Under the pieces are notes generated by a model. It was not told the DNA's origin and made no database searches. It saw only the letters and a list, made by a program, of their open reading frames with translations. From Streptomyces albidus (ex Kaewkla and Franco 2022) (lineage in GTDB: Bacteria > Actinomycetota > Actinomycetes > Streptomycetales > Streptomycetaceae), in NCBI RefSeq assembly GCF_013870515.1, contig NZ_JACBXA010000003.1, forward strand, positions 1-64,000: a stretch of DNA of 64,000 nucleotides, in the 5' to 3' direction. Positions 1 to 64,000 of the stretch are shown one piece after another (position 1 is the stretch's first letter; each line of letters begins with the position of its first letter). Position numbers and translations under genes: made by a program.

Positions 1-1
1 C

Positions 2-3000
2 GGAGAGGGCTCCGAGGCGGAGCAGCCGTCAGGTCCCGAGTACGTGGCGCTGCGGGGTCCGTCCGCGGCCGTCGCCAAGAACATGAACGCCTCGCTGGAG
101 CTGCCCACGGCCACGTCCGTGCGTGCCGTTCCCGTGAAGCTGCTCTTCGACAACCGCATCGTCATCAACAACCACCTCAAGCGCGCCCGCGGCGGCAAGG
201 TGTCCTTCACGCACCTGATCGGCTACGCCATGGTGCAGGCGCTGAAGGCGATGCCGTCGATGAACTACTCGTACACCGAGAAGGACGGCAAGCCGACGCT
301 GGTCAAGCCCGACCACATCAACCTCGGCCTCGCCATCGACCTCGTGAAGCCGAACGGCGACCGCCAACTCGTCGTCGCCGCCATCAAGAAGGCGGAGACG
401 CTCAGCTTCTTCGAGTTCTGGCAGGCGTACGAGGACATCGTCCGCCGCGCCCGCCACAACAAGCTGACGATGGAGGACTTCTCCGGCGTCACCTGCTCGC
501 TCACCAACCCCGGCGGCATCGGCACCGTGCACTCCGTGCCGCGCCTGATGCCCGGCCAGGGCCTGATCCTGGGCGTGGGCGCGATGGAGTATCCGGCGGA
601 GTTCCAGGGCACCTCGCAGGACACCCTCAACAGGCTCGGCGTCTCCAAGGTGATGACGCTGACCAGCACCTACGACCACCGCGTGATCCAGGGTGCGGCC
701 TCCGGCGAGTTCCTGCGCATCGTCAGCCAACTGCTTCTCGGCGAGAACGACTTCTACGACGAGATCTTCAAGGCGCTGCGCATCCCGTACGAGCCGGTGC
801 GCTGGAACCAGGACATCGACGCCTCGCACGACGACGACGTCACCAAGGCCGCCCGCGTCTTCGACCTGATCCACTCCTACCGGGTGCGCGGCCACATCAT
901 GGCCGACACCGACCCGCTGGAGTACAAGCAGCGCAAGCACCCCGACCTGGACATCACCGAGCACGGGCTCACCCTGTGGGACCTGGAGCGGGAGTTCGCG
1001 GTCGGCGGCTTCGCCAACAAGTCGATGATGAAGCTGCGCGACATCCTCGGCGTCCTGCGTGACTCGTACTGCCGCACCACCGGCATCGAGTACATGCACA
1101 TCCAGGACCCGAAGGAGCGCAAGTGGATCCAGGACCGGGTCGAGCGTTCGCACTCCAAGCCTGAGCGTGACGAACAGCTGCGCATCCTGCGGCGGTTGAA
1201 CGCCGCGGAGGCCTTCGAGACGTTCCTGCAGACCAAGTACGTCGGCCAGAAGCGCTTCTCGCTGGAGGGCGGCGAGTCCGTCATCCCGATGCTGGACGCC
1301 GTACTGGACGCGGCCGCCGAGTCGCGCCTCGACGAGTGCGTGATCGGCATGGCGCACCGCGGCCGTCTGAACGTGCTGGCCAACATCGTCGGCAAGAGCT
1401 ATGCGCAGATCTTCCGGGAGTTCGAGGGCAACCTCGACCCGAAGTCGATGCACGGCTCCGGCGACGTGAAGTACCACCTGGGCGCCGAGGGCACCTTCAC
1501 CGGTCTGGACGGCGAGCAGATCAAGGTCTCCCTCACCGCGAACCCCTCGCACCTCGAAGCGGTCGACCCGATCGTCGAGGGCGTCGCGCGTGCCAAGCAG
1601 GACATCATCGGCAAGGGCGGCACGGACTTCACCGTCCTGCCCGTCCAGCTGCACGGTGACGCGGCGTTCGCGGGCCAGGGCGTGGTGGCTGAGACGCTCA
1701 ACATGTCGCAGCTGCGCGGCTACCGCACCGGCGGCACCGTGCACATCATCGTCAACAACCAGGTCGGCTTCACCGCCGCACCCGAGTCGGCTCGTTCGTC
1801 GATGTACTCCACCGACGTGGCGCGGATGATCGAGGCCCCGATCTTCCATGTGAACGGTGACGACCCGGAGGCCGTGGTCCGCGTCGCGCGGCTGGCCTTC
1901 GAGTACCGCCAGGCGTTCAACAAGGACGTGGTCATCGACCTCATCTGCTACCGCCGCCGCGGGCACAACGAGACCGACAACCCGCAGTTCACACAGCCGC
2001 TGATGTACAACCTGGTCGACAAGAAGCGCTCGGTGCGCAAGCTCTACACCGAGTCCCTCATCGGCCGCGGCGACATCACGCTGGAAGAGGCCGAGCAGGC
2101 CCTTCAGGACTTCCAGGGCCAGCTGGAGAAGGTCTTCACCGAGGTGCGGGACGCGGCGAACACGCCCGCCCCCGCCGAAGTCCCCCAGCCCGAGGCGGAG
2201 TTCCCGGTGCACGTCGGGACCGGCGTCAGCCAGGAGGTCGTCAAGCGGATCGCCGAGTCCCAGGTCAACATCCCCGATCACGTCACCGTCCACCCGCGAC
2301 TGCTTCCGCAGTTGCAGCGGCGCGCGGCGATGATCGAGGACGGCACCATCGACTGGGGCATGGGCGAGACGCTGGCCATCGGTTCGCTGCTGATGGAGGG
2401 CACTCCCGTCCGGCTCGCCGGTCAGGACTCCCGCCGCGGCACGTTCGGCCAGCGCCACGCGGTGCTGCTCGACCAGAACACCGGCAACGACTACACGCCG
2501 CTGCTCTACCTCTCCGAGGACCAGGCCCGGTACAACGTCTACGACTCGCTCCTGAGCGAGTACGCGGCGATGGGCTTCGAGTACGGCTACTCGCTGGCCC
2601 GCCCCGAGGCGCTGGTCATGTGGGAGGCCCAGTTCGGTGACTTCGTCAACGGCGCGCAGACCGTCGTGGACGAGTTCATCACCTCGGCCGAGCAGAAGTG
2701 GAATCAGACGTCCGGTGTGACGCTGCTGCTGCCGCACGGCTACGAGGGCCAGGGCCCGGACCACTCCTCGGCCCGCATCGAGCGGTTCCTCCAGTTGTGC
2801 GCGCAGAACAGCATGACGGTCGCGATGCCGTCCCTGCCGTCGAACTACTTCCACCTGCTGCGCTGGCAGGTCCACAACCCGCACCACAAGCCGCTGGTCG
2901 TCTTCACCCCGAAGTCGATGCTCCGGCTGAAGGCGGCGGCGTCGAAGGCCTCCGAGTTCACCGAGGGTGGATTCCGTCCGGTCATCGGCGACGACTCCGT

Positions 3001-3400
3001 GGACCCGGGCGACGTCCGCAAGGTCGTCTTCTGCTCCGGCAAGGTCTACTACGACCTGGACGCCGAACGGCAGAAGCGTGGTCTCACCGACACCGCGATC
3101 ATCCGGCTGGAGCGGCTCTACCCGCTGCCCGGCAAGGAGATCCAGGCGGAGATGGCCAAGTACAGCGGTGCGTCGAAGTTCCTGTGGGCCCAGGAGGAGC
3201 CGGCCAACCAGGGTGCGTGGCCGTTCATCGCACTCAACCTGGTCGACCACCTGGACCTGATCATCGGTTCCGACCCGGTCCCGAACGCGGACCGCCTGCG
3301 CCGGGTCTCCCGGCCCTCGTCCTCCTCGCCTGCCGTCGGCTCCGGCAAGCGGCACCAGGAGGAGCAGCAGAACCTGATCCAGGAGGTCTTCGACCTCTGA
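2..3400 (+). CDS. kgd: multifunctional 2-oxoglutarate dehydrogenase E1/E2 (KGD), 5' end outside window
   Basis: Actinobacterial fused enzyme of the TCA cycle: a dihydrolipoamide succinyltransferase (E2o-type) domain followed by a ThDP-dependent 2-oxoglutarate dehydrogenase/decarboxylase E1 domain. The frame is open from the first bases, so roughly 130-150 N-terminal residues are missing (family length about 1,220-1,280 aa). Seen in the sequence: the acyltransferase active-site motif DHRVIQGA near visible residue 225, then E1 motifs [31 protein letters not shown] and the transketolase-like part with EAQFGDF and [13 protein letters not shown]. The C-terminus ends NLIQEVFDL, as in the family. 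A strong hairpin follows the stop. Cytoplasmic, housekeeping. Identification is firm; only the true start lies outside the window. Confidence 0.97.
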
Positions 3401-3417
3401 GCGGTCTGAACGACGAA

Positions 3418-3451
3418 GAGGGCCCCGCCGGTTCGCTCCGGCGGGGCCCTC
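3418..3451 (+). terminator. Rho-independent-type hairpin after kgd
   Basis: A perfect 14-bp inverted repeat (arms 3418-3431 and 3438-3451, 6-nt loop) lies 17 nt after the kgd stop codon. There is no long T-run, which is usual for high-GC actinomycete terminators. Confidence 0.85.
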
Positions 3452-3602
3452 CTCGTGTGCGGGGCGGGTGCGCGTGGTCAGCCCCGGTACGGGCGGACGC
3501 ACGCGAACGGGCCTCTCCGTGCGGAACCCCGCCTGACCGACGGCGCCGGAACGCGCCCGCATATCGTGGGAGTGCAACGTCAACAGTCCCCGGGAGCGCT
3601 CC

Positions 3603-3785
3603 TTGTACTTCACCGACCGCGGCATCGAAGAGCTGGCCGACCGACGCGGCGAGGAATCGGTCACCATCGAGTGGCTGGCCGAACAGCTCCGCGCGTTCGT
3701 GGACATCAACCCGGACTTCGAGATCCCGGTGGAGCGCCTCGCGACCTGGCTCGCGCGGCTCGACGAAGACGAAGACGAGGACTGA
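3603..3785 (+). CDS. DUF6104 family small protein
   Basis: A 60-residue acidic protein starting MYFTDRGIEEL and ending in an Asp/Glu-rich tail (DEDEDED). It matches my recollection of the DUF6104 family, conserved next to kgd in Streptomyces; function unknown. The start is TTG at 3603, with GGGAG about six nucleotides upstream and no nearby ATG or GTG. No signal peptide or membrane segment. It is a separate unit from kgd because a terminator lies between them. Confidence 0.8.
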   Translation: MYFTDRGIEELADRRGEESVTIEWLAEQLRAFVDINPDFEIPVERLATWLARLDEDEDED

Positions 3786-3850
3786 GGCAGGGCCGAGGGA
3801 GAGCTGAGGGGCGGGCGACGGCTGAGTGCGGACGTCCGGCATCCCGTCGC

Positions 3851-5053
3851 TCACTGCCCGGGCCTGCTCCCCTCGTGCTTCCGTGCGCGCAGCGCGAGTG
3901 CGAGAAGGGCGGCGTCCTCGGGACGGCGGACGTCGCGGCCCGTGAGCTGGAAGAAGCGCGTGAAGCGCTGCTGCACGGTGTTCCGGTGGCAGTAGAGAGC
4001 ATCCGCGGTCTCCGCGATCGATCCGCTGCCCGCCAGATGCACCCGGACCGTGTGCAGCAGCCGACTGGTCTCGGCAGCGGGAGCACCGCTGTCGGTCAGC
4101 CCTCCGAGCACGTCCTGCGCCAGGTGCCCCGCGAAGGAGTCCGCGCGGTGCACGAGTACGTCGAGCCAGGCGTCCGCCAGGCGCAGCGGCCCCGTCGCCG
4201 CTTCCGGAAGCGCCCGTACGGTGGCGGTGGCGAGTTCGACCGCGCGGGGCACTTCGGCGAGACCCTCGGCGGCGGGTGACAGCCCGCACGGCACACCCTC
4301 CAGCCGGTCGAGCACCGCCCCCTCCGTGACGCGTCCCTCCAACTGCACGACCAGCAGCGAGGCGGACGAGACGGTGTGCCGCTGCAACGTTGTACCGACG
4401 GCACGCAGCGCGGTGGCCGCGCCGTGCAGTCCGCCTCCGGCGCCCGGCAGGGCGGCCACGCAGAGGAAGTCCGCGGTGGGCCGGAATCCGAGCGCCACTC
4501 CCACGTCGCGTACGACTGTCGGGTTGTGGCCTCCGGTCTCCAGCAGCCTGTCGAACCACAGCCGGCGTTCGTCCTCGCGCTGCCTGCCCATCTCCAGCAC
4601 GGTGCGCTGGTACGCGGTCATGATCCCGGTGACGTGCGCTTCGACGGCCTCCCACACCTGGTAGGCCGAGGCGACGAGCAGCACCTTGTCCTCGTCGTCG
4701 GCCCGTTCGACGAGTGCGGCCCACACGACCCGGAAGTCCAGGCGGGCCGCCGCCAGCAGCGAGTCGAGTGGTACGCCCTGGCGCGCTCGCCGTTCGCCGA
4801 TGCGTCCGGAGATCCCGGCGAGGCCCGCGGGCACGGGCAGCTCCGCGACGGTTCGGAGCAGCAGCTCGAAGGCCTGGAGGGCCGTCTCGCGGAAGTCGTC
4901 GTCGGGCACGGCGTCCGCGTACTGCGCGCGCAGCGGCCGTACGGTCTCCAGCCAGTCGACGAGCAGGCTGTCGATCTCCTGGAGGCACTCCACAGCGAGC
5001 TCGGCAGCGCGCGGTGACGGCGGGGGTGAGGCAGGCGGAGTGTGCATCTGCAC
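3851..5053 (-). CDS. PucR-type helix-turn-helix transcriptional regulator
   Basis: A 400-residue regulator with the PucR C-terminal HTH, including [10 protein letters not shown] near residue 355 and a C-terminal [11 protein letters not shown] helix. The middle region resembles the GGDEF-like CdaR segment of the PucR/CdaR family. GTG at 5053 is preferred over ATG at 5047 because a GGAGGG ribosome site lies 8 nt upstream of the GTG. It is divergent from the urease-containing operon, with only 115 bp between start codons, so it is the likely local regulator. The PucR family includes purine- and nitrogen-catabolism regulators; the inducer here cannot be read from sequence. Confidence 0.88.
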
Positions 5054-5054
5054 A
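5041..5054. promoter_or_regulatory. palindrome at the PucR start, possible autoregulatory site
   Basis: TGTGCA-TC-TGCACA is a perfect inverted repeat covering the start codon of the PucR-type gene. It may bind the regulator itself, or it may only be a consequence of the local codons (CAG ATG CAC). Binding is an inference. Confidence 0.3.
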
Positions 5055-5168
5055 ATGGTGGCCCTCCAGTCCGCGATACTTCAACGTTGGCCTCCTCCTC
5101 GACTGACGCCATGCTGGGTCGATTGCCCGCACCCGCCGTCCGGTCAGTCGATCCCGGAGGTCCCGACA

Positions 5169-5810
5169 GTGCATCTGACCCCTCGCGAGAACGAGCGGCT
5201 CCAGTTGTTCACCGCTGCCGAACTCGCCCGCCGCCGCCGCGGGCGCGGCCGCCGTCTCAACGCCCCCGAGGCCATCGCCCTCATCTGCGACGAGGTGCTG
5301 GAGGCCGCCTGGGACGGGCTGAGCATGGACGAGGTGATCGCCGTGGGGCGTTCGGTCCTCACCGAGGACGACGTCCTGGAGGGCGTGCCCGCGATGGTGC
5401 CGACCGTCCAGGTCGAGGCGCTCTTCCCCAGCGGCACCGCGCTCGTCGCCGTCGACGTTCCCATCGCGGCTTCCGGTACGGGAGACGCGCCGGGCGCCGT
5501 CCGTACGGCACCCGAGCCCGTGCGCATCAATGCGGGCCGGCGCAGGGCGCGGCTGACCGTGCGCAACACCGGCGACCAAGCCGTCTACGTGTCCTCGCAC
5601 TACCCGCTCACGGAAGCCAACTCGGCGCTGCACTTCGACCGCGGAACCGCCGAGGGCATGCGCCTCGACATCCCTGCCGGCACGGCCCTCGTCTTCGAAC
5701 CGGACGGTGAGCGCGAGGTGGAAGTGGTGGAAGCACGTCACGAGGGCGCCGGACTCAGGCGCGAGGAAGCGCACGTCGCACAGCCCGAGGAGAGGGAGGC
5801 CCGCCCGTGA
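5169..5810 (+). CDS. ureAB: urease subunit gamma/beta fusion
   Basis: A 213-residue fusion of urease gamma (residues about 1-100; [23 protein letters not shown]) and beta (about 105-200; [26 protein letters not shown]). It would form the non-catalytic scaffold of the urease trimer with UreC. GTG at 5169 is chosen because CGGAGG lies just upstream and the protein then begins at the usual gamma-subunit HLTPRE. The beta part reads [17 protein letters not shown], divergent from the usual SHFHFFEVN stretch. It overlaps ureC by 4 nt. Fused gamma/beta subunits occur in several actinomycetes. Confidence 0.9.
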
Positions 5811-7507
5811 ACGCGCCCGGCCACCGTGAAGTCGACCGCCGCACCTACAACGCCCTGTACGGGCCCACCACTGGTGACCGGATCCGGCTGGCAGACACCG
5901 ATCTGTGGGTCGAGGTGGAGAGCGACGACGGAACCCCCGGCGACGAACTCCTCGGCGGCTGCGGCAAGACCGTACGTGACGGGCTGCTGGCCTCACCCCG
6001 CTCGGACCGTGCCTCCGCGCTGGATCTCGTCATCACCAACGTGGTGCTGCTGGACGCGCAGGCCGGTGTGCGGAAGACGGACATCGGCGTCAAGGACGGC
6101 CGCGTCGTCGCGGTCGGAGGGGTCGGCAACCCGGACCTCACTCCCGTCGACTTCGCCGTCGACTCGCACACCTCCATGGTGCCGGGCGAAGGACTGCTGG
6201 CCACGCCGGGCATCGTCGACAGCCATGTGCACCTCTCCTCACCGGAGATCGCGCCCGCTGCGCTCGCTTCGGGAGTGACCACGGTCGTCGGTATGGGGCT
6301 CGGCGGCATGTGGGAGATCGGCTGCAACCCGGCGCACAACCTGCACACGTTGATGAGCGCCTGGCGTGGCACGCCGCTCAACGTGGCGTTCCTGGCCCGC
6401 GGTTCGTCCAGTTCGCGCAGGCTGCTGGACGAGATCGTGCTGGCCGGCGCCGGAGGCTTCAAGATCCATGAGGACTTCGGAGCGACTCCGCGCATCGTCG
6501 ACAACTGCCTGGACGCGGCTGAGCACGCGGACCTCCCGGTCGCGCTGCACACCGACTCGATGAACGAGTCGGGCTATCTGCGGGACACCGTCGGCGCCAC
6601 GCGCGGACGCACCGTGCACGCGTACCACGTCGAGGGCGGCGGCGGTCATCCCGACCTGCTGGAGATCCTCTCCGAGGCCAACATCCTTCCCTCGTCGACG
6701 ACTCCCACGATCCCCTACACGGTCAACACCGTCGACGAGCTCTTCCCGATGACGATGACCGTCCACCGGCAGAACCACCACATCGAGAGCGACGTGGAGG
6801 TCTCCAAGGGGCGCATCCGATCCCATGCCATCGCCGCCGAGAACTCGCTGCACGACCTCGGCGCGATCAGCATCGTCAACTCCGACTCGATGGGCATGGG
6901 CAGGATCGCCGAGACCGTCCGCCGCACCTGGCAGCTCGCCCACCTCCAGGCACTGCGCTGCGGCGAGGGCGGTGTCGAACACCCCGCCAACGCACGCGTG
7001 TTGCGCTACCTGGCCAAGCTCACGCTCAACCCGGCCGTCGCGCACGGCATTTCGCACGAGGTCGGCAGCGTCCGGCCGGGGCAGCTCGCCGACATCGTCC
7101 TGTGGCACCCGGCATGGTTCGGCACGAAGCCCGAACTGGTCGTCAAGAGCGGCTTCGTGGCCTGGGGCAACACCGGTTCCGGATCCGGATCGACCCGGCT
7201 GACCCAGCCCCGTCGCTACCGCCCGTACTACGGAGCACTCGGCGACGCCGCCTCACGGCTGGCCCGCGTCTTCGTCGGCAACGAGACGCTGGAGGACAAG
7301 ACCGCTCGCAACTCCCTTCCGTCCGGGCTGCGTTACGCGTCCGTACGGGACAGCCGGGGTCTCAGCCGCGCCGACATGCTGCACAACACCGCGACCCCGA
7401 CCGTCCATGTGCCGCGCGAGGCGGGCCCCGTCCTCGTCGACGGAACGCCCACCGCCACCGAAGCCGCCACACACGTACCGCTGGCTCAACTCCACCACCT
7501 GGCCTGA
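5807..7507 (+). CDS. ureC: urease alpha-subunit family protein (divergent)
   Basis: A 566-residue nickel amidohydrolase. Aligned by eye to the Klebsiella enzyme, the metal ligands are retained: HVH (about residues 139-141), the carbamylated-Lys motif FKIHED (K219, H221), LHTD, HAYHVEG, and the Asp of NSDSMGMGR. The mobile-flap Cys of MVCHHLD is replaced by Val (MTVHRQN, about residue 319), while the adjacent catalytic His is kept. GTG start, 4-nt overlap with ureAB. No ureE, F, G or D gene is nearby, so activation would need accessory proteins from another locus, or the enzyme may have drifted to another substrate. Family membership is firm; urea as the true substrate is less so. Confidence 0.9.
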
Positions 7508-7544
7508 GCACACCGACCGAGGGAAAGGACGAGGGTCCGAAGCC

Positions 7545-9209
7545 ATGCGACTCGATCTGATCGTGCGGGACGCGAACGTCCTCACCATGGACGACGACCG
7601 GCCGACGGCGCGCAGCCTCGGCGTCCTGCACGGACGCGTCGTCGGCCTGGACGAGGACATCGACGGCCTCCACGCCGACCGCGTCCTGCACGCCGACGGC
7701 GCCACGGTCGTACCCGGCTTCAACGACGCGCACTGCCACACCGCTTGGTACGGCCTCTCCCTCTCCCAGCTCGACCTCTCCGGGGCCCGCTCCCTGGAGG
7801 AGGTCTACGACGCCGTCGCCCGCCACTCCCGGACCCTCCCGGACGGAGCGTGGGTGGTCGGTGCGGGGCTGGACCATCACAAGGCCGGCGGCGTTCCGCC
7901 GCACCGTGACGCGCTGGACCGGGCGGCCGGCGGACGCCCGGTGTGGCTCAAACACACCTCGGGCCACGCCTGTTACGTCAACACCCCCGTGCTGGAGAGC
8001 GCCGGAGCGCTCGCCGACGGCTTCGAGCCGCCCGCGGGCGGAGTCCTGGTGCGGGACGCGGACGGGCGTCCCAACGGCCTGCTGGAGGAGACCGCACAGC
8101 AACTCGTGCAGCGGCAGGTGCTGCCGTACTCGGTGGAGACGATCGCGGACGCGGTGCAGGCCGCGACCCGCCGCTATCTCGCCGAGGGCATCACCAGCTT
8201 CACCGAGGCGGGCATCGGCGGCGGCTGGATAGGCCAGACGCCGGTCGAGTTCGCGGCGTACCAACTCGCCCTGGACACGGGACGGTTGAACGCCCGCGCC
8301 CAGTTGATGATCGCCTCCGACGCGCTGCATCCCCTGAGCGCGCACTCCAGCGACGGCATCACCACGGGCCTCGACCTCGGAATCCGCACGGGCCTCGGGG
8401 ACGACCGGCTGTCCGTCGGCCCGGTCAAGATCTTCCTCGACGGCTCGCTCCTGGGCCGTACGGCAGCCGTCACCGAACCCTTCTGCGGCTGCCACGACAG
8501 CAACTCACCGGGCACGGGCTACTTCCAGGAGGAACCCGACGCGATGGCCGGCCTCGTCGTGGCCGCACACCGCGCGGGATGGAGCATCGCCGCGCACGCC
8601 ATCGGCGACCGGGCGGTCGACCTCGCCCTCGACACGTACGAACGCGCACAGCGCGAACACCCCCGCACGGACGTGGTGCACCGCATCGAGCACGCCGGGA
8701 TGGTCCGCCCGGATCAGCTGGAACGCTTCGCCGCACTCGGCGTCGTACCCGTGCCGCAGCACAACTTCCTCGCGGCCTTCGGTGACGCGATGGCCGCGAA
8801 CCTCGGCCCGGACCGCACGAGTTGGACCTATCGCATGCGGTCCTTCCTCGACCTCGGCCTCACGGTGCCCGGCTCCTCCGACCGCCCGGTCGCTCCGGGC
8901 GCCCCTCTTCCGGCGATCGAGGCGATGGTGCGCCGGCTGACGGATTCCGGTGCACCCTTCTCGCCGGGTGAACGCGTCCCCGTCCAGGCCGCGTTGAAAG
9001 CCTGGACAGTCGGGTCGGCGCAGGCCACGGGTGCCGGCGCGGACAAGGGCCGCCTGAGACGCGGCATGCTCGCCGACTTCGCCGTGCTCGACGCCGACCC
9101 CTTGAGCGTCGACCAGGACCGCATCGGCTCCATCGGCGTCCTGGCGACGGCGGTCGGCGGCGACGCCGATACCGCTCACGACCCGCACGGCCTGATCGGC
9201 CTCCGATGA
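7545..9209 (+). CDS. YtcJ-like metal-dependent amidohydrolase (amidohydrolase family 3)
   Basis: A 554-residue cytoplasmic amidohydrolase. It shows the N-terminal metal motif FNDAHCHT, a central VKIFLDGSLLGRTA segment, AHAIGDRAVDLAL and HRIEHAGMV, and the C-terminal SSDRPV and KGRLRRGMLADFAVLD, all typical of YtcJ/exoenzyme-regulatory AepA-like hydrolases. ATG at 7545 follows an AAGGACGAGG ribosome site; an upstream in-frame extension inside ureC is rejected. It is third in the PucR-adjacent operon, 37 nt after ureC. The substrate is unknown; the context suggests hydrolysis of an N-containing compound whose product could feed the urease-like enzyme. Confidence 0.85.
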   Translation: MRLDLIVRDANVLTMDDDRPTARSLGVLHGRVVGLDEDIDGLHADRVLHADGATVVPGFNDAHCHTAWYGLSLSQLDLSGARSLEEVYDAVARHSRTLPDGAWVVGAGLDHHKAGGVPPHRDALDRAAGGRPVWLKHTSGHACYVNTPVLESAGALADGFEPPAGGVLVRDADGRPNGLLEETAQQLVQRQVLPYSVETIADAVQAATRRYLAEGITSFTEAGIGGGWIGQTPVEFAAYQLALDTGRLNARAQLMIASDALHPLSAHSSDGITTGLDLGIRTGLGDDRLSVGPVKIFLDGSLLGRTAAVTEPFCGCHDSNSPGTGYFQEEPDAMAGLVVAAHRAGWSIAAHAIGDRAVDLALDTYERAQREHPRTDVVHRIEHAGMVRPDQLERFAALGVVPVPQHNFLAAFGDAMAANLGPDRTSWTYRMRSFLDLGLTVPGSSDRPVAPGAPLPAIEAMVRRLTDSGAPFSPGERVPVQAALKAWTVGSAQATGAGADKGRLRRGMLADFAVLDADPLSVDQDRIGSIGVLATAVGGDADTAHDPHGLIGLR

Positions 9210-9378
9210 CCCCGCTCGACGCAGTGGCAGGCACTCCCCACCGCCTGCGGTGCGGTCCCCTCCGTACCGCAGGCGTTCCCTGCCGCGCGGCCCCACCGAT
9301 CGCAGCACCAGCGACAGCCGCTCCCCCGCCCTCCGCGCGCCTCGCACCAGCGGACGCCGTCCCCGAGGAGACACCCTG

Positions 9379-10779
9379 ATGAGCCAGGAATCACCACCGC
9401 CCACAGCCGGCGGAGAGTCACCGGCACACGAATCGCCGACGCCCCTCCCCCAGACCACGGTTCGCACCGCGGACATCAAGCGGCTGCTCTCCGCCGCCTT
9501 CGTCGGCACCGCCCTGGAGTGGTACGACTACTTCCTCTACGGCACGGCCGCCGCCCTGGTCTTCAACAAGCTCTTCTTCCCCGACCTGGACCCGGCCGTC
9601 GGCACCATCGCCTCCTTCATCACCTTCGCGGTGGGCTTCGTGGCCCGTCCCATCGGTGCCGCGATCTTCGGGCACATCGGTGACAGGCACGGGCGCCGGA
9701 CGGCGCTGATCATGACCGTCGTGCTGATGGGCGTCACCACCGGCTGCATCGGCCTGCTGCCCGGCTACGACAGCATCGGCGTCTGGGCGCCCGCGCTGCT
9801 TGCCACGCTGCGGTTCCTGCAGGGCATCTCGGTGGGCGGAGAGTGGAGCGGCGCCATGCTGCTGACGCTGGAGCACACCCCCCGGGAGAAGCACGGCAGT
9901 TACTCCGCCGTGCCCCAACTCGGCTCTCCCGTTGGCACGTTGCTCTCCAGCGGAGCGTTCGCCCTGGTCGGGATGCTGGACGACGACGCGTTCTACTCCT
10001 GGGGCTGGCGGATACCGTTCCTCTTCGCCTTCGTGCTTCTCGTCGTCGCCCTCTACATGCGTCTGCGCATCGAGGAGTCGCCCGTCTTCAAGGCGATGAT
10101 GGCCGAGAGCGAGAAGAACGGCCCGCCGCCCGCACCGCTCCTCGAGGCCTTCCGCCGCACCTGGGGCCGCATCCTCATCGGCATCGCCGCCGCCTTCCTC
10201 GGCATCGGCGGATTCTTCCTGCTGACCACCTTCATCATCTCCTACGGCACCGAACAACTCGGCGTGGACAAGTCGGTGATGCTCAACTCCACGCTCGTCG
10301 GATCCGTCGTCGAGATCGCCGTGCTCGTCGTCGCGGGACGCATCGCCAACAAGGCCGGGCCGTGGAAGGTCTGCGCGGTGGGCGGTGTCGTGTCGGTACT
10401 GGCCGCCTTCCCCGCCTTCTGGCTGGTGGACACGGGGCAGACAGGGCTGGTGATCCTCGGCGTCTCGCTCGGGATCGGCGCCATCTCCATTCCGTACGCG
10501 CCGATCGGCGCCGTCGTCTCCGGGATGTTCCCCGAGAACTTCCGCTACAGCGCCGTCGCCATGTCGTACAACCTGGCAGGCGTGCTGGCCGGCTTCGTGC
10601 CGCTCGTCGCCGCGTCGCTGCTCGGGCTCTCCGGCGGTGCCTCGTGGAGCGCGGCACTGCTGCTCGTCTTCATCGCGGCCTGCACGGCGGTCGGTTCCTA
10701 CCTCGCGGGTCCGCAACTGCAACGCCGGCTGGGACATGACCCGAGCAAGCAGCACGAGACCTCGAAGGCCATCGCATGA
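9379..10779 (+). CDS. MFS transporter, metabolite:H+ symporter (MHS) subfamily
   Basis: A 466-residue membrane protein of about 12 helices. It shows MHS-family signatures: GTALEWYDYFLYGTAAALV in helix 1, GHIGDRHGRRTAL in the 2-3 loop, FLQGISVGGEWSGA, and WRIPFLFAFVLL followed by RLRIEESPVF. ATG at 9379 is preceded by GAGGAG 8 nt upstream. It overlaps the ThDP gene by 4 nt. MHS members import organic acids, betaines or shikimate-like acids with protons; here it probably imports the substrate of the operon. Substrate not determinable. Confidence 0.9.
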   Translation: MSQESPPPTAGGESPAHESPTPLPQTTVRTADIKRLLSAAFVGTALEWYDYFLYGTAAALVFNKLFFPDLDPAVGTIASFITFAVGFVARPIGAAIFGHIGDRHGRRTALIMTVVLMGVTTGCIGLLPGYDSIGVWAPALLATLRFLQGISVGGEWSGAMLLTLEHTPREKHGSYSAVPQLGSPVGTLLSSGAFALVGMLDDDAFYSWGWRIPFLFAFVLLVVALYMRLRIEESPVFKAMMAESEKNGPPPAPLLEAFRRTWGRILIGIAAAFLGIGGFFLLTTFIISYGTEQLGVDKSVMLNSTLVGSVVEIAVLVVAGRIANKAGPWKVCAVGGVVSVLAAFPAFWLVDTGQTGLVILGVSLGIGAISIPYAPIGAVVSGMFPENFRYSAVAMSYNLAGVLAGFVPLVAASLLGLSGGASWSAALLLVFIAACTAVGSYLAGPQLQRRLGHDPSKQHETSKAIA

Positions 10780-12467
10780 CGCCGCAGACCCCTGCCCGCA
10801 CCGGCGGACGGATACTCGTCGACCAACTCGCCGCCCACGGCGTGGAGACCGTCTTCGGCGTACCGGGTGAGAGCTACCTCGACGCGCTGGACGCCCTCTA
10901 CGACGCCCCCGTGCGGATGGTCGTGTGCCGCCACGAAGGCGGCGCCGGGTACATGGCGGAGGCGTCCGGCAAGCTCACGGGCCGACCCGGCGTCTGCTTC
11001 ACCACCCGCGGTCCCGGCGCGACCAATGCGCTGGTGGCCCTGCACACCGCTCAGCAGGACGCCACACCGCTCGTCCTGTTCGTCGGCCTGGTGCCGCGAG
11101 GTCACCAGGATCGTGCGGCCTTCCAGGAGTTCGATCTGCGGGGCACCTTCGGGACGACGGCGAAGCTGGTCGAGACGATCGAAGACGCCGCCCGGATCCC
11201 GGAATTCGTGGCCCGCGCCTTCGCCGTCGCCGCGAGCGGGCGCCCCGGACCCGTGGTTCTGGGGCTGCCCGAGGACATGCTCACGGACACGGTCTCCGTC
11301 GCGGACGCGTCCCCCCTGCCGGTGCCCGAGGGCGCGGTCTCCGCTGCCCAACTCACGGAGCTGGAAGAGCTGTTGGGCGAGGCAAAACGTCCGCTGGTGC
11401 TCCTCGGCGGAAGCCGCTGGACGGAGACGGCGCGAGCGGACGTACGGTCCTGGGCCGAAGCCTGGTCCCTGCCCGTGGCCGTCGACTTCCGCTGCCAGGA
11501 CCTGATCGCCGAGGAGTGCGAGGTGTTCGCCGGCAACCTGGGCTACGGGCGCTCCGAGAAGCTGGCCCAACGCCTGGGCACGGCCGACCTGTTGATCTGC
11601 GTCGGCGCGGCACCGGGGGACGTGGCGACGGACGGATACACGCTGCTCGACTCAACGGGAGAGGAGACCCGACGCCTCGTCCACGTGCTGCCGGAGTCAC
11701 AGGCACCGGGATCGCAACAGTCGGCCGACCTCGCCCTGCTGGCCTCACCCGAGGCCTTCGGCGCGGCGGTCGCGCAGCTGAAGCCGGACGGGCCGGTGCC
11801 CTGGACGGAGGTCGCACAGGCCGACCGCGCCGCTCATCTGGACTTCCGCCGCACGCTGAACGACGACGAATCACTCGACCTGGGTTCTGTGTTCGCGGAA
11901 CTGGACGCCCGTCTGGAGCCTGACGCCGTCATCACCTTCGGCGCGGGGAACTACGCCCTGTGGGCACAGCGCTTCATCGGCTACCGCGACGGCATGCGCC
12001 AACTGGCGCCCCGCAGCGGCTCGATGGGCTACAGCGTGCCGGCGGGCGTCGCGGCGAGCGTCATCTCGCCCGGACGCCAGGTGGTCACCTTGGCGGGCGA
12101 CGGCTGCTTCCTGATGAACGGGCAGGAGCTGGCCACGGCGACCGCCGAAGGCGGGGCTCCGCTGATCCTCGTCGTCGACAACGGCACGTACGGCACGATC
12201 CGCAAGCACCAGGAGATGCACTACCCGGGCCGCGTCAGCGGGACCGACCTGGCCAACCCGGACTTCGCCGCGTACGCACGCGCCTTTGGCGCGCACGGCG
12301 AAACGGTCACGGAGACCGGGGAGTTCGGCCCGGCACTGGAACGCAGCCTGGCCAACTGCCGATCGGGCCGCCCGGCCCTGATCGCGCTCCGCCCGGCGGA
12401 GGGGCGGCTGGCGCCGGGAGTGACGGTGGAGGGGTTGCGGGGGCGGGCACATCGCTCGTCGAGTTGA
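10776..12467 (+). CDS. thiamine-diphosphate-binding enzyme, acetolactate synthase-like
   Basis: A 563-residue ThDP enzyme. It has an N-terminal PYR domain with the catalytic Glu in CRHEGGAGYMAE (E54), RGPGATNAL, a central TPP_enzyme_M domain, and a C-terminal PP domain with the Mg/ThDP motif beginning GDGCFLMNGQELATA and ending near VVDNGTYGTIR. Such proteins act on 2-oxo acids (decarboxylation or carboligation). It is not the biosynthetic IlvB: no IlvN neighbour and a catabolic operon context. Translationally coupled to the transporter by ATGA. The exact reaction is unknown. Confidence 0.85.
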   Translation: MTPQTPARTGGRILVDQLAAHGVETVFGVPGESYLDALDALYDAPVRMVVCRHEGGAGYMAEASGKLTGRPGVCFTTRGPGATNALVALHTAQQDATPLVLFVGLVPRGHQDRAAFQEFDLRGTFGTTAKLVETIEDAARIPEFVARAFAVAASGRPGPVVLGLPEDMLTDTVSVADASPLPVPEGAVSAAQLTELEELLGEAKRPLVLLGGSRWTETARADVRSWAEAWSLPVAVDFRCQDLIAEECEVFAGNLGYGRSEKLAQRLGTADLLICVGAAPGDVATDGYTLLDSTGEETRRLVHVLPESQAPGSQQSADLALLASPEAFGAAVAQLKPDGPVPWTEVAQADRAAHLDFRRTLNDDESLDLGSVFAELDARLEPDAVITFGAGNYALWAQRFIGYRDGMRQLAPRSGSMGYSVPAGVAASVISPGRQVVTLAGDGCFLMNGQELATATAEGGAPLILVVDNGTYGTIRKHQEMHYPGRVSGTDLANPDFAAYARAFGAHGETVTETGEFGPALERSLANCRSGRPALIALRPAEGRLAPGVTVEGLRGRAHRSSS

Positions 12468-12531
12468 GCGGTTCCGATACCCGCGCCCCTTGCTGCCCGC
12501 CGGCTTCTCGCCGGATGACACGAGCACGGTT

Positions 12532-12564
12532 CCGCGCGCCTGCCTGATGAAGGGAGGCGCGCGG
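12532..12564 (+). terminator. hairpin after the urease/amidohydrolase/ThDP operon
   Basis: A perfect 10-bp GC-rich stem (12532-12541 with 12555-12564) and 13-nt loop lie 65 nt after the last stop codon of the rightward operon, before the convergent toxin-locus genes. Confidence 0.6.
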
Positions 12565-12654
12565 GACAAGCCTGGTCAACCGTCCATGTACGCCGAGACT
12601 TTGGAGAGCAGTGCGGCTTCGGCGGACAGCCGCATCCGAATCTCCGGGCTGCTT

Positions 12655-13092
12655 CTAGGTACGGGGGATCGGAAGCCGCGGATCGTCGATGTCGACGGTG
12701 ATCGTCACCTCGGACGTGGAACGGAACATGGCGTATCGCCCGGACACCTGGATGTCGTCCTCGAACGGATTGGAATCCTGGAAGAGAAAGGCCCACACGA
12801 GCGACTCGTCTTCCCGGACGCGGGCGATGAAGCCGTCCGACCCCCACGCCGTCTCGCCGGCCCAGAGGAAGTCCCCCTCCGTCACACGGATCTCCGTCAG
12901 AGGGTCGATAGCGGTCACCCAGTTCTGTGCCTCTGAAAGCATCTCCCTCACGTCGAAGGCAGCGAGGACACGCAGGCCTCCGGGAGCTTCCGGATCCAAG
13001 GACACATCGTAGGAGCCCTCGTCGCCGGAGAAATGCAGAGCGTTCCGGATCGGAAGCTTGCCCTCAGCCCGCACGTCGTCGATGGCACTCAT
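12655..13092 (-). CDS. hypothetical protein, possible orphan immunity protein
   Basis: A 145-residue acidic soluble protein with no signal peptide or membrane helix; no family recognised. It reads as a compact alpha/beta protein (e.g. WGSDGFIARVREDESLVWAFLF). It lies last in a leftward series downstream of the RHS toxin, the usual position for immunity genes or orphan cassettes of polymorphic toxin loci, so a role as immunity protein is a positional inference only. Its start overlaps the stop of a short upstream frame by ATGA. Confidence 0.55.
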   Translation of the reverse strand: MSAIDDVRAEGKLPIRNALHFSGDEGSYDVSLDPEAPGGLRVLAAFDVREMLSEAQNWVTAIDPLTEIRVTEGDFLWAGETAWGSDGFIARVREDESLVWAFLFQDSNPFEDDIQVSGRYAMFRSTSEVTITVDIDDPRLPIPRT

Positions 13093-13304
13093 CGGCCGGG
13101 ATATCCTCTCTGCTGCTCCGGTGGGAGGGGAATCGGGCGTTCCTTCAACCCGCCTTCAGGAACAGGCTCACCGTTCGGGCCGACCGACTCACATGCCTCT
13201 TCCCGCACGTTCGGGACCGGAGACGTCAGCGCGCGCGAAAGCTCCACCAGGCTTGAATCGCCTACAGGCAGGCCCCTGTCTTCCATGTGCGCTCGACCGG
13301 CCAA
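13089..13304 (-). CDS. short hypothetical reading frame upstream of the putative orphan immunity gene
   Basis: A 71-codon frame (TTG at 13304, or ATG at 13287) ending RPIPLPPEQQRGYPGR. It ends with an ATGA overlap onto the 12655-13092 gene, which favours a real coupled gene, but no ribosome site or homologue is recognised. It may be the remnant C-terminus of a displaced toxin module. Low confidence. Confidence 0.25.
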   Translation of the reverse strand: MAGRAHMEDRGLPVGDSSLVELSRALTSPVPNVREEACESVGPNGEPVPEGGLKERPIPLPPEQQRGYPGR

Positions 13305-13353
13305 CCTCGTTCGCCTTCGCCTGTGGCCTGTCAGCCGGTTCCGTCTCCCGCAC

Positions 13354-14016
13354 CTAGAGTCGTGTAACCAACTCCTCGTCAGTCACGCGCCCGCACGTCC
13401 AAGACCAAATCAGTCGACGTTGCGCCCTGTCAGGAGAAAAGACTCTCTTACAGGCAAGGAAGAGGAGATCAGGCCTGCGCGCGACCCACCACTCCTCGTG
13501 TCGCACCTGGATGCAGATGCTTGACATCGCAGAACCGCTCTCGAGCAACCGAAGCATCGCGGCAACATCATTGTCGTACTGAGATCGTACGGGGATCTCA
13601 ACGCCGTAAGCCCTCTTGAAATCCTCACAAAAGTGGTGAGCGCCATACTGTGGAGCATTGCGCAACCACCACTCCCCTTCTGGGAAGTCTGTGAAAACTT
13701 CTCTGCTGAGTACGGTCATCAACTCTGAGTCAATTCTCTTGATGTCCTGCAGGAGCGCGCCTGCACACTTGGGATGAGCGGGCGTCAGCTCTGTCAAAAC
13801 CCGCTGCAGAGTGCTCCTCAGAGTTAGGTCATTTGCATATTCCTCCACTTCCCACGGATAGCCCGCCAAGCAGTCGTCCGTAAAATAGCGCCAGCGTTGC
13901 ATTGCTTCTTCGGGGGCAATCCCAGAACGCCAACCTGCCTTTGACGCCGCAGCATCGAAGGCCCCCTCGAATGAAGCACGTGAGTCACCTGACACTTTCG
14001 TTCTCCATGTACTCAC
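13354..14016 (-). CDS. putative immunity protein of the adjacent RHS toxin
   Basis: A 220-residue soluble protein of unrecognised family, rich in Trp and Cys (EGEWWLRNAPQYGAHHF, HEEWWVARRPDLLFL). GTG start at 14016, overlapping the last 32 nt of the RHS toxin gene in another frame. Base composition is clearly lower in GC than the chromosome average and matches the toxin tip, consistent with a toxin/immunity cassette acquired as a unit. The function is inferred from position; residues alone do not show it. An alternative is an unrelated hypothetical protein. Confidence 0.6.
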   Translation of the reverse strand: MSTWRTKVSGDSRASFEGAFDAAASKAGWRSGIAPEEAMQRWRYFTDDCLAGYPWEVEEYANDLTLRSTLQRVLTELTPAHPKCAGALLQDIKRIDSELMTVLSREVFTDFPEGEWWLRNAPQYGAHHFCEDFKRAYGVEIPVRSQYDNDVAAMLRLLESGSAMSSICIQVRHEEWWVARRPDLLFLACKRVFSPDRAQRRLIWSWTCGRVTDEELVTRL

Positions 14017-17000
14017 GTGGGTTGTCGGGACGGAAGAAATTCACGATCTTCCCATCGCGCTGGATGGCCAATCGGCCTTCAGGATCAAGACGCAGAACAG
14101 CACCGTCGCTCGCGCGGACCACCTCCCGCACATTTTCACCAGGGGGGCCGTTCATGAGATCCTCCGCATCTTTCATGTACCTGTCGAACCCGTCGACCCC
14201 ATCAACCGTCTGAGCATACTCGGGCATATCCGGGGCCTCGCCAGGCCGCTTGCCGATTCCCTCAACATGCTTGTCGTACTTCTCGTCGACAGCAGACATG
14301 TCCCATTTACAAGGAGTCAACCCGTACGGATCAGTCCATGTTTTCGGGTTGTGAACGTATGCGGAGGGGTTGGGCGTAGGCGCGAGGCCCAATGGATCCT
14401 GGGTGGCGTATCGAGCCGTAGTGGGATCGTAGTGACGGTGGAGGTTGTAGTGAAGCTCAGTCTCCGGATCGTAGTACTGACCAGGAAATCGAAGCGGCGT
14501 ATAAGCCGTAGCATTGATGTTCCAAGTAGTCGTCCCCCACAACGTCGCTCGGCCGTGCCAAGCGATTTCTCCACATTCATCGACGAGTTCGGTCGGCGTG
14601 CCGATCAGATCAGTGACGATCGCGAAAAATCGAGAATCGATCTCACCCTGAGTTTCAGTATCGGTGATGCGTTCAGTCTGCGTCAGGGGGCGCAAACCAT
14701 CGTGATTCCAAGTGAGGGTCACTGGATCCGGCAGGTCTGAGCTGGTCGTGGTCTGCTCGATGAGCGTGGGCCCGTCCCAGGTGAAGTCGACCTGCTCGAC
14801 GACAGTTGCGCGATCACCGTCGAGGCGCTGTTTGGCGATGCGGCGACCCAGGGGGTCGTACAAATAGCGCCATACGCAGCCGTCCGGTGTGGTTACCGAA
14901 GTGAGGTGATCCTCGGAGTCCCATGTATAACGCCACGTATCCGGTTTCCTGGACAGCCGATTCTTCTGACGGAGGATGACACGGCCAGCGGCATCGTGTT
15001 CGTAGCGGACAGCCCCCGCAGAGAGCAGCTGAGTTCCTCCGTACGTGCGCTCACCCCGAGTGTCCGCCCTGGCCTTCTCTGCTGGCCAGTGTGCGCGAGT
15101 TTGATTGCCTGACTCGTCGTATGCGTACGACTCGTCCCAATCGTTCGCCAGCACAGTTGTGACACGCCCAACTGGATCCAGGTCGTACTCCTGAGATCCA
15201 TTCAAGTGGTCGTCAACGGCGAGCAGATGACCGTCAGGCCTGTACGTGTAGGTCCGCTGCTGCACGCGGGTCGCCGAAGGGCTTCTGACGGTTTGCGCAG
15301 TCAAGCGGCCGGCGGGGTCCCAGGTGTACTCGAGGTCGACAGCGCCGTCGACGCGCCGGTGGATCTCGCGACCCACCGCGTCACGAGTGAATTCGAGGGT
15401 ATGGCCCGAGGCCATAAGCGTGGCCCGGTTGCCGGCGTCGTCATAGGTGAAACTTGAAGCAGCGCCAGAAGGAGTCACCCGGCGCGTGCGGTTGCCTACG
15501 GCGTCGTACGTGTACGTCAGAACTCGCCCGTTCAGCAGTTCCGTTTTCACGCGCCCAAGCTTGTCCCTTTGGACCAGCAGCTCGGCGTCCGGCCCAATAG
15601 CGTGAATTAGATTGCCTGCAGCGTCGTAGTCATAGGTTGTCCGCTGGCCGTCTGCACTTTTGGAGACGATCTGCCCGAGCGAATCTCGCTCAAAGGTAAC
15701 GGTCATTCCGGCAGGATTGGTGCGAGAGATCAGCCGACCTACAGCGTCGTGCCCATACCTGAGCCTGCGGCCGTCGAAGTCGGTCTCTGACACGATGCGC
15801 CCCGCGGAGTCATACTCATAACTCCAAGTCATCTGCTGCGGGTTGGTGACCTTGGTGAGGCGAAGTGCCTGGTCATAGCTGAACTCGTGATGAACACCGT
15901 TCGGACCCGTGCGCGCGACCAGACGGTCGAAGTCTCCAAACTGGTAGGCGGTGATGCCGCCATTCGCATCGACAAAAGAGGTGCAGTTTCCTTCTCCGTC
16001 GAAAGTCCAGGATTCCGCCGCTCCGTCCGGGCCTGTACGGCGCGACAGCTTGCCTTCGATCGTCCACTGCAGTCGGGTCTCCGCTCCCAGCGAGTCGGTG
16101 ATCACTATTGGACGGCCGAATGCATCGCGTTCGTACGTAGTGACCGCCCCAAGGGGATCTTGGATCTCGACGGGCAGGCCTGCGGAATTACAACGGACGC
16201 GAGTGGTCGCTCCCAGAGCATTCACGTAGGACGTCAGAAAGCCGTGTGAATCATAGGTGTATCGAGTGACGTGACCCGCCGGGTCGGTCACTCTGGTACG
16301 GTTGCCCCGCTCGTCATATTCCTGCCTCCAAATACCCCCGTCGGTGTTGATAATTTCGACGGGCAAGCCGAATTCGTTGTTCACGGCACTGATCCGCATG
16401 CCGTCGGGGCGAATTACGGAGGTCAGTTGATCGCTTGCTTCGCCGTACTGGTAGTGGGTAGTACTTCCTGCAGCGTCAGTGCGGGATAGCAGACGATGGC
16501 AGCGATCACGCTCCATGAACACCGTATTGCCCAACGCATCAATTTCAGCTACCACTTGCAGTCGTTCATTGATCACGTTTCGCCGAGTACCTCGCTCGGG
16601 ATCCGTTACTGTCGTTACCCGATGACCAGTTCGCTCGTCGAGTCCGTTGTAGTCGAACGTGAACTGCATGCAGCCGTTTTCGCCGGACTGCGCAATGCAC
16701 CGGTCCTCTTCGTCATATTCGTAGCTGAACCGGCGATCATTGGTGTCCGTCCACGATTTGATGCGCCCTCGCCCGTCGTAGTCGAACTGCAACGGCACAC
16801 CAGATGAGTTCGTTACCGAAGTGAGGTTTCCGTCCGCGTAGCCGAAGCGGACCAGCGTCTGATCGCCTCCGTCGGGAGCGGCTTCGGCCAGGCACAGAGC
16901 GGTGACGCGGCCGTTGTCTGCAGTGACCTTCAGGTGATAGCCACCCTCGTGGACAATGCTGGTCGGCGTACCGCAGCTGTCGTACTCAAACGAAATGCGG

Positions 17001-18616
17001 TTTCCGTTGCGATCAACCACTGCATCGAGCAGAGCGGTCCCGGATCCACCTGGATTCGCGCCCTGCGGTCCAACGATTTGCCAAGCCCTGCCTGTGCCTT
17101 CATCCGTCAGGACGTAGTCTCCCTCGACGGTCCGGTCAAGGGGCCAGCGCGCACCCGTTTCCGGCAGTGTCGGTACATCCGGTGCGGGGTGGGGGTAGGC
17201 GAGCAACAAGTTGTCCTCGCCGTGGAACACCACACCCTCTGCATCGATCTCGAGACGCTGATCGATTGTGCTGGACCAACTGGGGCCGAACCAGCGGCCG
17301 GCGCGGTAGGAGGATTCGAACCCGCGCTTGAAGACCAGTGGCAGCGCTCCCGGCAGCGACACATCCGTCTGAGGAAGGAGCACCCGCCCTGTCGCCACGT
17401 CCACCGGATCGCCGTCGCATGGCCTTCGCCCCGGGCCTCTACCAGCGTTATCCGGGTTGTTGTCGACGTCCCCTCGCCCCGGCGTCTTGGGCGGCTTCTC
17501 GTCCGGGAGATGCTTCGCGACGGTGGCGATCTTCTTGATGCTGCCCAGCCCCCGCGTCCCGAGCAGCTCCGGGATGAGGCGCCCGGTGCCCTCGGCCGGG
17601 TCCTTCATGAAGCCGTCGTACATCGTCTTGGCCGCGCCCAGCGGGTCGTTGGCCATCCGCACCAGACCCGCTGTGGTGCTGTTCAGGCTCGTCATGAACT
17701 CGGCGGGGTGGGTGATGTTGTACGGGTCGGTCGGGTTCACGCTCCGCGCGAAGCTGACGATGCCCGCCGTGCCCTTGACGATGCCGCCGTAGAAGTGGGA
17801 CGCGCTCAGGTTCAGCCCCTCCAGGCCGTCCAGAGCCTGCTCACCGTACGAAGGCTTCTCCGGCGCAGCGTCCCGCGCACCGGCGACCGCCGAACGAGCG
17901 GGCCCCGCCGCGTCGTTGCGCTGACGACGCGCCTCCGCCAGCTTCTCCTGCGCCGCCTTGATGTCCGCCGCTCCAGGATCCGCACCGGGCTTGTCCGGAA
18001 GGGACTTCGGGTCACGCTCGTCCGCCGGCTTGGCGTTGTAGGAGTCGACGGCCTTGTTGTACGAGTCGACCTTCCCCTCGTGCGCCTCGGATGCCTTCTT
18101 GCCCTTGTTGTAGAGGGTGATGGCTTCCTGGGCCTGCTTCTGCGCCCAGTCCACCGTCCCGGCGAAGTCCTTCAGCGCCTTGGCCGCCTTCTCGCACGCG
18201 TCCGCCGCCTTGAACCACTTCTTCGGCTCGATCGCGACCTTCTCGCGGAACGCGTCGGCCGCCTCGCCCTTCAAGTGCGAGGAGTCCAGGCCCTTCAGGC
18301 CGTTGCCGACGTTCGTGAACGCCGTCTTGAAATCGGTGAGATGGCTCGCCGTGGAACGCAGCTTCTCCGGACTGCCGTGGACGAGCTTCGTCTCGTCCTC
18401 GGTCTCCCCCAACTGCATCTCGTCGACAGCGGCACCGAGAGCGTTGGCGGCGGAGTCGCCCTTCTCGCGCACCCAGTCCGCACCGGAGTGCCAGCCGACG
18501 TCGTCCAGCCGGTCCGCACCCCAGTCCGAGGCGGCGTCGATCCCCTCGCCGACGTCCTCGACCCTGTCCTCGGCCCAGTCCTCGACCGAATCCGGAACCA
18601 GATCACCGAGTCCCAT
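13985..18616 (-). CDS. RHS/YD-repeat polymorphic toxin with WXG-like N-terminus
   Basis: A 1,543-residue modular toxin. Residues about 70-190 are helical and WXG/LXG-like (EAADAFREK, KWFKAADACEKAAKALKDF), suggesting type VII-linked export. A linker ends in GRRPCDGDPVDVATGRV near residue 400, which opens a DUF6531-type region (FKRGFESSYRAGRWFGPSW). YD repeats (YDAAGNL, YDERGNRTRV and similar) fill about 560-1,330. The RHS core (LHYNLHRHYDPTTARYATQ, DPLGL, WTDPYGL) ends near 1,434. The last 108 residues form a variable tip with a conserved-looking end (RLDPEGRLAIQRDGKIVNFF), which may be a BECR-fold RNase; that is a guess from pattern. It overlaps the upstream gene by 1 nt and the putative immunity gene by 32 nt. 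Confidence 0.92.
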   Translation of the reverse strand: MGLGDLVPDSVEDWAEDRVEDVGEGIDAASDWGADRLDDVGWHSGADWVREKGDSAANALGAAVDEMQLGETEDETKLVHGSPEKLRSTASHLTDFKTAFTNVGNGLKGLDSSHLKGEAADAFREKVAIEPKKWFKAADACEKAAKALKDFAGTVDWAQKQAQEAITLYNKGKKASEAHEGKVDSYNKAVDSYNAKPADERDPKSLPDKPGADPGAADIKAAQEKLAEARRQRNDAAGPARSAVAGARDAAPEKPSYGEQALDGLEGLNLSASHFYGGIVKGTAGIVSFARSVNPTDPYNITHPAEFMTSLNSTTAGLVRMANDPLGAAKTMYDGFMKDPAEGTGRLIPELLGTRGLGSIKKIATVAKHLPDEKPPKTPGRGDVDNNPDNAGRGPGRRPCDGDPVDVATGRVLLPQTDVSLPGALPLVFKRGFESSYRAGRWFGPSWSSTIDQRLEIDAEGVVFHGEDNLLLAYPHPAPDVPTLPETGARWPLDRTVEGDYVLTDEGTGRAWQIVGPQGANPGGSGTALLDAVVDRNGNRISFEYDSCGTPTSIVHEGGYHLKVTADNGRVTALCLAEAAPDGGDQTLVRFGYADGNLTSVTNSSGVPLQFDYDGRGRIKSWTDTNDRRFSYEYDEEDRCIAQSGENGCMQFTFDYNGLDERTGHRVTTVTDPERGTRRNVINERLQVVAEIDALGNTVFMERDRCHRLLSRTDAAGSTTHYQYGEASDQLTSVIRPDGMRISAVNNEFGLPVEIINTDGGIWRQEYDERGNRTRVTDPAGHVTRYTYDSHGFLTSYVNALGATTRVRCNSAGLPVEIQDPLGAVTTYERDAFGRPIVITDSLGAETRLQWTIEGKLSRRTGPDGAAESWTFDGEGNCTSFVDANGGITAYQFGDFDRLVARTGPNGVHHEFSYDQALRLTKVTNPQQMTWSYEYDSAGRIVSETDFDGRRLRYGHDAVGRLISRTNPAGMTVTFERDSLGQIVSKSADGQRTTYDYDAAGNLIHAIGPDAELLVQRDKLGRVKTELLNGRVLTYTYDAVGNRTRRVTPSGAASSFTYDDAGNRATLMASGHTLEFTRDAVGREIHRRVDGAVDLEYTWDPAGRLTAQTVRSPSATRVQQRTYTYRPDGHLLAVDDHLNGSQEYDLDPVGRVTTVLANDWDESYAYDESGNQTRAHWPAEKARADTRGERTYGGTQLLSAGAVRYEHDAAGRVILRQKNRLSRKPDTWRYTWDSEDHLTSVTTPDGCVWRYLYDPLGRRIAKQRLDGDRATVVEQVDFTWDGPTLIEQTTTSSDLPDPVTLTWNHDGLRPLTQTERITDTETQGEIDSRFFAIVTDLIGTPTELVDECGEIAWHGRATLWGTTTWNINATAYTPLRFPGQYYDPETELHYNLHRHYDPTTARYATQDPLGLAPTPNPSAYVHNPKTWTDPYGLTPCKWDMSAVDEKYDKHVEGIGKRPGEAPDMPEYAQTVDGVDGFDRYMKDAEDLMNGPPGENVREVVRASDGAVLRLDPEGRLAIQRDGKIVNFFRPDNPREYMENESVR

Positions 18617-19266
18617 CAGCCCTCATCCCCCGATCCCGACTGCTGCTGTTGTGCACGTTCTTCCGCCGACGGACCGAACGCGTCGTCGCGCGCCTGCTCC
18701 CGTGCCTCTTCCGGGATGCCGTACGCGTCCATCACCACGTCGTTCTGCAGACCGCCGATACCGTCCTCGGTCAAGGAACGGCCGGTGTCCTTCCACGTCT
18801 GCCCGATCTCCTGCTGGGCCTGCTGAAAGGACTCCGGGCTGTAGTCCGGATCCAGAAAGCCCGGAGTGAAGGTCTCGCCCCAGCTCTGCTTGGCGACCTC
18901 CTCCTCCGTGGCGTGAGGATTGCCGATCAAGGAGTTCACCCCGACCTTGAAGGCCCCCTCCCAGTACTTGTCCTCCTCGTGGACCATCCCCGCCGCCAGA
19001 CCAAGCTTCGCCGCAAGAGCGTTGGCGTCCTGGACCAGCGCCCGAACCCCCCACTCCCAGCGCTCGCAGAAGCTCTCGAAGTCGTCGGCCAGACCGGCGT
19101 CACCGGCCTCCATCTTCGACATCGACATCTCACCGAACCCGCTGCCCTGCAACGAACCCGTCGCCCCGCCCCCGGCCGACTTCAGCTCACCGATCGCAGA
19201 GTTCAGCCCCTTGGTGATCAGGGCGAGTGATTCCTTGTCGAACTTCAGTTCCTCGCCGCCGCTCAC
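18616..19266 (-). CDS. WXG100-like helical partner of the RHS toxin
   Basis: A 216-residue mostly helical acidic protein. It begins with a KFDKESLALITKGLNSAIGE helix and contains FESFCERWEWGVRALVQDA, reminiscent of WXG100/ESX-type proteins that accompany secreted toxins. Gln/Ser-rich C-terminal tail, no signal peptide. The stop codon overlaps the ATG of the RHS gene (TGATG), indicating translational coupling. It probably helps to present or export the toxin; this role is inferred from position and helical pattern. Confidence 0.7.
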   Translation of the reverse strand: MSGGEELKFDKESLALITKGLNSAIGELKSAGGGATGSLQGSGFGEMSMSKMEAGDAGLADDFESFCERWEWGVRALVQDANALAAKLGLAAGMVHEEDKYWEGAFKVGVNSLIGNPHATEEEVAKQSWGETFTPGFLDPDYSPESFQQAQQEIGQTWKDTGRSLTEDGIGGLQNDVVMDAYGIPEEAREQARDDAFGPSAEERAQQQQSGSGDEG

Positions 19267-19712
19267 CGGCCGCCCCCGTCCGCCGTGATCCGGTTCCCGT
19301 CCTCGTCGACGTCGACGGCCACCGCGTCCGGGACGATCCCCGCCACCGGCGGGAACATCATCGAAGCGTCGTCGTCCGCGACGTCCACCGCCACACCCGT
19401 CGGGCCGTCCAGCTCCGGGATGATCCCGTCGAGCAGCCGCGCCCCGAGCACCGTCACGAACTCCCAGGCCTCATCCGGAGCCGAGCCGCGAGCCTCCGCG
19501 AAACGCGCCAGGGGAGCCTCATCGGTGAAGGCGTAGATCCACCGGATGCCCCCGTACTCGGCGGACATGAAACCGCCGCCCACGACCGGCACCAGCACGG
19601 CCGTACGCCTGAACTCCCCCACCATCTCCTGCGGGTCACCGACCCCCGCCCGCACCGATGCGATCTGCTCCGCCAACTCCACGACGGCCCCCCATCCCCG
19701 TGTCACAACCAC
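19263..19712 (-). CDS. SseB-like protein heading the toxin operon
   Basis: A 149-residue protein with a central VLVPVVGGGFMSAEYGGIRWIYAFT-type strand pattern that resembles SseB N-terminal-domain proteins often found beside ESX/WXG genes in Streptomyces. It overlaps the WXG-like gene by 4 nt, so it is the first gene of a four-gene leftward operon. The GTG at 19712 is used; another GTG lies a few codons downstream, so the start is uncertain. The family call is from recollection and moderate only. Confidence 0.6.
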   Translation of the reverse strand: MVVTRGWGAVVELAEQIASVRAGVGDPQEMVGEFRRTAVLVPVVGGGFMSAEYGGIRWIYAFTDEAPLARFAEARGSAPDEAWEFVTVLGARLLDGIIPELDGPTGVAVDVADDDASMMFPPVAGIVPDAVAVDVDEDGNRITADGGGR

Positions 19713-19923
19713 CAGAACCGTGCCGTATCGCCGACACCGGGGACAAGCCCCACCAGCAGGCTGTTGCCAACCCCATACCTCTGCTGTCGGCTCGTCAGAT
19801 GATGAGCGAAGGAGGCCGGCGCGTTCCGCGGGACGTTGAGTGTGTGCAGTGCCCTGAAGCGCGGGGCACCTAGTCCAGGGGCAAGTGCCGGCGCTCGTAC
19901 GGAGATCGGCGCAAGGGACACCC

Positions 19924-19966
19924 CGAGCGGGCCGGCGCCGCCCCCCGTACGGCGCCCGCCCGCTCG
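19924..19966 (-). terminator. hairpin downstream of the amino-acid ABC operon
   Basis: Sixteen-position stem with one mismatch (arms 19924-19939 and 19951-19966), 22 nt beyond the TAA of the ATPase gene on the minus strand. The remaining intergenic DNA (19713-19988) shows no gene and probably also carries the promoter of the toxin operon. Confidence 0.65.
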
Positions 19967-19988
19967 AGTCCGCTTCCGGTGAAGGGGG

Positions 19989-20801
19989 TTACAGGAAGCG
20001 CTTCAGGAAGGCCTGGGTACGGGGGTTGGAGGGGTTGTCGAGGACGGACGGGGGGCCGGACTCCAGAACGCGGCCGTCGTCCATGAAGATGACACGGTCC
20101 GCGGCCTCCTTCGCGAAGCTGATCTCGTGCGTGACCACGACCATGGTCAGGCCGTCGCGCGCCAAGTCCCGCATCGTCTCCAGGACTTCGCCCACCAGCT
20201 CGGGGTCGAGCGCCGAGGTGGGCTCGTCGAAGAGCATCAGCTTCGGGCGCATCGCCAGCGCACGCGCGATGGCGACCCGCTGCTGCTGGCCGCCGGAGAG
20301 CTGCCGGGGGTAGGCGGCGGCCTTGTCCGACAGGCCGACGCGGCGCAGCAGTTCGTGTGCGCGCTCCTTCGCCTCCGCCTTCGGGCGGCGCAGCACGCCG
20401 ACCGGGGCCTCGATGACGTTCTGCGTGACGGTCTGGTGCGGGAAGAGGTTGAAGTGCTGGAAGACCATGCCGATGTCGCGCCGCTGCCGGGTCACCTCGC
20501 GTGGCCGCAGGTGGTGCACGCGGCCGCCGTGAGCGCGGTAGCCCATGAGTTCGCCGGCGACGTGGATGGAGCCCCCGTCCGGGGCCTCCAAGTGGTTGAT
20601 GCAGCGCAGGAACGTCGACTTGCCGGAGCCGGACGGCCCCAGCAGGACGACGACTTCGCCCGCTGCCACGTCCATGTCGATGCCCTTGAGCACTTCGAGG
20701 GACCCGAAGCTCTTGCGTACGCCTCGTGCCCGCAGCATCGGCACCTGCCCGGAGGAAGGAGCGGCAGTGGCGGGGGCGTCCTTGGTGACGGGACGGCTCA
20801 T
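19989..20801 (-). CDS. polar amino acid ABC transporter ATP-binding protein
   Basis: A 270-residue ABC ATPase of the PAAT family (GlnQ/GluA type). Walker [11 protein letters not shown]-loop [11 protein letters not shown], signature LSGGQQQR, Walker [13 protein letters not shown] and switch THE are all intact. ATG at 20801 overlaps the permease stop by 4 nt; the longer upstream frame is read-through in another frame of the permease. Distal gene of the MocR-divergent operon. It has an N-terminal extension of about 25 residues rich in Ala/Pro. Confidence 0.93.
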
Positions 20802-21832
20802 GCTGGCTCCTTCGGGGCCTGGTCCTCCGGCGTGTGCACCCGCTTGCGGCGCCGGAAGAGGGCGAAGTCCCAGAAGTTCTGCGGGGCGTTGCGGGTGACG
20901 CCGCGGGCGTAATGGCGTTCGATGAAGGACTGGCCGACGTAGAGCACGGACGTCATGACCAGGTACCACAGGCACGCCACGAGGAGCAGCGGGATGGTCT
21001 CGAAGGTGCGGTTGTAGATGGACTGCACGGTGTAGAGCAGGTCCGACAGCGCGATCACGCTGACCAGCGAGGTGGCCTTGAGCATGTTGATGACCTGGCT
21101 GCCGGTCGGCGGGACGATGAAGCGCATCGCCTGCGGCAGAACGATCCGGCGAAGGCTGCGGGAGCGGCTCATGCCGAGCGCGTCGGAGGCCTCCGTCTGG
21201 CCGGGGTCGACGCCGAGCAGCCCGCCGCGGACGATCTCCGCCATGTACGCGGCCTCGTTGAGGCCGAGGCCGAGGATCGCGGCCAGCAGCGGCGTGATCA
21301 GGTCGTTCGTGTGGTGGCTGACGAACTCCGGCCCGAACGGCACCCCGAGGGAGACGCGCGGCAGCAGCGCGGACAGGTTGTACCAGAACACCAGCTGCAC
21401 CAGCACGGGCACGCCGCGGAAGAACCAGACGTACGCCCCGCACACCGCCCTGAGCACCGGGTTCGCCGACATCCGCCCGACGGCGACGAGCACGCCGAGG
21501 ACGATGCCGATGACCATCGCGATGACGGTGAGTTCGATGGTGGTGGCGATGCCCTTGCCGATGATCTCGGCCGTGAAGTAGGCGCCGACCGTGTCCCATT
21601 CGAAGTTGGGGTTGGTGAAGAGGAAGTGGAAGAGCTGGGCCGCGAGGACGGCGAGGACGGCGATGGCCAGCCAGCGCAGGGGGTGGCGTACGGGTGCGGC
21701 ACCGGCCACGTCCACATCCAGGTGGGAGGTGGCTGAGCCGTCGGGGCCGTTGCCGTCAGCTCGGTCCTCGGCTCGTTCCTCTGGCTCCTCGGGATCGTCG
21801 CGAGTGGTGGCCGGTGGGTGCGCGGTGGCCAT
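20798..21832 (-). CDS. polar amino acid ABC transporter permease
   Basis: A 344-residue inner-membrane permease of the HisM/GlnP type. A charged cytoplasmic N-terminal stretch of about 45 residues precedes the first helix ([16 protein letters not shown]). The EAA-loop region, [20 protein letters not shown], is diagnostic for PAAT permeases, as is [20 protein letters not shown] single permease gene is present, so a homodimer is likely. Confidence 0.92.
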
Positions 21833-21923
21833 GTCGGGGTCACCTCCTGTGTGGTTGGCGCGGTCCCCCGACCAGGTCAGGGGATGTCGGACGCCGGGGA
21901 CTCAAGGGGCCCCCGGGCGTGGA

Positions 21924-22883
21924 TCAGGCCTCGCCGCCGAGGTTGACTCCCGGCTTCTTCAGGGCGTTGTCGGTTGTGCCCCACTTCTTCATGATGGTGC
22001 CGTAAGTGCCGTTGTCGATCAGCTCCTTGAGCGCCTTGACCAGCACCTCCCGGAGCGGTGAGTCCTTGGGGACGACGGCGCCCTGGTAGAGGTCGTCGAA
22101 GCCGTTGCGCTCGCCGGTGCCTGCCAGTTCGAGTGTGCCCTTGGCTTCCTTGACGAAGTAGGTCAGCGGGGCCTGGGAGGAGAAGAAGGCGTCCGCGCGG
22201 CCCGAGCGCACTGCGAGCACGGAACCGGGCTGGTCCTTGTAGGACTGGACGCGCACGGTCTTCTCGCCGTCCTTCTCGCAGCGCTTGGCCTGTTCCTTGA
22301 TGACCCCCTCGGCGGAGCCGCCCGCCATGACGGCGATGCGCAGACCGCAGGTGTCGGAAAGGGCCTTGATCTTCTGGGGGTTGCCCTTCTTCACGGCGAA
22401 GACCACGTACTCCTGGACCCAGTCGACGAAGTCGTTGGACTTCTGGCGGTCCTTGAAGTCGCCGATGGGGCCCAGCGCGAAGTCGTAGCGTCCGGCCTTG
22501 ATGCCCGTGAGCGAGCTGGGCAGGCCGTCGGCCGTCACGTGGTCGATCTTGACGCCGAGGAGCTGGCCGAGTGCCGTGGCCATGTCGGCGGACGCGCCGG
22601 TGAGGCTGTGGCCGTCGGAGCCGGCGATCTCGTACGGGGGGAAGGAGCCGTTGTTGACGGAGGTCATCTTCCCCGCGTCACGGATCTTCTTCGGCAGCAT
22701 CTTGTGCAGCTCGGGGTCCTTCTCGAGCTTCGGCTGCTTGCCCTCCTTCGCGGCGGAGTCCTTCTTGCCGCCTTCGGCCTGGGGCGGGTTGCTGCCGCAG
22801 GCTCCGAGGGTGAGACAGGCGAGGGCGGTGGCGCCGGCGAGGAGCGAGCGGGCGAGGGTGCGCTGAAGGGACGGTGTTTTCAT
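21924..22883 (-). CDS. amino-acid-type ABC transporter solute-binding lipoprotein
   Basis: A 319-residue family 3 solute-binding protein. A lipoprotein signal peptide ends in LTLGAC with Cys29 as the lipidation site, then a Lys/Glu-rich linker and the binding domain (SFPPYEIAGSDGHSLTGASA; GRYDFALGPIGDFKDRQ). ATG at 22883 overlaps the nitrilase stop by 4 nt; the longer in-frame extension upstream is rejected. A 91-bp gap separates it from the permease gene, which could hold a processing site or a second promoter. Ligand unknown. Confidence 0.92.
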   Translation of the reverse strand: MKTPSLQRTLARSLLAGATALACLTLGACGSNPPQAEGGKKDSAAKEGKQPKLEKDPELHKMLPKKIRDAGKMTSVNNGSFPPYEIAGSDGHSLTGASADMATALGQLLGVKIDHVTADGLPSSLTGIKAGRYDFALGPIGDFKDRQKSNDFVDWVQEYVVFAVKKGNPQKIKALSDTCGLRIAVMAGGSAEGVIKEQAKRCEKDGEKTVRVQSYKDQPGSVLAVRSGRADAFFSSQAPLTYFVKEAKGTLELAGTGERNGFDDLYQGAVVPKDSPLREVLVKALKELIDNGTYGTIMKKWGTTDNALKKPGVNLGGEA

Positions 22884-23689
22884 GGCAGTTCTCCTGGGGC
22901 GAGGAGTTTCGGGCTGACCGCGAAGCGGCGGTTGGCGAGGACCGGGAGGGTGCGGCGGGCCGCGAGAGTGGTCTCGGGGTCCGTCTCGGCCCAGGCCAGG
23001 CCGGTGGTGTGTGAGAGGCGGGCTCGTACGGTGCCGAGCGGGTCGACGATCATGCTGTTGCCGATGTTGCGGGGGCCGCATTCGCCGCTGGCGGCGACCC
23101 AGCAGGTGTTCTCCAGTGCGCGGGCGGCCAGCATGACTTCCCAGTGGCGTTCCTTCGCAGGGCCCCTCACCCATGCGGCGGGCAGGGCGAGGACCTCGGC
23201 GCCGGCGTCGGTCAACAGCCGGGCCAGCTCGGGGAAGCGCACGTCGTAACAGGTCATGAGGCCGACCTGGGTGCCGGCCACCTCGACGATGACGGGGGGT
23301 TCGTCGGCGGGGCGTACGTGTGCGGATTCCTGGTCGCCGAAGGCGTCGTAGAGGTGGATCTTGCGGTACCGGGCGACCAACCGGCCGTCGCGGAGGGCGA
23401 CGAGGGTGTTGAAGACCCGTCCGTCGTCCGCGGGTTCGTGGATGCCGACGACAACGGTGGTGCGGCCTCCGGCCGTCGCCTCGCGCATCGCGGACACGAA
23501 CGGCCCGTCCAGCGGCTGGGCCACCTCGCGGATACGGTGCCGGTCCTCCGTGAAGCGGGCGAGCACGCCTTCGGGGAGCACGAGCAGATCGGCACCGCCC
23601 AGCTCGGCCTGTGCGGTGAGGTCCTGGCAGGCCTGCAGGTTCTCTTTCCAGTCGGGGCTGGCGGTGAACTGTCCGACGGCGGTACGCAT
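22880..23689 (-). CDS. carbon-nitrogen hydrolase (nitrilase superfamily amidase)
   Basis: A 269-residue cytoplasmic hydrolase with the Glu-Lys-Cys triad: LVLPEG (E40), RYRKIHLYD and LMTCYDVRFPEL. The length and DVRFPEL motif match omega-amidase/Nit-type enzymes that hydrolyse small amides. ATG at 23689 has GGAG 9 nt upstream; the in-frame TTG at 23698 has no usable spacing. Lying within the operon of an amino-acid transporter, it may deaminate the imported compound or its transamination product. Confidence 0.88.
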   Translation of the reverse strand: MRTAVGQFTASPDWKENLQACQDLTAQAELGGADLLVLPEGVLARFTEDRHRIREVAQPLDGPFVSAMREATAGGRTTVVVGIHEPADDGRVFNTLVALRDGRLVARYRKIHLYDAFGDQESAHVRPADEPPVIVEVAGTQVGLMTCYDVRFPELARLLTDAGAEVLALPAAWVRGPAKERHWEVMLAARALENTCWVAASGECGPRNIGNSMIVDPLGTVRARLSHTTGLAWAETDPETTLAARRTLPVLANRRFAVSPKLLAPGELP

Positions 23690-23718
23690 GACGTGCAACT
23701 CCGTACTCGGGTGCTGCC

Positions 23719-24753
23719 CTAGCGGGGCGCGGGCAGGGGCTGGGGCTGGGGACGGGAACCGGACCGGGCGCTCGGCGCGGTAGCGCTGCCGGGCTCGGTG
23801 AGGGCGGGGTCGGGGAAGAGAACGCCGGGGTCGACCGGCTCGGGCAAGATGCCCTGTTCGTAGAGCTCGGTGCAGAAGCTTTCGATCATCGCGGCGTTGC
23901 GGGCGGTGCCGTACGGCATCCAGTCGTCGCCGAACAGCCGCGCCGATTCGGTGAGTTCGCGCAGCAGCCAGGGCGTCGTGTCGGCGAGATGCCGGCGCCG
24001 CCTCACCCAGTGAAGCTTCGACTCCTCCAGTGCGGTGAGCACCAGACCGGGCAACTCCGGTGCGGCGTCCACGACTTCACGGCGCAGCGTGACGAGGTGG
24101 ATGCCGGGGACGAAGCCGTGCTCCTGCCAGTACGCGCGCTCCGCGGTGGCGTGGTCGGTGAGCAGATGACGGAAGCGGCTGTCGCTGGTGAAGAGTTCGG
24201 GCGGCATGAAGGGGGTGAGGACGGCGTCGAGCCGTCCCGCTCCCAGCTCCTCCACCAGTGAGGTGTCCTCGGTCAGAGCCGAGACGTTCGGCGGCAGGGG
24301 GCGGCTGCCGAGGCGGTCCTTGCCGCTCTCGCCGGCCGTCAGCGGGCCCACCCGCCAGTCCACGCCTGACAGTTCGACTCCTTCGGCGCGCAGCAGCGCC
24401 CGCGTCCAGGTGTTGCCGGAGTCGGGCCAGCCGGTCAGCCCGACGCGGGCACCGGCCAGTTCGGCCAGTGCGGTGCGGGGGCTGTCGGAGCGGACGAGCA
24501 CGCAGCGGTGCCGGAAGCCGCGCATAACGAAGGCGGGCAGGCCCACGAGGCGGTCGTCGCCTGCGGCGCGGGCCTGTACGTAGCGGCTGAACGACGTCTC
24601 GCCGCCGTCGAGTCCGGGCTCGCCGAGCACGTCGGGTGTCGTCTCCCGCGAGTCGATGCGCAGGGTGAGGCCGGGCACGTCCACAGAGCCGGCCGCCAGC
24701 GGAACGAGGTGGTCCCAGTCGCGCAGTGCGAGGCGGAGGGCGGGACGGGACAC
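23719..24753 (-). CDS. solute-binding-like protein related to 4,5-dihydroxyphthalate decarboxylase
   Basis: A 344-residue protein without signal peptide. The pattern LRLALRDWDHLVPLAAGSV, ETSFSRYV, LVGLPAFVMRGFRHRCVLVR resembles the 4,5-dihydroxyphthalate decarboxylase/periplasmic-binding-fold family. GTG at 24753 is chosen because AAGGAG lies 6 nt upstream; an upstream ATG would add a non-conserved leader. First gene of the nitrilase/ABC operon, 199 bp from the divergent MocR regulator. It may be a cytosolic enzyme or a binding protein lacking export; substrate unknown. Confidence 0.7.
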   Translation of the reverse strand: MSRPALRLALRDWDHLVPLAAGSVDVPGLTLRIDSRETTPDVLGEPGLDGGETSFSRYVQARAAGDDRLVGLPAFVMRGFRHRCVLVRSDSPRTALAELAGARVGLTGWPDSGNTWTRALLRAEGVELSGVDWRVGPLTAGESGKDRLGSRPLPPNVSALTEDTSLVEELGAGRLDAVLTPFMPPELFTSDSRFRHLLTDHATAERAYWQEHGFVPGIHLVTLRREVVDAAPELPGLVLTALEESKLHWVRRRRHLADTTPWLLRELTESARLFGDDWMPYGTARNAAMIESFCTELYEQGILPEPVDPGVLFPDPALTEPGSATAPSARSGSRPQPQPLPAPR

Positions 24754-24952
24754 GTGGTGCTCCTTGCTGCCGTGCATGGCGGGTTTTGCCGGTACTTGCC
24801 GTGTAGGACTCATAAGTCCCTGCACGAAGTGGAGGCTATTGTTCAGTCATCGAGTCGCACAAGACTCTTTTTGTTACCGAACACAGCCTTCTCCGACGGT
24901 GATGCGGCGACTACGCTGCGGGCGGCGAGGGACCGAGACGAGGAGCGGTGTG

Positions 24953-26338
24953 ATGGCCGGCAGCAGCGCTTTCCGTACGGAGCAGGCGGGGCCCTCGGCG
25001 GAGGAGCTGTCCCGCCGGCTGCCGGAGCCCAGCGCACGCGGCATAGCGGCGGCCATGACCGACCTCATCCGCAGTGGCGAACTCGCCCCGGGCGCTTCCC
25101 TTCCCACCGTGCGCGCGCTGGCCTCCGTGCTGGGCATCAGCCCCGGAACAGTCGCGGAGGCGTGGGCGGCGCTGCGAAAGCACCGCATGATCACCACACT
25201 CGGCCGCCGCGGCAGCATGGTCAGCGGACCCCCGACCATCGCCCACCCCGTCCGCTTCGAGCGTCTCGGCGACTTCGGCGACCGGCTCACGCAGGATCTG
25301 GCGATCGCGGCACCCGACCCGGCGCTGCTGCCCCCGCTGGAAGAGGCCCTGCTCGCCGGGGTACGCACACCCCGGCTCAACGACTACTCACGGACGGCCA
25401 TCACCCCGGCGCTGCTCGAAGCGGTGCGCGGCACCTGGCCGTTCACGCCCGAGGCATGGCTCGCGGTCGGCGGCGGCTTCGAGGGCGTGCATCTGCTGTG
25501 CCAGGCGCTGCTGGTGCCCGGGGACCGGGTCGCGGTCGAAGAACCAACCGCCGTAAGGCTGTTGGACATCCTCGACGCACTCGAGGTCCGCACCGTGCCC
25601 GTCGCGTGCGACGACGACGGGCCACTGCCCGAGTCGCTGGCCGAAGCGCTGACGGCGCGCCCCGCGATGTTCCTGCTGCAGCCGCGCGCGCAGACACCGT
25701 GCGGATGGTCGCTCAGCGAGGAGCGGGCCGCCGCGCTCGCCACCACGCTGGAGGGCGCCCCGAACGTCGCCGTCGTGGAGGACGACGGCATCGGCCCTCT
25801 TGCCGCACTGCCGGCGCGCAGCATCGGCACACACCTCCCGGACCGCACCGTCGTGGTGCGCTCCTACTCCAAGACCTACGGGCCCGATCTGCGTCTCGCG
25901 GTGCTGGGCGGGCCGCAGGCCATCGTCGAGAAGGCCCGCGTCCTGCGCACGTACGGCACCGGCTGGACCAGCCGCATCCTTCAGGACGCCCTCGCGCACC
26001 TGCTCACCGACTCCGCCACCGGCGCGTTCGTTCAGGACGCCACCCGGCACTACCGGCTTCGCCGCACCGGCCTGGCAGCCCGGCTCGCCACGCAGCACGG
26101 CATCGAGACCCGCAACGAGGACGGGCTCTCCCTGTGGATTCCCGTCGCCGACGAGACCTCGGCTCTCGTCACACTCGCCGCACGCGGCACCGCCGCCTCC
26201 CCCGGCAGCCATTTCGCCACCTCGCCGCACCCTCCGCACATCCGCGTCGCCACCACGCGACTGTCCGAGGAAGCGGCCGAATTGGACAAGCTGGCAAAGC
26301 TCGTCGCTCTTGCGGCACGTACCGACCGGACTCTCTGA
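24953..26338 (+). CDS. MocR-type GntR regulator with aminotransferase domain
   Basis: A 461-residue regulator. N-terminal winged helix (SLPTVRALASVLGISPGTV) is followed by a class I aminotransferase fold with the PLP-lysine motif SYSKTYGPDLR. ATG at 24953 follows GAGGAG; an adjacent GTG gives one more residue. MocR proteins bind PLP and often respond to amines or amino acids. Divergent orientation from the nitrilase/ABC operon makes that operon its likely target. Confidence 0.88.
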   Translation: MAGSSAFRTEQAGPSAEELSRRLPEPSARGIAAAMTDLIRSGELAPGASLPTVRALASVLGISPGTVAEAWAALRKHRMITTLGRRGSMVSGPPTIAHPVRFERLGDFGDRLTQDLAIAAPDPALLPPLEEALLAGVRTPRLNDYSRTAITPALLEAVRGTWPFTPEAWLAVGGGFEGVHLLCQALLVPGDRVAVEEPTAVRLLDILDALEVRTVPVACDDDGPLPESLAEALTARPAMFLLQPRAQTPCGWSLSEERAAALATTLEGAPNVAVVEDDGIGPLAALPARSIGTHLPDRTVVVRSYSKTYGPDLRLAVLGGPQAIVEKARVLRTYGTGWTSRILQDALAHLLTDSATGAFVQDATRHYRLRRTGLAARLATQHGIETRNEDGLSLWIPVADETSALVTLAARGTAASPGSHFATSPHPPHIRVATTRLSEEAAELDKLAKLVALAARTDRTL

Positions 26339-26457
26339 GCCGGCCCAAGACAGCACGGCCCTGCCCGGGAAGGGTTGCCGGTCGTTCTCCGGCGTGCGGC
26401 TCAGGAAGCAGGGGTGGCCTGTCAGTCGGAGCCCAGCGCTTGCCTCTCGCACCACAC

Positions 26458-26495
26458 ACGACATATCGTGTTCTCCCACGGACGCGATATGTCGT
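26458..26495. promoter_or_regulatory. double inverted operator upstream of the DUF4097/PadR pair
   Basis: Arms ACGACATATCGTG (26458-26470) and CGCGATATGTCGT (26483-26495) are inverted copies matching at 12 of 13 positions; each arm is itself nearly palindromic around ATAT. Centres are about 26 bp apart. The position, 25 nt before the DUF4097 start, and the AT-rich core suggest autoregulation by the downstream PadR protein. Confidence 0.6.
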
Positions 26496-26519
26496 CGTAC
26501 GCCTATCCGGGAGGCCGCC

Positions 26520-27383
26520 GTGCCCGCCGAAAGCTCGTGGCAGATCTCCGAGGCTCGGACCCTCGAGTTCGACGCCCCTCTCGACACGCTGCACGTGCGC
26601 GTCGTCAACGGCACGGTCAACGTCGTCGGCACCGCCGAGCCGGGCGCCCGCGTCGAGATCACCGACGTGCAGGGGCCCCCGCTGACGGTGACGCGGGAAG
26701 GCGGGTCGCTGGTCGTCGCCTACGAGGACGTGCCCTGGAAGGGCTTCCTGAAGTGGCTCGACCGCAAGGGCTGGAACCGGCACGTGGTCGTCTCGGTCTC
26801 GGTCCCCGCACAGGTGCAGCTCTCGGTCGGCGTCGTCGGGGCGAACGCGTTCGTCTCCGGAATGACCGGCCGCACGGACGTACGCGGCGTCAGCGGAGAC
26901 ACGACCCTCGTCGGACTCACGGGCCAGGTACGGGCCGACACCGTCTCCGGCAACATCGAGACGCAAGGCCTGACCGGCAGGCTCAGCTTCAACTCGGTCT
27001 CCGGTGACCTGACCGTCATCGACGGCAGCGGTTCGGCGGTCCGGGCCGACTCCGTCAGCGGAGACATGATCCTCGATCTGGGTACGGACGGCACCACCGA
27101 CGAGATGGACGTCGCCCTGGGCACCGTCTCCGGCGCGGTGGCCGTCCGGTTCCCGTACCCCGCGCACGCCAAGGTGGAGGCCAACAGCGCGGGCGGCGCC
27201 GTCAGCAGCGCGTTCGAGGAGCTGAAGGCAGTAGGGCAGTGGGGTGCGAAGAAGGTGTCGGGTGTGCTGGGCGACGGAAGCGGCCGGGTGAAGGCCAACA
27301 GCGTCTCCGGCTCGATCGCTCTTCTGCGCCGCCCCGCCGCCCCGTTCGACGACGAAGCCCCCCTCTTCAGCAAGGACGTGTGA
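26520..27383 (+). CDS. DUF4097 family beta-strand repeat protein
   Basis: A 287-residue cytoplasmic protein with repeating VSGD/VSGN turns (GVSGDTTLVGL, DTVSGNIETQGL, SVSGDLTVIDG, DSVSGDMIL), typical of DUF4097 beta-solenoid proteins. No signal peptide. GTG at 26520 with GGGAGG upstream. It is followed one nucleotide later by the padR gene. In related loci the pair responds to envelope or membrane stress; function here is not established. Confidence 0.85.
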   Translation: MPAESSWQISEARTLEFDAPLDTLHVRVVNGTVNVVGTAEPGARVEITDVQGPPLTVTREGGSLVVAYEDVPWKGFLKWLDRKGWNRHVVVSVSVPAQVQLSVGVVGANAFVSGMTGRTDVRGVSGDTTLVGLTGQVRADTVSGNIETQGLTGRLSFNSVSGDLTVIDGSGSAVRADSVSGDMILDLGTDGTTDEMDVALGTVSGAVAVRFPYPAHAKVEANSAGGAVSSAFEELKAVGQWGAKKVSGVLGDGSGRVKANSVSGSIALLRRPAAPFDDEAPLFSKDV

Positions 27384-27384
27384 C

Positions 27385-28383
27385 ATGCCTCCCGTCTTCG
27401 CCCACGGCCGCCTCCGCCTCTACCTGCTCAAGCTGCTGGACGAGGCGCCGCGGCACGGCTATGAGGTGATCCGGCTGCTGGAGGAACGCTTCCAGGGCCT
27501 GTATGCACCCTCCGCCGGCACCGTCTACCCGCGGCTGGCGAAGCTGGAGGCCGAGGGCCTGGTCAGCCACACCACCGAGGCAGGCGGCCGCAAGGTCTAC
27601 GCGATCACCGACGCAGGCCGACGTGAACTCGCCGAGCGTCAGGACGAGTTGGCCGAGCTGGAGCTGGAGATCAGCGCATCGCTGACCGCACTCGCCGCCG
27701 ACATCCGCGAGGACGTCAGCGGCTCCGCCCGCGACCTGCGACGCGAGATGCGCGAACAGGCCGAGCGCAGCCGTACGGGCGGCGGCGGTGCGTCGGGGAA
27801 CGGCTGGGGCGACAAGGAGGCCTGGCGGGCGGCGAAGGAGGAGATGAGGCGGGCCAAGGAGGAGTGGAAGGAACAGGCCCGCCGTGCCAAGCGGGAGACC
27901 CAGCAGGCGAAGCGCCAGGCCAAGGAGGCCGAGGCGCGGGCGGCGGCCGTCGAGGAGGTCCAGCGCATCGCCCGGCAGGTGCAGGACCAGGTCCAGTCAC
28001 GGGCGAAGTCGGGTGACTGGCCGGGCGCGGTCCGCGAAGGCATGTCCGAACTCGCCCGCGAGATGGGGAACTTGGGCCGCATCACCGCCCAGAGCACGCC
28101 GTGGTTCCCGTACGCGAAGCAGCAGGAGCAGGCCGCGGACGAGGGCGCCCCGGAGCCGGCGCGCCCCGACTGGGGGAAGGAGAGCGGCACTTCGAGCGAC
28201 GATCCGGGACGGGACCTGGAGCGGCTGCTGGACCACTTCCGCGACGACGTACGGGACGCGGCGCGCGATCACGGCGTGGACGAGGAGCAGTTGAGCGAGG
28301 CCCGACGTCATCTGTCCACCGCGGCGGCCCACTTGGTGGCCCTTCTCGGCGACCCGGAACGCTACGGAGACCTCAAGGACTGA
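27385..28383 (+). CDS. PadR family transcriptional regulator with long charged tail
   Basis: A 332-residue protein. Residues about 8-80 form a PadR winged helix (RLYLLKLLDEAPRHGYEVI, PSAGTVYPRLAKLEAEGL). The rest is a highly charged, probably coiled-coil region (residues about 130-200, EEMRRAKEEWKEQARRAKRE) and a C-terminal helix bundle. The tail is much longer than in a usual PadR protein (110-200 aa). Co-transcribed with DUF4097; probably binds the inverted ATAT operator upstream. Confidence 0.88.
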   Translation: MPPVFAHGRLRLYLLKLLDEAPRHGYEVIRLLEERFQGLYAPSAGTVYPRLAKLEAEGLVSHTTEAGGRKVYAITDAGRRELAERQDELAELELEISASLTALAADIREDVSGSARDLRREMREQAERSRTGGGGASGNGWGDKEAWRAAKEEMRRAKEEWKEQARRAKRETQQAKRQAKEAEARAAAVEEVQRIARQVQDQVQSRAKSGDWPGAVREGMSELAREMGNLGRITAQSTPWFPYAKQQEQAADEGAPEPARPDWGKESGTSSDDPGRDLERLLDHFRDDVRDAARDHGVDEEQLSEARRHLSTAAAHLVALLGDPERYGDLKD

Positions 28384-28404
28384 CCACCCGGGGCACCGGG
28401 GACG

Positions 28405-28968
28405 TCAGAACTCCGCGGTGTCCAGCTCGAATCCAAGAGGCTCCGGAAGGGCGATCTTCTTGGAGATCTTCGCCTCGGTGCTGCGGGTGTACGCACCGTC
28501 GGACGGCTCGGAGTACACGACGACCTCGCCCTCCTCGCGGTCGATCAGCAGATAGCAGGGGATCCCGGCGCGGGCGTACCCCCGCAGTTTCGGCCCCCGG
28601 TCCAACCGGCCGGTGGATCGGGACGTCACCTCACCGACGAGCATCACGGGGGCGGGGTCGTGGTACTCGGCGTCGCCCCCGAAGCTTCCCTTCGGGGCGA
28701 TGACCAGGTCGGGGACGACCTTCCCGGTGGATGAAGCGTCCGGAACGAAGAGCCCGACCCCCGTGTACGTACGCAAGCCTGGCTCATTTCGGCGCTCCGT
28801 CACCTGGTCCGAGACCTCCGACACGATCTCTTCGTGCTCGCCGTTCGCCGGTGGCACCACGTGGATCTCTGCCTCGATCAACTCCACGCGCCACCCCTCA
28901 GGGGCTGCCGCGCTCAGTGCTTCGAAGGCGTTCTCCACCGACGGCCTCATGCTGTCGTCGGTCACCAC
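28405..28968 (-). CDS. Uma2 family (DUF820) nuclease-fold protein
   Basis: A 187-residue protein with the DUF820/Uma2 PD-(D/E)xK-like pattern: VVPDLVIAPK, LVGEVTSRSTGRLDRGPKLRGYA and GIPCYLLIDREEGEVVVYS. Streptomyces carry many paralogues of unknown role. Convergent with padR, 21 bp apart. Start at the GTG pair (28968 or 28965). Confidence 0.85.
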   Translation of the reverse strand: MVTDDSMRPSVENAFEALSAAAPEGWRVELIEAEIHVVPPANGEHEEIVSEVSDQVTERRNEPGLRTYTGVGLFVPDASSTGKVVPDLVIAPKGSFGGDAEYHDPAPVMLVGEVTSRSTGRLDRGPKLRGYARAGIPCYLLIDREEGEVVVYSEPSDGAYTRSTEAKISKKIALPEPLGFELDTAEF

Positions 28969-29234
28969 GTGTGCTCTCGCTCGGGTGCTGCCATGGTCAC
29001 GCCGACCTCCTTCGTCACTGAGCGACGATTCCAGAGGAACCAGCGGAGCGTGGGCTCAGCAGCGGATGCTCATCCCATCGCGGCACAAATGACGTTTCTG
29101 CACCTCACAGCCTGCTTGCATGTGCTGCTGACTGTTGCACCCTCTTGCACAGGCACAGCATCCATTCTCCCCGCGCAGGGAGTCTGCGTCACCGTCCGCC
29201 AGAATGATCTTCGTCCACTTGCGGCCGCTCCGGC

Positions 29235-29587
29235 GTGGTCACCGCGACCACTCCGGCGGTCGGCGAGGACGCGTCACGCGCAGCGTGGCTGATCGCCCAG
29301 CACGCGGACCGCCAACTCGACGTGCAGCGGCAAGCGTTGGCGCTGCTGGAGGAGGCCGTGGAAGCAGGCGGGGCGAGGGCGACTCGCTCGCGTCCCTGCG
29401 CGACCGCACGTACGTCAACGAGGGCCGCGAGCAGCCGTACGGCACTCAGATCGCCGGTGTACGGGACGGCGCCCCCGTGCCGTGGCCGTACACGGAATCG
29501 GGGCGGCTCGACGAGCGCCGCGCGAAGGTCGGCATCGAGCCCTTCGCCGCCTGGACCGCACGGCACGCGCCGCCCGCCACCGGCTGA
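29235..29587 (+). pseudogene. DUF6624-like protein remnant, frameshifted and 5'-truncated
   Basis: The first part (from 29235) reads RAAWLIAQHADRQLDVQRQA and LLEEAVEAG. The second part, in a different frame from about 29375, reads SLASLRDRTYVNEGREQ, YGTQIAGVRDGAPVPWP and RRAKVGIEPFAA. Together they match my recollection of the C-terminal half of DUF6624 proteins. The shift occurs in the G-rich run at 29370-29374, consistent with one missing base. No coherent N-terminal half is seen upstream. Either a decayed gene or a sequencing error on a truncated copy. Confidence 0.65.
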
Positions 29588-29632
29588 ACCCGGCATACGG
29601 ACCTGCTCGTCACCCGGCGTACGGACCTGCTC
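29588..29632. repeat. two-copy tandem repeat, 24-bp period
   Basis: A 21-nt unit (29588-29608) recurs at 29612-29632 with one mismatch. It sits between the DUF6624 remnant and the 3' end of the convergent oxidoreductase gene, touching the latter's stop codon. Probably a local duplication. Confidence 0.7.
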
Positions 29633-30593
29633 AGACGGTCAGCACGACCTTGCCGAAGAGCTCGCCCTCCGCCATCTTCGCGAAGCCCTCGCGCGCGCGG
29701 TCGAGCGGCAGCGTGGAGTCGATGACCGGACGGACGCCCTTGGCGGCGCAGAAGCTCAGCAGCGAGGCCAGCTCCTCCTTGCTGCCCATCGTGGACCCGA
29801 CGATCTTCAGCTCCAGGAAGAAGACGCGGTTGAGCTCGGCGGCGGGCGGATTCGGGCCGCTCGTCGCACCGGAGATGACGACGGTACCGCCGGGCTTGAG
29901 CGACTTCAGGGAGTGCGACCAGGTGGCGGCGCCCACCGTCTCCAGCACCGCGTCGACACGCGTGGGCAGCTTGGCGCCGGTCTCCACGGCGGCCTCGGCA
30001 CCCAGTTCCACGGCCCGCTTGCGCTTGTCCTCGTGCCGGCTGGTGGCGAACACCCGCAGCCCGGCCGCTGCGCCCAGCACGATGGCCGCAGTCGCCACGC
30101 CGCCGCCGGCGCCCTGGACCAGGACGCTGTCGCCGGGACGTACGCCCGCGTTGGTGAAGAGCATGCGGTACGCGGTCAGCCAGGCCGTCGGCATGCAGGC
30201 GGCCTCTTCGAAGCTGAGCTCCTTCGGCTTGGGGAGCACGTTCCACTGGGGGACGGCGACCCGCTCGGCGAAGGCGCCCTGGTACTTCTCCGTGAGAAGG
30301 GACCTGCGTTCCTTCGCGCCGACTCCGTGGCCGGTCGCGCCGATGACCGAATGGACGACGACGTCGTTGCCGTCGGCGTCGACGCCCGCGGCGTCGCAGC
30401 CGAGGATCATCGGCAGCGACTCCTCGCCGAGGCCGATGCCCCGCAGCGACCACAGGTCGTGGTGGTTGAGCGACGCCGCCTTGACGTCGACGGTCGTCCA
30501 TCCGTCCGGAACCGTCGGCTCCGGGCGGTCGCCCAACTCGAGTCCGTCGAGCGGCTGGTCCTTGTCGATGCGCGCGGCGTATGCAGCAAACAT
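29631..30593 (-). CDS. zinc-type alcohol dehydrogenase-like / quinone oxidoreductase (MDR superfamily)
   Basis: A 320-residue medium-chain dehydrogenase/reductase. GroES-like N-terminus (SLNHHDLWSLRGIG, PMILGCDAAGVDADG) and Rossmann motif (VLVQGAGGGVATAAI, ATSRHEDKRKRAVELGAEA). It lacks the structural-zinc Cys cluster, so it is probably the zinc-free quinone oxidoreductase type. ATG at 30593; a longer in-frame extension upstream runs through the intergenic region and is rejected. Stand-alone gene. Confidence 0.88.
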   Translation of the reverse strand: MFAAYAARIDKDQPLDGLELGDRPEPTVPDGWTTVDVKAASLNHHDLWSLRGIGLGEESLPMILGCDAAGVDADGNDVVVHSVIGATGHGVGAKERRSLLTEKYQGAFAERVAVPQWNVLPKPKELSFEEAACMPTAWLTAYRMLFTNAGVRPGDSVLVQGAGGGVATAAIVLGAAAGLRVFATSRHEDKRKRAVELGAEAAVETGAKLPTRVDAVLETVGAATWSHSLKSLKPGGTVVISGATSGPNPPAAELNRVFFLELKIVGSTMGSKEELASLLSFCAAKGVRPVIDSTLPLDRAREGFAKMAEGELFGKVVLTV

Positions 30594-30702
30594 GATCCAG
30601 ACGCTACTCCCGAGAAGCGATGACCAGCCAGCCCCCGCCCCGCGATAGCGACAGATGTCACGGACGTGAGCGGACGCGGGACGGAGCCCGGAAGAACCCG
30701 AT

Positions 30703-30741
30703 GCGGCCCGGTCCGCGCTCAGCGAGCGCGGACCGGGCCGC
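30703..30741. terminator. strong hairpin, terminator of the second amino-acid ABC operon
   Basis: A perfect 18-bp inverted repeat (30703-30720 and 30724-30741) with a 3-nt loop lies 60 nt beyond the stop of the minus-strand ATPase gene and upstream of the oxidoreductase gene. Confidence 0.85.
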
Positions 30742-30800
30742 AATTGGGAAGTCTGCCCCGTGCGGTCGGTCCGGCGCCGCCGGATCCACCGCCGCGGGTG

Positions 30801-31562
30801 TCAGAGCACCTTGGAGAGGAAGGACTTCGTCCGCTCGTGCTGCGGGTTGGTCAGCACGTCACGCGGGTGTCCGGACTCGACGACGACGCCGTCGTCCATG
30901 AAGACGAGCGAGTCGCCGACCTCGCGGGCGAAGCCCATCTCGTGCGTGACGACGATCATCGTCATGCCGTCCTCGGCGAGGTCGCGCATGACGTCGAGCA
31001 CCTCACCGACCAGCTCCGGGTCGAGCGCGGAGGTCGGCTCGTCGAAGAGCATCAGCTTCGGCTCCATCGCCAGTGCCCTGGCGATGGCGACTCGCTGCTG
31101 CTGCCCGCCGGAGAGCTGCGAGGGGTAGCTGTCGGTCTTGTCGCCGAGTCCGACGCGGTCGAGCATGGCCCGCGCTCGTTCCCGTGCCTTCGCCTTGCTC
31201 ACGCCCTTCACCAGCACCGGCGCCTCCATCACGTTCTCCACCGCGGTCATGTGCGGGAAGAGATTGAAGCGCTGGAAGACCATGCCGATGTCGCGGCGCT
31301 GGGCTGCCACTTCGCGGTCACGCAGCTCGTAGAGCTTGTTGCCGTGCTCCCGGTAGCCGACCAGGGTGCCGTCGACGTACAGACGTCCGGCGTTGATCTT
31401 CTCCAGGTGGTTGATGCACCGCAGGAAGGTCGACTTGCCGGAGCCGGACGGCCCGACGATGCAGAACACCTCCTGCGGGGCCACCTCGAGGTTGATGCCC
31501 TTGAGCACCTCCAGCGGACCGAAGGACTTGTGTACGGCTTCCGCCTTCACCATTGCGTTCAT
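30801..31562 (-). CDS. glutamate/polar amino acid ABC transporter ATP-binding protein
   Basis: A 253-residue ABC ATPase with [28 protein letters not shown] and [15 protein letters not shown] at 31562 ([15 protein letters not shown]); an internal ATG three codons later is possible. Last gene of the leftward binding protein-permease-ATPase operon, two nucleotides after the permease stop. The paralogue at 19989-20801 is close in sequence, so the two systems share ancestry. Confidence 0.93.
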
Positions 31563-31564
31563 AC

Positions 31565-32512
31565 TTACCGCCCCGCTCCCGATCCCGTACCGCGGCTGAA
31601 GGTGAACACCAGCTGCCGCGCCCGCTGCCACGGGGTCGCGGGCAACTGCCGGGACGAACCGCGTGCGTAGTGACGCTCCAGATAGAACTGCCCGATGCTG
31701 AAGATCGTCGTGATGACGAGGAACCAGAGGGTGGCGACGAAGAGCATCTCCACCACGGCACTGGAGGTGTTGCCGATGTTCTGCGCCTTGCGCAGCACCT
31801 CCTCGTACTGCACGACCGAACAGAGCGCGGAGGTCTTGAGCAGGTTGATGAACTCGTTGCCGGTCGGCGGCACGATCACGCGCATCGCCTGCGGCAGCAC
31901 GATCCGGCGCATGTTCTGCCCGTTGGTCATGCCCAGCGCCTGCGACGCCTCGGTCTGACCCTCGTCGACGGACTGGATGCCCGCCCGGCAGATCTCCGCC
32001 ATGTACGCGGCCTCGTTGAGGCCGAGGCCGAGCAGCGCCGCGACGAACGGAGTCATGACGTCCGTCATCTCGTCCTTGTAGATCGGCCCCAGGTTCAGCA
32101 CGGGGAAGATCAGCGCCAGGTTGAACCACAGCAGCAGCTGTACGTAGACGGGCGTGCCGCGGAAGAACCAGATGTAGCCCCAGGCCACCGAGGAGGTGAC
32201 CGGGTTCTTCGACATCCGCATCACGGCCAGGACGATGCCGAGCACCAGGCCCATCAGCATGGACAGCACGCTGACCACGAGGGTGTTCTTGACGCCCTCC
32301 ATGATCTGGTCGTCGAAGAAGAAGTCGCCGACCGAGCCCCAGGTCAGGTCCGCCACCGCGAAGGCGTTGACGATGAGGCCGAGCAGCGCGAGGACGATCA
32401 CGGCGGACACGTAGCGGCCGTAGTGCCGCACGGGTATCGCCTTGATCGCCTCGGGCGCCCTGTCGGTCGGAGACGGCGCGTCTCCGGCCGTCTTGTCGAG
32501 AGGAGCGGTCAT
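31565..32512 (-). CDS. glutamate/polar amino acid ABC transporter permease
   Basis: A 315-residue inner-membrane permease: first helix in [39 protein letters not shown], and EAA-loop [20 protein letters not shown]. Same architecture as the 20798-21832 permease, including a cytoplasmic N-terminal extension of about 30 residues. ATG at 32512. Confidence 0.93.
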
Positions 32513-32561
32513 GGGTGTTGCCTTTCAGCGTCTACAACGTCGGTTCGGTGGCCGTGAAGGC

Positions 32562-33518
32562 TCAGGAACCGCTGTTGATCTTCGCCTCGGAGACCCCGCC
32601 GTCCTCGACGCCCCACTTCTTGAGCGCCTTCTCGTACGATCCGTCCTCGATGATCTTCGCGAGGGCTTCCTTGAGCGCGCCGCTCAGCTTGTCGTTGCCC
32701 TTGGAGACGGCCATTCCGTAAGGAGCCGACTCCATCTGCTCGCCGACGACCTCGAAGTCGTCGCCGCTCTTGGCCGCGTTGGCGGCGACCGGGAAGTCGG
32801 AGACGTCGGCGACGACGCCGCCCGCCTTCAGCCGCACCCGCGCCTCGTCGTCGTTGTCGAAGGCCTCGATGGTGATGGGCCGCTTGCGGTCCTTCTTGCA
32901 CTTGTCGATCTGCGTCTTGAGGATCTCGTGCGAGGTGGTGCCGCGCTGCGTGGCGACCTTCTTGCCGCACATCTGGTCGACGGTCTCGATCTTCTCCGGG
33001 TTGCCCTTCTGGACGAGGATCGAGGAGCCGGCGGTCAGGTAGTCGACGAAGTCGACGCCCTTGCCGACCTTCTTACCCTTGTCGTCCAGGCCCTCCTGCC
33101 GGTCCTTGGTGTCCGTCATCGAGGACATGATCATGTCGAAGCGGCCGGTCTGCATCGAGGTGATCAGGCCGTCGAAGGTGCCGTTGGTGAACTCGAAGCG
33201 CACACCGAGCTGTTCGCCCATCGCGTTGGCGAGGTCGGGGTCGAGGCCGACGATGTCCTGCCCGTCCTTGTACTCCATCGGCTTGTACGCGGCGTCGGTG
33301 CCGACCTTGATGACGCCCTCGTCCTGGATCTTCTTCGGCAGCTTGTCGAAGAGAGGTGCCTTGCTGCCCTGCGTCTTGGAGGGACCGTCGGCGGAGCCCG
33401 TCTGGTCGCCGCATCCGGTCAGCAGAAGCGCACCGGTGACCGCGACGGCAACGGGCGCGGCTATCCGGATACGCCTGGTGCGCGCAACGGCCGGGCGTCG
33501 GGTGGAGCGTGCGGTCAT
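32562..33518 (-). CDS. glutamate/polar amino acid ABC transporter solute-binding lipoprotein
   Basis: A 318-residue family 3 binding protein. The signal peptide ends LLLTGC with lipid-modified Cys36. The binding domain includes KVGTDAAYKPMEYKDGQDIV, GLDPDLANAMG and GRFDMIMSSMTDTKDRQ. ATG at 33518 follows GGAGG by 8 nt. From memory the position upstream of malic enzyme is conserved in Streptomyces; the ligand is unproven. Confidence 0.92.
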   Translation of the reverse strand: MTARSTRRPAVARTRRIRIAAPVAVAVTGALLLTGCGDQTGSADGPSKTQGSKAPLFDKLPKKIQDEGVIKVGTDAAYKPMEYKDGQDIVGLDPDLANAMGEQLGVRFEFTNGTFDGLITSMQTGRFDMIMSSMTDTKDRQEGLDDKGKKVGKGVDFVDYLTAGSSILVQKGNPEKIETVDQMCGKKVATQRGTTSHEILKTQIDKCKKDRKRPITIEAFDNDDEARVRLKAGGVVADVSDFPVAANAAKSGDDFEVVGEQMESAPYGMAVSKGNDKLSGALKEALAKIIEDGSYEKALKKWGVEDGGVSEAKINSGS

Positions 33519-34132
33519 TGCGGGGTCCTCCTGCGGATGAGGGGCGGCCGGTCGGGCACGCACCTGCGGATGTCGACCGCGTGGGGAGCGGCTGATGGAT
33601 GGGGAAATCCTGCCATCCGCAGGGGCGCTAACAGAGGGCGTGGGAGTCAAAATCGGATAACGGAGCCGACAATCCGAATACAGGGCGCTCACTGTTCGCG
33701 TACAAGATGTCGCGTTCTGTCGGAGCGAGATCTTCACCACATGGGTGGTCCAGTTCTCGCGAAGTCCGTCCATCAACGGGCTTGTTGTGGTCGAGGAATG
33801 CTTGACATCCCGCCACCTTCCGGCCGTTCTGTCAGTTAATGTCCGATTGCTGGCTCCTGACGTACGGGAAGCGGGTCGTAACCGAAGGGCCTTGTCAGGT
33901 AGAAAGGTCGATTACACCCCTCACCCGGGGACCAGGGCGCGTGTGCGGCGCGCCCGGCGTTCGTCTCCTCCTGGGCACCGACTGCCCGCGAGGACCCACG
34001 GGCCCCTCGCGGCCCTGGGATCACCGCCTGGCGGCGGCCAACCGCCAACCAGGCCGCGGACGTGGTTGCCCGCCCGTTCCTCAACCAGGGAGCGGCCACC
34101 CTCACAAAGATTCGACAAAGGGGTTCGACAAA
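33519..34132. other. 614-bp divergent intergenic region, no gene supported
   Basis: Holds the promoters for the leftward ABC operon and the rightward malic enzyme gene. It is comparatively AT-rich around 33600-33850. A TTGACA hexamer occurs at 33802-33807 without a convincing -10 at standard spacing. No convincing protein, RNA or repeat was recognised. Confidence 0.5.
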
Positions 34133-35329
34133 GTGGCAGCGGAGATCGTCAATCCAAAAGACGGCCTGGACGAGGACGTCATCGATCCGGCCTTCGCCCT
34201 TCACCGCGGCGGCAAGATGGCCGTGCAGGCGACGGTTCCGGTGCGTAACGCCGAAGAGTTGTCTCTCGCCTACACGCCGGGCGTCGCCAAGATCTGCAGC
34301 GCCATCGCACGCCAGCCGGAGCTGGTCGACGACTACACCTGGAAGTCCCAGGTCGTGGCTGTCGTCACCGACGGCAGCGCCGTTCTGGGGCTGGGCGACA
34401 TCGGGGCGGAGGCTTCCCTCCCGGTGATGGAGGGCAAGTCCATTCTCTTCAAGCAGTTCGGCGGCGTGGACGCGTTCCCCGTGGCGCTCGACTGCCGCGA
34501 CGCGGACGAGATCGTCGAGACCGTGGTGCGTCTCGCGCCGTCCTTCGGAGGCGTGAACCTGGAGGACATCGCAGCGCCCCGGTGCTTCGAGATCGAGGCG
34601 AAGCTCAAGGAGCGCCTGGACGTTCCGGTCTTCCACGACGACCAGCACGGCACGGCCATCGTCACCCTCGCGGCGCTCCGCAACGCCGCCCGGCTGACGG
34701 GGCGTCCGCTCGCCGACCTGCGTACGGTCATCTCCGGCGCGGGCGCCGCGGGTATCGCCATCGCCAAGATCCTCGTGGAGGCGGGCGTCAGCGACATCGT
34801 CGTCACCGACCGCAAGGGCATCGTCTCCGCCGACCGCGAGGATCTGACGTCGGTCAAGCGTGAGTTGACCGGGTTCACCAACAAGGCGGGGCGCACCGGC
34901 TCCCTGGAGACCGCCATGGACGGCGCCGACGTCTTCATCGGCGTCAGCGGCGGCACCGTGCCGGAGTCCGCCGTGGCGAAGCTCGCCCCGGACTCGTTCG
35001 TCTTCGCCATGGCCAACCCGACTCCGGAGATCCACCCGGACATCGCCCGCAAGTACGCGGCAGTCGTGGCCACGGGCCGCAGCGACTACCCGAACCAGAT
35101 CAACAACGTGCTCGCCTTCCCCGGCGTCTTCGCGGGCGCTCTCCAGGTGCGCGCGACCGACATCACCGAGGGCATGAAGCTCGCGGCGGCCGAGGCCCTG
35201 GCGGCCGTGGTCTCCGACGAGTTGAGCGCGGCATGCGTCATCCCCTCGCCCTTCGACGAGAGGGTGGCCCCCGCGGTGACGGCGGCGGTCGCCGCCGCGG
35301 CACGCGCGGAAGGCATCGCGCGCCGCTGA
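34133..35329 (+). CDS. NAD(P)-dependent malic enzyme
   Basis: A 398-residue short bacterial malic enzyme converting malate to pyruvate and CO2. Motifs: SLAYTPGVAKICSAI, VVTDGSAVLGLGDIG, the metal-binding segment VNLEDIAAPRCFEIE, VFHDDQHGTAIV, and the dinucleotide-binding VISGAGAAGIAIAKIL. GTG at 34133 with AAAGGGG upstream; the longer frame upstream lies in intergenic sequence and is rejected. Size fits the small NAD-type enzymes rather than the fused MaeB type. Confidence 0.93.
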   Translation: MAAEIVNPKDGLDEDVIDPAFALHRGGKMAVQATVPVRNAEELSLAYTPGVAKICSAIARQPELVDDYTWKSQVVAVVTDGSAVLGLGDIGAEASLPVMEGKSILFKQFGGVDAFPVALDCRDADEIVETVVRLAPSFGGVNLEDIAAPRCFEIEAKLKERLDVPVFHDDQHGTAIVTLAALRNAARLTGRPLADLRTVISGAGAAGIAIAKILVEAGVSDIVVTDRKGIVSADREDLTSVKRELTGFTNKAGRTGSLETAMDGADVFIGVSGGTVPESAVAKLAPDSFVFAMANPTPEIHPDIARKYAAVVATGRSDYPNQINNVLAFPGVFAGALQVRATDITEGMKLAAAEALAAVVSDELSAACVIPSPFDERVAPAVTAAVAAAARAEGIARR

Positions 35330-35338
35330 GCAGCAGTC

Positions 35339-35374
35339 GAGGGCGGTACGGGCCGGAAGGCCCGTACCGCCCTC
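35339..35374. terminator. bidirectional hairpin between malic enzyme and methyltransferase genes
   Basis: A perfect 16-bp stem (35339-35354 and 35359-35374) with a GGAA loop, 9 nt after the malic enzyme stop and 16 nt from the end of the convergent methyltransferase gene. Confidence 0.9.
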
Positions 35375-35390
35375 TTCCGTGTCCAGGCGC

Positions 35391-36209
35391 TCACCTCAGG
35401 CCGAGCACCATCGCGTCCTCGGGCGAGCACCACACAGGCCGTGCCTCCGCGAAGCCGGCCGCGCGCAGCGCTTCTGCGTGCCAGCCGGCGGACTGCACCT
35501 CACCGTCGGAGTGGTCGCCGTTCAGCGGGTTGCCGAAGATGCGGAAGCGCTCGGCCACGACGTCCGCCAGCGTCGCGTCGTCCGCCATCTCGCTCCACCA
35601 CTCGACCCAGTCCTGCGACCCGGCGGACTTCTCCCGCTGGCGCCGGGCCCGGTCGAAGTCGTGCACGGCTTCGTTGATGCGCGGCGTGGAGGCATCCGGC
35701 ATGTGATCGGCGTTCATGAAGACGCCGCCTTCACGCAGCACGCCCGCGAGTTGCCCGTACAGCGCGCTCAACTGCTCGGTGCGCAGCCAGTGCAGTGCTG
35801 TCGCCGTCAGGACGGCGTCGTAGGAGCGGTGCGGCAGCTTGTCCACCCAGTTCGCGTCGCTGATGTCGGCGGTGACGAACTCGACGCGGCTGTCGGCGGC
35901 GAAGTGCCCGCGCGCGATCGTGAGGAGGGCGGGGTCGAGGTCGACCCCGGTGGAGCGCGCCGCGGGGAAGCGCCGCAGCAGCCGGTCGGAGATGCTGCCG
36001 GTGCCGCAGGCGAGGTCGAGCACTGCGGGCCCGCCCTGCCCCTCCGTACCGGACGGGCCGTGCGGACCGGTCAGTGCCTCGACCATGTCCAGCATCACGC
36101 GGAAGCGCTCCTCGCGGTCGGGGAGGTACCACTCCTGCTGCCGGTCCCAACTGTCCTGCCACGCCTGCCAGTCCGCGTGACCGGCGGCTGTGTCCGCGTA
36201 CGTCGCCAC
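35391..36209 (-). CDS. class I SAM-dependent methyltransferase
   Basis: A 272-residue trans-aconitate methyltransferase-like enzyme: motif I VLDLACGTGSISDRLLRR, acidic loop GVDLDPALL, and YDAVLTATALHWL as post-I/motif II. GTG at 36209 is chosen because AAGGAGG lies upstream; a longer frame crosses the divergent promoter and is rejected. Acceptor unknown. Divergent from the CGNR gene. Confidence 0.88.
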   Translation of the reverse strand: MATYADTAAGHADWQAWQDSWDRQQEWYLPDREERFRVMLDMVEALTGPHGPSGTEGQGGPAVLDLACGTGSISDRLLRRFPAARSTGVDLDPALLTIARGHFAADSRVEFVTADISDANWVDKLPHRSYDAVLTATALHWLRTEQLSALYGQLAGVLREGGVFMNADHMPDASTPRINEAVHDFDRARRQREKSAGSQDWVEWWSEMADDATLADVVAERFRIFGNPLNGDHSDGEVQSAGWHAEALRAAGFAEARPVWCSPEDAMVLGLR

Positions 36210-36233
36210 GACCCCTCCTTGGTGTAATACCCT

Positions 36234-36247
36234 CTGAGCAAGCTCAG
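36234..36247. promoter_or_regulatory. palindrome in divergent promoter of methyltransferase and CGNR genes
   Basis: CTGAGC-AA-GCTCAG is a perfect inverted repeat midway between the divergent starts at 36209 and 36296, next to a TAATAC sequence that could act as a -10 element. A plausible operator for the CGNR-type regulator; binding is inferred. Confidence 0.4.
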
Positions 36248-36295
36248 CCATTACTGACCGATGCTGACGATAGAGCAGCCACGTAAGGATCACAA

Positions 36296-36940
36296 GTGGA
36301 ACTCAACTATTACTCCGACATGGCGGTGCGCCTGGTCAACACCGAGGAGCCGGAGCGCGGCGAGGACACCCTGACGTCGGTCGAATCCGTACGGGAGCTG
36401 TGCGGCGCCAACCAGCAGATGGCCCGGCGCGCCACGGAGAGCGACGTGCCGCGGCTGCGCGGCGTACGGACGCGGCTGCGCGCCGTCTTCAGCGCCGCGT
36501 CGGAGGGCGAGGAGACACGTGCGGTGGACCTTCTCAACTCACTGCTGATGGAGTTCCCGACCAGTCCGCAGATCAGCGGCCACGGCGATCTCGACCAGGA
36601 CGGACGCCCGCGCTGGCACATGCACCTGGCCGAACACCCGGTGACGACGGCCGCCGGCTACACGGCCACCGCCTGCATGGGCCTCGCCTTCCACCTCACG
36701 GACCTCGGCGTGGAGCGGCTCGGCATCTGCCAGGCGACGCCCTGCCGCATGGCCTACCTGGACACCTCCACGAACCGCTCCCGCCGCTACTGCTCGGACC
36801 GCTGCGCGACCCGCGCCAACGTCGCCGCCTACCGCGCCCGCAAGCGCCGGGAGAGCGAGGAGGAGCGCAGCGGCCGTACGGCCACCAGCGGACGCACCGC
36901 CGAGACAGCCCAGCGCACCACGGGCCAGAAGGAGCGCTGA
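36296..36940 (+). CDS. CGNR zinc-finger (ABATE-type) protein
   Basis: A 214-residue protein with the CGNR zinc finger at residues about 145-180: ICQATPCRMAYLDTSTNRSR followed by RYCSDRCATRANVAAYRARK. The four Cys for zinc are present. The N-terminal ABATE-like domain (MAVRLVNTEE) could bind a ligand. GTG at 36296 with AAGGA upstream. Its 3' 112 nt overlap the antisense sodX gene. Probable transcriptional regulator; target unknown, with the divergent methyltransferase a candidate. Confidence 0.88.
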   Translation: MELNYYSDMAVRLVNTEEPERGEDTLTSVESVRELCGANQQMARRATESDVPRLRGVRTRLRAVFSAASEGEETRAVDLLNSLLMEFPTSPQISGHGDLDQDGRPRWHMHLAEHPVTTAAGYTATACMGLAFHLTDLGVERLGICQATPCRMAYLDTSTNRSRRYCSDRCATRANVAAYRARKRRESEEERSGRTATSGRTAETAQRTTGQKER

Positions 36941-37305
36941 AGCCCCCGCGGCGAACGCAGCCGCACCCACGCGCGCGCGACCACCAGATCGTCCGGCACG
37001 GTGCCGAACTCCCGACTGTCATTGCGCACATGCGGATTGTCACCGACCACCCACCAGCCACCCGAACGGCGCTCCACCGCCCGTTTGACGATGAGCAGAT
37101 CGTGCTGGAAGGGATGACGCAGCACCACGACCGCCCCGGGGCGCACGCCCGGGCCGTACTTGAGCACCAGACGGTCGCCCGGCCGCAGCGTGGGCAGCAT
37201 GGACGGGTTGTAGACCTCGGCGAGCCCGATCTGCTTCAGCAGTCCGGCAGCGCCGCCGCTCTCCCGGCCCGTCCCGTCCCCCGGATTCCGCGCCCGCTCA
37301 GGCAT
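36829..37305 (-). CDS. sodX: nickel superoxide dismutase maturation peptidase SodX (S26 family)
   Basis: A 158-residue signal-peptidase-like protease with the catalytic Ser in VYNPSMLPTLRPGD (S35) and Lys in LLIVKRAVER (K74), followed by GDNPHVRNDSREFG. It removes the 14-residue leader of pro-SodN so that the nickel hook can form. It lacks an obvious transmembrane anchor, as expected for SodX. Divergent from sodN. The last 35 or so residues overlap the CGNR gene on the opposite strand and look non-conserved. Confidence 0.93.
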   Translation of the reverse strand: MPERARNPGDGTGRESGGAAGLLKQIGLAEVYNPSMLPTLRPGDRLVLKYGPGVRPGAVVVLRHPFQHDLLIVKRAVERRSGGWWVVGDNPHVRNDSREFGTVPDDLVVARAWVRLRSPRGLQRSFWPVVRWAVSAVRPLVAVRPLRSSSLSRRLRAR

Positions 37306-37458
37306 CTGTGCGCCTCACCTCGTCCCGGCCTCGTCCCTGGGTTGCCTCTTCACTCAACACTGGACTTTTGTCCTGAGCCCATGGGGGCACACGCGAAAAG
37401 GCCTCCCCTACGGAGTAATCTCACAGGTGAGAAGACGATCACGAGGAAGGACGGCTTT
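37306..37458. promoter_or_regulatory. sodX/sodN divergent promoter region
   Basis: A TAATCT sequence near 37418 could be the sodN -10 element. A GAGGAAGGA ribosome site lies upstream of the sodN ATG. In S. coelicolor sodN mRNA is reported to be controlled by a small RNA pairing with its 5' region; whether that applies here cannot be decided from this window. No clear Nur box was seen. Confidence 0.45.
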
Positions 37459-37854
37459 ATGCTTTCCCGTCTGTTCGCCCCCAAGGTCCAGGTCAGCGCC
37501 CACTGCGACCTGCCCTGCGGTGTCTATGACCCTGCCCAGGCCCGCATCGAGGCGGAGTCGGTCAAGGCCATCCAGGAGAAGTACCAGTCCAACGACGACC
37601 CGCACTACCGCGCCCGCTGCACCACGATCAAGGAGGAGCGGGCCGAGCTCGCCAAGCACCACGTCTCGGTGCTGTGGAGCGACTACTTCAAGCCCCCGCA
37701 CTTCGAGAAGTACCCGGAGCTGCACCAGCTGGTCAACGAGACCCTCAAGTCGCTCTCCACGGCGAAGGGCTCGACCGACCCGGCGACGGGGCAGAAGGCC
37801 CTGGACTACATCGCCCAGATCGACAAGATCTTCTGGGAGACCAAGAAGGGCTGA
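37459..37854 (+). CDS. sodN: nickel-containing superoxide dismutase
   Basis: A 131-residue precursor. The leader MLSRLFAPKVQVSA is cleaved by SodX, exposing mature HCDLPCGVYDP. His1, Cys2 and Cys6 of the mature chain form the nickel hook, and Tyr9 is present. The remaining four-helix bundle ends WETKKG. It detoxifies superoxide in the cytoplasm as a hexamer. ATG at 37459 follows GAGGAAGGACGG. Expression in Streptomyces depends on nickel. Confidence 0.98.
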   Translation: MLSRLFAPKVQVSAHCDLPCGVYDPAQARIEAESVKAIQEKYQSNDDPHYRARCTTIKEERAELAKHHVSVLWSDYFKPPHFEKYPELHQLVNETLKSLSTAKGSTDPATGQKALDYIAQIDKIFWETKKG

Positions 37855-37904
37855 CCGTCACGGTCTTCGCCTGACCGCAGCCCAGGCTGCGGAGTTGCAC
37901 GGTC

Positions 37905-37959
37905 CGCACCCCGGCCCGCGCGGCTGCCGGTTCCGGCAGTCACTGCGGGCCGGGGTGCG
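37905..37959 (+). terminator. nested hairpin terminator after sodN
   Basis: A 15-bp outer stem (37905-37919 and 37945-37959) encloses a second 7-bp stem (37924-37930 and 37933-37939). It is followed by TTCTGTTT. Located 50 nt after sodN; it also faces the convergent methyltransferase gene. Confidence 0.85.
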
Positions 37960-38066
37960 TTCTGTTTCGGCACCGGGGGACGCCCCGCGGCCCGCGCGTC
38001 GACGTACCGGCCCGGTCGGAGTGCGCCGCTGCTTGCGGCGTGCGTCCACGCACTGGAGGCGAATCT

Positions 38067-39221
38067 CTAGCTCGCGCGCCTCAGGCGCCACAGCGAGGTG
38101 ACCTCCGCACTGCGCGCCGCGTGCAGCGGATCGGCCGTGTCCGCCGAGCGAGGGTGGTGGGGACGCGTGTCCTCCCGGCCGGCCACGAGGAGTCCGGCCG
38201 CTTCGATCCAGCCCAGCAGTTCGTCGCGGGTGCGCAGTTGGAGGTGCTCGGCGAGGTCGGAGAGGATCAGCCAGCCTTCGCCGTCCGGTACGAGGCGCTC
38301 GGCGAGTCCGGCGAGGAAGCCGCGCAGCATGCGGCTGCCGGGATCGTAGACGGCGTGCTCGAGGGGCGAGGTCGGCTTGGCGGGAAGCCAGGGCGGATTG
38401 CAGACGACGAGCGAGGCTCGCTCGTCCCCGGGCGGGAAGAGATCGGCCTCGACGACCGTCACCTTCTCCGAGAGTCCCAGCCGGCCGAGGTTCCCGCGGG
38501 CGCAGGCCAGCGCACGCGGGTCCTGATCCGTCGCGACGACCCGGCCCACTCCCCGCCGGGCCAGCACGGCGCTGAGCACGCCCGTCCCGGTCCCGATGTC
38601 GAACGCCGGGCCCTCAGCGGGCAGTTCAGCCCGCGCCACGAGGTCGACGTACTCCCCGCGCACCGGTGAGAAGACTCCGTACGCCGGATGCACCCGGTCA
38701 CCGTCCAGCGCCGGTACGGGCACTCCCCGGACCCGCCACTCGTGCGCGCCGACGACGCCGAGCAGTTCGCGCAGCGGGACGACGGAGCCAGTACCGGGTT
38801 CCGGCGGGCCGTACGCCTCCTGGCACGCCTCCCGTACGTCGGGGGCTCTGCGCAGCGGTACGGTCCAACCCTCGTCGCCGGGACCGGAGTCCAGCGGCAC
38901 CAGCAGCATGCCGAGCACCCGTGCGCGGCGGGACTGCGCCTGCCGGTGGAGGTGGAAGTCCTCATACGGACTCGCCCCCGGCTTGGGCGCCTTGCGGTCC
39001 ACTCTGCGGCGCAACGCGGACAGCATCTGCCTCGCGCCGTGATAGTCGCCGCGCCAGAGCAGCGCGGTGCCCTCGCAGGCCAGTTTGTAGGCGGCGTCCG
39101 CCGTCGTCCGGTCGTCCACCGCACGTACGGGCCGCGGTGGCTTCGTTCCGCTCTCCGACCGCCACAGCGCCGACCGTTCAACCTCGTCCTCGGTCCAGCC
39201 GACCGACTGCCGCTCGTTCAC
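38067..39221 (-). CDS. methyltransferase, HemK/RsmC-like (NPPW motif)
   Basis: A 384-residue protein. The N-terminal half is of unknown type (ADAAYKLACEGTALLWRGDYHGARQML); the C-terminal half is a class I methyltransferase with FDIGTGTGVLSAVLARRG, VVATDQDPRALACA and VVCNPPWLPA. The NPPW motif is typical of N-methyltransferases acting on amide or base nitrogens (PrmC, RsmC, RlmG). Substrate not determinable. GTG start at 39221, convergent with sodN. Confidence 0.85.
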   Translation of the reverse strand: MNERQSVGWTEDEVERSALWRSESGTKPPRPVRAVDDRTTADAAYKLACEGTALLWRGDYHGARQMLSALRRRVDRKAPKPGASPYEDFHLHRQAQSRRARVLGMLLVPLDSGPGDEGWTVPLRRAPDVREACQEAYGPPEPGTGSVVPLRELLGVVGAHEWRVRGVPVPALDGDRVHPAYGVFSPVRGEYVDLVARAELPAEGPAFDIGTGTGVLSAVLARRGVGRVVATDQDPRALACARGNLGRLGLSEKVTVVEADLFPPGDERASLVVCNPPWLPAKPTSPLEHAVYDPGSRMLRGFLAGLAERLVPDGEGWLILSDLAEHLQLRTRDELLGWIEAAGLLVAGREDTRPHHPRSADTADPLHAARSAEVTSLWRLRRAS

Positions 39222-39230
39222 CGGCCCAGC

Positions 39231-40172
39231 CTATGGCGCCTTACGGGTGGGCGGCGTTCGCACGGCACCCATGCTGGCGAGGACGACCAGGGCGATCGCG
39301 ACCAGTTCGAGCGGGTGCAGGTGCTGTCCGAGCACGAGGAAGCCGGCCATCGTCGCCGCCACCGGCATCAGGCTCATCAGCAGCGCGAACGTGGCCGCGG
39401 GCAGCCGGCGCAACGCGAAGAGCTCCAGCGTGTACGGGAGTCCGGAGGACAGCACGGCCACCGCCGCGCCCAGCCCCAGCGTCACCGGGTCCAGCAGGGC
39501 GCCTCCCGCGCTGGCCACGCCGAGCGGCGCGCTGAGCAGCGCCGCGAGCCCCATGGCCAGGGCGAGCCCGTCGGCCTTCGGAAAGCGGGCGCCCGTACGG
39601 GAGTTGAAGATGATGTAGGCGACCCACATCGCACCCGCAGCGAGAGCGAAGGCGACACCCGCGAAGTTGAGACGGTCGAAGCCGCTGCTGCCCAGCAGAT
39701 ACACCCCCGCCAACGCCAGCGCCGCCCACAGCAGGCTGAGCACCCGGCGTGACCCGACGACGGAGAGGACGAGCGGACCGAGCAGTTCGAGCGTGACGGC
39801 CGCGCCCAGCGGGATCCTGTCGATGGCCTGGTAGAAGAGCGTGTTCATGGTGCCGAGGGCGACGCCGAGTCCGGTCACCGCGGCCCAGTCGGCGGACGAA
39901 TGCCCCTTCAGGCGGGGCCTGCACACGGCGAGCATGATCAGCGCGGAGAAGACCAGCCTGAGCGCGACGACACCCAGCGCGCCCGCGCGAGGGAAGAGCG
40001 TGGCGGCGACGGCCGAACCGAACTGCAAGGACATGGCACTGCCGATGACCATCCCCACGGCGGCCCCCCGTCCGTCGGCTCCGCGAGGTCCGCGGGAGGC
40101 GGAGGACCGCGGTGCGGCAGCGGCCGCACCGGATGCCGCGGCGGCGCGGGCGGGATGTTCACCAGAGGTCAT
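39231..40172 (-). CDS. EamA/DMT family exporter (RhtA-like)
   Basis: A 313-residue membrane protein of ten predicted helices with duplicated EamA halves (SLQFGSAVAATLFPRAGALG, VALRLVFSALIMLAV; second half YIIFNSRTG onward). It resembles RhtA-type amino-acid efflux proteins. ATG at 40172 or GTG at 40178 are both possible; neither has a clear ribosome site. Divergent from the LysR gene by about 70 bp, so probably its target. Confidence 0.85.
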   Translation of the reverse strand: MTSGEHPARAAAASGAAAAAPRSSASRGPRGADGRGAAVGMVIGSAMSLQFGSAVAATLFPRAGALGVVALRLVFSALIMLAVCRPRLKGHSSADWAAVTGLGVALGTMNTLFYQAIDRIPLGAAVTLELLGPLVLSVVGSRRVLSLLWAALALAGVYLLGSSGFDRLNFAGVAFALAAGAMWVAYIIFNSRTGARFPKADGLALAMGLAALLSAPLGVASAGGALLDPVTLGLGAAVAVLSSGLPYTLELFALRRLPAATFALLMSLMPVAATMAGFLVLGQHLHPLELVAIALVVLASMGAVRTPPTRKAP

Positions 40173-40241
40173 GGACACACGCTAGAACCGCGGACGGCCG
40201 GCTGTGAAATGCCTCTTCGCCAGCGGCTATGCTCCGTGCGC

Positions 40242-41150
40242 ATGACCGTCGAACTGCGTCACCTGCGTGCCTTCCTCGCCATCGCGGAAGCAGGCAGCGT
40301 GACGTCCGCGGCCGCGGTGCTCCGGATCAGCCAGCCCGCCCTCTCCCGCACCCTGCGACAGCTCGAACAGCACCTGGGCGTGCGGCTGGTGGACCGTACG
40401 ACGCACCACCTGGAGCTGACGACGGACGGGCGCAGGTTCCGCGAGAAGGCCGCCGTGGCGGTGGCCGCCGTCAACGAGGCGCTCGACCCCGCGCGGCTGC
40501 ACCCCTGGCCCCTGCGGCTGGGCCACGCCTGGTCCGCCTTCGGGCGGCACACCACGCCCCTGCTGCGGCGCTGGAAGGAGACCTTTCCGGAGACCCCGCT
40601 GGAGCTGCTTCGGGTGGACGACCGTACGGGCGGACTGCTGAGCGGCAAGGTCGATGTCGCCCTCGTACGGGCGCAGATGGTCCCGCAGGACGCCGAGGGC
40701 CTGCTGGGCGAGTGGCTCTGCAACGAATCGCGTGTGGCGGCGGTGCCGGCCGACAGCGAACTCGCCCGGAAAGAGGGCGCGTTGACCCTGGAGGACCTGT
40801 CCCGCCACCCGATCGCGCTGAACACGGTCTCGGGTCTGACCACGCTCGACCTGTGGCCGGAGGAGATCCGTCCCGATGCATCCGCGACGGTGCGCGTCGC
40901 CAACACCGACGACTGGCTGGGCGCCATCGCGGCCGGCAGCGCGGTGGGCACCTCCACCTCGGCCACAGCCGAGATGCACCCCCATCCCGGTGTCGTCTAC
41001 CGGCCGTTGGCGGGAACGGAGGACGTGCCGCTGATGCTCTTCTGGCGCGAGACGCCCATGGGTTCCGGAAGGCCCGGGCACCCGGCCGTCCCCCAACTGG
41101 TCGAACTGGCGCTGGACGTGCTGGCCGAGGATGCGCGGGGAACGGGCTGA
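40242..41150 (+). CDS. LysR family transcriptional regulator
   Basis: A 302-residue LTTR. N-terminal HTH (ELRHLRAFLAIAEAGSVTSA, RISQPALSRTLRQLEQ) is followed by an effector domain. ATG at 40242; the longer upstream in-frame extension lies within the divergent EamA gene and is rejected. Likely regulates the divergent EamA exporter. Confidence 0.9.
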   Translation: MTVELRHLRAFLAIAEAGSVTSAAAVLRISQPALSRTLRQLEQHLGVRLVDRTTHHLELTTDGRRFREKAAVAVAAVNEALDPARLHPWPLRLGHAWSAFGRHTTPLLRRWKETFPETPLELLRVDDRTGGLLSGKVDVALVRAQMVPQDAEGLLGEWLCNESRVAAVPADSELARKEGALTLEDLSRHPIALNTVSGLTTLDLWPEEIRPDASATVRVANTDDWLGAIAAGSAVGTSTSATAEMHPHPGVVYRPLAGTEDVPLMLFWRETPMGSGRPGHPAVPQLVELALDVLAEDARGTG

Positions 41151-41236
41151 TCACGGCATACGTTGGAGAAGCGGGGCAGTCAGTGCCCCGGTACTCGGGT
41201 ACGTCCGCACGGCGACGCACGCAACGGGAGGCAGAC

Positions 41237-41473
41237 ATGGCGGGTTTCCTCGACAAGGCCAAGGAGCAGGCACAGCGCGGGCTGGCGCAGGGCAAGGAGA
41301 AGGTGGAAGAGGTCCAGGCTCAGCGCGCGGGCAGCGACCTGCTGCGCAAGCTCGGGGCCGCCTACTACGCGGAGCAGCGCGGCAGCGGCTCCCCCGCCCA
41401 GGTGCAGCAGGCTCTGTCCGCGCTCGAGCAGCACATCGCGCAGCACGGGGACAGCTTCCTGCGCAACCCCTGA
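41237..41473 (+). CDS. small conserved helical protein
   Basis: A 78-residue, largely helical charged protein (FLDKAKEQAQRGLAQGKEKV) ending GDSFLRNP. Similar proteins are widespread in Streptomyces with unknown function. ATG at 41237 has GGGAGG 6 nt upstream. A terminator follows. Confidence 0.75.
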   Translation: MAGFLDKAKEQAQRGLAQGKEKVEEVQAQRAGSDLLRKLGAAYYAEQRGSGSPAQVQQALSALEQHIAQHGDSFLRNP

Positions 41474-41517
41474 CGGTGCGGGCGGGCAGCCCCGCCCACG
41501 GTCACGCTCGCTCACCG

Positions 41518-41545
41518 GCCCCGGCCCGCTCTCACGGGCCGGGGC
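41518..41545. terminator. hairpin between small protein and NUDIX genes
   Basis: A perfect 11-bp stem (41518-41528 and 41535-41545), 6-nt loop, followed by TTGTGTGT on the plus strand, 45 nt after the small-protein stop. Confidence 0.8.
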
Positions 41546-41629
41546 TTGTGTGTACTGCGGAGTGCCCGGACGAGGTCCGGCCGTACGGGCCTGCACTTGC
41601 CGGCCCGTACGGTCACGGTCCCCTCCGGA

Positions 41630-42160
41630 CTACCCGAACCGCAGCCGGTACAGCATCAGCAGCGCCGCCGCCGTGTTCGCCGCGGGGACCTCGCCCTGTG
41701 CGATCAGCTCCGGCGTCTCCTTGAGCGGAACCCACTCCCGCTTGTCCGACTCGAAGTCGTCCTCCGGGTGGCCGACGTAGGTGGCACCGTCCGACCAGTA
41801 GATGTGGTGCCGCGCGTCGATGAGCCCGTTGGCGGGCTCGACCGTCATCAGATGCCGCAGCGGTCCGGGCTTCCAGCCCGTCTCCTCCAGCATCTCGCGG
41901 GCCGCTCCTTCGGCGAGGTCCTCGCCCTCCTCCACGACTCCCGCGGCCAGCTCCCATCCCCAGCTGTCGGTGATGAACCGGTGCCGCCAGAGCATCAGCA
42001 CTTCGTTGCGCTCGTTGACGGCTGTGGCCATCGCCACCGGCCGCAGCCGGATCAGGTAGTGATCCAGATGACGGCCGTCCGGGAGTAGCACGTCCGCGAG
42101 ATTGACCCGTAACCACTGGTTCTCGTACACAGTGTGTTCACCCAGGTTCTTCCATCGCAC
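41630..42160 (-). CDS. NUDIX hydrolase
   Basis: A 176-residue hydrolase with a complete Nudix box: GVVEEGEDLAEGAAREMLEE followed by TGW. The surrounding fold resembles ADP-ribose pyrophosphatase-type enzymes (RHRFITDSWGWELAAG). GTG at 42160 is preferred over ATG at 42193 because GGAAGGGGG lies 8 nt upstream of the GTG. Adjacent to, and in the same orientation as, the HTH/TPR regulator. Confidence 0.88.
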   Translation of the reverse strand: MRWKNLGEHTVYENQWLRVNLADVLLPDGRHLDHYLIRLRPVAMATAVNERNEVLMLWRHRFITDSWGWELAAGVVEEGEDLAEGAAREMLEETGWKPGPLRHLMTVEPANGLIDARHHIYWSDGATYVGHPEDDFESDKREWVPLKETPELIAQGEVPAANTAAALLMLYRLRFG

Positions 42161-42248
42161 GTATGTGCCCCCTTCCTGACGGAGGTTGGGCACATCCCAG
42201 CACGCTGCGGCGTCCCTCTGACAGAGGCACCACCACAGCCGCCCTACC

Positions 42249-43625
42249 TCAGAGGGGCACTCGCAAGGTCTCCTCGATCAGCTTCGCCGCCCTGTCGACC
42301 GGTGTTCCGGGGTGCCGGAGCAGGTGCTCCCGGACCCGCCGCATGCGCTGCCGCAGCCGCTGTGACTCGATGCCCTGCGCCTGATCGACCATCTGCACCG
42401 CCGTCTGCGCAGCGCGTTCCGCTGAGCCGCTCTGCAACTCCACGTCGGTGAGCGTGGCCAGCCGGTTCACCCGGCCGCGCACATGGGCGGGTGCCCTGGC
42501 TGCCTCCTCGGCATACCGCTGTGCGGCGTCCAGCTCTTCCAGTACGAGCAACGTCTCAGCCAATCGGACCTGGACCAGGCCCGGTTGGACGTAGCCGGTC
42601 TCATCCGGCTCCTCCTCCGGCCGGATGAGAGTGGAGGAGTGCTCGGCGTTCCGCATACAGCCGTACGCGCCTCGGCGGTCGCCGATCCGCGCATAGGCCT
42701 TCGCCTGCATCGCGTACAAGTCGGTCGCCAGGGCCGGTGTGGATTGCGGCCCCGGCGTGCGTAACACCGCCTCCGCACAGGCGATGGCACGCCTGTCGTC
42801 GCCGAGGAACAGCGCCTGGTTGACCAGCAGCGCCACCACGTAGCCGCCGAAGAGGCGGTCCCCGGAGGCCTTCCCCAGGCGGAGCGCCTGGTGGAAGTAG
42901 CGCTGGGCCAGGCCCTGTTCGTCTGCGTCGTACGCGCAGATGCCGCTGACGGCCGCCAACGACCCTGCCGCACGGCACAGTTCACGACCGGTGCTGTCGC
43001 TGTAGCCGCCGCGCAGCAGCGGCGCCACCTCGCCCGTGAGGAAGCCGACGACGCGGGGGCGCGTCGCGACACCGCCAGCGTTCCGGTAGAGGTGCTCGTA
43101 GTGGCCGCGCGCCGCATGCAGCACCGCCACGTCCGCCTCCGAGACCTCGCGCACCCCGTCGTGCGAGACGTCCAGGTCGTCTGGCGGGTTCTCCCACTCC
43201 CAAACGGGCGCGACGGCGGCCGCGCCCGTCAGCAGAGCGGGACCCCGTGTGTGCGCGTGGAGTTCGTCGGAACGCCACGACACCGCGGCCCTCTCCACGA
43301 ACCGGCCGAGCACGGCCGGGCCTTCGGCGTCTTCCACATCCCCGGCACCCTGCACCGATGCCGCGGAAGGGAAGCCCGAGGGGCGGCCCATTCCGACGTC
43401 CGCGAGTGTGAGCGTGCGGTCCAGCCGGGCGCCCAGCACCTCGCATATCCACTCCGGGACGCTGCCACGTGGTCGCTGCCCCTTGAGCCAGCGCGCGACA
43501 GCCGTGTGATCGTAACGCAGAGTGACATTGTTCTCCGCGCCGAGGCGATTGATTCTCATGGCCAGACCGGCCCGGGAGATTCCGGACTGGTCAAGCAGTA
43601 CGTCCAGTTGACTGTTGGGCTCCAT
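42249..43625 (-). CDS. HTH regulator with TPR-like sensor domain
   Basis: A 458-residue regulator. N-terminal HTH-like domain (DQSGISRAGLAMRINRLG, YDHTAVARWLKGQRPRG) is followed by tandem helical repeats (residues about 150-440) like TPRs. This architecture is common among Streptomyces regulators of development and secondary metabolism. ATG at 43625 follows GGAGGG. A paralogous, truncated N-terminus is encoded divergently at 43854. Confidence 0.85.
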   Translation of the reverse strand: MEPNSQLDVLLDQSGISRAGLAMRINRLGAENNVTLRYDHTAVARWLKGQRPRGSVPEWICEVLGARLDRTLTLADVGMGRPSGFPSAASVQGAGDVEDAEGPAVLGRFVERAAVSWRSDELHAHTRGPALLTGAAAVAPVWEWENPPDDLDVSHDGVREVSEADVAVLHAARGHYEHLYRNAGGVATRPRVVGFLTGEVAPLLRGGYSDSTGRELCRAAGSLAAVSGICAYDADEQGLAQRYFHQALRLGKASGDRLFGGYVVALLVNQALFLGDDRRAIACAEAVLRTPGPQSTPALATDLYAMQAKAYARIGDRRGAYGCMRNAEHSSTLIRPEEEPDETGYVQPGLVQVRLAETLLVLEELDAAQRYAEEAARAPAHVRGRVNRLATLTDVELQSGSAERAAQTAVQMVDQAQGIESQRLRQRMRRVREHLLRHPGTPVDRAAKLIEETLRVPL

Positions 43626-43674
43626 TTCGCCCTCCGGTCGTCCAACCCTTGTTTCGCAGAGTAACCGACAATCG

Positions 43675-43691
43675 TTCACACGGGGTGTGAA
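43675..43691. promoter_or_regulatory. palindrome between divergent HTH genes
   Basis: TTCACAC-GGG-GTGTGAA is a perfect inverted repeat 50 nt upstream of the HTH/TPR gene start. A good operator candidate for one of the two paralogous regulators flanking it. Confidence 0.5.
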
Positions 43692-43804
43692 AGTCCCACC
43701 TGTGCGTGCACACGGCACATGCTCCCGAAGAAGCGGAAGTTGAGGTTCGCTGGAAACACTCCGTAAGCAGGAACGCGGACGGAGCACCGTAGGAGGGACC
43801 AGAG

Positions 43805-43867
43805 ATGAACGACCCGATCCGATTCCACTTCGAGGTATACCCGGTGGTCGACCGTGCAGCCCGCTGA
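43805..43867 (+). CDS. 20-residue small ORF upstream of the HTH remnant
   Basis: ATG AAC ... TGA encodes MNDPIRFHFEVYPVVDRAAR. An AGGAGG ribosome site lies 8 nt upstream, among the best in the window, and the stop overlaps the next reading frame. It may be a translated leader controlling the downstream HTH gene or a small protein. No homologue recognised. Confidence 0.45.
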   Translation: MNDPIRFHFEVYPVVDRAAR

Positions 43868-44201
43868 CCACCATCGCCGTGACCCGACGCCCAACCGCGC
43901 GCTGCGCTCGTTACTGGCGGAGACGGAGTGGACGCAGGAGGCGTTCGCCCGCGCCATCGGAAGACTCGGCACCGAGGCGGGCGTGCGACTCGGCTACGAC
44001 CGCACCTCCGTCGCCCACTGGTTGCGCGGCAGCCGCCCGTCCCCCCGCGTGCAGGGCTTCATCGCCGAAGCCCTCTCACGGCGACTGGGCCGTCCGGTCG
44101 CCGTGACCCAACTGGGCATGGGCGACGGCTCCAGCGGAGGCCCCGGCCCACGGTCCTCGGACGGCTCCGCCGAGGCGTCTGGGCGACCTCGCCGGCGATG
44201 A
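43854..44201 (+). pseudogene. truncated HTH regulator (N-terminal fragment)
   Basis: Residues 15-90 (LLAETEWTQEAFARAIGRLG, YDRTSVAHWLRGSRPSPRV) match the N-terminal domain of the regulator at 42249-43625, but the TPR part is absent. After GMGDGS the frame runs into sequence that on the other strand encodes an MFS transporter start. So the gene is cut off at about 44150-44190. GTG start at 43854. Confidence 0.7.
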
Positions 44202-44358
44202 AGAACGCGGCGAGCACGCTGCCCGTGGAGTAGCCCCCGGTCGCCCCGTGGCCGAGGAAGACCATGGCCAGCGGTGCCATGGCTACGGGCAGCCGGGTCA
44301 TGGACGCGGTGACGGCCCAGACCCCGGTCTGCCGGGTGAGGATGGTGCGATAACTCAT
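44186..44358 (-). pseudogene. MFS exporter, N-terminal fragment only
   Basis: ATG at 44358 begins an MFS-like protein (MSYRTILTRQTGVWAVTASM, RLPVAMAPLAMVFLGHG, SVLAAFFIAGEVA), about 57 residues covering two helices, then abruptly continues as antisense of the HTH fragment. It starts 10 nt after the phzE-like gene and is therefore the last gene of that operon. A deletion joining it to the truncated HTH gene explains both ends. Probably non-functional. Confidence 0.7.
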
Positions 44359-44368
44359 GGGGTGACTC

Positions 44369-46378
44369 TCACTTCGGCGTGGACGAGACGGTTACGGACG
44401 GCGTGGCCGGGCGCGGGAAGTGGGCGCCGGGCGGCAGCAACTGCTCCAACGCCTGCGCCAGGACGCCCAGTCCGTCGGCGCTGAGCACCGACTCGGGATG
44501 GAACTGGAAGGAGCGCAGCCCGGGCGCGCGCAGAGCGTGCACGTCGCCCGTGGCCTTGTCGCGGCAGACCTCGACCGGGCGGCCGAGGGCGTGCGGTTGG
44601 AGGGTGTCGGAGTGGCTGCGGGCGGCGAAGGTGTTGTAGAAGCCCACCCGCACTTGTTCGCCGAAGAGGTCGATCTCCCGTCGCACTCCCTGGTTCGGGC
44701 GCTCCAGCCGGGCCAGTTCGAGGCCCAGCAGCCCGCTGAGCACCTGGTGGCCGAGGCAGACTGCGAGCAGCGGGCGCCGGTCGGCCAGGACCTCGCGCAG
44801 CGCCGTGCGTAAGGCGGCGATCTTCGGATGCCCGAGGTCGCCCGGGTCGCCTGGGCCGGGCCCGGCGAGCACCAGGTCGTAGGCAGCCGAGGTGAACGGC
44901 TCGCCGAACCTGCGTACCGTCACCTCCGGCCCCAGGGAACGGATCTGATGGGCAAGCATGGCGGTGAAGCTGTCCTCGGCGTCGATCACGAGGATGTGCT
45001 GCGCGGCGCTCAGCCGGGAGGCGGCGAGCACGCTCTCGGGCGCTCTCCCGGGCGCAGGTTTCGTCACGGGCGCTCCATCCCCCTCCTCGGCCAGCCAGAA
45101 CCGCGCCAGGCCTCGGTTTCGCTCTTCGAGTGCATGGCGGACCGACGGCTCGTCGGCCAGCGACCGGCGGACAGGAGCCGCGGTGTTCGGCACCGACGCA
45201 CCTGCCGCGGTCCCGGACGGCGTGCTTCGGAGCGCGCGGAGCATTCCGGCGGCCTTCGCCCGCGTCTCGGCGGCCTCTGCCGCCGGATCCGAGTGCCGTA
45301 CGACCGTGGCACCGACGCCCAGCGTCAGCTCTCCGGACCGGTCGATCCGCGCGGTACGGATGAGGATCGCCGAGTCCAGCTCCTGCCGCCCCTGCTCGTC
45401 GGCGCCGATCAGGGCCAGCGCCCCGCAGTAGTAGCCGCGGCCCTCGGGTTCGTAGCGGTCGATGGCCCGGCAGGCGCTCTCCAGCGGGCTGCCGGTGACC
45501 GTCGGTGCGAAGAGTGTCCGGCGCAGCACCTCGGGCACCGGCCGGCTGGAGTGCCCCTCGATGAAGTACTCCGTGTGCGCGAGGTGCGCCATCTCCTTGA
45601 GCCGGGGGCCGACGACGCGGCCGCCGCCGTCGCAGACCGCGGCCATCATCTTCAGCTCCTCGTCGACCACCATGTACAGCTCTTCCGACTCCTTGGTGTC
45701 GGAGAGGAACTCCAGGGCCCCGGCCAAGGTGGGGCCGTCGTCGGGATAGCGGTAGGTGCCGCTGATCGGATTCATGACGGCGGTGCCGGCGCGCAGGCTG
45801 ATGTGCCGTTCGGGACTTGCGCCGACGAAGGTCCGCTCACCGGTGTGCACGGCGAACGTCCAGTACGCGCTGTCCTCTTGGAGCAGCAGCCGGCGCAGCA
45901 GCGTGCAGGCGTGCCGAGGGGAGTAGTCGGCGATACGGGCGGTGAAGGAGCGCTTGACGACGAAGTTCGCGCCTTCGCCGCGCCCGATCTCGTCGGTGAT
46001 CAGACGGCGGACGACGTCGGCGTACGCGTCGTCGTCGACGTCGAATCCTGCATCCGTCAACTCGATCGGTTCATCGGGGAGTTGGCGGATCGCCTCGTCG
46101 AGGGGCACGGTCCACCGGTCGTCCACGGCGAGGGCCAGCAGCGGAGCGTGGTCCTCGGGGTAGACGAAGCCCCGCTCGCCGATCTGACGGTAGGGCAGGG
46201 CGGCGAGCGTCTGGTGGCGCCCGCCCAGGGGGTCCACCGGCGGCAGTTCGTCCAGCCGCTCCAGCTCGGTGACGTCGCCGGTGAGTACCTCGAGGACCCC
46301 GGGAGCCGTCTCGGGGCGGTAGAGCAGCGCGAAGGGGCGGGCGTCCGCTCCGCTCCACAACGTCTCCAGCGGCCTCAT
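44369..46378 (-). CDS. 2-amino-2-desoxyisochorismate (ADIC) synthase, PhzE-like
   Basis: A 669-residue fusion of an anthranilate-synthase-like chorismate-utilising domain (residues about 1-400) and a glutamine amidotransferase (about 470-660). PhzE-type signatures: MNPISGTYRYPDDGP, ELYMVVDEELKMMAAVCDGG, LAHTEYFIEG, LFAPTVTGSPLESACRAI and GRGYYCGALALIG. The amidotransferase triad is CLGHQ Cys plus FHPES His/Glu. It converts chorismate and glutamine to ADIC. ATG at 46378 overlaps the isochorismatase stop by 4 nt. A TTA leucine codon at 44810-44812 suggests bldA-dependent translation. Confidence 0.92.
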   Translation of the reverse strand: MRPLETLWSGADARPFALLYRPETAPGVLEVLTGDVTELERLDELPPVDPLGGRHQTLAALPYRQIGERGFVYPEDHAPLLALAVDDRWTVPLDEAIRQLPDEPIELTDAGFDVDDDAYADVVRRLITDEIGRGEGANFVVKRSFTARIADYSPRHACTLLRRLLLQEDSAYWTFAVHTGERTFVGASPERHISLRAGTAVMNPISGTYRYPDDGPTLAGALEFLSDTKESEELYMVVDEELKMMAAVCDGGGRVVGPRLKEMAHLAHTEYFIEGHSSRPVPEVLRRTLFAPTVTGSPLESACRAIDRYEPEGRGYYCGALALIGADEQGRQELDSAILIRTARIDRSGELTLGVGATVVRHSDPAAEAAETRAKAAGMLRALRSTPSGTAAGASVPNTAAPVRRSLADEPSVRHALEERNRGLARFWLAEEGDGAPVTKPAPGRAPESVLAASRLSAAQHILVIDAEDSFTAMLAHQIRSLGPEVTVRRFGEPFTSAAYDLVLAGPGPGDPGDLGHPKIAALRTALREVLADRRPLLAVCLGHQVLSGLLGLELARLERPNQGVRREIDLFGEQVRVGFYNTFAARSHSDTLQPHALGRPVEVCRDKATGDVHALRAPGLRSFQFHPESVLSADGLGVLAQALEQLLPPGAHFPRPATPSVTVSSTPK

Positions 46379-47031
46379 TCCGGGTGGCCCTCCCCCAGTA
46401 ACGCTTCGACGACCTGCTTGGTGGTAGGCGTGGCCGCGCAGGCGTGAGCGGCGTACGAGACGGCGAGGCGGTGGTCGTCGGCGTTGAAGTCGGCGACGGC
46501 GTCGGTGACCAGGAAGGGCTGGATGTCGTGGCTGAAGGCGTCGACCGTGGTGATGAGGCAGCCGAGGTGGGCGTAGACGCCGCAGACGATGAGCTGGTCG
46601 CGGCCTGCGGCCCGCAGCCGCTCGAGCAGCGGGGTGCGCTGGAAGGCGCTGTAGCGCCACTTGGTCAGCACCTGGTCCGCCTCGTCCGGCGTCAGCTCGT
46701 CGACTATGCGCCGGTCCTCCGGCGCCGCCGCCATGCCGGCTCCCCAGAACGCGCCGAGCAGCCCGCGCTGATCCTCCGTCATGTCGCCGGGCTGCGCGGT
46801 GTAGAAGACCGGTACGCCGAGTGAGGCGCAGGTCTCGCGCAGCTGCACCGCGTTGGGCAGCACCACGGTGAGCGGCGGGGTGTCCTGGCGGAAGGGGCGC
46901 AGGAAGTAGCTCTGCATGTCGTGGATGAGCAGGGCGGCCCTGCGCGGGTCGGGCCGCCATCCGGTCCGGTCCTGGTCGGCGTCCTCCTCCGCGGGCAGGT
47001 CGTACGGGGCGATGGGGGCAATGCCGGTCAT
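46375..47031 (-). CDS. isochorismatase, PhzD-like
   Basis: A 218-residue cysteine-hydrolase-fold enzyme of the PhzD branch: LLIHDMQSYFLRPF (catalytic Asp), LTKWRYSAFQRTPL (Lys) and VYAHLGCLITTVDAFSHDIQ, followed by FLVTDAVADFN. It would hydrolyse ADIC to 2,3-dihydro-3-hydroxyanthranilate (DHHA) and pyruvate. ATGA overlaps join it to both neighbours. ATG at 47031 is used; an upstream GTG/ATG extension is not conserved. TTA codon at 46399-46401, near the C-terminus. Confidence 0.92.
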   Translation of the reverse strand: MTGIAPIAPYDLPAEEDADQDRTGWRPDPRRAALLIHDMQSYFLRPFRQDTPPLTVVLPNAVQLRETCASLGVPVFYTAQPGDMTEDQRGLLGAFWGAGMAAAPEDRRIVDELTPDEADQVLTKWRYSAFQRTPLLERLRAAGRDQLIVCGVYAHLGCLITTVDAFSHDIQPFLVTDAVADFNADDHRLAVSYAAHACAATPTTKQVVEALLGEGHPE

Positions 47032-48272
47032 CGGCCGTCCTCCAAGTCCTGGGCCGTGCCTGCCTTTCCCCACGCGTCCACGGCGGCCACCGCCTGGGCG
47101 CGGTCGAGCCGCGGGTCACACAACGTGGTACGGGCGGTCGGCCCGGTGGGCGGTACCTGCGAGGCTCGCCACAGGCACTCGGTGACGGGTTCGTCGGTTG
47201 CTTCCAGGTGCAGGCCGCCTGCCACTCCGCCCGCGGCGCGCACGGCGGCTCGGAACTCCCGTATCTCCGCCAGGACCGTGGTGAGGACGCGGGTCTTCAG
47301 CCCGTCGGGCCCGGTGGTCGTGTTGCCGTGCAGCGGGTCGCACAGCCACAGCACCGGGTGCCCCGCCTCGCGTACGGTCGCCACGAGCGCGGGCAGCCGT
47401 TGCGCCGCCTGCCCTGAGCCCATGCGGACGATCAACGTGAGCCGGCCCGGCCTGCGGTGGGGGTCGAGACGCGCGCACAGCCGCAGCAGCGCGGCCGCCG
47501 TCATGGTCGGCCCGACCTTGCACGCCACGGGGTTGGCCACCTCGGCGAGCAGCCGCACATGGGCGCCGTCCGGGTCCCGGGTCCGCTCGCCCACCCACGG
47601 CCAGTGCGTGGAGGTCAGCAGCAGGCGGCCGTCCTCCGTCGTCCTCAGCAGGGGGACCTCGTAGTCGAGCACCAGCGCTTCGTGGCTCGTCCAGACCCGC
47701 TCGTGCGGCGTGCCGCCCTCGGTGCACCCGCGCAGGAAGTCCGCCGTGGCCCGGGCCGCCGCGTAGCAGGTGAGCATCCGGCCGGGGTCGGCTCTGCGGG
47801 AGATCGGATCGGGGTCGGGGGCGTTGACCATGAGTCCGCGGAAGGCGGGCAGTGCGACCCCGTGCTTCGTCTCGGTGGCCTGCGAGCGCGGCTTGGCGAA
47901 CTGGCCGCCGATGCGTCCGGCCATGAGTGCTTCCAGGCCCGTCGCGGCGGTCATCGCGGACGCGAGGTTCCGGAGCAACTCGACTTTCCCGGCGAGCCGT
48001 TCGGACACGCAGTGTGCGGGGTCCTCCGCGCAGTCCCCTGCCTGGATGACGCTGCGGGTGCCGGTGGCCGCCCCGGCGAGCAGCGAGCCGAGTGCGTCGA
48101 CCTCGGCCTCGTCCACGAGGCCCGGAAGTGTGGTCAGGGTCTTCACGGCGGGATCCGCCGTCTCGTGCCACCGGGGCTGCTGGTGTGCCGGAAGTCTTCG
48201 CCAGCGCTGGATCTCGTCATCGGGTAAGGGCCTGAGGCCCGTGCCCGGACCGGCGAGCGCCTGTCCATTCAC
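47028..48272 (-). CDS. class II (plant-type) DAHP synthase, PhzC-like
   Basis: A 414-residue 3-deoxy-7-phosphoheptulonate synthase: VIQAGDCAED, GRIGGQFAKPRS, WTSHEALVLDYE, VANPVACKVGPTM, LWLCDPLHGNT and GGLHLEATDEPVTECLW. A second, pathway-dedicated copy raises shikimate/chorismate supply, as in phenazine and related clusters. GTG start at 48272, facing the ATP-grasp gene across a 214-bp divergent region. First gene of the leftward operon. TTA codon at 48225-48227, near the N-terminus. Confidence 0.92.
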   Translation of the reverse strand: MNGQALAGPGTGLRPLPDDEIQRWRRLPAHQQPRWHETADPAVKTLTTLPGLVDEAEVDALGSLLAGAATGTRSVIQAGDCAEDPAHCVSERLAGKVELLRNLASAMTAATGLEALMAGRIGGQFAKPRSQATETKHGVALPAFRGLMVNAPDPDPISRRADPGRMLTCYAAARATADFLRGCTEGGTPHERVWTSHEALVLDYEVPLLRTTEDGRLLLTSTHWPWVGERTRDPDGAHVRLLAEVANPVACKVGPTMTAAALLRLCARLDPHRRPGRLTLIVRMGSGQAAQRLPALVATVREAGHPVLWLCDPLHGNTTTGPDGLKTRVLTTVLAEIREFRAAVRAAGGVAGGLHLEATDEPVTECLWRASQVPPTGPTARTTLCDPRLDRAQAVAAVDAWGKAGTAQDLEDGR

Positions 48273-48339
48273 TCATGGTCTCCTCAATCGACCCGGTGGA
48301 AACTCCGGGAGCTTATGGAGAAGAGATTCCGGAACGCAA

Positions 48340-48355
48340 CTACTCACTTGAGTAG
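48340..48355. promoter_or_regulatory. palindromic operator copy 1 of the divergent cluster promoter
   Basis: CTACTC-ACTT-GAGTAG, a perfect 6-bp inverted repeat with 4-nt spacer, about 70 nt upstream of the DAHP synthase start. Confidence 0.7.
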
Positions 48356-48384
48356 CCGGGCGTGGGGGAGAGATTCCACCGGAC

Positions 48385-48400
48385 CTACTCGGTCGAGTAG
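48385..48400. promoter_or_regulatory. palindromic operator copy 2 of the divergent cluster promoter
   Basis: CTACTC-GGTC-GAGTAG has arms identical to copy 1, 45 bp away and 87 nt upstream of the ATP-grasp start. Identical arms with different spacers argue for a protein-binding site rather than chance. No cluster-encoded regulator is intact, so the binding protein is presumably encoded elsewhere. Confidence 0.7.
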
Positions 48401-48486
48401 TTGCCGTAATTCTGGGGTCCATGGATGCTGTCCAGCGGTGTCGGTCACCCACCAGGCTGGAACCTTATCCGGAGGCGGACTCGGAA

Positions 48487-49818
48487 ATGGCGAAAATCAT
48501 CATCGGAAATCAACTGACCGAGGAGACCGTCGAAGGCGACCGCGCTCTCCCGGCCGAGTACCTCACCTACCTGGCCGCGGTCACCCACCGGCTGGCCTGG
48601 TGCGCGGAGGCGGACGACATCATCGTCCTGCCCACCGAACCGGACACAGAATTCCTCGCGTACGTGTGGAAGCGGCTCGGAATCGAGGACGCCCGGCCGG
48701 TCGTCGTGGTCCCCCCGCCGGGCCGCCGGGGAAGTTCGCTGCTCTACGACGACCGCCTGCACCACCCGGATTTCATCAGGAGGGTGGGGAAGCTGGCGGC
48801 CGAGCGCGGCGCCGACCGTCTCTTTCCTTTCTATGTGGACGCGGGAATAGCCGGACTCGCCGAGGCCCTGGAATTGAAGGATCCACTTCCCGCCTATTCC
48901 TTTCTGACGGCGGGAGGGAACGAACTCGTCAACAGCAAGACGTTCTTCCGGACCCTGGCCTCGGGGAACGGCATACCCGTGCCCCACGGCCGCACCGTCA
49001 ACTCCGCTGCTGAGGCGGCCGACTTCGTCCGCCCCCTGCTGCGCGCCGGGCACCCCGTGATCGTCAAGCAGGACGTGCACGGCGGCGGTTACGGCAACGA
49101 GATCCTGGCGCCCGCCGAGGGGCTCGAGGGATACGGCGCCGAGCGCGTCACCGTCCTCGACGGAGACGCAGCGGCCGGTCACCTGTCCGACTCGTGGGCC
49201 CGCCACAGCCATGACGGACGCCGCCAGGTCGTCGTCGAGCAGTACGTCGACGGGTCCGTCCCCATCTACATCGAGCTCTACATCGCCGACGACGAGGTGA
49301 GGACCGTCGGCCACGGTGAGATGCGCATGGCCCCGGTCAACAACGGCCTGGTCATCCCGCCGCCGTCGGCCGGGCTGCCGTCCTTCCCCGGCTTCCTGGA
49401 CCAGGCCCGGCGCATCGGCGAGACCGTGCGGGCGCTCGGCCACCGGGGCCCGATCAGCATCGACGCGATCGTGGTCCCCTCCGGCGAGATCCTCTTCAAC
49501 GAGTTCAACGGACGCGTCGGCGGCTCCACCCACATCCACCGCATCGGTGACCACTTGATCGGCCCCGAGCACTGGGCGGACCGCGCTCTGATCGCGCGCA
49601 GCCGCTGCGGCTGGGACTCCCTCGCCGGGGCGGTGGCCACGCTGGAGGAGCAGGGTCTCGCCTTCGACCCGGCGACGCGGACCGGTGTCGTCATCGCAGG
49701 CGACAGCCACGGCACCCCGGGGCCGTCCGGCCAGTGCCTGATCGTGGCGCACTCCGTGCCGGAGGCGCGGGCCATGGAGGCCCGGCTGGTCGAGATCCTG
49801 GGCCTGGAGGGCGACTGA
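48487..49818 (+). CDS. ATP-grasp peptide ligase with preATP-grasp domain (PGM1-like)
   Basis: A 443-residue ligase. The N-terminal preATP-grasp part reads IIIGNQLTEETVEGDRALPA, DDIIVLPTEPDTEFLAYV. The ATP-grasp domain has FLTAGGNELVNSKTFFRTLA, VIVKQDVHGGGYGNEIL, GHGEMRMAPVNNGLVIPPP, ISIDAIVVPSGEILFNEFNG and GGSTHIHRIG. This pattern matches my recollection of the PGM1 family, which joins a non-proteinogenic amino acid to a peptide or amino acid through an acyl phosphate. ATG at 48487 with GGAGG upstream. The partner substrate is unknown; the aromatic acid made by the divergent operon is the obvious candidate. Confidence 0.82.
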   Translation: MAKIIIGNQLTEETVEGDRALPAEYLTYLAAVTHRLAWCAEADDIIVLPTEPDTEFLAYVWKRLGIEDARPVVVVPPPGRRGSSLLYDDRLHHPDFIRRVGKLAAERGADRLFPFYVDAGIAGLAEALELKDPLPAYSFLTAGGNELVNSKTFFRTLASGNGIPVPHGRTVNSAAEAADFVRPLLRAGHPVIVKQDVHGGGYGNEILAPAEGLEGYGAERVTVLDGDAAAGHLSDSWARHSHDGRRQVVVEQYVDGSVPIYIELYIADDEVRTVGHGEMRMAPVNNGLVIPPPSAGLPSFPGFLDQARRIGETVRALGHRGPISIDAIVVPSGEILFNEFNGRVGGSTHIHRIGDHLIGPEHWADRALIARSRCGWDSLAGAVATLEEQGLAFDPATRTGVVIAGDSHGTPGPSGQCLIVAHSVPEARAMEARLVEILGLEGD

Positions 49819-50559
49819 ATGGACACGGCCCTTGTCACCGGCGGCGGTTCGGGCATCGGGCGGGCCACTGCCGTCGCCCTCGCCGCGCGGGGAACGAAGG
49901 TGGTCGTGGCCGGCCGCCAGGAGCACACGCTGATCGAGACGGCCAAGATGATCGAGGAGAGCGGCGGCACCGCCTCCCACGTCCTCGCGGACATCGCCCT
50001 CGCAGAAGGAGCGGCCCGCGCGGTCGGCACCGTCACCGAACGGTACGGGCGGCTGGACCTCGCGGTGAACTGCGCCGGCCTGCCGTCCTGGGGGCTGACG
50101 GCCGACATGGCCCCCGCCGAGTGGGAGCAGGTCATGGGCGTCAACGTCAACGGCACCTGGCTGTGCATGAAGTACGAGATCGAGCAGATGCTCGGGCAGG
50201 GCGGCGGCGCCATCGTGAACGTCTCCTCGCGAATCGGCCCGCACATGCGCGTCACTCATCAGTCGGCGTACGCGGCGAGCAAGTCCGCACTCAGCACGCT
50301 CACCCGCTCCGCGGCCCGCGAGTACATCGGCCGGGGCATCCGCATCAACGCGGTGAGCCCCGGCCCCACGGACACCGCGATGGCCGTCTGGCCGGGCGAG
50401 ACGGCCGCCGACCGTGACGCCCGGGTCGCCCGCGACATTCCCGCGGGCCGGCTGGCGCGCCCCGAGGAGATCGCGGGCGCCGTCCTGTGGCTCGCCTCCC
50501 CCGGTGCGGCCTTCGTCGTGGGTCACGACCTGGTGATCGACGGCGGACTGAGCGCCTAG
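49819..50559 (+). CDS. short-chain dehydrogenase/reductase
   Basis: A 246-residue classical SDR: cofactor motif TGGGSGIGRATAVAL, NCAGLP (NAG-like), catalytic Ser in NVSSRIG, and Tyr151-x3-Lys155 in HQSAYAASKSAL. It starts one base after the stop of the ATP-grasp gene. In this context it most plausibly oxidises DHHA to 3-hydroxyanthranilate, comparable to EntA/DhbA acting on the dihydroxy analogue. That assignment is inference; another reduction or oxidation of a later intermediate is possible. Confidence 0.9.
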   Translation: MDTALVTGGGSGIGRATAVALAARGTKVVVAGRQEHTLIETAKMIEESGGTASHVLADIALAEGAARAVGTVTERYGRLDLAVNCAGLPSWGLTADMAPAEWEQVMGVNVNGTWLCMKYEIEQMLGQGGGAIVNVSSRIGPHMRVTHQSAYAASKSALSTLTRSAAREYIGRGIRINAVSPGPTDTAMAVWPGETAADRDARVARDIPAGRLARPEEIAGAVLWLASPGAAFVVGHDLVIDGGLSA

Positions 50560-50614
50560 GCGACGGATGACGACCGACAACGCGCCCCAGTGCGAGAGAG
50601 AGGCCCGAACACCC

Positions 50615-51856
50615 ATGTCCGCAACGCGTGTTGCCGTCGTCGACGGCTACTCCAGCGGGACGCACCTCGTGAAGGAGCTGCTCGACCGCGGTGCCGAGGT
50701 GCTGCACATCCGCAGCAGCCCCACTCTCAACCCGTACTTCGAGGCGACGTTCCGTCCCGCCGACTACGCCGAGGACCTCGGGCACGACCCTGACCCGGCG
50801 GTGCTCGCCGCCCGCCTGACCGCACTCGGAGTCCAACACGTCGTCGCGGGCACCGAGTCGGGGGTCGCCCTGGCCGACCGGCTGGCGCACCTGACGGGGC
50901 TGCCCGGCAACTGCCCGGACCTCGCGACCGCGCGCCGCAGCAAGTTCCGCATGGCGGAGGTCCTGCGTGCCGCCGGCCTCGACGCGCCGCGCAGCACGCT
51001 GGTGACGTCCGCCGCCGAGGCCGCGGAGTGGTTCACCGGCAGCGGCCCGGCCACGGTCGTGGTCAAGCCCGTCCACAGCGCCGGCTCCGACCACGTCCTC
51101 ATCTGCCGTACCGCGGCCGAGACCTCACAGGCGGCGGCGGAGGTGCTCGGCTCGGCCGACCTCTTCGGCCGCCGCAACGAGTTCGCCCTGCTCCAGGAGT
51201 TCCTCGAGGGCCCGGAGTACTACGTCAACACGGTCTCCGTGGACGGCCGGCACACAGTGGTGGAGACCTGGCGCTACACCAAGCACCGCACCCCGGAAGG
51301 CGCACCGATCTTCCAGTTCGAGGAGCCCGCCGACCTCGAGGACCCGACGGTGGGCAGCATCCACTCCTACGTCGCGAAGGCGCTCACCGCTCTCGGCATC
51401 CGTACCGGAGCCGGGCACAGCGAGGTCGTGCTCACCGCCCGCGGGCCCGTCCTCATCGACCCGGGTGCCCGGCTGGGCGGAGGGGTGCTGCCCTGGGTGT
51501 ACGCGAAGCTCGCCGGCCACTCGCACGCGGGCCTGCTCGCCGCGAGCATCACCAACCCGGCCGAGCTGCACGCCGCCCGCCTGCCGCTGCGCTTCGAGCA
51601 GCCCATCCGCTACGTGTCCCTGGTCAACCACTTCCCCGGCACGGTCCGCGACCAGGACTGGGCGAGGCGCCTGGGCGAGTTGCCGACAGCCATGGCCGTC
51701 GCGCCGGTCGCCCGTCCCGGCGACGAACTGCCGCGCACCCGGGACCTGCTCACCTCCCCCGGCTTCCTCTACCTCACTGCCGCGACCCGGCAGCAGATCG
51801 AGGCGGACTACCGGACCATCCGCGACTGGGAGAGCCGCCCGCTGTACACGTCCTGA
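50615..51856 (+). CDS. ATP-grasp carboxylate-amine ligase
   Basis: A 413-residue ATP-grasp enzyme of the BacD/DdaF-like type: N-terminal VAVVDGYSSGTHLVKELLDR, TARRSKFRMAEVLRAAGL, VVVKPVHSAGSDHVLIC, FALLQEFLEGPEYYVNTVSV, HSEVVLTARGPVLIDPGARL and GGGVLPWV. Such enzymes form amide bonds between amino acids or other carboxylates via acyl phosphates. ATG at 50615 is preferred; ATG at 50567 would add 16 residues and is possible. Last gene of the rightward biosynthetic operon. A second ligase suggests a product with two amide bonds or two alternative acceptors. Confidence 0.88.
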   Translation: MSATRVAVVDGYSSGTHLVKELLDRGAEVLHIRSSPTLNPYFEATFRPADYAEDLGHDPDPAVLAARLTALGVQHVVAGTESGVALADRLAHLTGLPGNCPDLATARRSKFRMAEVLRAAGLDAPRSTLVTSAAEAAEWFTGSGPATVVVKPVHSAGSDHVLICRTAAETSQAAAEVLGSADLFGRRNEFALLQEFLEGPEYYVNTVSVDGRHTVVETWRYTKHRTPEGAPIFQFEEPADLEDPTVGSIHSYVAKALTALGIRTGAGHSEVVLTARGPVLIDPGARLGGGVLPWVYAKLAGHSHAGLLAASITNPAELHAARLPLRFEQPIRYVSLVNHFPGTVRDQDWARRLGELPTAMAVAPVARPGDELPRTRDLLTSPGFLYLTAATRQQIEADYRTIRDWESRPLYTS

Positions 51857-52361
51857 CGTGATGAACCGTCACAGGCGCGCTGCTGATCAGCACTCCTGCT
51901 TGCCCTCACCGAGGGGCGAGGGCGTACGGCAACCGAGGGCAGGTGCCCGTGCCGTTCCACCTCGCAGGCGGCGGAGTTCGTGCGGGAGCCTGCCGCGTTC
52001 CGCGGTGATCGCGTGTCGGGACGATGTGCGGCTCGGCCGGCGACGTGAGTGGTCAAGGTATCTCAATTGAACCCCCGCAGCAGGCCAGTTGAACAGGCAA
52101 TGTGGCATGCAGTGACAAGTCGTCACCCGAGCCCGAGCGGACGGTGGTACTGTCCGGCCCGCCCGTTGATTGCCGTAGGGGTTTGAATCGCCCTGCACAT
52201 TTCGAAGGTTGTCCTTATTCATGCCAGAGTGTTGCGCGATGCCCCTAAGGCTCACCCGCTGTCGTAGCGGCGAAATACCCGGCCCCTGTGGTTTGTACGG
52301 CCCGTCAGGTATCCGTGTATCACCGGCTGTTGATCCTCGGACCCGGTGACGGAGCCACTCA
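51857..52361. other. 505-bp intergenic region, no gene supported
   Basis: A 14-nt palindrome (CACGTC-CT-GACGTG, 51847-51860) overlaps the stop of the ligase gene. The region from about 52060 to 52300 is AT-richer than its surroundings and probably contains the promoter for the sensor-kinase operon. No coding frame with plausible codon use was found. Confidence 0.5.
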
Positions 52362-54944
52362 GTGAGAATCTACCGTCGCCTGTTCTTATTGGTCGCGGTG
52401 CCGCTTGCGGTGGCCGTCACCTTCTCCGTACTCGCCCTCGCCCCCTCGGGGCAGCAGGCGCTGCAAGCTCATCGGCTGGCCAACATGGTCGAAGCCGCAG
52501 CCGCCGCCAACGAGCTGGTCTACAAGCTGCAGGGTGAGCGCACGGCTGCCACCGCACTGGTCTCGGGCCAGGGCGACGAGGCCAGCTTCCGTAAGACCGC
52601 CAATGCCACCGGCGAGAGCATCGACACCTTCCGTGGCAAGCGCGAACAGCTGTCAGACGTGCCTGAGAACGCCCAGGAAGCGCTGGATCGTGTCGACCGG
52701 TCAGTGAAGCAACTGCCCACCGTCCACGCGCAGGTTCGCTCTGGCAGCAGCTCACTCTCCGCGCTGACCTTCAGCTATCGGATCATCATCGCCGATCTGG
52801 TCGCGTACCGCGAAGGCATAGCCCAGGCCGAGGGAGTGGACGCGAACATCGCCGACCAGATCCGCGCCGACGCCGCCCTCTCCGAGGCCACCGAGCACAT
52901 GGGCCAGCAGCAGGTGACGGTGCTTCAGGCGCTGGCCGGCGGGGGGTTCACGCCCGCCTCACAGCGTACGTTCGAGGCGACCAGGCTCGGATACACCGAG
53001 TCGACAGGCACGATGTTCGACATCGGCCCGCAGGAATGGCGTACCTGGCTGGAGAAGGGCGTCTACGGCCCCAAGGCTCTCGCAGCGCAGCGCCTCGAGG
53101 ACCAGGTGAGCCGCACTCAGGTCAACACGGAACTCTCGATCTCCTCGGACACCTGGCAGGAAGCCACCTCCGGCCGGCTGTCGCTGCTGCGCTCGGTGGA
53201 GCAGCGGATCGACGACTCCGTCATCAGCACGGTGAAGGACAAGCGCACCGAGCTGATCTGGTGGGCCGTCGGCGAGGCCCTCATCGTGTTGTTGACGCTG
53301 GTCGGCACCGTCTTCGTCGCCTCCCGCCTGGGCCGCGTGATGATCCGCCGGCTGCGGGACCTGCGTGACGCCGCGAACGACATGGCGTACAAGCGGCTGC
53401 CCCAGGTCACCGCGGAACTCTCCCAGCCCGGCGCGCTCAGCGGTGCCACGCCTGATCAGGTCGCCCGACGCGCGGGCAAGCCGGTCACCACCACCGGCGA
53501 GGACGAGATCGGGGAGGTCGGCGAGGCGTTCAACTCCGTGCACCACGAGGCCGTACGGCTGGCCGCGGAGCAGTCCGACGCGCAGGACCAGTTCGCCGAG
53601 ACGCTGGTGACCGTGGCCCGCCGTGGTGCGCAGCTGACCAGCGTGATGGTCTCCGAGCTGGACGTGATGCAGCGCGACGAGGCCACTCCTGAGCGGATGA
53701 AGCTGCTCTTCGCGCTCGACCACCTTGCGAACCGCATGGAGCGCAACACCAACAACCTGCTGGTCCTCGGCGGTTCCGGGCACGGGCGCGCACGCACCAG
53801 TGACGTGTCGTGCTCCACGGTGATCATGGTGGCGGCCCAGCAGATCGAGCAGTTCGACCGGGTGGAGACCGGCGTCGTCCAGCCCGGTATCGACATCGCC
53901 GCCCGCGCCGTACACGATCTGGCGCACATCCTGGCCGAGCTGCTCGACAACGCCACTCGCTACTCGCCGCCGGAGAAGACCGTCGGGGTCGCGGCCTGGC
54001 GACTGTGGGACCGCGCCGTCGTGCAGGTCGTCGACGACGGCGTAGGCATCAAGCCCGAGCGGCGCGCCGAACTCAACTCCGCCCTCTCCGAGCCGCAGAC
54101 GCGGATCGGGGGCGTGCGGTCCATGGGTCTGCACGTGGTGGCTCAACTGGCCGCGCGGCACGGCATCGCGGTCGAGCTGCGTGCTTCGGAGAGTCCCGGC
54201 ACCATAGCCGAGGTCATGCTCCCCGCCAGCGTGCTCGGCTCCGCTCCCCCGCACGAGGCGCCGGAGTTGCCGCAGGGCGCGCGGTCCGGCCATGCGGACG
54301 GGGCGCCTTCCCATGCCGGAGCGGTCGAGTTCGCCGCCGGGCCCGCCGGATCGCCCGTGAGGGAGACCGACGCCTCAGGGCTTGACGCGCCGATGACTCC
54401 GGATGGGAGCGGTCGGCCCATGCCTCACCCGGCCGACGCCTCGGCGAGTCGGACGGCGGAGAACTACGACGACTACAGCGCCACCGCCGGCAAAGAGGGC
54501 CGGGAGACGGCTCACACCCATGACGGGACCATGCAGCTGGGGAAGGTGCGGCCGTCCGGCGCCCGTGCACAGTTCAGGTCCACGACGGAGAGGCCGGCAC
54601 CACGTCCGCAAGGTGGGGAGGAGCGGGCAGGTGCGCGGTCCGAGCCGGAGCCCTCGCAGACCGCCGGGGTGAGTGCCGCGGGACTGCCCGTACGTCGGCG
54701 CAAGCCAGCGGACGGGCAACAGCGGGTACGCGCCCGGGACGACGGTGGGGACGGAGCAGGGGCGGCCACCGCGTCCAGGCCTCGGTCCTCGCCCCGCCGC
54801 CGGGACTCCCGCCAGATCTCCGACATCCTGACCGCCTATTCGCAAGGCATCAACAGGAGCACGAGTCGCCGAGAGCGCTCTGCCCCCTCGAATCCCCGCG
54901 GTTCGAAGAATGGGAATGCCGACGACACTCAACGGAATGCGTGA
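52362..54944 (+). CDS. CvnA-like sensor histidine kinase with NIT (nitrate/nitrite sensing) domain
   Basis: An 860-residue membrane kinase. TM1 is at residues 5-27, an extracytoplasmic NIT-type helical domain at about 30-300, TM2 at about 303-327 (WWAVGEALIVLLTLVGTVFV), then a HAMP-like linker and an HATPase_c domain with N-box HILAELLDNATRYSPP near 520 and G-box VDDGVGIKP near 555. A disordered Pro/Arg/Glu-rich tail of about 230 residues follows. This is the architecture of conservon CvnA proteins, which lack a canonical response regulator. GTG start at 52362. Codon 9 is TTA (52386-52388), suggesting bldA control. Overlaps the next gene by 4 nt. Confidence 0.9.
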   Translation: MRIYRRLFLLVAVPLAVAVTFSVLALAPSGQQALQAHRLANMVEAAAAANELVYKLQGERTAATALVSGQGDEASFRKTANATGESIDTFRGKREQLSDVPENAQEALDRVDRSVKQLPTVHAQVRSGSSSLSALTFSYRIIIADLVAYREGIAQAEGVDANIADQIRADAALSEATEHMGQQQVTVLQALAGGGFTPASQRTFEATRLGYTESTGTMFDIGPQEWRTWLEKGVYGPKALAAQRLEDQVSRTQVNTELSISSDTWQEATSGRLSLLRSVEQRIDDSVISTVKDKRTELIWWAVGEALIVLLTLVGTVFVASRLGRVMIRRLRDLRDAANDMAYKRLPQVTAELSQPGALSGATPDQVARRAGKPVTTTGEDEIGEVGEAFNSVHHEAVRLAAEQSDAQDQFAETLVTVARRGAQLTSVMVSELDVMQRDEATPERMKLLFALDHLANRMERNTNNLLVLGGSGHGRARTSDVSCSTVIMVAAQQIEQFDRVETGVVQPGIDIAARAVHDLAHILAELLDNATRYSPPEKTVGVAAWRLWDRAVVQVVDDGVGIKPERRAELNSALSEPQTRIGGVRSMGLHVVAQLAARHGIAVELRASESPGTIAEVMLPASVLGSAPPHEAPELPQGARSGHADGAPSHAGAVEFAAGPAGSPVRETDASGLDAPMTPDGSGRPMPHPADASASRTAENYDDYSATAGKEGRETAHTHDGTMQLGKVRPSGARAQFRSTTERPAPRPQGGEERAGARSEPEPSQTAGVSAAGLPVRRRKPADGQQRVRARDDGGDGAGAATASRPRSSPRRRDSRQISDILTAYSQGINRSTSRRERSAPSNPRGSKNGNADDTQRNA

Positions 54945-55348
54945 TGATCCGATCTGATCTGAACTGGCTGCTGAACGACTTCGCACGGCGGCTTCCGGAA
55001 GTCACCCACGCAGTCGCCGTTTCCGTGGACGGGCTGGCGCTCGCCTTCACCGGCATCCCCCGCGATGACGCCGACCGGCTGGCCGCGATCGCGTCCGGCA
55101 TCGTCAGCCTGCTCTCCGGTGCCGCTGAACTGACGCAGACGGACCCCGTCGAGCACAGCCTGACCGCCATGGAAGGCGGCTACATGTTCTCCATGGCGGT
55201 CTCCGGCGGGGCGTCGCTTCTGGTGTGCACCACAAGGGAGGCGGACATCGGGGAGGTCAGCTTCATGATGTCGGAGCTGATCAACCAGGTCGGAGACGCG
55301 TTGTCGCCGGAGGCCCGGGACGGCGACCGCCAGGCCGCGTCCAGCTGA
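54941..55348 (+). CDS. roadblock/LC7 domain protein (CvnB-like)
   Basis: A 135-residue protein with the roadblock fold: LNWLLNDFARRLPEVTHAV, VDGLALAFTG, AAIASGIVSLLSGAA and YMFSMAVSGGASLLVC. It is the usual partner of CvnA kinases. GTG at 54941 overlaps the kinase stop; ATG at 54944 is equally plausible. The CvnC (DUF742) and CvnD (GTPase) genes that normally follow are absent; an ABC transporter follows instead. Confidence 0.92.
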   Translation: MMIRSDLNWLLNDFARRLPEVTHAVAVSVDGLALAFTGIPRDDADRLAAIASGIVSLLSGAAELTQTDPVEHSLTAMEGGYMFSMAVSGGASLLVCTTREADIGEVSFMMSELINQVGDALSPEARDGDRQAASS

Positions 55349-55364
55349 GCCGTTCCACAGCCCT

Positions 55365-55374
55365 CCCCCCCCCC
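55365..55374. repeat. C10 homopolymer in intergenic spacer
   Basis: Ten consecutive C residues lie between the roadblock gene stop and the ribosome site of the binding-protein gene. Such tracts can slip; here a length change would alter spacing in the mRNA but no protein. Confidence 0.8.
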
Positions 55375-55411
55375 TTTGCCCCACCCGTATATCAATCCAA
55401 CGGAGACCTGA

Positions 55412-56614
55412 ATGTTCAACGCACGCATCGTGCGCGGCCAGAGAATACGGACCGCCTGCGCGGTGGCCCTCACACTCGCGGTGACTGCCACCGCGGGGTG
55501 CAGCGGCGAAAGCAGTTCCGACGAGGACACCGTGACGGTCGGCCTGCTGTCCTCGCTGTCCGGTGTCTACAAGCCGGTGGGCACCGAGACGAGGGACGGC
55601 TTCAAGCTCTATCTGGACACGCACGACGGCAAGTTGGGCGGGCGCAAGATCGATCTGAAGGTCGCCGACGAGGGTGACGGCCCGCCGACGGCGCTGCCGG
55701 CGGCGAAGAAGCTGATCCAGAAGGACCAGGTCGACGTCATGACCGGCGTCACCGGCGGCGGATCCGTCAAGGCGATGCTTCCCCTCGTACAGCGCAACAA
55801 GATTCCGCTGGTGGGATCGAACGCCCGTCCCCCGGTCGAGGACGGCGAATACGTCTGGCACACCAGTTACATGTCGGACGAGCCCGGCGCGGCCATCGCG
55901 AAGCACATCAAGACGACGGTGGACGGACCGGTCTACGCGATCGGCCCGGACTACCAGGGCGGCCACGACCAAATGCGCGGCTTCACCACGGCCTTCGACA
56001 AGACCGGCGGGGAACTGGCCAACGCGGACGGCAAGACGACCTGGACGCCCTTCCCCAAGACCACCAACTTCGCGCCGTACCTCTCCAAGATCGCGGAGTC
56101 CGGAGCCAAGGCCGTCTACTGCTTCTACGCTGGCAAGGCCGCCATCGACTTCGTGAAGCAGTACGCCGAGTCCGATGCCGCGGATCTCCCGCTCTACTCC
56201 CCCGGGTTCCTCACCGAAGGCTCCACCCTGCCCGCCCAGGGCAAGGCGGCCGACGACATCTACTCGGTGCTCAACTACTCCGCCGACTTGGACAACGACG
56301 CCAACCGGAAGTTCGTCTCCGACTGGACGGCCAAGCACGACGCGCCTCCCACGAGTTACGCGGAGGCCTCGTACGACGCCGCAGCGACGCTGGACAAGGC
56401 GATCGGGGAAGCCGCCAAGAAGGGCGAGGTGAACTCCGAGACGATCAACAAGGCCATCGCCGGCCTCGGCAAGATCGACAGCCCGCGCGGCACCTGGGAG
56501 TACAGCGAGAAGACGCACACACCCGTGCAGCAGTGGTACCTGAGGCAGGTACGCCCCGACGGCAAGCAGCTGGCGAACGTCGTCGTCAAGGACTTGTCGA
56601 CGCTCGGCAGCTGA
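55412..56614 (+). CDS. HAAT-family ABC transporter solute-binding lipoprotein
   Basis: A 400-residue type I periplasmic-binding-fold protein (Leu/Ile/Val or urea/amide-type). Lipoprotein signal peptide ending VTATAGC with Cys30. Mature part shows VTVGLLSSLSGVYKPVGTET, LIQKDQVDVMTGVTGGGSV, YAIGPDYQGGHDQMRGF and AEASYDAAATLDKAIG. ATG at 55412 with GGAGA upstream. First transporter gene in the kinase-roadblock operon; the ligand could be a branched-chain amino acid, amide or aromatic compound. Confidence 0.92.
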   Translation: MFNARIVRGQRIRTACAVALTLAVTATAGCSGESSSDEDTVTVGLLSSLSGVYKPVGTETRDGFKLYLDTHDGKLGGRKIDLKVADEGDGPPTALPAAKKLIQKDQVDVMTGVTGGGSVKAMLPLVQRNKIPLVGSNARPPVEDGEYVWHTSYMSDEPGAAIAKHIKTTVDGPVYAIGPDYQGGHDQMRGFTTAFDKTGGELANADGKTTWTPFPKTTNFAPYLSKIAESGAKAVYCFYAGKAAIDFVKQYAESDAADLPLYSPGFLTEGSTLPAQGKAADDIYSVLNYSADLDNDANRKFVSDWTAKHDAPPTSYAEASYDAAATLDKAIGEAAKKGEVNSETINKAIAGLGKIDSPRGTWEYSEKTHTPVQQWYLRQVRPDGKQLANVVVKDLSTLGS

Positions 56615-56615
56615 C

Positions 56616-58649
56616 GTGAACGTACTTGATGCGCAGCTCGTTCCGGCGGTCGACGGCGTGGCCTACGGGCTGCTGCTGTTCGTCGTCGCCGCCGGTCTGA
56701 GCCTGGCCTTCGGTACCGCCGGCGTGCTGAACCTCTCCCACGGCACGCTGTACGCCATCGGGGCTTACACGGGTGCCGAGTTGAGCGACGGCACCTGGGC
56801 GGGCCTGCTCCTCGGGCTGGCCACGGGTACGGCGGTGGCCGGGACGGCGGGGATCCTGCTGGCAGTGCTCACCACTCCGCTGGTGCGACGCGGCCATCTC
56901 GCGCAGGCGCTGCTGACCTTCGGGCTGGCGCTGATCGGCGGCAACCTGCTCATCGAGTACTTCGGTTCCGACGCGATACCCGTGCGGATACCCGAGGCGC
57001 TGGACCAGTCGGTGACCCTGCTCGGGCACCGCTACCCGGCCTACCGGCTGGGGTTCATCGTCATGGCGCTGCTGCTCGCGGCGTTCGGCACCTGGGTGCT
57101 GACGCGTACCCGCGCCGGGGCGGCCGTACGGGCCGCGGCCGACGACTCGCAGATGCTGGCGACCACCGGCCGCAGCCCGGGGGCGGTGCACACCGGAGTA
57201 CTCGCCGCCGCCGGTGCGTTGGCCGGGGCGGCCGGGGTGCTCGGCGCGCCGATCATCGGCCCGGGCCCTGACACCGGTGACACGGTACTGATGCTGTCCC
57301 TGGTGGTCGTGGTGCTCGGCGGGCTGCGGTCCCTGTGGGCCACCCTGTTCGCCGCCATCGCCGTGGGTGAGGTGCAGTCCCTCGGGGTCTCGCTGGCTGC
57401 GGACTGGGCGCCGTACCTGCTCTTCGCCGCCATGGCCCTGGTGTTGACCATACGGGCGCACCGCAGCGCGGTGCCCGCGGCCGCCGGCCACGACGCCGAC
57501 GCAGCATCGGCCACCGACCCGGTCGCCCGGCTGCTGCGCCGGCTCGGCCCCGCCCGAGAGCCACGGGCCGATTCCGCGCAACGACAGCAGACTCCGAAGA
57601 GGGCGGAGAGCTCGGGTCAACCGGACCCGGCCACCGGCTCGCGACGTACGGCACAGGTCGCCGGACTCAGGTCCAAGTCGCTCCCCCGGCCGGTCCGGCA
57701 GGTCGCACCAGGACTCGTACTCCTGGTGGCGCTCATTCCGCTGCCGGTGCTGCTGTCCCCCTACGCCCTCTCACTGGTCGGCTATGCGCTGGCGTTGGGA
57801 CTGCTCGCGGTCAGCGTCACCGTGCTGACCGGCTACGCGGGTCTTCCCACTCTGGGGCAGGCCGCTCCGTTCGCCGTGGGCGCCTACACCACGGCGCTGC
57901 TCGCCGGCGCCGGCTGGACGGTGGGACCGGTCCAGGTGCTCGCCTCCGCGACAGCCGCCGCGTTGTTCGCGCTGGTCACCGCTCCTGCGGTGATACGCGC
58001 CCGGGGCACGACCGTGCTGATGATCACGCTCGCCATCGGGGAGTTGACCGTCGTCGCCGCAGGCGAGCTCAAGTCCGTCACCGGCGGCACCGAGGGGCTC
58101 ATCGACTTCCCGCCGACCCAGGCACTGTGGGGCGGCGAACCATTGATCGACGAGAGCCCTGCCTACAACTACAGCCTCGTCGTGGCGGCCTGTGCCATCG
58201 CGCTCACCCTGTTCTTCCTGCGCTCGCCTGCCGGGAAGCTGCTGATCGGTACGCGTGAGGCCGAGGCCCGCATGCGCGCCTCCGGCCACCCCGTGGCCCG
58301 CTACCTCCTGCTCGCCTACATCGGGGCGGGGGCCCTCGCCGGCATCGGCGGCTCGATGCTGACCACCGTGCAGGCGTACATCTCACCGGCGGACGTCGGC
58401 TTCGAGATCGCCGCATTCGCACTGCTGGCGGCGGTCATCGGCGGGACCCACTCGGTGCTCGGCGCGATGTTCGGAGCCGGGCTCATCGTCTTCATCCGGG
58501 ACTGGCTCTCCGCGTCCTGGCCGGGCCACGGCCCGTTCTTGCTGGGCGTGCTCTTCGTCGTCACCGTCTATCTGCTGCCGCGCGGCCTCGCCGGGCTGCG
58601 CCCTCCGATCCAGAACCGCTGGTTCCGGGCACTCAGGGGCACCGCATGA
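56616..58649 (+). CDS. fused LivH-LivM type ABC transporter permease
   Basis: A 677-residue membrane protein. Residues about 1-285 are LivH-like (GLSLAFGTAGVLNLSHGTLY). A Pro/Arg/Ser-rich linker occupies about 290-350. Residues about 360-670 are LivM-like (LTGYAGLPTLGQAAPFAVGA, TRGEAEAR-type loop GTREAEARMRASGHPV). Fusion of the two permeases, usually separate genes, is less common. GTG start one base after the binding-protein stop. Confidence 0.92.
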   Translation: MNVLDAQLVPAVDGVAYGLLLFVVAAGLSLAFGTAGVLNLSHGTLYAIGAYTGAELSDGTWAGLLLGLATGTAVAGTAGILLAVLTTPLVRRGHLAQALLTFGLALIGGNLLIEYFGSDAIPVRIPEALDQSVTLLGHRYPAYRLGFIVMALLLAAFGTWVLTRTRAGAAVRAAADDSQMLATTGRSPGAVHTGVLAAAGALAGAAGVLGAPIIGPGPDTGDTVLMLSLVVVVLGGLRSLWATLFAAIAVGEVQSLGVSLAADWAPYLLFAAMALVLTIRAHRSAVPAAAGHDADAASATDPVARLLRRLGPAREPRADSAQRQQTPKRAESSGQPDPATGSRRTAQVAGLRSKSLPRPVRQVAPGLVLLVALIPLPVLLSPYALSLVGYALALGLLAVSVTVLTGYAGLPTLGQAAPFAVGAYTTALLAGAGWTVGPVQVLASATAAALFALVTAPAVIRARGTTVLMITLAIGELTVVAAGELKSVTGGTEGLIDFPPTQALWGGEPLIDESPAYNYSLVVAACAIALTLFFLRSPAGKLLIGTREAEARMRASGHPVARYLLLAYIGAGALAGIGGSMLTTVQAYISPADVGFEIAAFALLAAVIGGTHSVLGAMFGAGLIVFIRDWLSASWPGHGPFLLGVLFVVTVYLLPRGLAGLRPPIQNRWFRALRGTA

Positions 58650-58722
58650 CACGCAACCACCCTCGACCCCGCTGCGCGCTTTCCACGGCGAGCCGCCCCG
58701 GCGCGCGCCTCATGGTGATTCC

Positions 58723-59580
58723 GTGCTGACGCTCTCCCACCTCACCCGCCGGTACGGCAGTCTCATCGCTGTGGACGACGTGAGCCTGAGGCTGCCCGCC
58801 GGCGCCCGCCACGCCGTGATCGGCCCCAACGGCGCCGGCAAGACCACCCTGTTGAACCTCATCGCCGGCACTGACCGTGCGGACAGCGGCCAGATCCTGC
58901 TGGCTGCCGCGGACCGGTCAAGCGGCAAGGACCGAGCGGACGGCGCCGAGGGCGCGATCGACTCGGCCGACGCCGACATCACCCGTATGGCAGCCGCCCG
59001 GCGTAGCCGGCTGGGCATCGCCCGCAGCTACCAACAGCCGTCCGTCATCGCGGGGTTGACCGTACTGGACAACATCATGCTGGCCGGCTGGCGGCATCAC
59101 CGCGCGGGCCGAGCCGCCTGGCGGCGACCTTCCCGCAGACGGCTGCTGCGGGAACTCGCGCTGAACCGGCTGGACACCGTCGGCCTGGCCGAACTCGCGG
59201 ACCAGCCGGCCGGTGGGCTGTCGCACGGTCAGCGCCGGATGCTCGATATCGCCGCCGCGATGGCCGGGCAACCACGGCTGTTGCTGCTGGACGAGCCCGC
59301 AGCTGGGCTGACCGACCGCGATATCGGCCGCCTGGTCGGACTGCTCCGGGACATCCCGGCGGAGGTCGCCCTGCTACTGGTGGAGCATCACATCGAGGTG
59401 GTGACCGAACTCGCGGACACGGTCACTGTGTTGGCCGCGGGCGGCGTACTGGTGAACGGCAGCACCCAGGAAGCACTCAGCCACCCGGAAGTCCGCGAGA
59501 TCTACCTGGACACCGTCCCCGCCTCCGTCGAGGCGCCGACGCGCAGTGGCTCCGGGCCCGTGACCGGCGCGAGAGGATGA
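58723..59580 (+). CDS. LivG-type ABC transporter ATP-binding protein
   Basis: A 285-residue ABC ATPase: Walker A GPNGAGKTT, LGIARSYQQPSVIAGLTV (Q-loop region), signature LSHGQRRMLDIAAAM, Walker B LLLLDEPAAGL and switch VEHHIEVV. It carries an insertion of about 30 residues after the Walker A region (AAADRSSGKDRADGAEGA). GTG at 58723, 73 nt after the permease. Confidence 0.92.
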   Translation: MLTLSHLTRRYGSLIAVDDVSLRLPAGARHAVIGPNGAGKTTLLNLIAGTDRADSGQILLAAADRSSGKDRADGAEGAIDSADADITRMAAARRSRLGIARSYQQPSVIAGLTVLDNIMLAGWRHHRAGRAAWRRPSRRRLLRELALNRLDTVGLAELADQPAGGLSHGQRRMLDIAAAMAGQPRLLLLDEPAAGLTDRDIGRLVGLLRDIPAEVALLLVEHHIEVVTELADTVTVLAAGGVLVNGSTQEALSHPEVREIYLDTVPASVEAPTRSGSGPVTGARG

Positions 59581-59586
59581 CCGCGG

Positions 59587-60417
59587 ATGCTCGAACTCAC
59601 CGGACTGAGCGCCGGATACGGCGGCGGGACCGTGCTGCACGAGCTGGATCTGACTGTGCCCACCGGCACCGTGCACGCGGTCGTGGGTCACAACGGCGCC
59701 GGTAAGACCACGCTCGTACACGCCGTGGCCGGCCTGCTGCGCCCCAGCGGAGGCTCGGTGCGGGTGAACGGGCGGGACGTCAGCGGCCGAGCCGCCCACC
59801 AGGTCGCGCGCGCAGGCATCGGGCTGGTCCCGCAGGGGCGGCGGGTCTTCGCCAGCCTCACAGTGGGTGAGCACCTGCGACTGTCGTACCGCCCACCGCG
59901 CCCGGACAAGGGCGACGGTGGCCGTGCGGCTCGCAGGGAACGGATCTGGACGCCGGACAAGGTGCTGGAACTGCTGCCCCGGCTGGGTGAGCGCCGAGGG
60001 CACCGGGGTACCGACCTGTCCGGCGGCGAGCAGCAGATGCTCGCACTCGCCCGTGCCCTGCTCGGCAGCCCCCGGGTTCTGCTTCTGGACGAGCCGACCG
60101 AGGGCCTGGCGCCGGTGGTCGTACGTCAGATACGCGAACTGATCGCCACCCTGGCCCTGGAGGGCATATCCGTGCTGCTGGTGTCGCCGAGTCCCACGCT
60201 CGCGGTCCAGTGCGCCGACACGGTCACCGTGTTGACCTCCGGGCGGGTCACCGAACGGCTCGACGGCGGTCCGCTGCGAGCCGATCCCGGCGCGCTCCAT
60301 GCCGCACTGGAGCTCGCACCCACTACCGCCGCTGCTGACCGGCCGCTCGGGTCGGCCACGAACACCGCACCGGTCCGGGCGGGGTCCGGGAGCAGCGAGG
60401 AGAGCCAGCGGGCTTGA
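59587..60417 (+). CDS. LivF-type ABC transporter ATP-binding protein
   Basis: A 276-residue ABC ATPase: Walker A GHNGAGKTT, GIGLVPQGRRVFASLTVGEH, signature LSGGEQQMLALARAL, Walker B VLLLDEPTEGLAP. The LVPQGRRVF segment is characteristic of LivF. The usual switch His is not evident: the strand reads ISVLLVSPSPTLAVQ where LVEQN is typical. Follows LivG by 6 nt; last gene of the operon. Confidence 0.92.
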   Translation: MLELTGLSAGYGGGTVLHELDLTVPTGTVHAVVGHNGAGKTTLVHAVAGLLRPSGGSVRVNGRDVSGRAAHQVARAGIGLVPQGRRVFASLTVGEHLRLSYRPPRPDKGDGGRAARRERIWTPDKVLELLPRLGERRGHRGTDLSGGEQQMLALARALLGSPRVLLLDEPTEGLAPVVVRQIRELIATLALEGISVLLVSPSPTLAVQCADTVTVLTSGRVTERLDGGPLRADPGALHAALELAPTTAAADRPLGSATNTAPVRAGSGSSEESQRA

Positions 60418-60424
60418 AGTCAGC

Positions 60425-60442
60425 CCGGACCTGTAGGTCCGG
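60425..60442 (+). terminator. small hairpin after livF-like gene
   Basis: CCGGACC-TGTA-GGTCCGG, a perfect 7-bp stem 8 nt after the stop codon. Confidence 0.5.
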
Positions 60443-60730
60443 AACGGTTCTCGCCGCTCCACTGCCCAGCCCTTCGTCGCGGGCAACACCGGGGCTGCGG
60501 GCAGGCGTTCGGGGGAAGCTGCGCGAGGCGACGAACGCTTCCGGGTGCAGACTCCGCTTCGACGTGTTGCCTGCCTCGTGAGGCACGTCGGGAGGGCATC
60601 CTGCCGGGACGTCTCGCCGGTTCGAAGGCCGGCCGTCGCCCCGGTCTGCGGCGTCGACTCTCCGCACTCGTCGCCGACTGAGGAACACGCGAACGCTCCC
60701 GCGACGGTCCCAAGTCCGGCCGCGCCGGGG
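60443..60730. other. convergent intergenic region, no gene supported
   Basis: About 290 bp between the ABC operon and the convergent FAD monooxygenase gene. No coding frame, RNA or strong repeat recognised beyond the hairpin at 60425-60442. Confidence 0.5.
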
Positions 60731-61951
60731 TCAGTCGGGGCGCAGGGCCTGGCCTCCCAGGCTGCCGCCGGGCGCCGAGCCCCGATTCTGCTCCTCCCAC
60801 CAGGCGTGGAACTCCGGTTCCCGCATGGTCGACCAGTCCGGCGTCCGCACGACCTGCGCTTCACCCATCCGACGCGCCAGGCCGACCATCTGGCCACCGA
60901 CGACGCTTCGCCCTTCGTCATAGGCGGTCAGGATCTCCTGCCAACTGCCCCCCGAGCGCCATACCCTCTCCAGGGCCGCGGCGTCCTGCAGGGCCTTCAC
61001 ACTGCCGGCACCGATGTGCGGCCGGGCGACCGTGGCCGCGTCCCCGGCGAGCAACAACCGCCCGCGGGCGTAGTGCGGCACCGACAGGTCATAGATGGGC
61101 TGGATGAACGTGCGCTCCTCCGGGCTGCGCAGCACACAGTCGGCCCAGTAAGGCGGGAAGTGCTCGGCGACGAGGTCGCGCAGGGACGCGGTCAGTTCCG
61201 CGGCCACCTTTCCCGGCGGCAGCGAGGTCGGGCTCCGCAGCTCCTCGTCGAGGCCCGACTCCGCGGGTGGGCGGGTATAGAGCACCCAGTTCATGCGGTG
61301 CCCCTCTTTCCGGTCCGGTATCAGGTACATCATGCAGTGGCCGCCGGGGAAGACGACGACACGCGCCTCCTCGTCCCCGCCCTCGGGCAGGTCCGCGGGT
61401 GCCTCTGACGTACCGCGCCAGCCCAGGTAACCGGCGTACGCGGGGGCGAGTTCGGGGAACATCGCCTGCCGGACGACCGAGCGGTAACCGTCGGCGCCGA
61501 TCACCAGATCGAAGTGTTCCTCACTGCCGTCCGCGAGTCGCACGGTTGCCCTGTCGGCGTCGGTAGCCACCTGGGCGACGTGGGCCTCCGCGCGGAAGTC
61601 CGTGCCGTCCGGGACCCGCCGCCGTAACTCACTCCAGAGCGAACCCCAGTTGTACGCGCGGAAGGGGAAGGGCTGGCTGGCCATGTTCCGGCCCAGGTCC
61701 GTCGCGCCGTCCCGTACGGTCCAAAGCCGCCGGGAGAGAGGCGCCCAGGGCATGGCGTCGGTCATGTAACCGGCGGCTTCGAGTTCGGCGAATCGGTCGC
61801 CGTGCACACCGATTCCTACGCCACGGTCGCGTAACTCACCGCCCGCGCGCTCGAAGACGGTCACCTGCTCGGCACCGCCGCGAGACGCGGCCAGCGCCAT
61901 GGCGCAACCGGCGATGCTGCCGCCGACGACGGCGACCTTGCCTCCACCCAT
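60731..61951 (-). CDS. FAD-dependent aromatic monooxygenase
   Basis: A 406-residue flavoprotein: N-terminal VAVVGGSIAGCAMALAASRG (dinucleotide motif), VIGADGYRSVVRQ (DG motif) and LLLAGDAATVARPHIGAGS with VKALQDAAAL (GD motif). The ARPH after the GD motif recalls 2,6-dihydroxypyridine 3-hydroxylase-like enzymes. ATG at 61951 has GGAG 9 nt upstream within AGGAGCACATC, a context shared with the next gene upstream. Two TTA codons (61832-61834, 61625-61627) suggest bldA dependence. Substrate unknown. Confidence 0.88.
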   Translation of the reverse strand: MGGGKVAVVGGSIAGCAMALAASRGGAEQVTVFERAGGELRDRGVGIGVHGDRFAELEAAGYMTDAMPWAPLSRRLWTVRDGATDLGRNMASQPFPFRAYNWGSLWSELRRRVPDGTDFRAEAHVAQVATDADRATVRLADGSEEHFDLVIGADGYRSVVRQAMFPELAPAYAGYLGWRGTSEAPADLPEGGDEEARVVVFPGGHCMMYLIPDRKEGHRMNWVLYTRPPAESGLDEELRSPTSLPPGKVAAELTASLRDLVAEHFPPYWADCVLRSPEERTFIQPIYDLSVPHYARGRLLLAGDAATVARPHIGAGSVKALQDAAALERVWRSGGSWQEILTAYDEGRSVVGGQMVGLARRMGEAQVVRTPDWSTMREPEFHAWWEEQNRGSAPGGSLGGQALRPD

Positions 61952-62173
61952 GAGATGTGCTCCTCACAACTCGCCAGCCGCAGAAGGAGGTTCGCACACC
62001 GCCGGGGGCGGGGTGAAGGCGGGGTGTACGCCGCCATACCTTCCTTCCTGGGTGCCCCATGGGGCTGGCCGACGGGGCAAGGCCGCCGCGACGCCGGCGG
62101 CGACCGGGCGCTGGACTCGGCCTGCACGCATCGCCCTCTGCCAGATCCACGACGGTGGACGCGGCCTGGACCA

Positions 62174-63604
62174 CTACGGGCGAGCGGGCGCCCCCTGGCC
62201 TACGGTCATCGTGCTGTGCTCCTCGCTGCCGATCGCGGGAGCGGCCGCGGCAGGCGGAGTGGTGGCAGGCGCGAGGGTGGTCATGCGGGGGCCGTTCCAG
62301 CCCAGGCCGGCGGCCACCATCCGGTCCAAAGCGGTGGCGAGGACGTCTGATCCGAGACCGAGGTAGAGGCGGATGACGTCCTGCGACGCCTGCACGGGAC
62401 GGCCCGGCGTGCTCATGTGGCCCTCACCCGGCAGCACCCCGGCACGTTGGAGGCAGTGCTGGCGGAAGTCGCCGTCGGCGCCGCCCACCCCAGAGGCTGA
62501 ATACCAGGGCGGGACGGGCAGGAGCATGTAGGGGCCGCAGCTTCCGGCGACGAACGAGCCCGCTGGATAGTGCAGGTCCCGCTGTATTCGTTCTGCGACT
62601 TCGGCGCGGGTGACCGCGTATGCGGCGCGCTGCTCGGTGAGGTAGATGTCGGCGGCCGGGTCGGCCAGCCAGGCCGCCATGGCCGCTTGGAGGGGGACGG
62701 CCGTGGTGTAGGTGTGCTGGGGCAGCAGGCGCGCGTACAAGTCCTCAAGGGTGCCGGGCGCTGCGACCGCGGCACCAACACCCCATCCATTGCAATGGAA
62801 TTGCTTGCCCATGCTTCTCGTGGCGAGCCAGCGGGGACGCCGAACCCCCGACGGGAGGGACGCGACCTCTTCCAGCAGGATGCGCAGCGCGGGCGTGGGT
62901 GTGACGGCGGGATCGTGGACGGCGTAGTAGGCGTCATCGACCAGCACCTGGACATCGAACTGGAGCGCTGCCCGCACCATCTCCCGCACGACGCCGGCGC
63001 TCCAGTTGGCCCCGCTCGGGTTGTGCTGCGCGTTGATGACCAGCAAGACCGGGCCTGTGGTGTCCCGGCGCGCCTGGTCGAGACGTTCCTCCACTTCCTG
63101 TGTGTCCGGCTGGTATCCGCGGTCGCTGCTGAGGCCGAAGTGCCGGATCTCGTATCCGAGCGGGGCGTAGACGCCGGGGTAGTCCCAGCCGGGGGAGGCA
63201 CACACGACAATCGGTCGCGCGGATGCGGTCGGCTTGTCTTCGATCAGGAGGCGACCGAAATCCCGCATGACGGAGCGGGTGCTGCCCGCGCTCCCCGCCA
63301 CCTCGAAGTCGCTGCCCAGCACGGCGGCTTCATCCAGGTGCTGGGTGCGGGTGATGTAGTCGCGCAGGACGAGGCGCAGCGCGGGCAGACCGTAAGGGGT
63401 GAGCTGGTAGCCGTGTGCGTGCGCGGGCACGTCTCTCAGTGCGGCGAGCAGACCCGGTGGCGGTCCCTGCCAGGTCTCACCCAGGGAGAGGTAGATCACG
63501 CGTGACAGGTCGTGGCCCTGGTCGCGGTGGCGGCGTAACAGCGCCAGGTCGCCGTAGGGGTTGGTCAGATCGGGCGGCCCGGCGATGTCCAGCAGCGGCT
63601 GCAT
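62174..63604 (-). CDS. PLP-dependent aminotransferase class I/II-like enzyme
   Basis: A 476-residue fold-type I PLP enzyme: VINAQHNPSGANWSAGVV, VLVDDAYYAVHDP (cofactor Asp/Tyr) and TRSMGKQFHCNGWGVG with the Schiff-base Lys at about 267. ATG at 63604 follows GGAG within AGGAGCACATC. A longer upstream frame exists but lacks a ribosome site. TTA codon at 63536-63538, near residue 23. Same orientation as the FAD monooxygenase, 222 bp upstream of it; the two probably share regulation. Reaction unknown; a Pro/Ala-rich tail of about 40 residues is unusual. Confidence 0.85.
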   Translation of the reverse strand: MQPLLDIAGPPDLTNPYGDLALLRRHRDQGHDLSRVIYLSLGETWQGPPPGLLAALRDVPAHAHGYQLTPYGLPALRLVLRDYITRTQHLDEAAVLGSDFEVAGSAGSTRSVMRDFGRLLIEDKPTASARPIVVCASPGWDYPGVYAPLGYEIRHFGLSSDRGYQPDTQEVEERLDQARRDTTGPVLLVINAQHNPSGANWSAGVVREMVRAALQFDVQVLVDDAYYAVHDPAVTPTPALRILLEEVASLPSGVRRPRWLATRSMGKQFHCNGWGVGAAVAAPGTLEDLYARLLPQHTYTTAVPLQAAMAAWLADPAADIYLTEQRAAYAVTRAEVAERIQRDLHYPAGSFVAGSCGPYMLLPVPPWYSASGVGGADGDFRQHCLQRAGVLPGEGHMSTPGRPVQASQDVIRLYLGLGSDVLATALDRMVAAGLGWNGPRMTTLAPATTPPAAAAPAIGSEEHSTMTVGQGAPARP

Positions 63605-64000
63605 CGTGATGTGCTCCTGACGGATAGTTCGTTGCGGAAGGAAGGGATGGACCACGGCAGGACGGCGCGGATGCTGTACGAAACCGCGGCCCCCGTTTCC
63701 CGTGGCGCGAGCCTTTCACTGGCCCGTCAGATCATGAACTCGACGAGGAGGATCTGTAAGGGGCGAGATAAAGCATCGACGGCGGCGAGCTCTGGCGAGC
63801 GGCGGCCGAAATCATCGCCGCGGAGACAGGCCGTGACAATTCCGACTTCTGCGGTGTGAACCTTGAATTCCTCAGCAAAACCGACGGCCTTCCGCACGCT
63901 CGTGTACGGCCCCGCGGGGTGAGTGGGAGCCTGCCCATCTCGTCGGCCCCGGTGTAGCCGGCCCTGAGCAGAACTGGAGCGACGAACATTCGCGCTCGAT
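63605..64000. other. right-edge region without a confirmed gene
   Basis: About 400 bp that probably holds the promoter of the aminotransferase gene. Apart from the fragment listed at 63772-63957 nothing convincing is seen. A minus-strand open frame (63732-63989) has a low-complexity, serine-rich end and is likely not coding. Confidence 0.4.
63772..63957 (+). pseudogene. possible coding remnant without start
   Basis: Plus-strand frame beginning right after a TAA reads GGELWRAAAEIIAAETGRDN, then SDFCGVNLEFLSKTDGLPHA, and ends at TAG 63955-63957. The composition looks protein-like for about 50 codons and then degrades. No start codon precedes the protein-like part and no family was recognised, so a truncated gene is the best guess. 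Confidence 0.25.

Follow-up and report, generated by a model that had tools for sequence, protein, structure and literature searches.

The fused UreAB and UreC proteins of a five-gene operon in Streptomyces albidus probably do not make up an ordinary urease. The operon appears to import and degrade a nitrogen compound, with UreAB-UreC acting as an accessory-independent enzyme, most likely a ureido (N-carbamoyl) hydrolase, a reading to which we give a probability of roughly 0.4.

Gene content of the locus

The window, i.e. the whole stretch of 64,000 nucleotides analysed here, covers positions 1-64,000 of contig NZ_JACBXA010000003.1 (assembly GCF_013870515.1), and the locus lies at 5169-12467 (Table 1). 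Gene models were checked by translation and with Pfam and NCBIfam profiles, which confirmed the YtcJ-like, MHS and ThDP genes that an earlier note on this DNA had placed beside the urease homologue, as well as its PucR-type gene. Overlaps of 4 bases join the UreAB/UreC and the MHS/ThDP gene pairs. In the PucR-type protein the Pfam search shows the C-terminal HTH_30 and no further domain. A biosynthetic acetohydroxyacid synthase (AHAS) was rejected for the ThDP gene (278 bits with TIGR00118 against an equivalog score of 538). The closest solved structures to the YtcJ-type protein in a PDB search were the uncharacterized hydrolases 3icj and 3igh, with no characterized match, and literature searches on urease-like enzymes, on PRK08199/YtcJ and on urease with agmatine deiminase returned nothing on function.

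Table 1 Genes of the locus and the divergent regulator gene (window positions)
Feature	Position	Strand	Evidence and remarks
PucR-type (HTH_30) regulator gene	3851..5053 (5053-3851)	-	PF13556 5.7e-19; divergent from operon
UreA-UreB fusion (urease gamma/beta)	5169..5810	+	GTG start; PF00547 2.4e-36, PF00699 3.5e-28
UreC-like amidohydrolase	5807..7507	+	PF00449 4.7e-37, PF01979 3.4e-46
YtcJ-type amidohydrolase (Amidohydro_3)	7545..9209	+	PF07969 5.6e-93
MHS-family metabolite/H+ symporter	9379..10779	+	TIGR00883 373 bits, cut-off 443 not reached
ThDP-dependent enzyme, PRK08199 subfamily, acetolactate-synthase-like fold	10776..12467	+	NF006052 713 bits, above cut-off 539

An intact metal site in a remodelled pocket

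The UreA, UreB and UreC domains all score above their Pfam cut-offs (PF00547, PF00699, PF00449 and PF01979). Aligned with the urease of K. aerogenes (1ejw_C), the window UreC retains the metal ligands H134, H136, K217, H246, H272 and D360 and the catalytic residues H219, D221, H320 and R336, in agreement with the earlier claim that the nickel ligands and the carbamylated Lys are kept. The metal ligands together with H320 and R336 are intact in 97/97 UreC sequences of our site table, including all 40 of the window type. A decaying duplicate devoid of enzymatic function, in favour of which we found nothing of weight, is very improbable, and the pseudogene reading was rejected on the open frames, the ligands retained in 40/40 and an operon gene order that is kept across genera.

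The flap residue C319 is replaced by Val in the window UreC, as already noted, and so it is in 40/40 window-type sequences and in 29/30 of another UreC type that is widespread in Streptomyces, called the second type here. Some second-type members and the Blastococcus UreC have Ala, and Val occurs once inside the canonical clade, in L092, with UreG about 1.3 kb from its ureC. We therefore rejected flap Val as a diagnostic; the change is unspecific. In K. aerogenes urease C319 mutants retain partial activity and the flap Cys is not essential. Other changes relative to 1ejw_C (alignment and site table) are a substrate loop shorter by four residues, a Gly-rich loop shorter by two and the replacement A363G. 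UreC exceeds the cut-off of the looser subfamily NF009686 (692.8 bits against 354) and stays below that of the urease-alpha equivalog TIGR01792 (582 bits against 680). The beta part of UreAB is divergent, as had been claimed: it scores 87.8 bits with TIGR00192 (cut-off 90.3), has SHYP where the canonical beta subunit has SHYH, and its C-terminal tail is absent. A structure prediction for UreC (AlphaFold, 19-row alignment) was of poor quality, with a mean pLDDT of 53.9, and no conclusion was drawn from it. In short, the subunit domains, the metal ligands, the position of the carbamylated Lys and the flap His are those of the classical nickel ureases of K. aerogenes and S. pasteurii, whereas the window clade lacks the flap Cys and has shorter substrate loops and another operon.

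A clade of UreC at accessory-free loci

In the UreC tree (61 of 97 sequences, 36 near-duplicates left out; the partial gene L081 was excluded from alignments and tree) the window type, the second Streptomyces type and a third type, f15, fall on the same side of a branch with support 98/93. The comparison with classical ureases that the earlier note had proposed thus puts the window UreC in a separate clade with remodelled substrate-site loops, a larger accessory-free clade which that note had overlooked. The second type, at 48-50% identity to the window type, was found in 87/150 genomes of our Streptomyces sample (row count). It resembles the window type in its mostly Val flap, short loop, A363G and tree group, but beside it lie a deiminase gene and in many cases an NCS1 permease gene, not YtcJ, MHS and ThDP genes. 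By gene order we take it to be SCO5526 of S. coelicolor. An isolated ure(AB)C was described in Streptomyces in 2008: according to PMC2492869, the second S. coelicolor cluster, SCO5525-SCO5526, consists like the window locus of a fused UreAB and a UreC with no accessory genes at the locus. The orphan ureases treated in PMC2667541 belong to two marine animals only.

Accessory genes at the locus and in the genomes

Neighbour genes were counted with tblastn, at fixed score thresholds and within 8 kb of UreC, because the gene caller was crude and missed genes. None of ureD, ureF and ureG was found at the 40 window-type loci, versus 21/22, 22/22 and 21/22 canonical loci, respectively. The earlier claim that accessory genes are missing thus holds for ureD, ureF and ureG at the locus. 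It fails for the genome: the second, canonical urease locus that was to be looked for exists as ureABC-F-G-D on contig C57, and the idea of an organism without accessory genes was rejected. Contig C61 has a Urease_alpha match (8.9e-5).

Since C57 supplies UreF, UreG and UreD, which could act in trans and count against chaperone independence in this genome, the window enzyme might be a nickel urease matured by canonical proteins and recruited to end a ureide or guanidine pathway; UreG is indeed present in 29/41 genomes examined for the window type. However, it occurs in 29/30 of those that also hold a canonical UreC and in 0/11 of those that do not, a co-occurrence whose Fisher values ignore relatedness, and 10 genomes that lack a canonical UreC but have a complete window-type one contain none of UreG, UreF and UreD. 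UreG was found in 0/7 f15 genomes, in a search that did not cover the L076 genome, genomes with only the second type also lack all three proteins, and UreF and UreD were found in 0/20 clade-only genomes compared with 4/4 controls. In these counts the G genomes may include some of the named records; G148, which has neither UreF nor UreD, was taken by exclusion as the single unlisted UreG-negative genome, and in genus genomes with a single UreC 'canonical' means neither second nor window type by exclusion, with flap residues mostly unread. The absent UreB tail also argues against maturation in trans, which we consider unlikely. Against independence, the Blastococcus UreC shares the short loop yet has a UreG-like gene adjacent. 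On gene content the independence of the clade from nickel chaperones is well supported, and its enzymes would be active without them.

Conserved neighbours and the possible substrate

The window-type operon recurs in actinobacteria, with UreAB at 40 of 40 loci, MHS at 35, YtcJ at 32 and ThDP at 19, and a PucR-type gene lies within 8 kb of UreC at 35/40 at the threshold used. At that threshold the ThDP gene is missing from 21/40 loci and YtcJ from 8/40, some of them contig ends (L046, L048, L069, L071, L133 and others), where absences say little. This operon, conserved beside a divergent PucR-type gene in relatives, fits the earlier view of an uptake-and-degradation gene set. A gene of the aminobutyraldehyde-dehydrogenase type was found at 11/40 loci.

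A PucR-type gene at the operon could point to a ureide derived from purines, for instance allantoate or ureidoglycolate, as substrate, and uricase genes were found within 8 kb of UreC at 4/40 loci, beside HIUase, OHCU-decarboxylase and 8-oxoguanine-deaminase genes. But the uric-acid genes are confined to Nonomuraea and Streptosporangium, where they stand apart from the operon genes and may reflect nothing but synteny, and HTH_30 proteins govern many different pathways, so that a purine ureide seems improbable.

An agmatine-deiminase-like gene is present at 17/17 second-type loci, all from one genus, versus 0/22 canonical loci; it was found at 1/7 f15 loci and, by tblastn within 8 kb, at 0/40 window-type loci. 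The deiminase-like genes near clade loci score under the AguA equivalog cut-offs. PotA/D/B-like genes occur at 3/7 f15 loci, all three from one genus. These neighbours recall the pathway of agmatine deiminase (AguA) and N-carbamoylputrescine amidohydrolase (AguB), in which AguB is an enzyme of the nitrilase fold. In PMC9397018, AguB hydrolyses a ureido group to an amine, CO2 and NH3; by analogy the same logic may apply here, AguA-like genes adjoining the sister lineages. The proposed chemistry is done there by other folds, and the window UreC matches in Pfam only the urease and amidohydrolase families, with no nitrilase (CN_hydrolase) match.

UreA2B2 of Helicobacter mustelae matures without nickel chaperones, as the window clade would judging from the absent genes, although it belongs to another phylum and was compared with the window UreC only as the PDB match 3qga. 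An iron cofactor is described for a Helicobacter urease in PMC11541087. A true urease of that kind, chaperone-independent, using iron or another metal and fed with urea by neighbouring enzymes, would agree with the retention of every catalytic residue, with the clade-only genomes devoid of UreG, UreF and UreD, and with UrtA- and UrtB-like genes near one locus (L065, scores under the equivalog cut-offs). The shortened urea-pocket loops and the change at A363 speak against it, as do neighbours that at most loci are not known urea producers, deiminases yielding ureido compounds and not urea. We regard it as possible but rather unlikely.

Proposed pathway

We favour the ureido hydrolase reading, in which MHS would take up the nitrogen compound, YtcJ would ready it by deacylation or ring opening, and UreAB-UreC would cleave a terminal ureido (N-carbamoyl) group from a molecule bigger than urea, giving an amine, CO2 and NH3. 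UreAB-UreC would be self-assembling, acquiring two metal ions (perhaps zinc, iron or manganese, not nickel) without UreD, UreF and UreG. The ThDP enzyme, with the aminobutyraldehyde-type dehydrogenase in some relatives, would then handle the carbon skeleton from 2-oxo acid to aldehyde to acid, and the PucR-type protein may control the operon. We transfer the idea of a ureido substrate from the sister lineages, since no deiminase gene was found at the 40 window-type loci. Against this reading we count the deiminase and Pot loci coming each from one genus, the sub-cut-off deiminases, the missing ThDP and YtcJ genes and the UreG-like gene of Blastococcus. More tentatively, the whole deep Actinomycetota UreC branch, including the second Streptomyces 'urease', might be a self-assembling non-nickel ureido (N-carbamoyl) hydrolase partnering guanidino deiminases or amidohydrolases, and not a urease.

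Implications

Bacterial urease is a textbook enzyme dependent on dedicated nickel chaperones, and surveys take ureC to indicate that urea is used. If the clade is chaperone-free and acts on ureido groups, 'urease' annotations would be wrong in many Streptomyces (the second type alone being in 87/150 genomes) and ureC surveys would over-count urea users. The urease fold would also gain a chaperone-free version in which to study metal choice and substrate scope. Should the non-nickel hydrolase reading be true, the need for nickel chaperones would be limited to one side of the urease family, and the side with the window UreC could preserve a pre-nickel state.

The operon and its UreC

The gene set that the earlier note had placed at 5169-12467 was borne out in full by translation and family scans, and genes overlap by 4 bases at two junctions, an arrangement as in an operon.

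Genes of the urease-like operon and its divergent neighbour (translation and family scans)
Gene	Position	Strand
UreA-UreB fusion (UreAB)	5169-5810	+
UreC	5807-7507	+
Amidohydro_3 (YtcJ-type)	7545-9209	+
MHS symporter	9379-10779	+
ThDP enzyme	10776-12467	+
PucR-type gene, divergent	5053-3851	-

Alignment of the window UreC with the Klebsiella aerogenes urease (1ejw_C, numbering by hand) showed H134, H136, K217, H219, D221, H246, H272, H320, R336 and D360 all retained and C319 replaced by Val, W222 by Phe, Q362 by Met and A363 by Gly, confirming the early reading of conserved nickel ligands and Lys (K217) with a Val in place of the flap Cys. The loop bearing A167 is four residues shorter than in K. 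aerogenes and the Gly-rich loop after H272 two residues shorter. With 582 bits, the protein falls below the cut-off (680) of the urease-alpha equivalog TIGR01792 and passes that of the looser subfamily NF009686. The beta part is indeed divergent, as had been proposed, since this domain of UreAB scored slightly below its equivalog cut-off and is missing the usual C-terminal tail.

Elsewhere in the window, inspection by eye indicated a polymorphic-toxin-like region on the minus strand (13985-19266; a 216-aa gene and, after it, one for a 1543-aa protein containing RHS/YD-type repeats), a possible secondary-metabolite cluster (47028-51856; class II DAHP-synthase-like, then SDR-like and ATP-grasp-like genes) and, at 52362-59580, genes resembling sensor kinases and roadblock proteins, then a branched-chain-amino-acid-type ABC transporter.

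Distribution and conservation of the operon

Among 150 genomes of the genus, the window's own included, close relatives of the window UreC were found in four others (84, 68, 67 and 67% identity), and the remaining matches among those listed were at most 49% identical. In a phylum sample of 396 genomes the window type appeared only in the window's own, the next best match having 50% identity. A pattern search across GTDB species retrieved 40 loci, 35 of the window type, four with other UreC kinds (L075-L078) and one with a partial gene (L081). These 35, the window and the four same-genus genomes make up the 40 window-type loci compared here (window, L038-L074, L079, L080), which come from Streptomyces or the same genus (25), Microbispora (3), Sphaerisporangium (1), Streptosporangium (2), Nonomuraea (4), Mobilicoccus (1) and four MAGs (Micrococcales, Acidimicrobiales, Acidimicrobiaceae).

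Within 8 kb of UreC these loci contained UreAB (40/40), the MHS symporter (35/40), the PucR-type gene (35/40), YtcJ (32/40), the ThDP gene (19/40) and an aldehyde dehydrogenase (11/40), while UreG, UreF, UreD and a deiminase were each found at 0/40, part of the gene absences being due to contig ends. The order typical of Streptomyces is UreAB-UreC-YtcJ-MHS-ThDP, with a dehydrogenase 3' of the ThDP gene at ten loci and not in the window; in Streptosporangiaceae it is UreAB-UreC-MHS-YtcJ (9/10 loci), and the ThDP gene was found at none of the ten. YtcJ is absent at four Streptomyces loci (L038, L044, L047, L058), and both YtcJ and MHS at L064, L065, L069 and L070. Two dehydrogenases scanned reached 638 and 652 bits, over the 615 cut-off of the NCBI aminobutyraldehyde-dehydrogenase subfamily, and at L065 a dehydrogenase of this type lies beside UrtA- and UrtB-like genes, the latter below equivalog cut-offs. 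Uric acid breakdown genes (uricase, HIUase and OHCU decarboxylase, in L060 also 8-oxoguanine deaminase) are found upstream of the operon at L060, L061, L062, L063 and L066 (Nonomuraea, Streptosporangium), uricase being within 8 kb of UreC in 4/40 loci. Where the pucR-type gene starts (window 5040-5175) there is a TGTGCA-NN-TGCACA inverted repeat, partly conserved in ten aligned intergenic regions; it overlaps the conserved first codons of that gene and is thus only a candidate operator. We conclude that the operon is genuine and conserved, with a non-classical UreABC at its core.

A clade with a substituted flap cysteine

The residue at the flap position was determined for 97 UreC sequences, all of which retain the metal ligands, H219, D221, H320 and R336. 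Valine occupies the flap in every window-type sequence (40/40), in 29 of 30 of the second type, the other ure(AB)C common in the genus (Ala in one), and in two of the third lineage, family f15 (all seven in a later alignment). By its gene order, we take the second type to be SCO5526. Three further second-type sequences (L127-L129) have Ala, as do the Blastococcus-type UreC (3/3); the other canonical-side sequences have Cys (21/22) or Val (1/22, L092). In an unrooted maximum-likelihood tree built from 61 of those 97 sequences, the phylogeny against classical ureases proposed earlier, a branch with 98/93 support separates window, second and f15 types from the canonical and Blastococcus-type UreC. 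Given this grouping and the Val or Ala across the three types, the substitution first noticed in the window UreC is not peculiar to it but a feature of the clade.

Flap Val by itself was rejected as a marker for loss of accessory genes, in view of two counter-examples. L092 (G556:C431), in the canonical clade, has flap Val with UreG about 1.3 kb away on the same contig, and the Blastococcus-type UreC (L076-L078) have flap Ala, the short loop and an adjacent UreG-like gene; UreG was present in the one such genome searched (G573).

Nickel chaperones in genomes carrying the clade

The claim that accessory genes are missing held at the operon, where ureD, ureF and ureG were not found within 8 kb of UreC, but not genome-wide: the second, canonical locus whose presence was to be checked exists on contig C57, with ureABC followed by ureF, ureG and ureD. 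Canonical UreC, defined by at least 54% identity to this copy, was also present in 30 of the 41 genomes of the window-type survey. UreG exceeded its curated cut-off in 29 of these 30 (in the exception, G179, canonical ureC lies at a contig end) and in 0/11 without canonical UreC, one of which (G185) has a partial gene only, without match in a follow-up search (Fisher 4e-9, kinship between genomes ignored). Weak matches below the cut-off in some genomes are probably HypB.

UreG was found in 129/150 genomes of the genus sample. Among 39 with a single UreC, it was present in 31/33 with neither second nor window type, in 0/3 with only the second type (G094, G112, G148) and in 0/3 with only the window type (G043, G069, G145). 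It was also found in 0/7 f15 genomes. Furthermore, UreF and UreD were found in 0/20 genomes with UreC of this clade and no canonical one, versus 4/4 controls; the 20 include some MAGs, but G069 consists of two contigs and has a completeness rating of 100%.

Gene neighbourhoods in the sister lineages

An agmatine-deiminase-like gene lies within 8 kb at 17/17 second-type loci, all from one genus, versus 0/22 canonical loci, which instead have UreF (22/22), UreG (21/22) and UreD (21/22). The deiminases scanned belong to PF04371 (PAD_porph) and are below the AguA equivalog cut-offs. An NCS1 permease is within 8 kb at 8/17 second-type loci. In other surroundings, the second-type ureABC of L127-L129 are flanked by two or more differing agmatine-deiminase-like paralogues, and in the f15 genome of L115 such a gene adjoins ureAB. 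PotA-, PotD- and PotB-like transporter genes are directly 3' of ureC at 3/7 f15 loci, from one genus (PotA being the sole match over a curated cut-off), and a distant YtcJ (31%) occurs at two of the other f15 loci.

Proposed function and novelty

Deiminases convert guanidino into ureido groups, and hydrolysis of the AguB type subsequently releases amine, CO2 and NH3, according to a published account (PMC9397018). This amounts to urease chemistry on R-NH-CO-NH2 and, together with the deiminase neighbours, leads us to propose that the UreABC of the clade would hydrolyze a ureido group; room for R could come from the shortened loops and A363G. For the window-type loci, which are without a deiminase, we infer the same function, with YtcJ in a putative preparatory role upstream of the ureido step and the ThDP enzyme and dehydrogenase possibly handling the carbon skeleton. 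That the enzyme is simply a chaperone-free urease remains a good alternative to ureido hydrolysis.

A 2008 Brucella paper (PMC2492869) describes urease clusters of ure(AB)C alone in S. coelicolor and S. avermitilis and handles SCO5526 separately from SCO1234, a 2012 paper (PMC3293853) has SCO5525-5526 among urea-utilizing genes, and an iron urease is known in Helicobacter (PMC11541087). In the open-licence literature we found no description of the window-type operon, nor of the accessory independence or deiminase linkage of the actinobacterial clade. What is new lies with the accessory-free clade and not with a single cysteine. Provided that these enzymes are functional, which their conserved active site suggests, they acquire metal without UreD, UreF and UreG.
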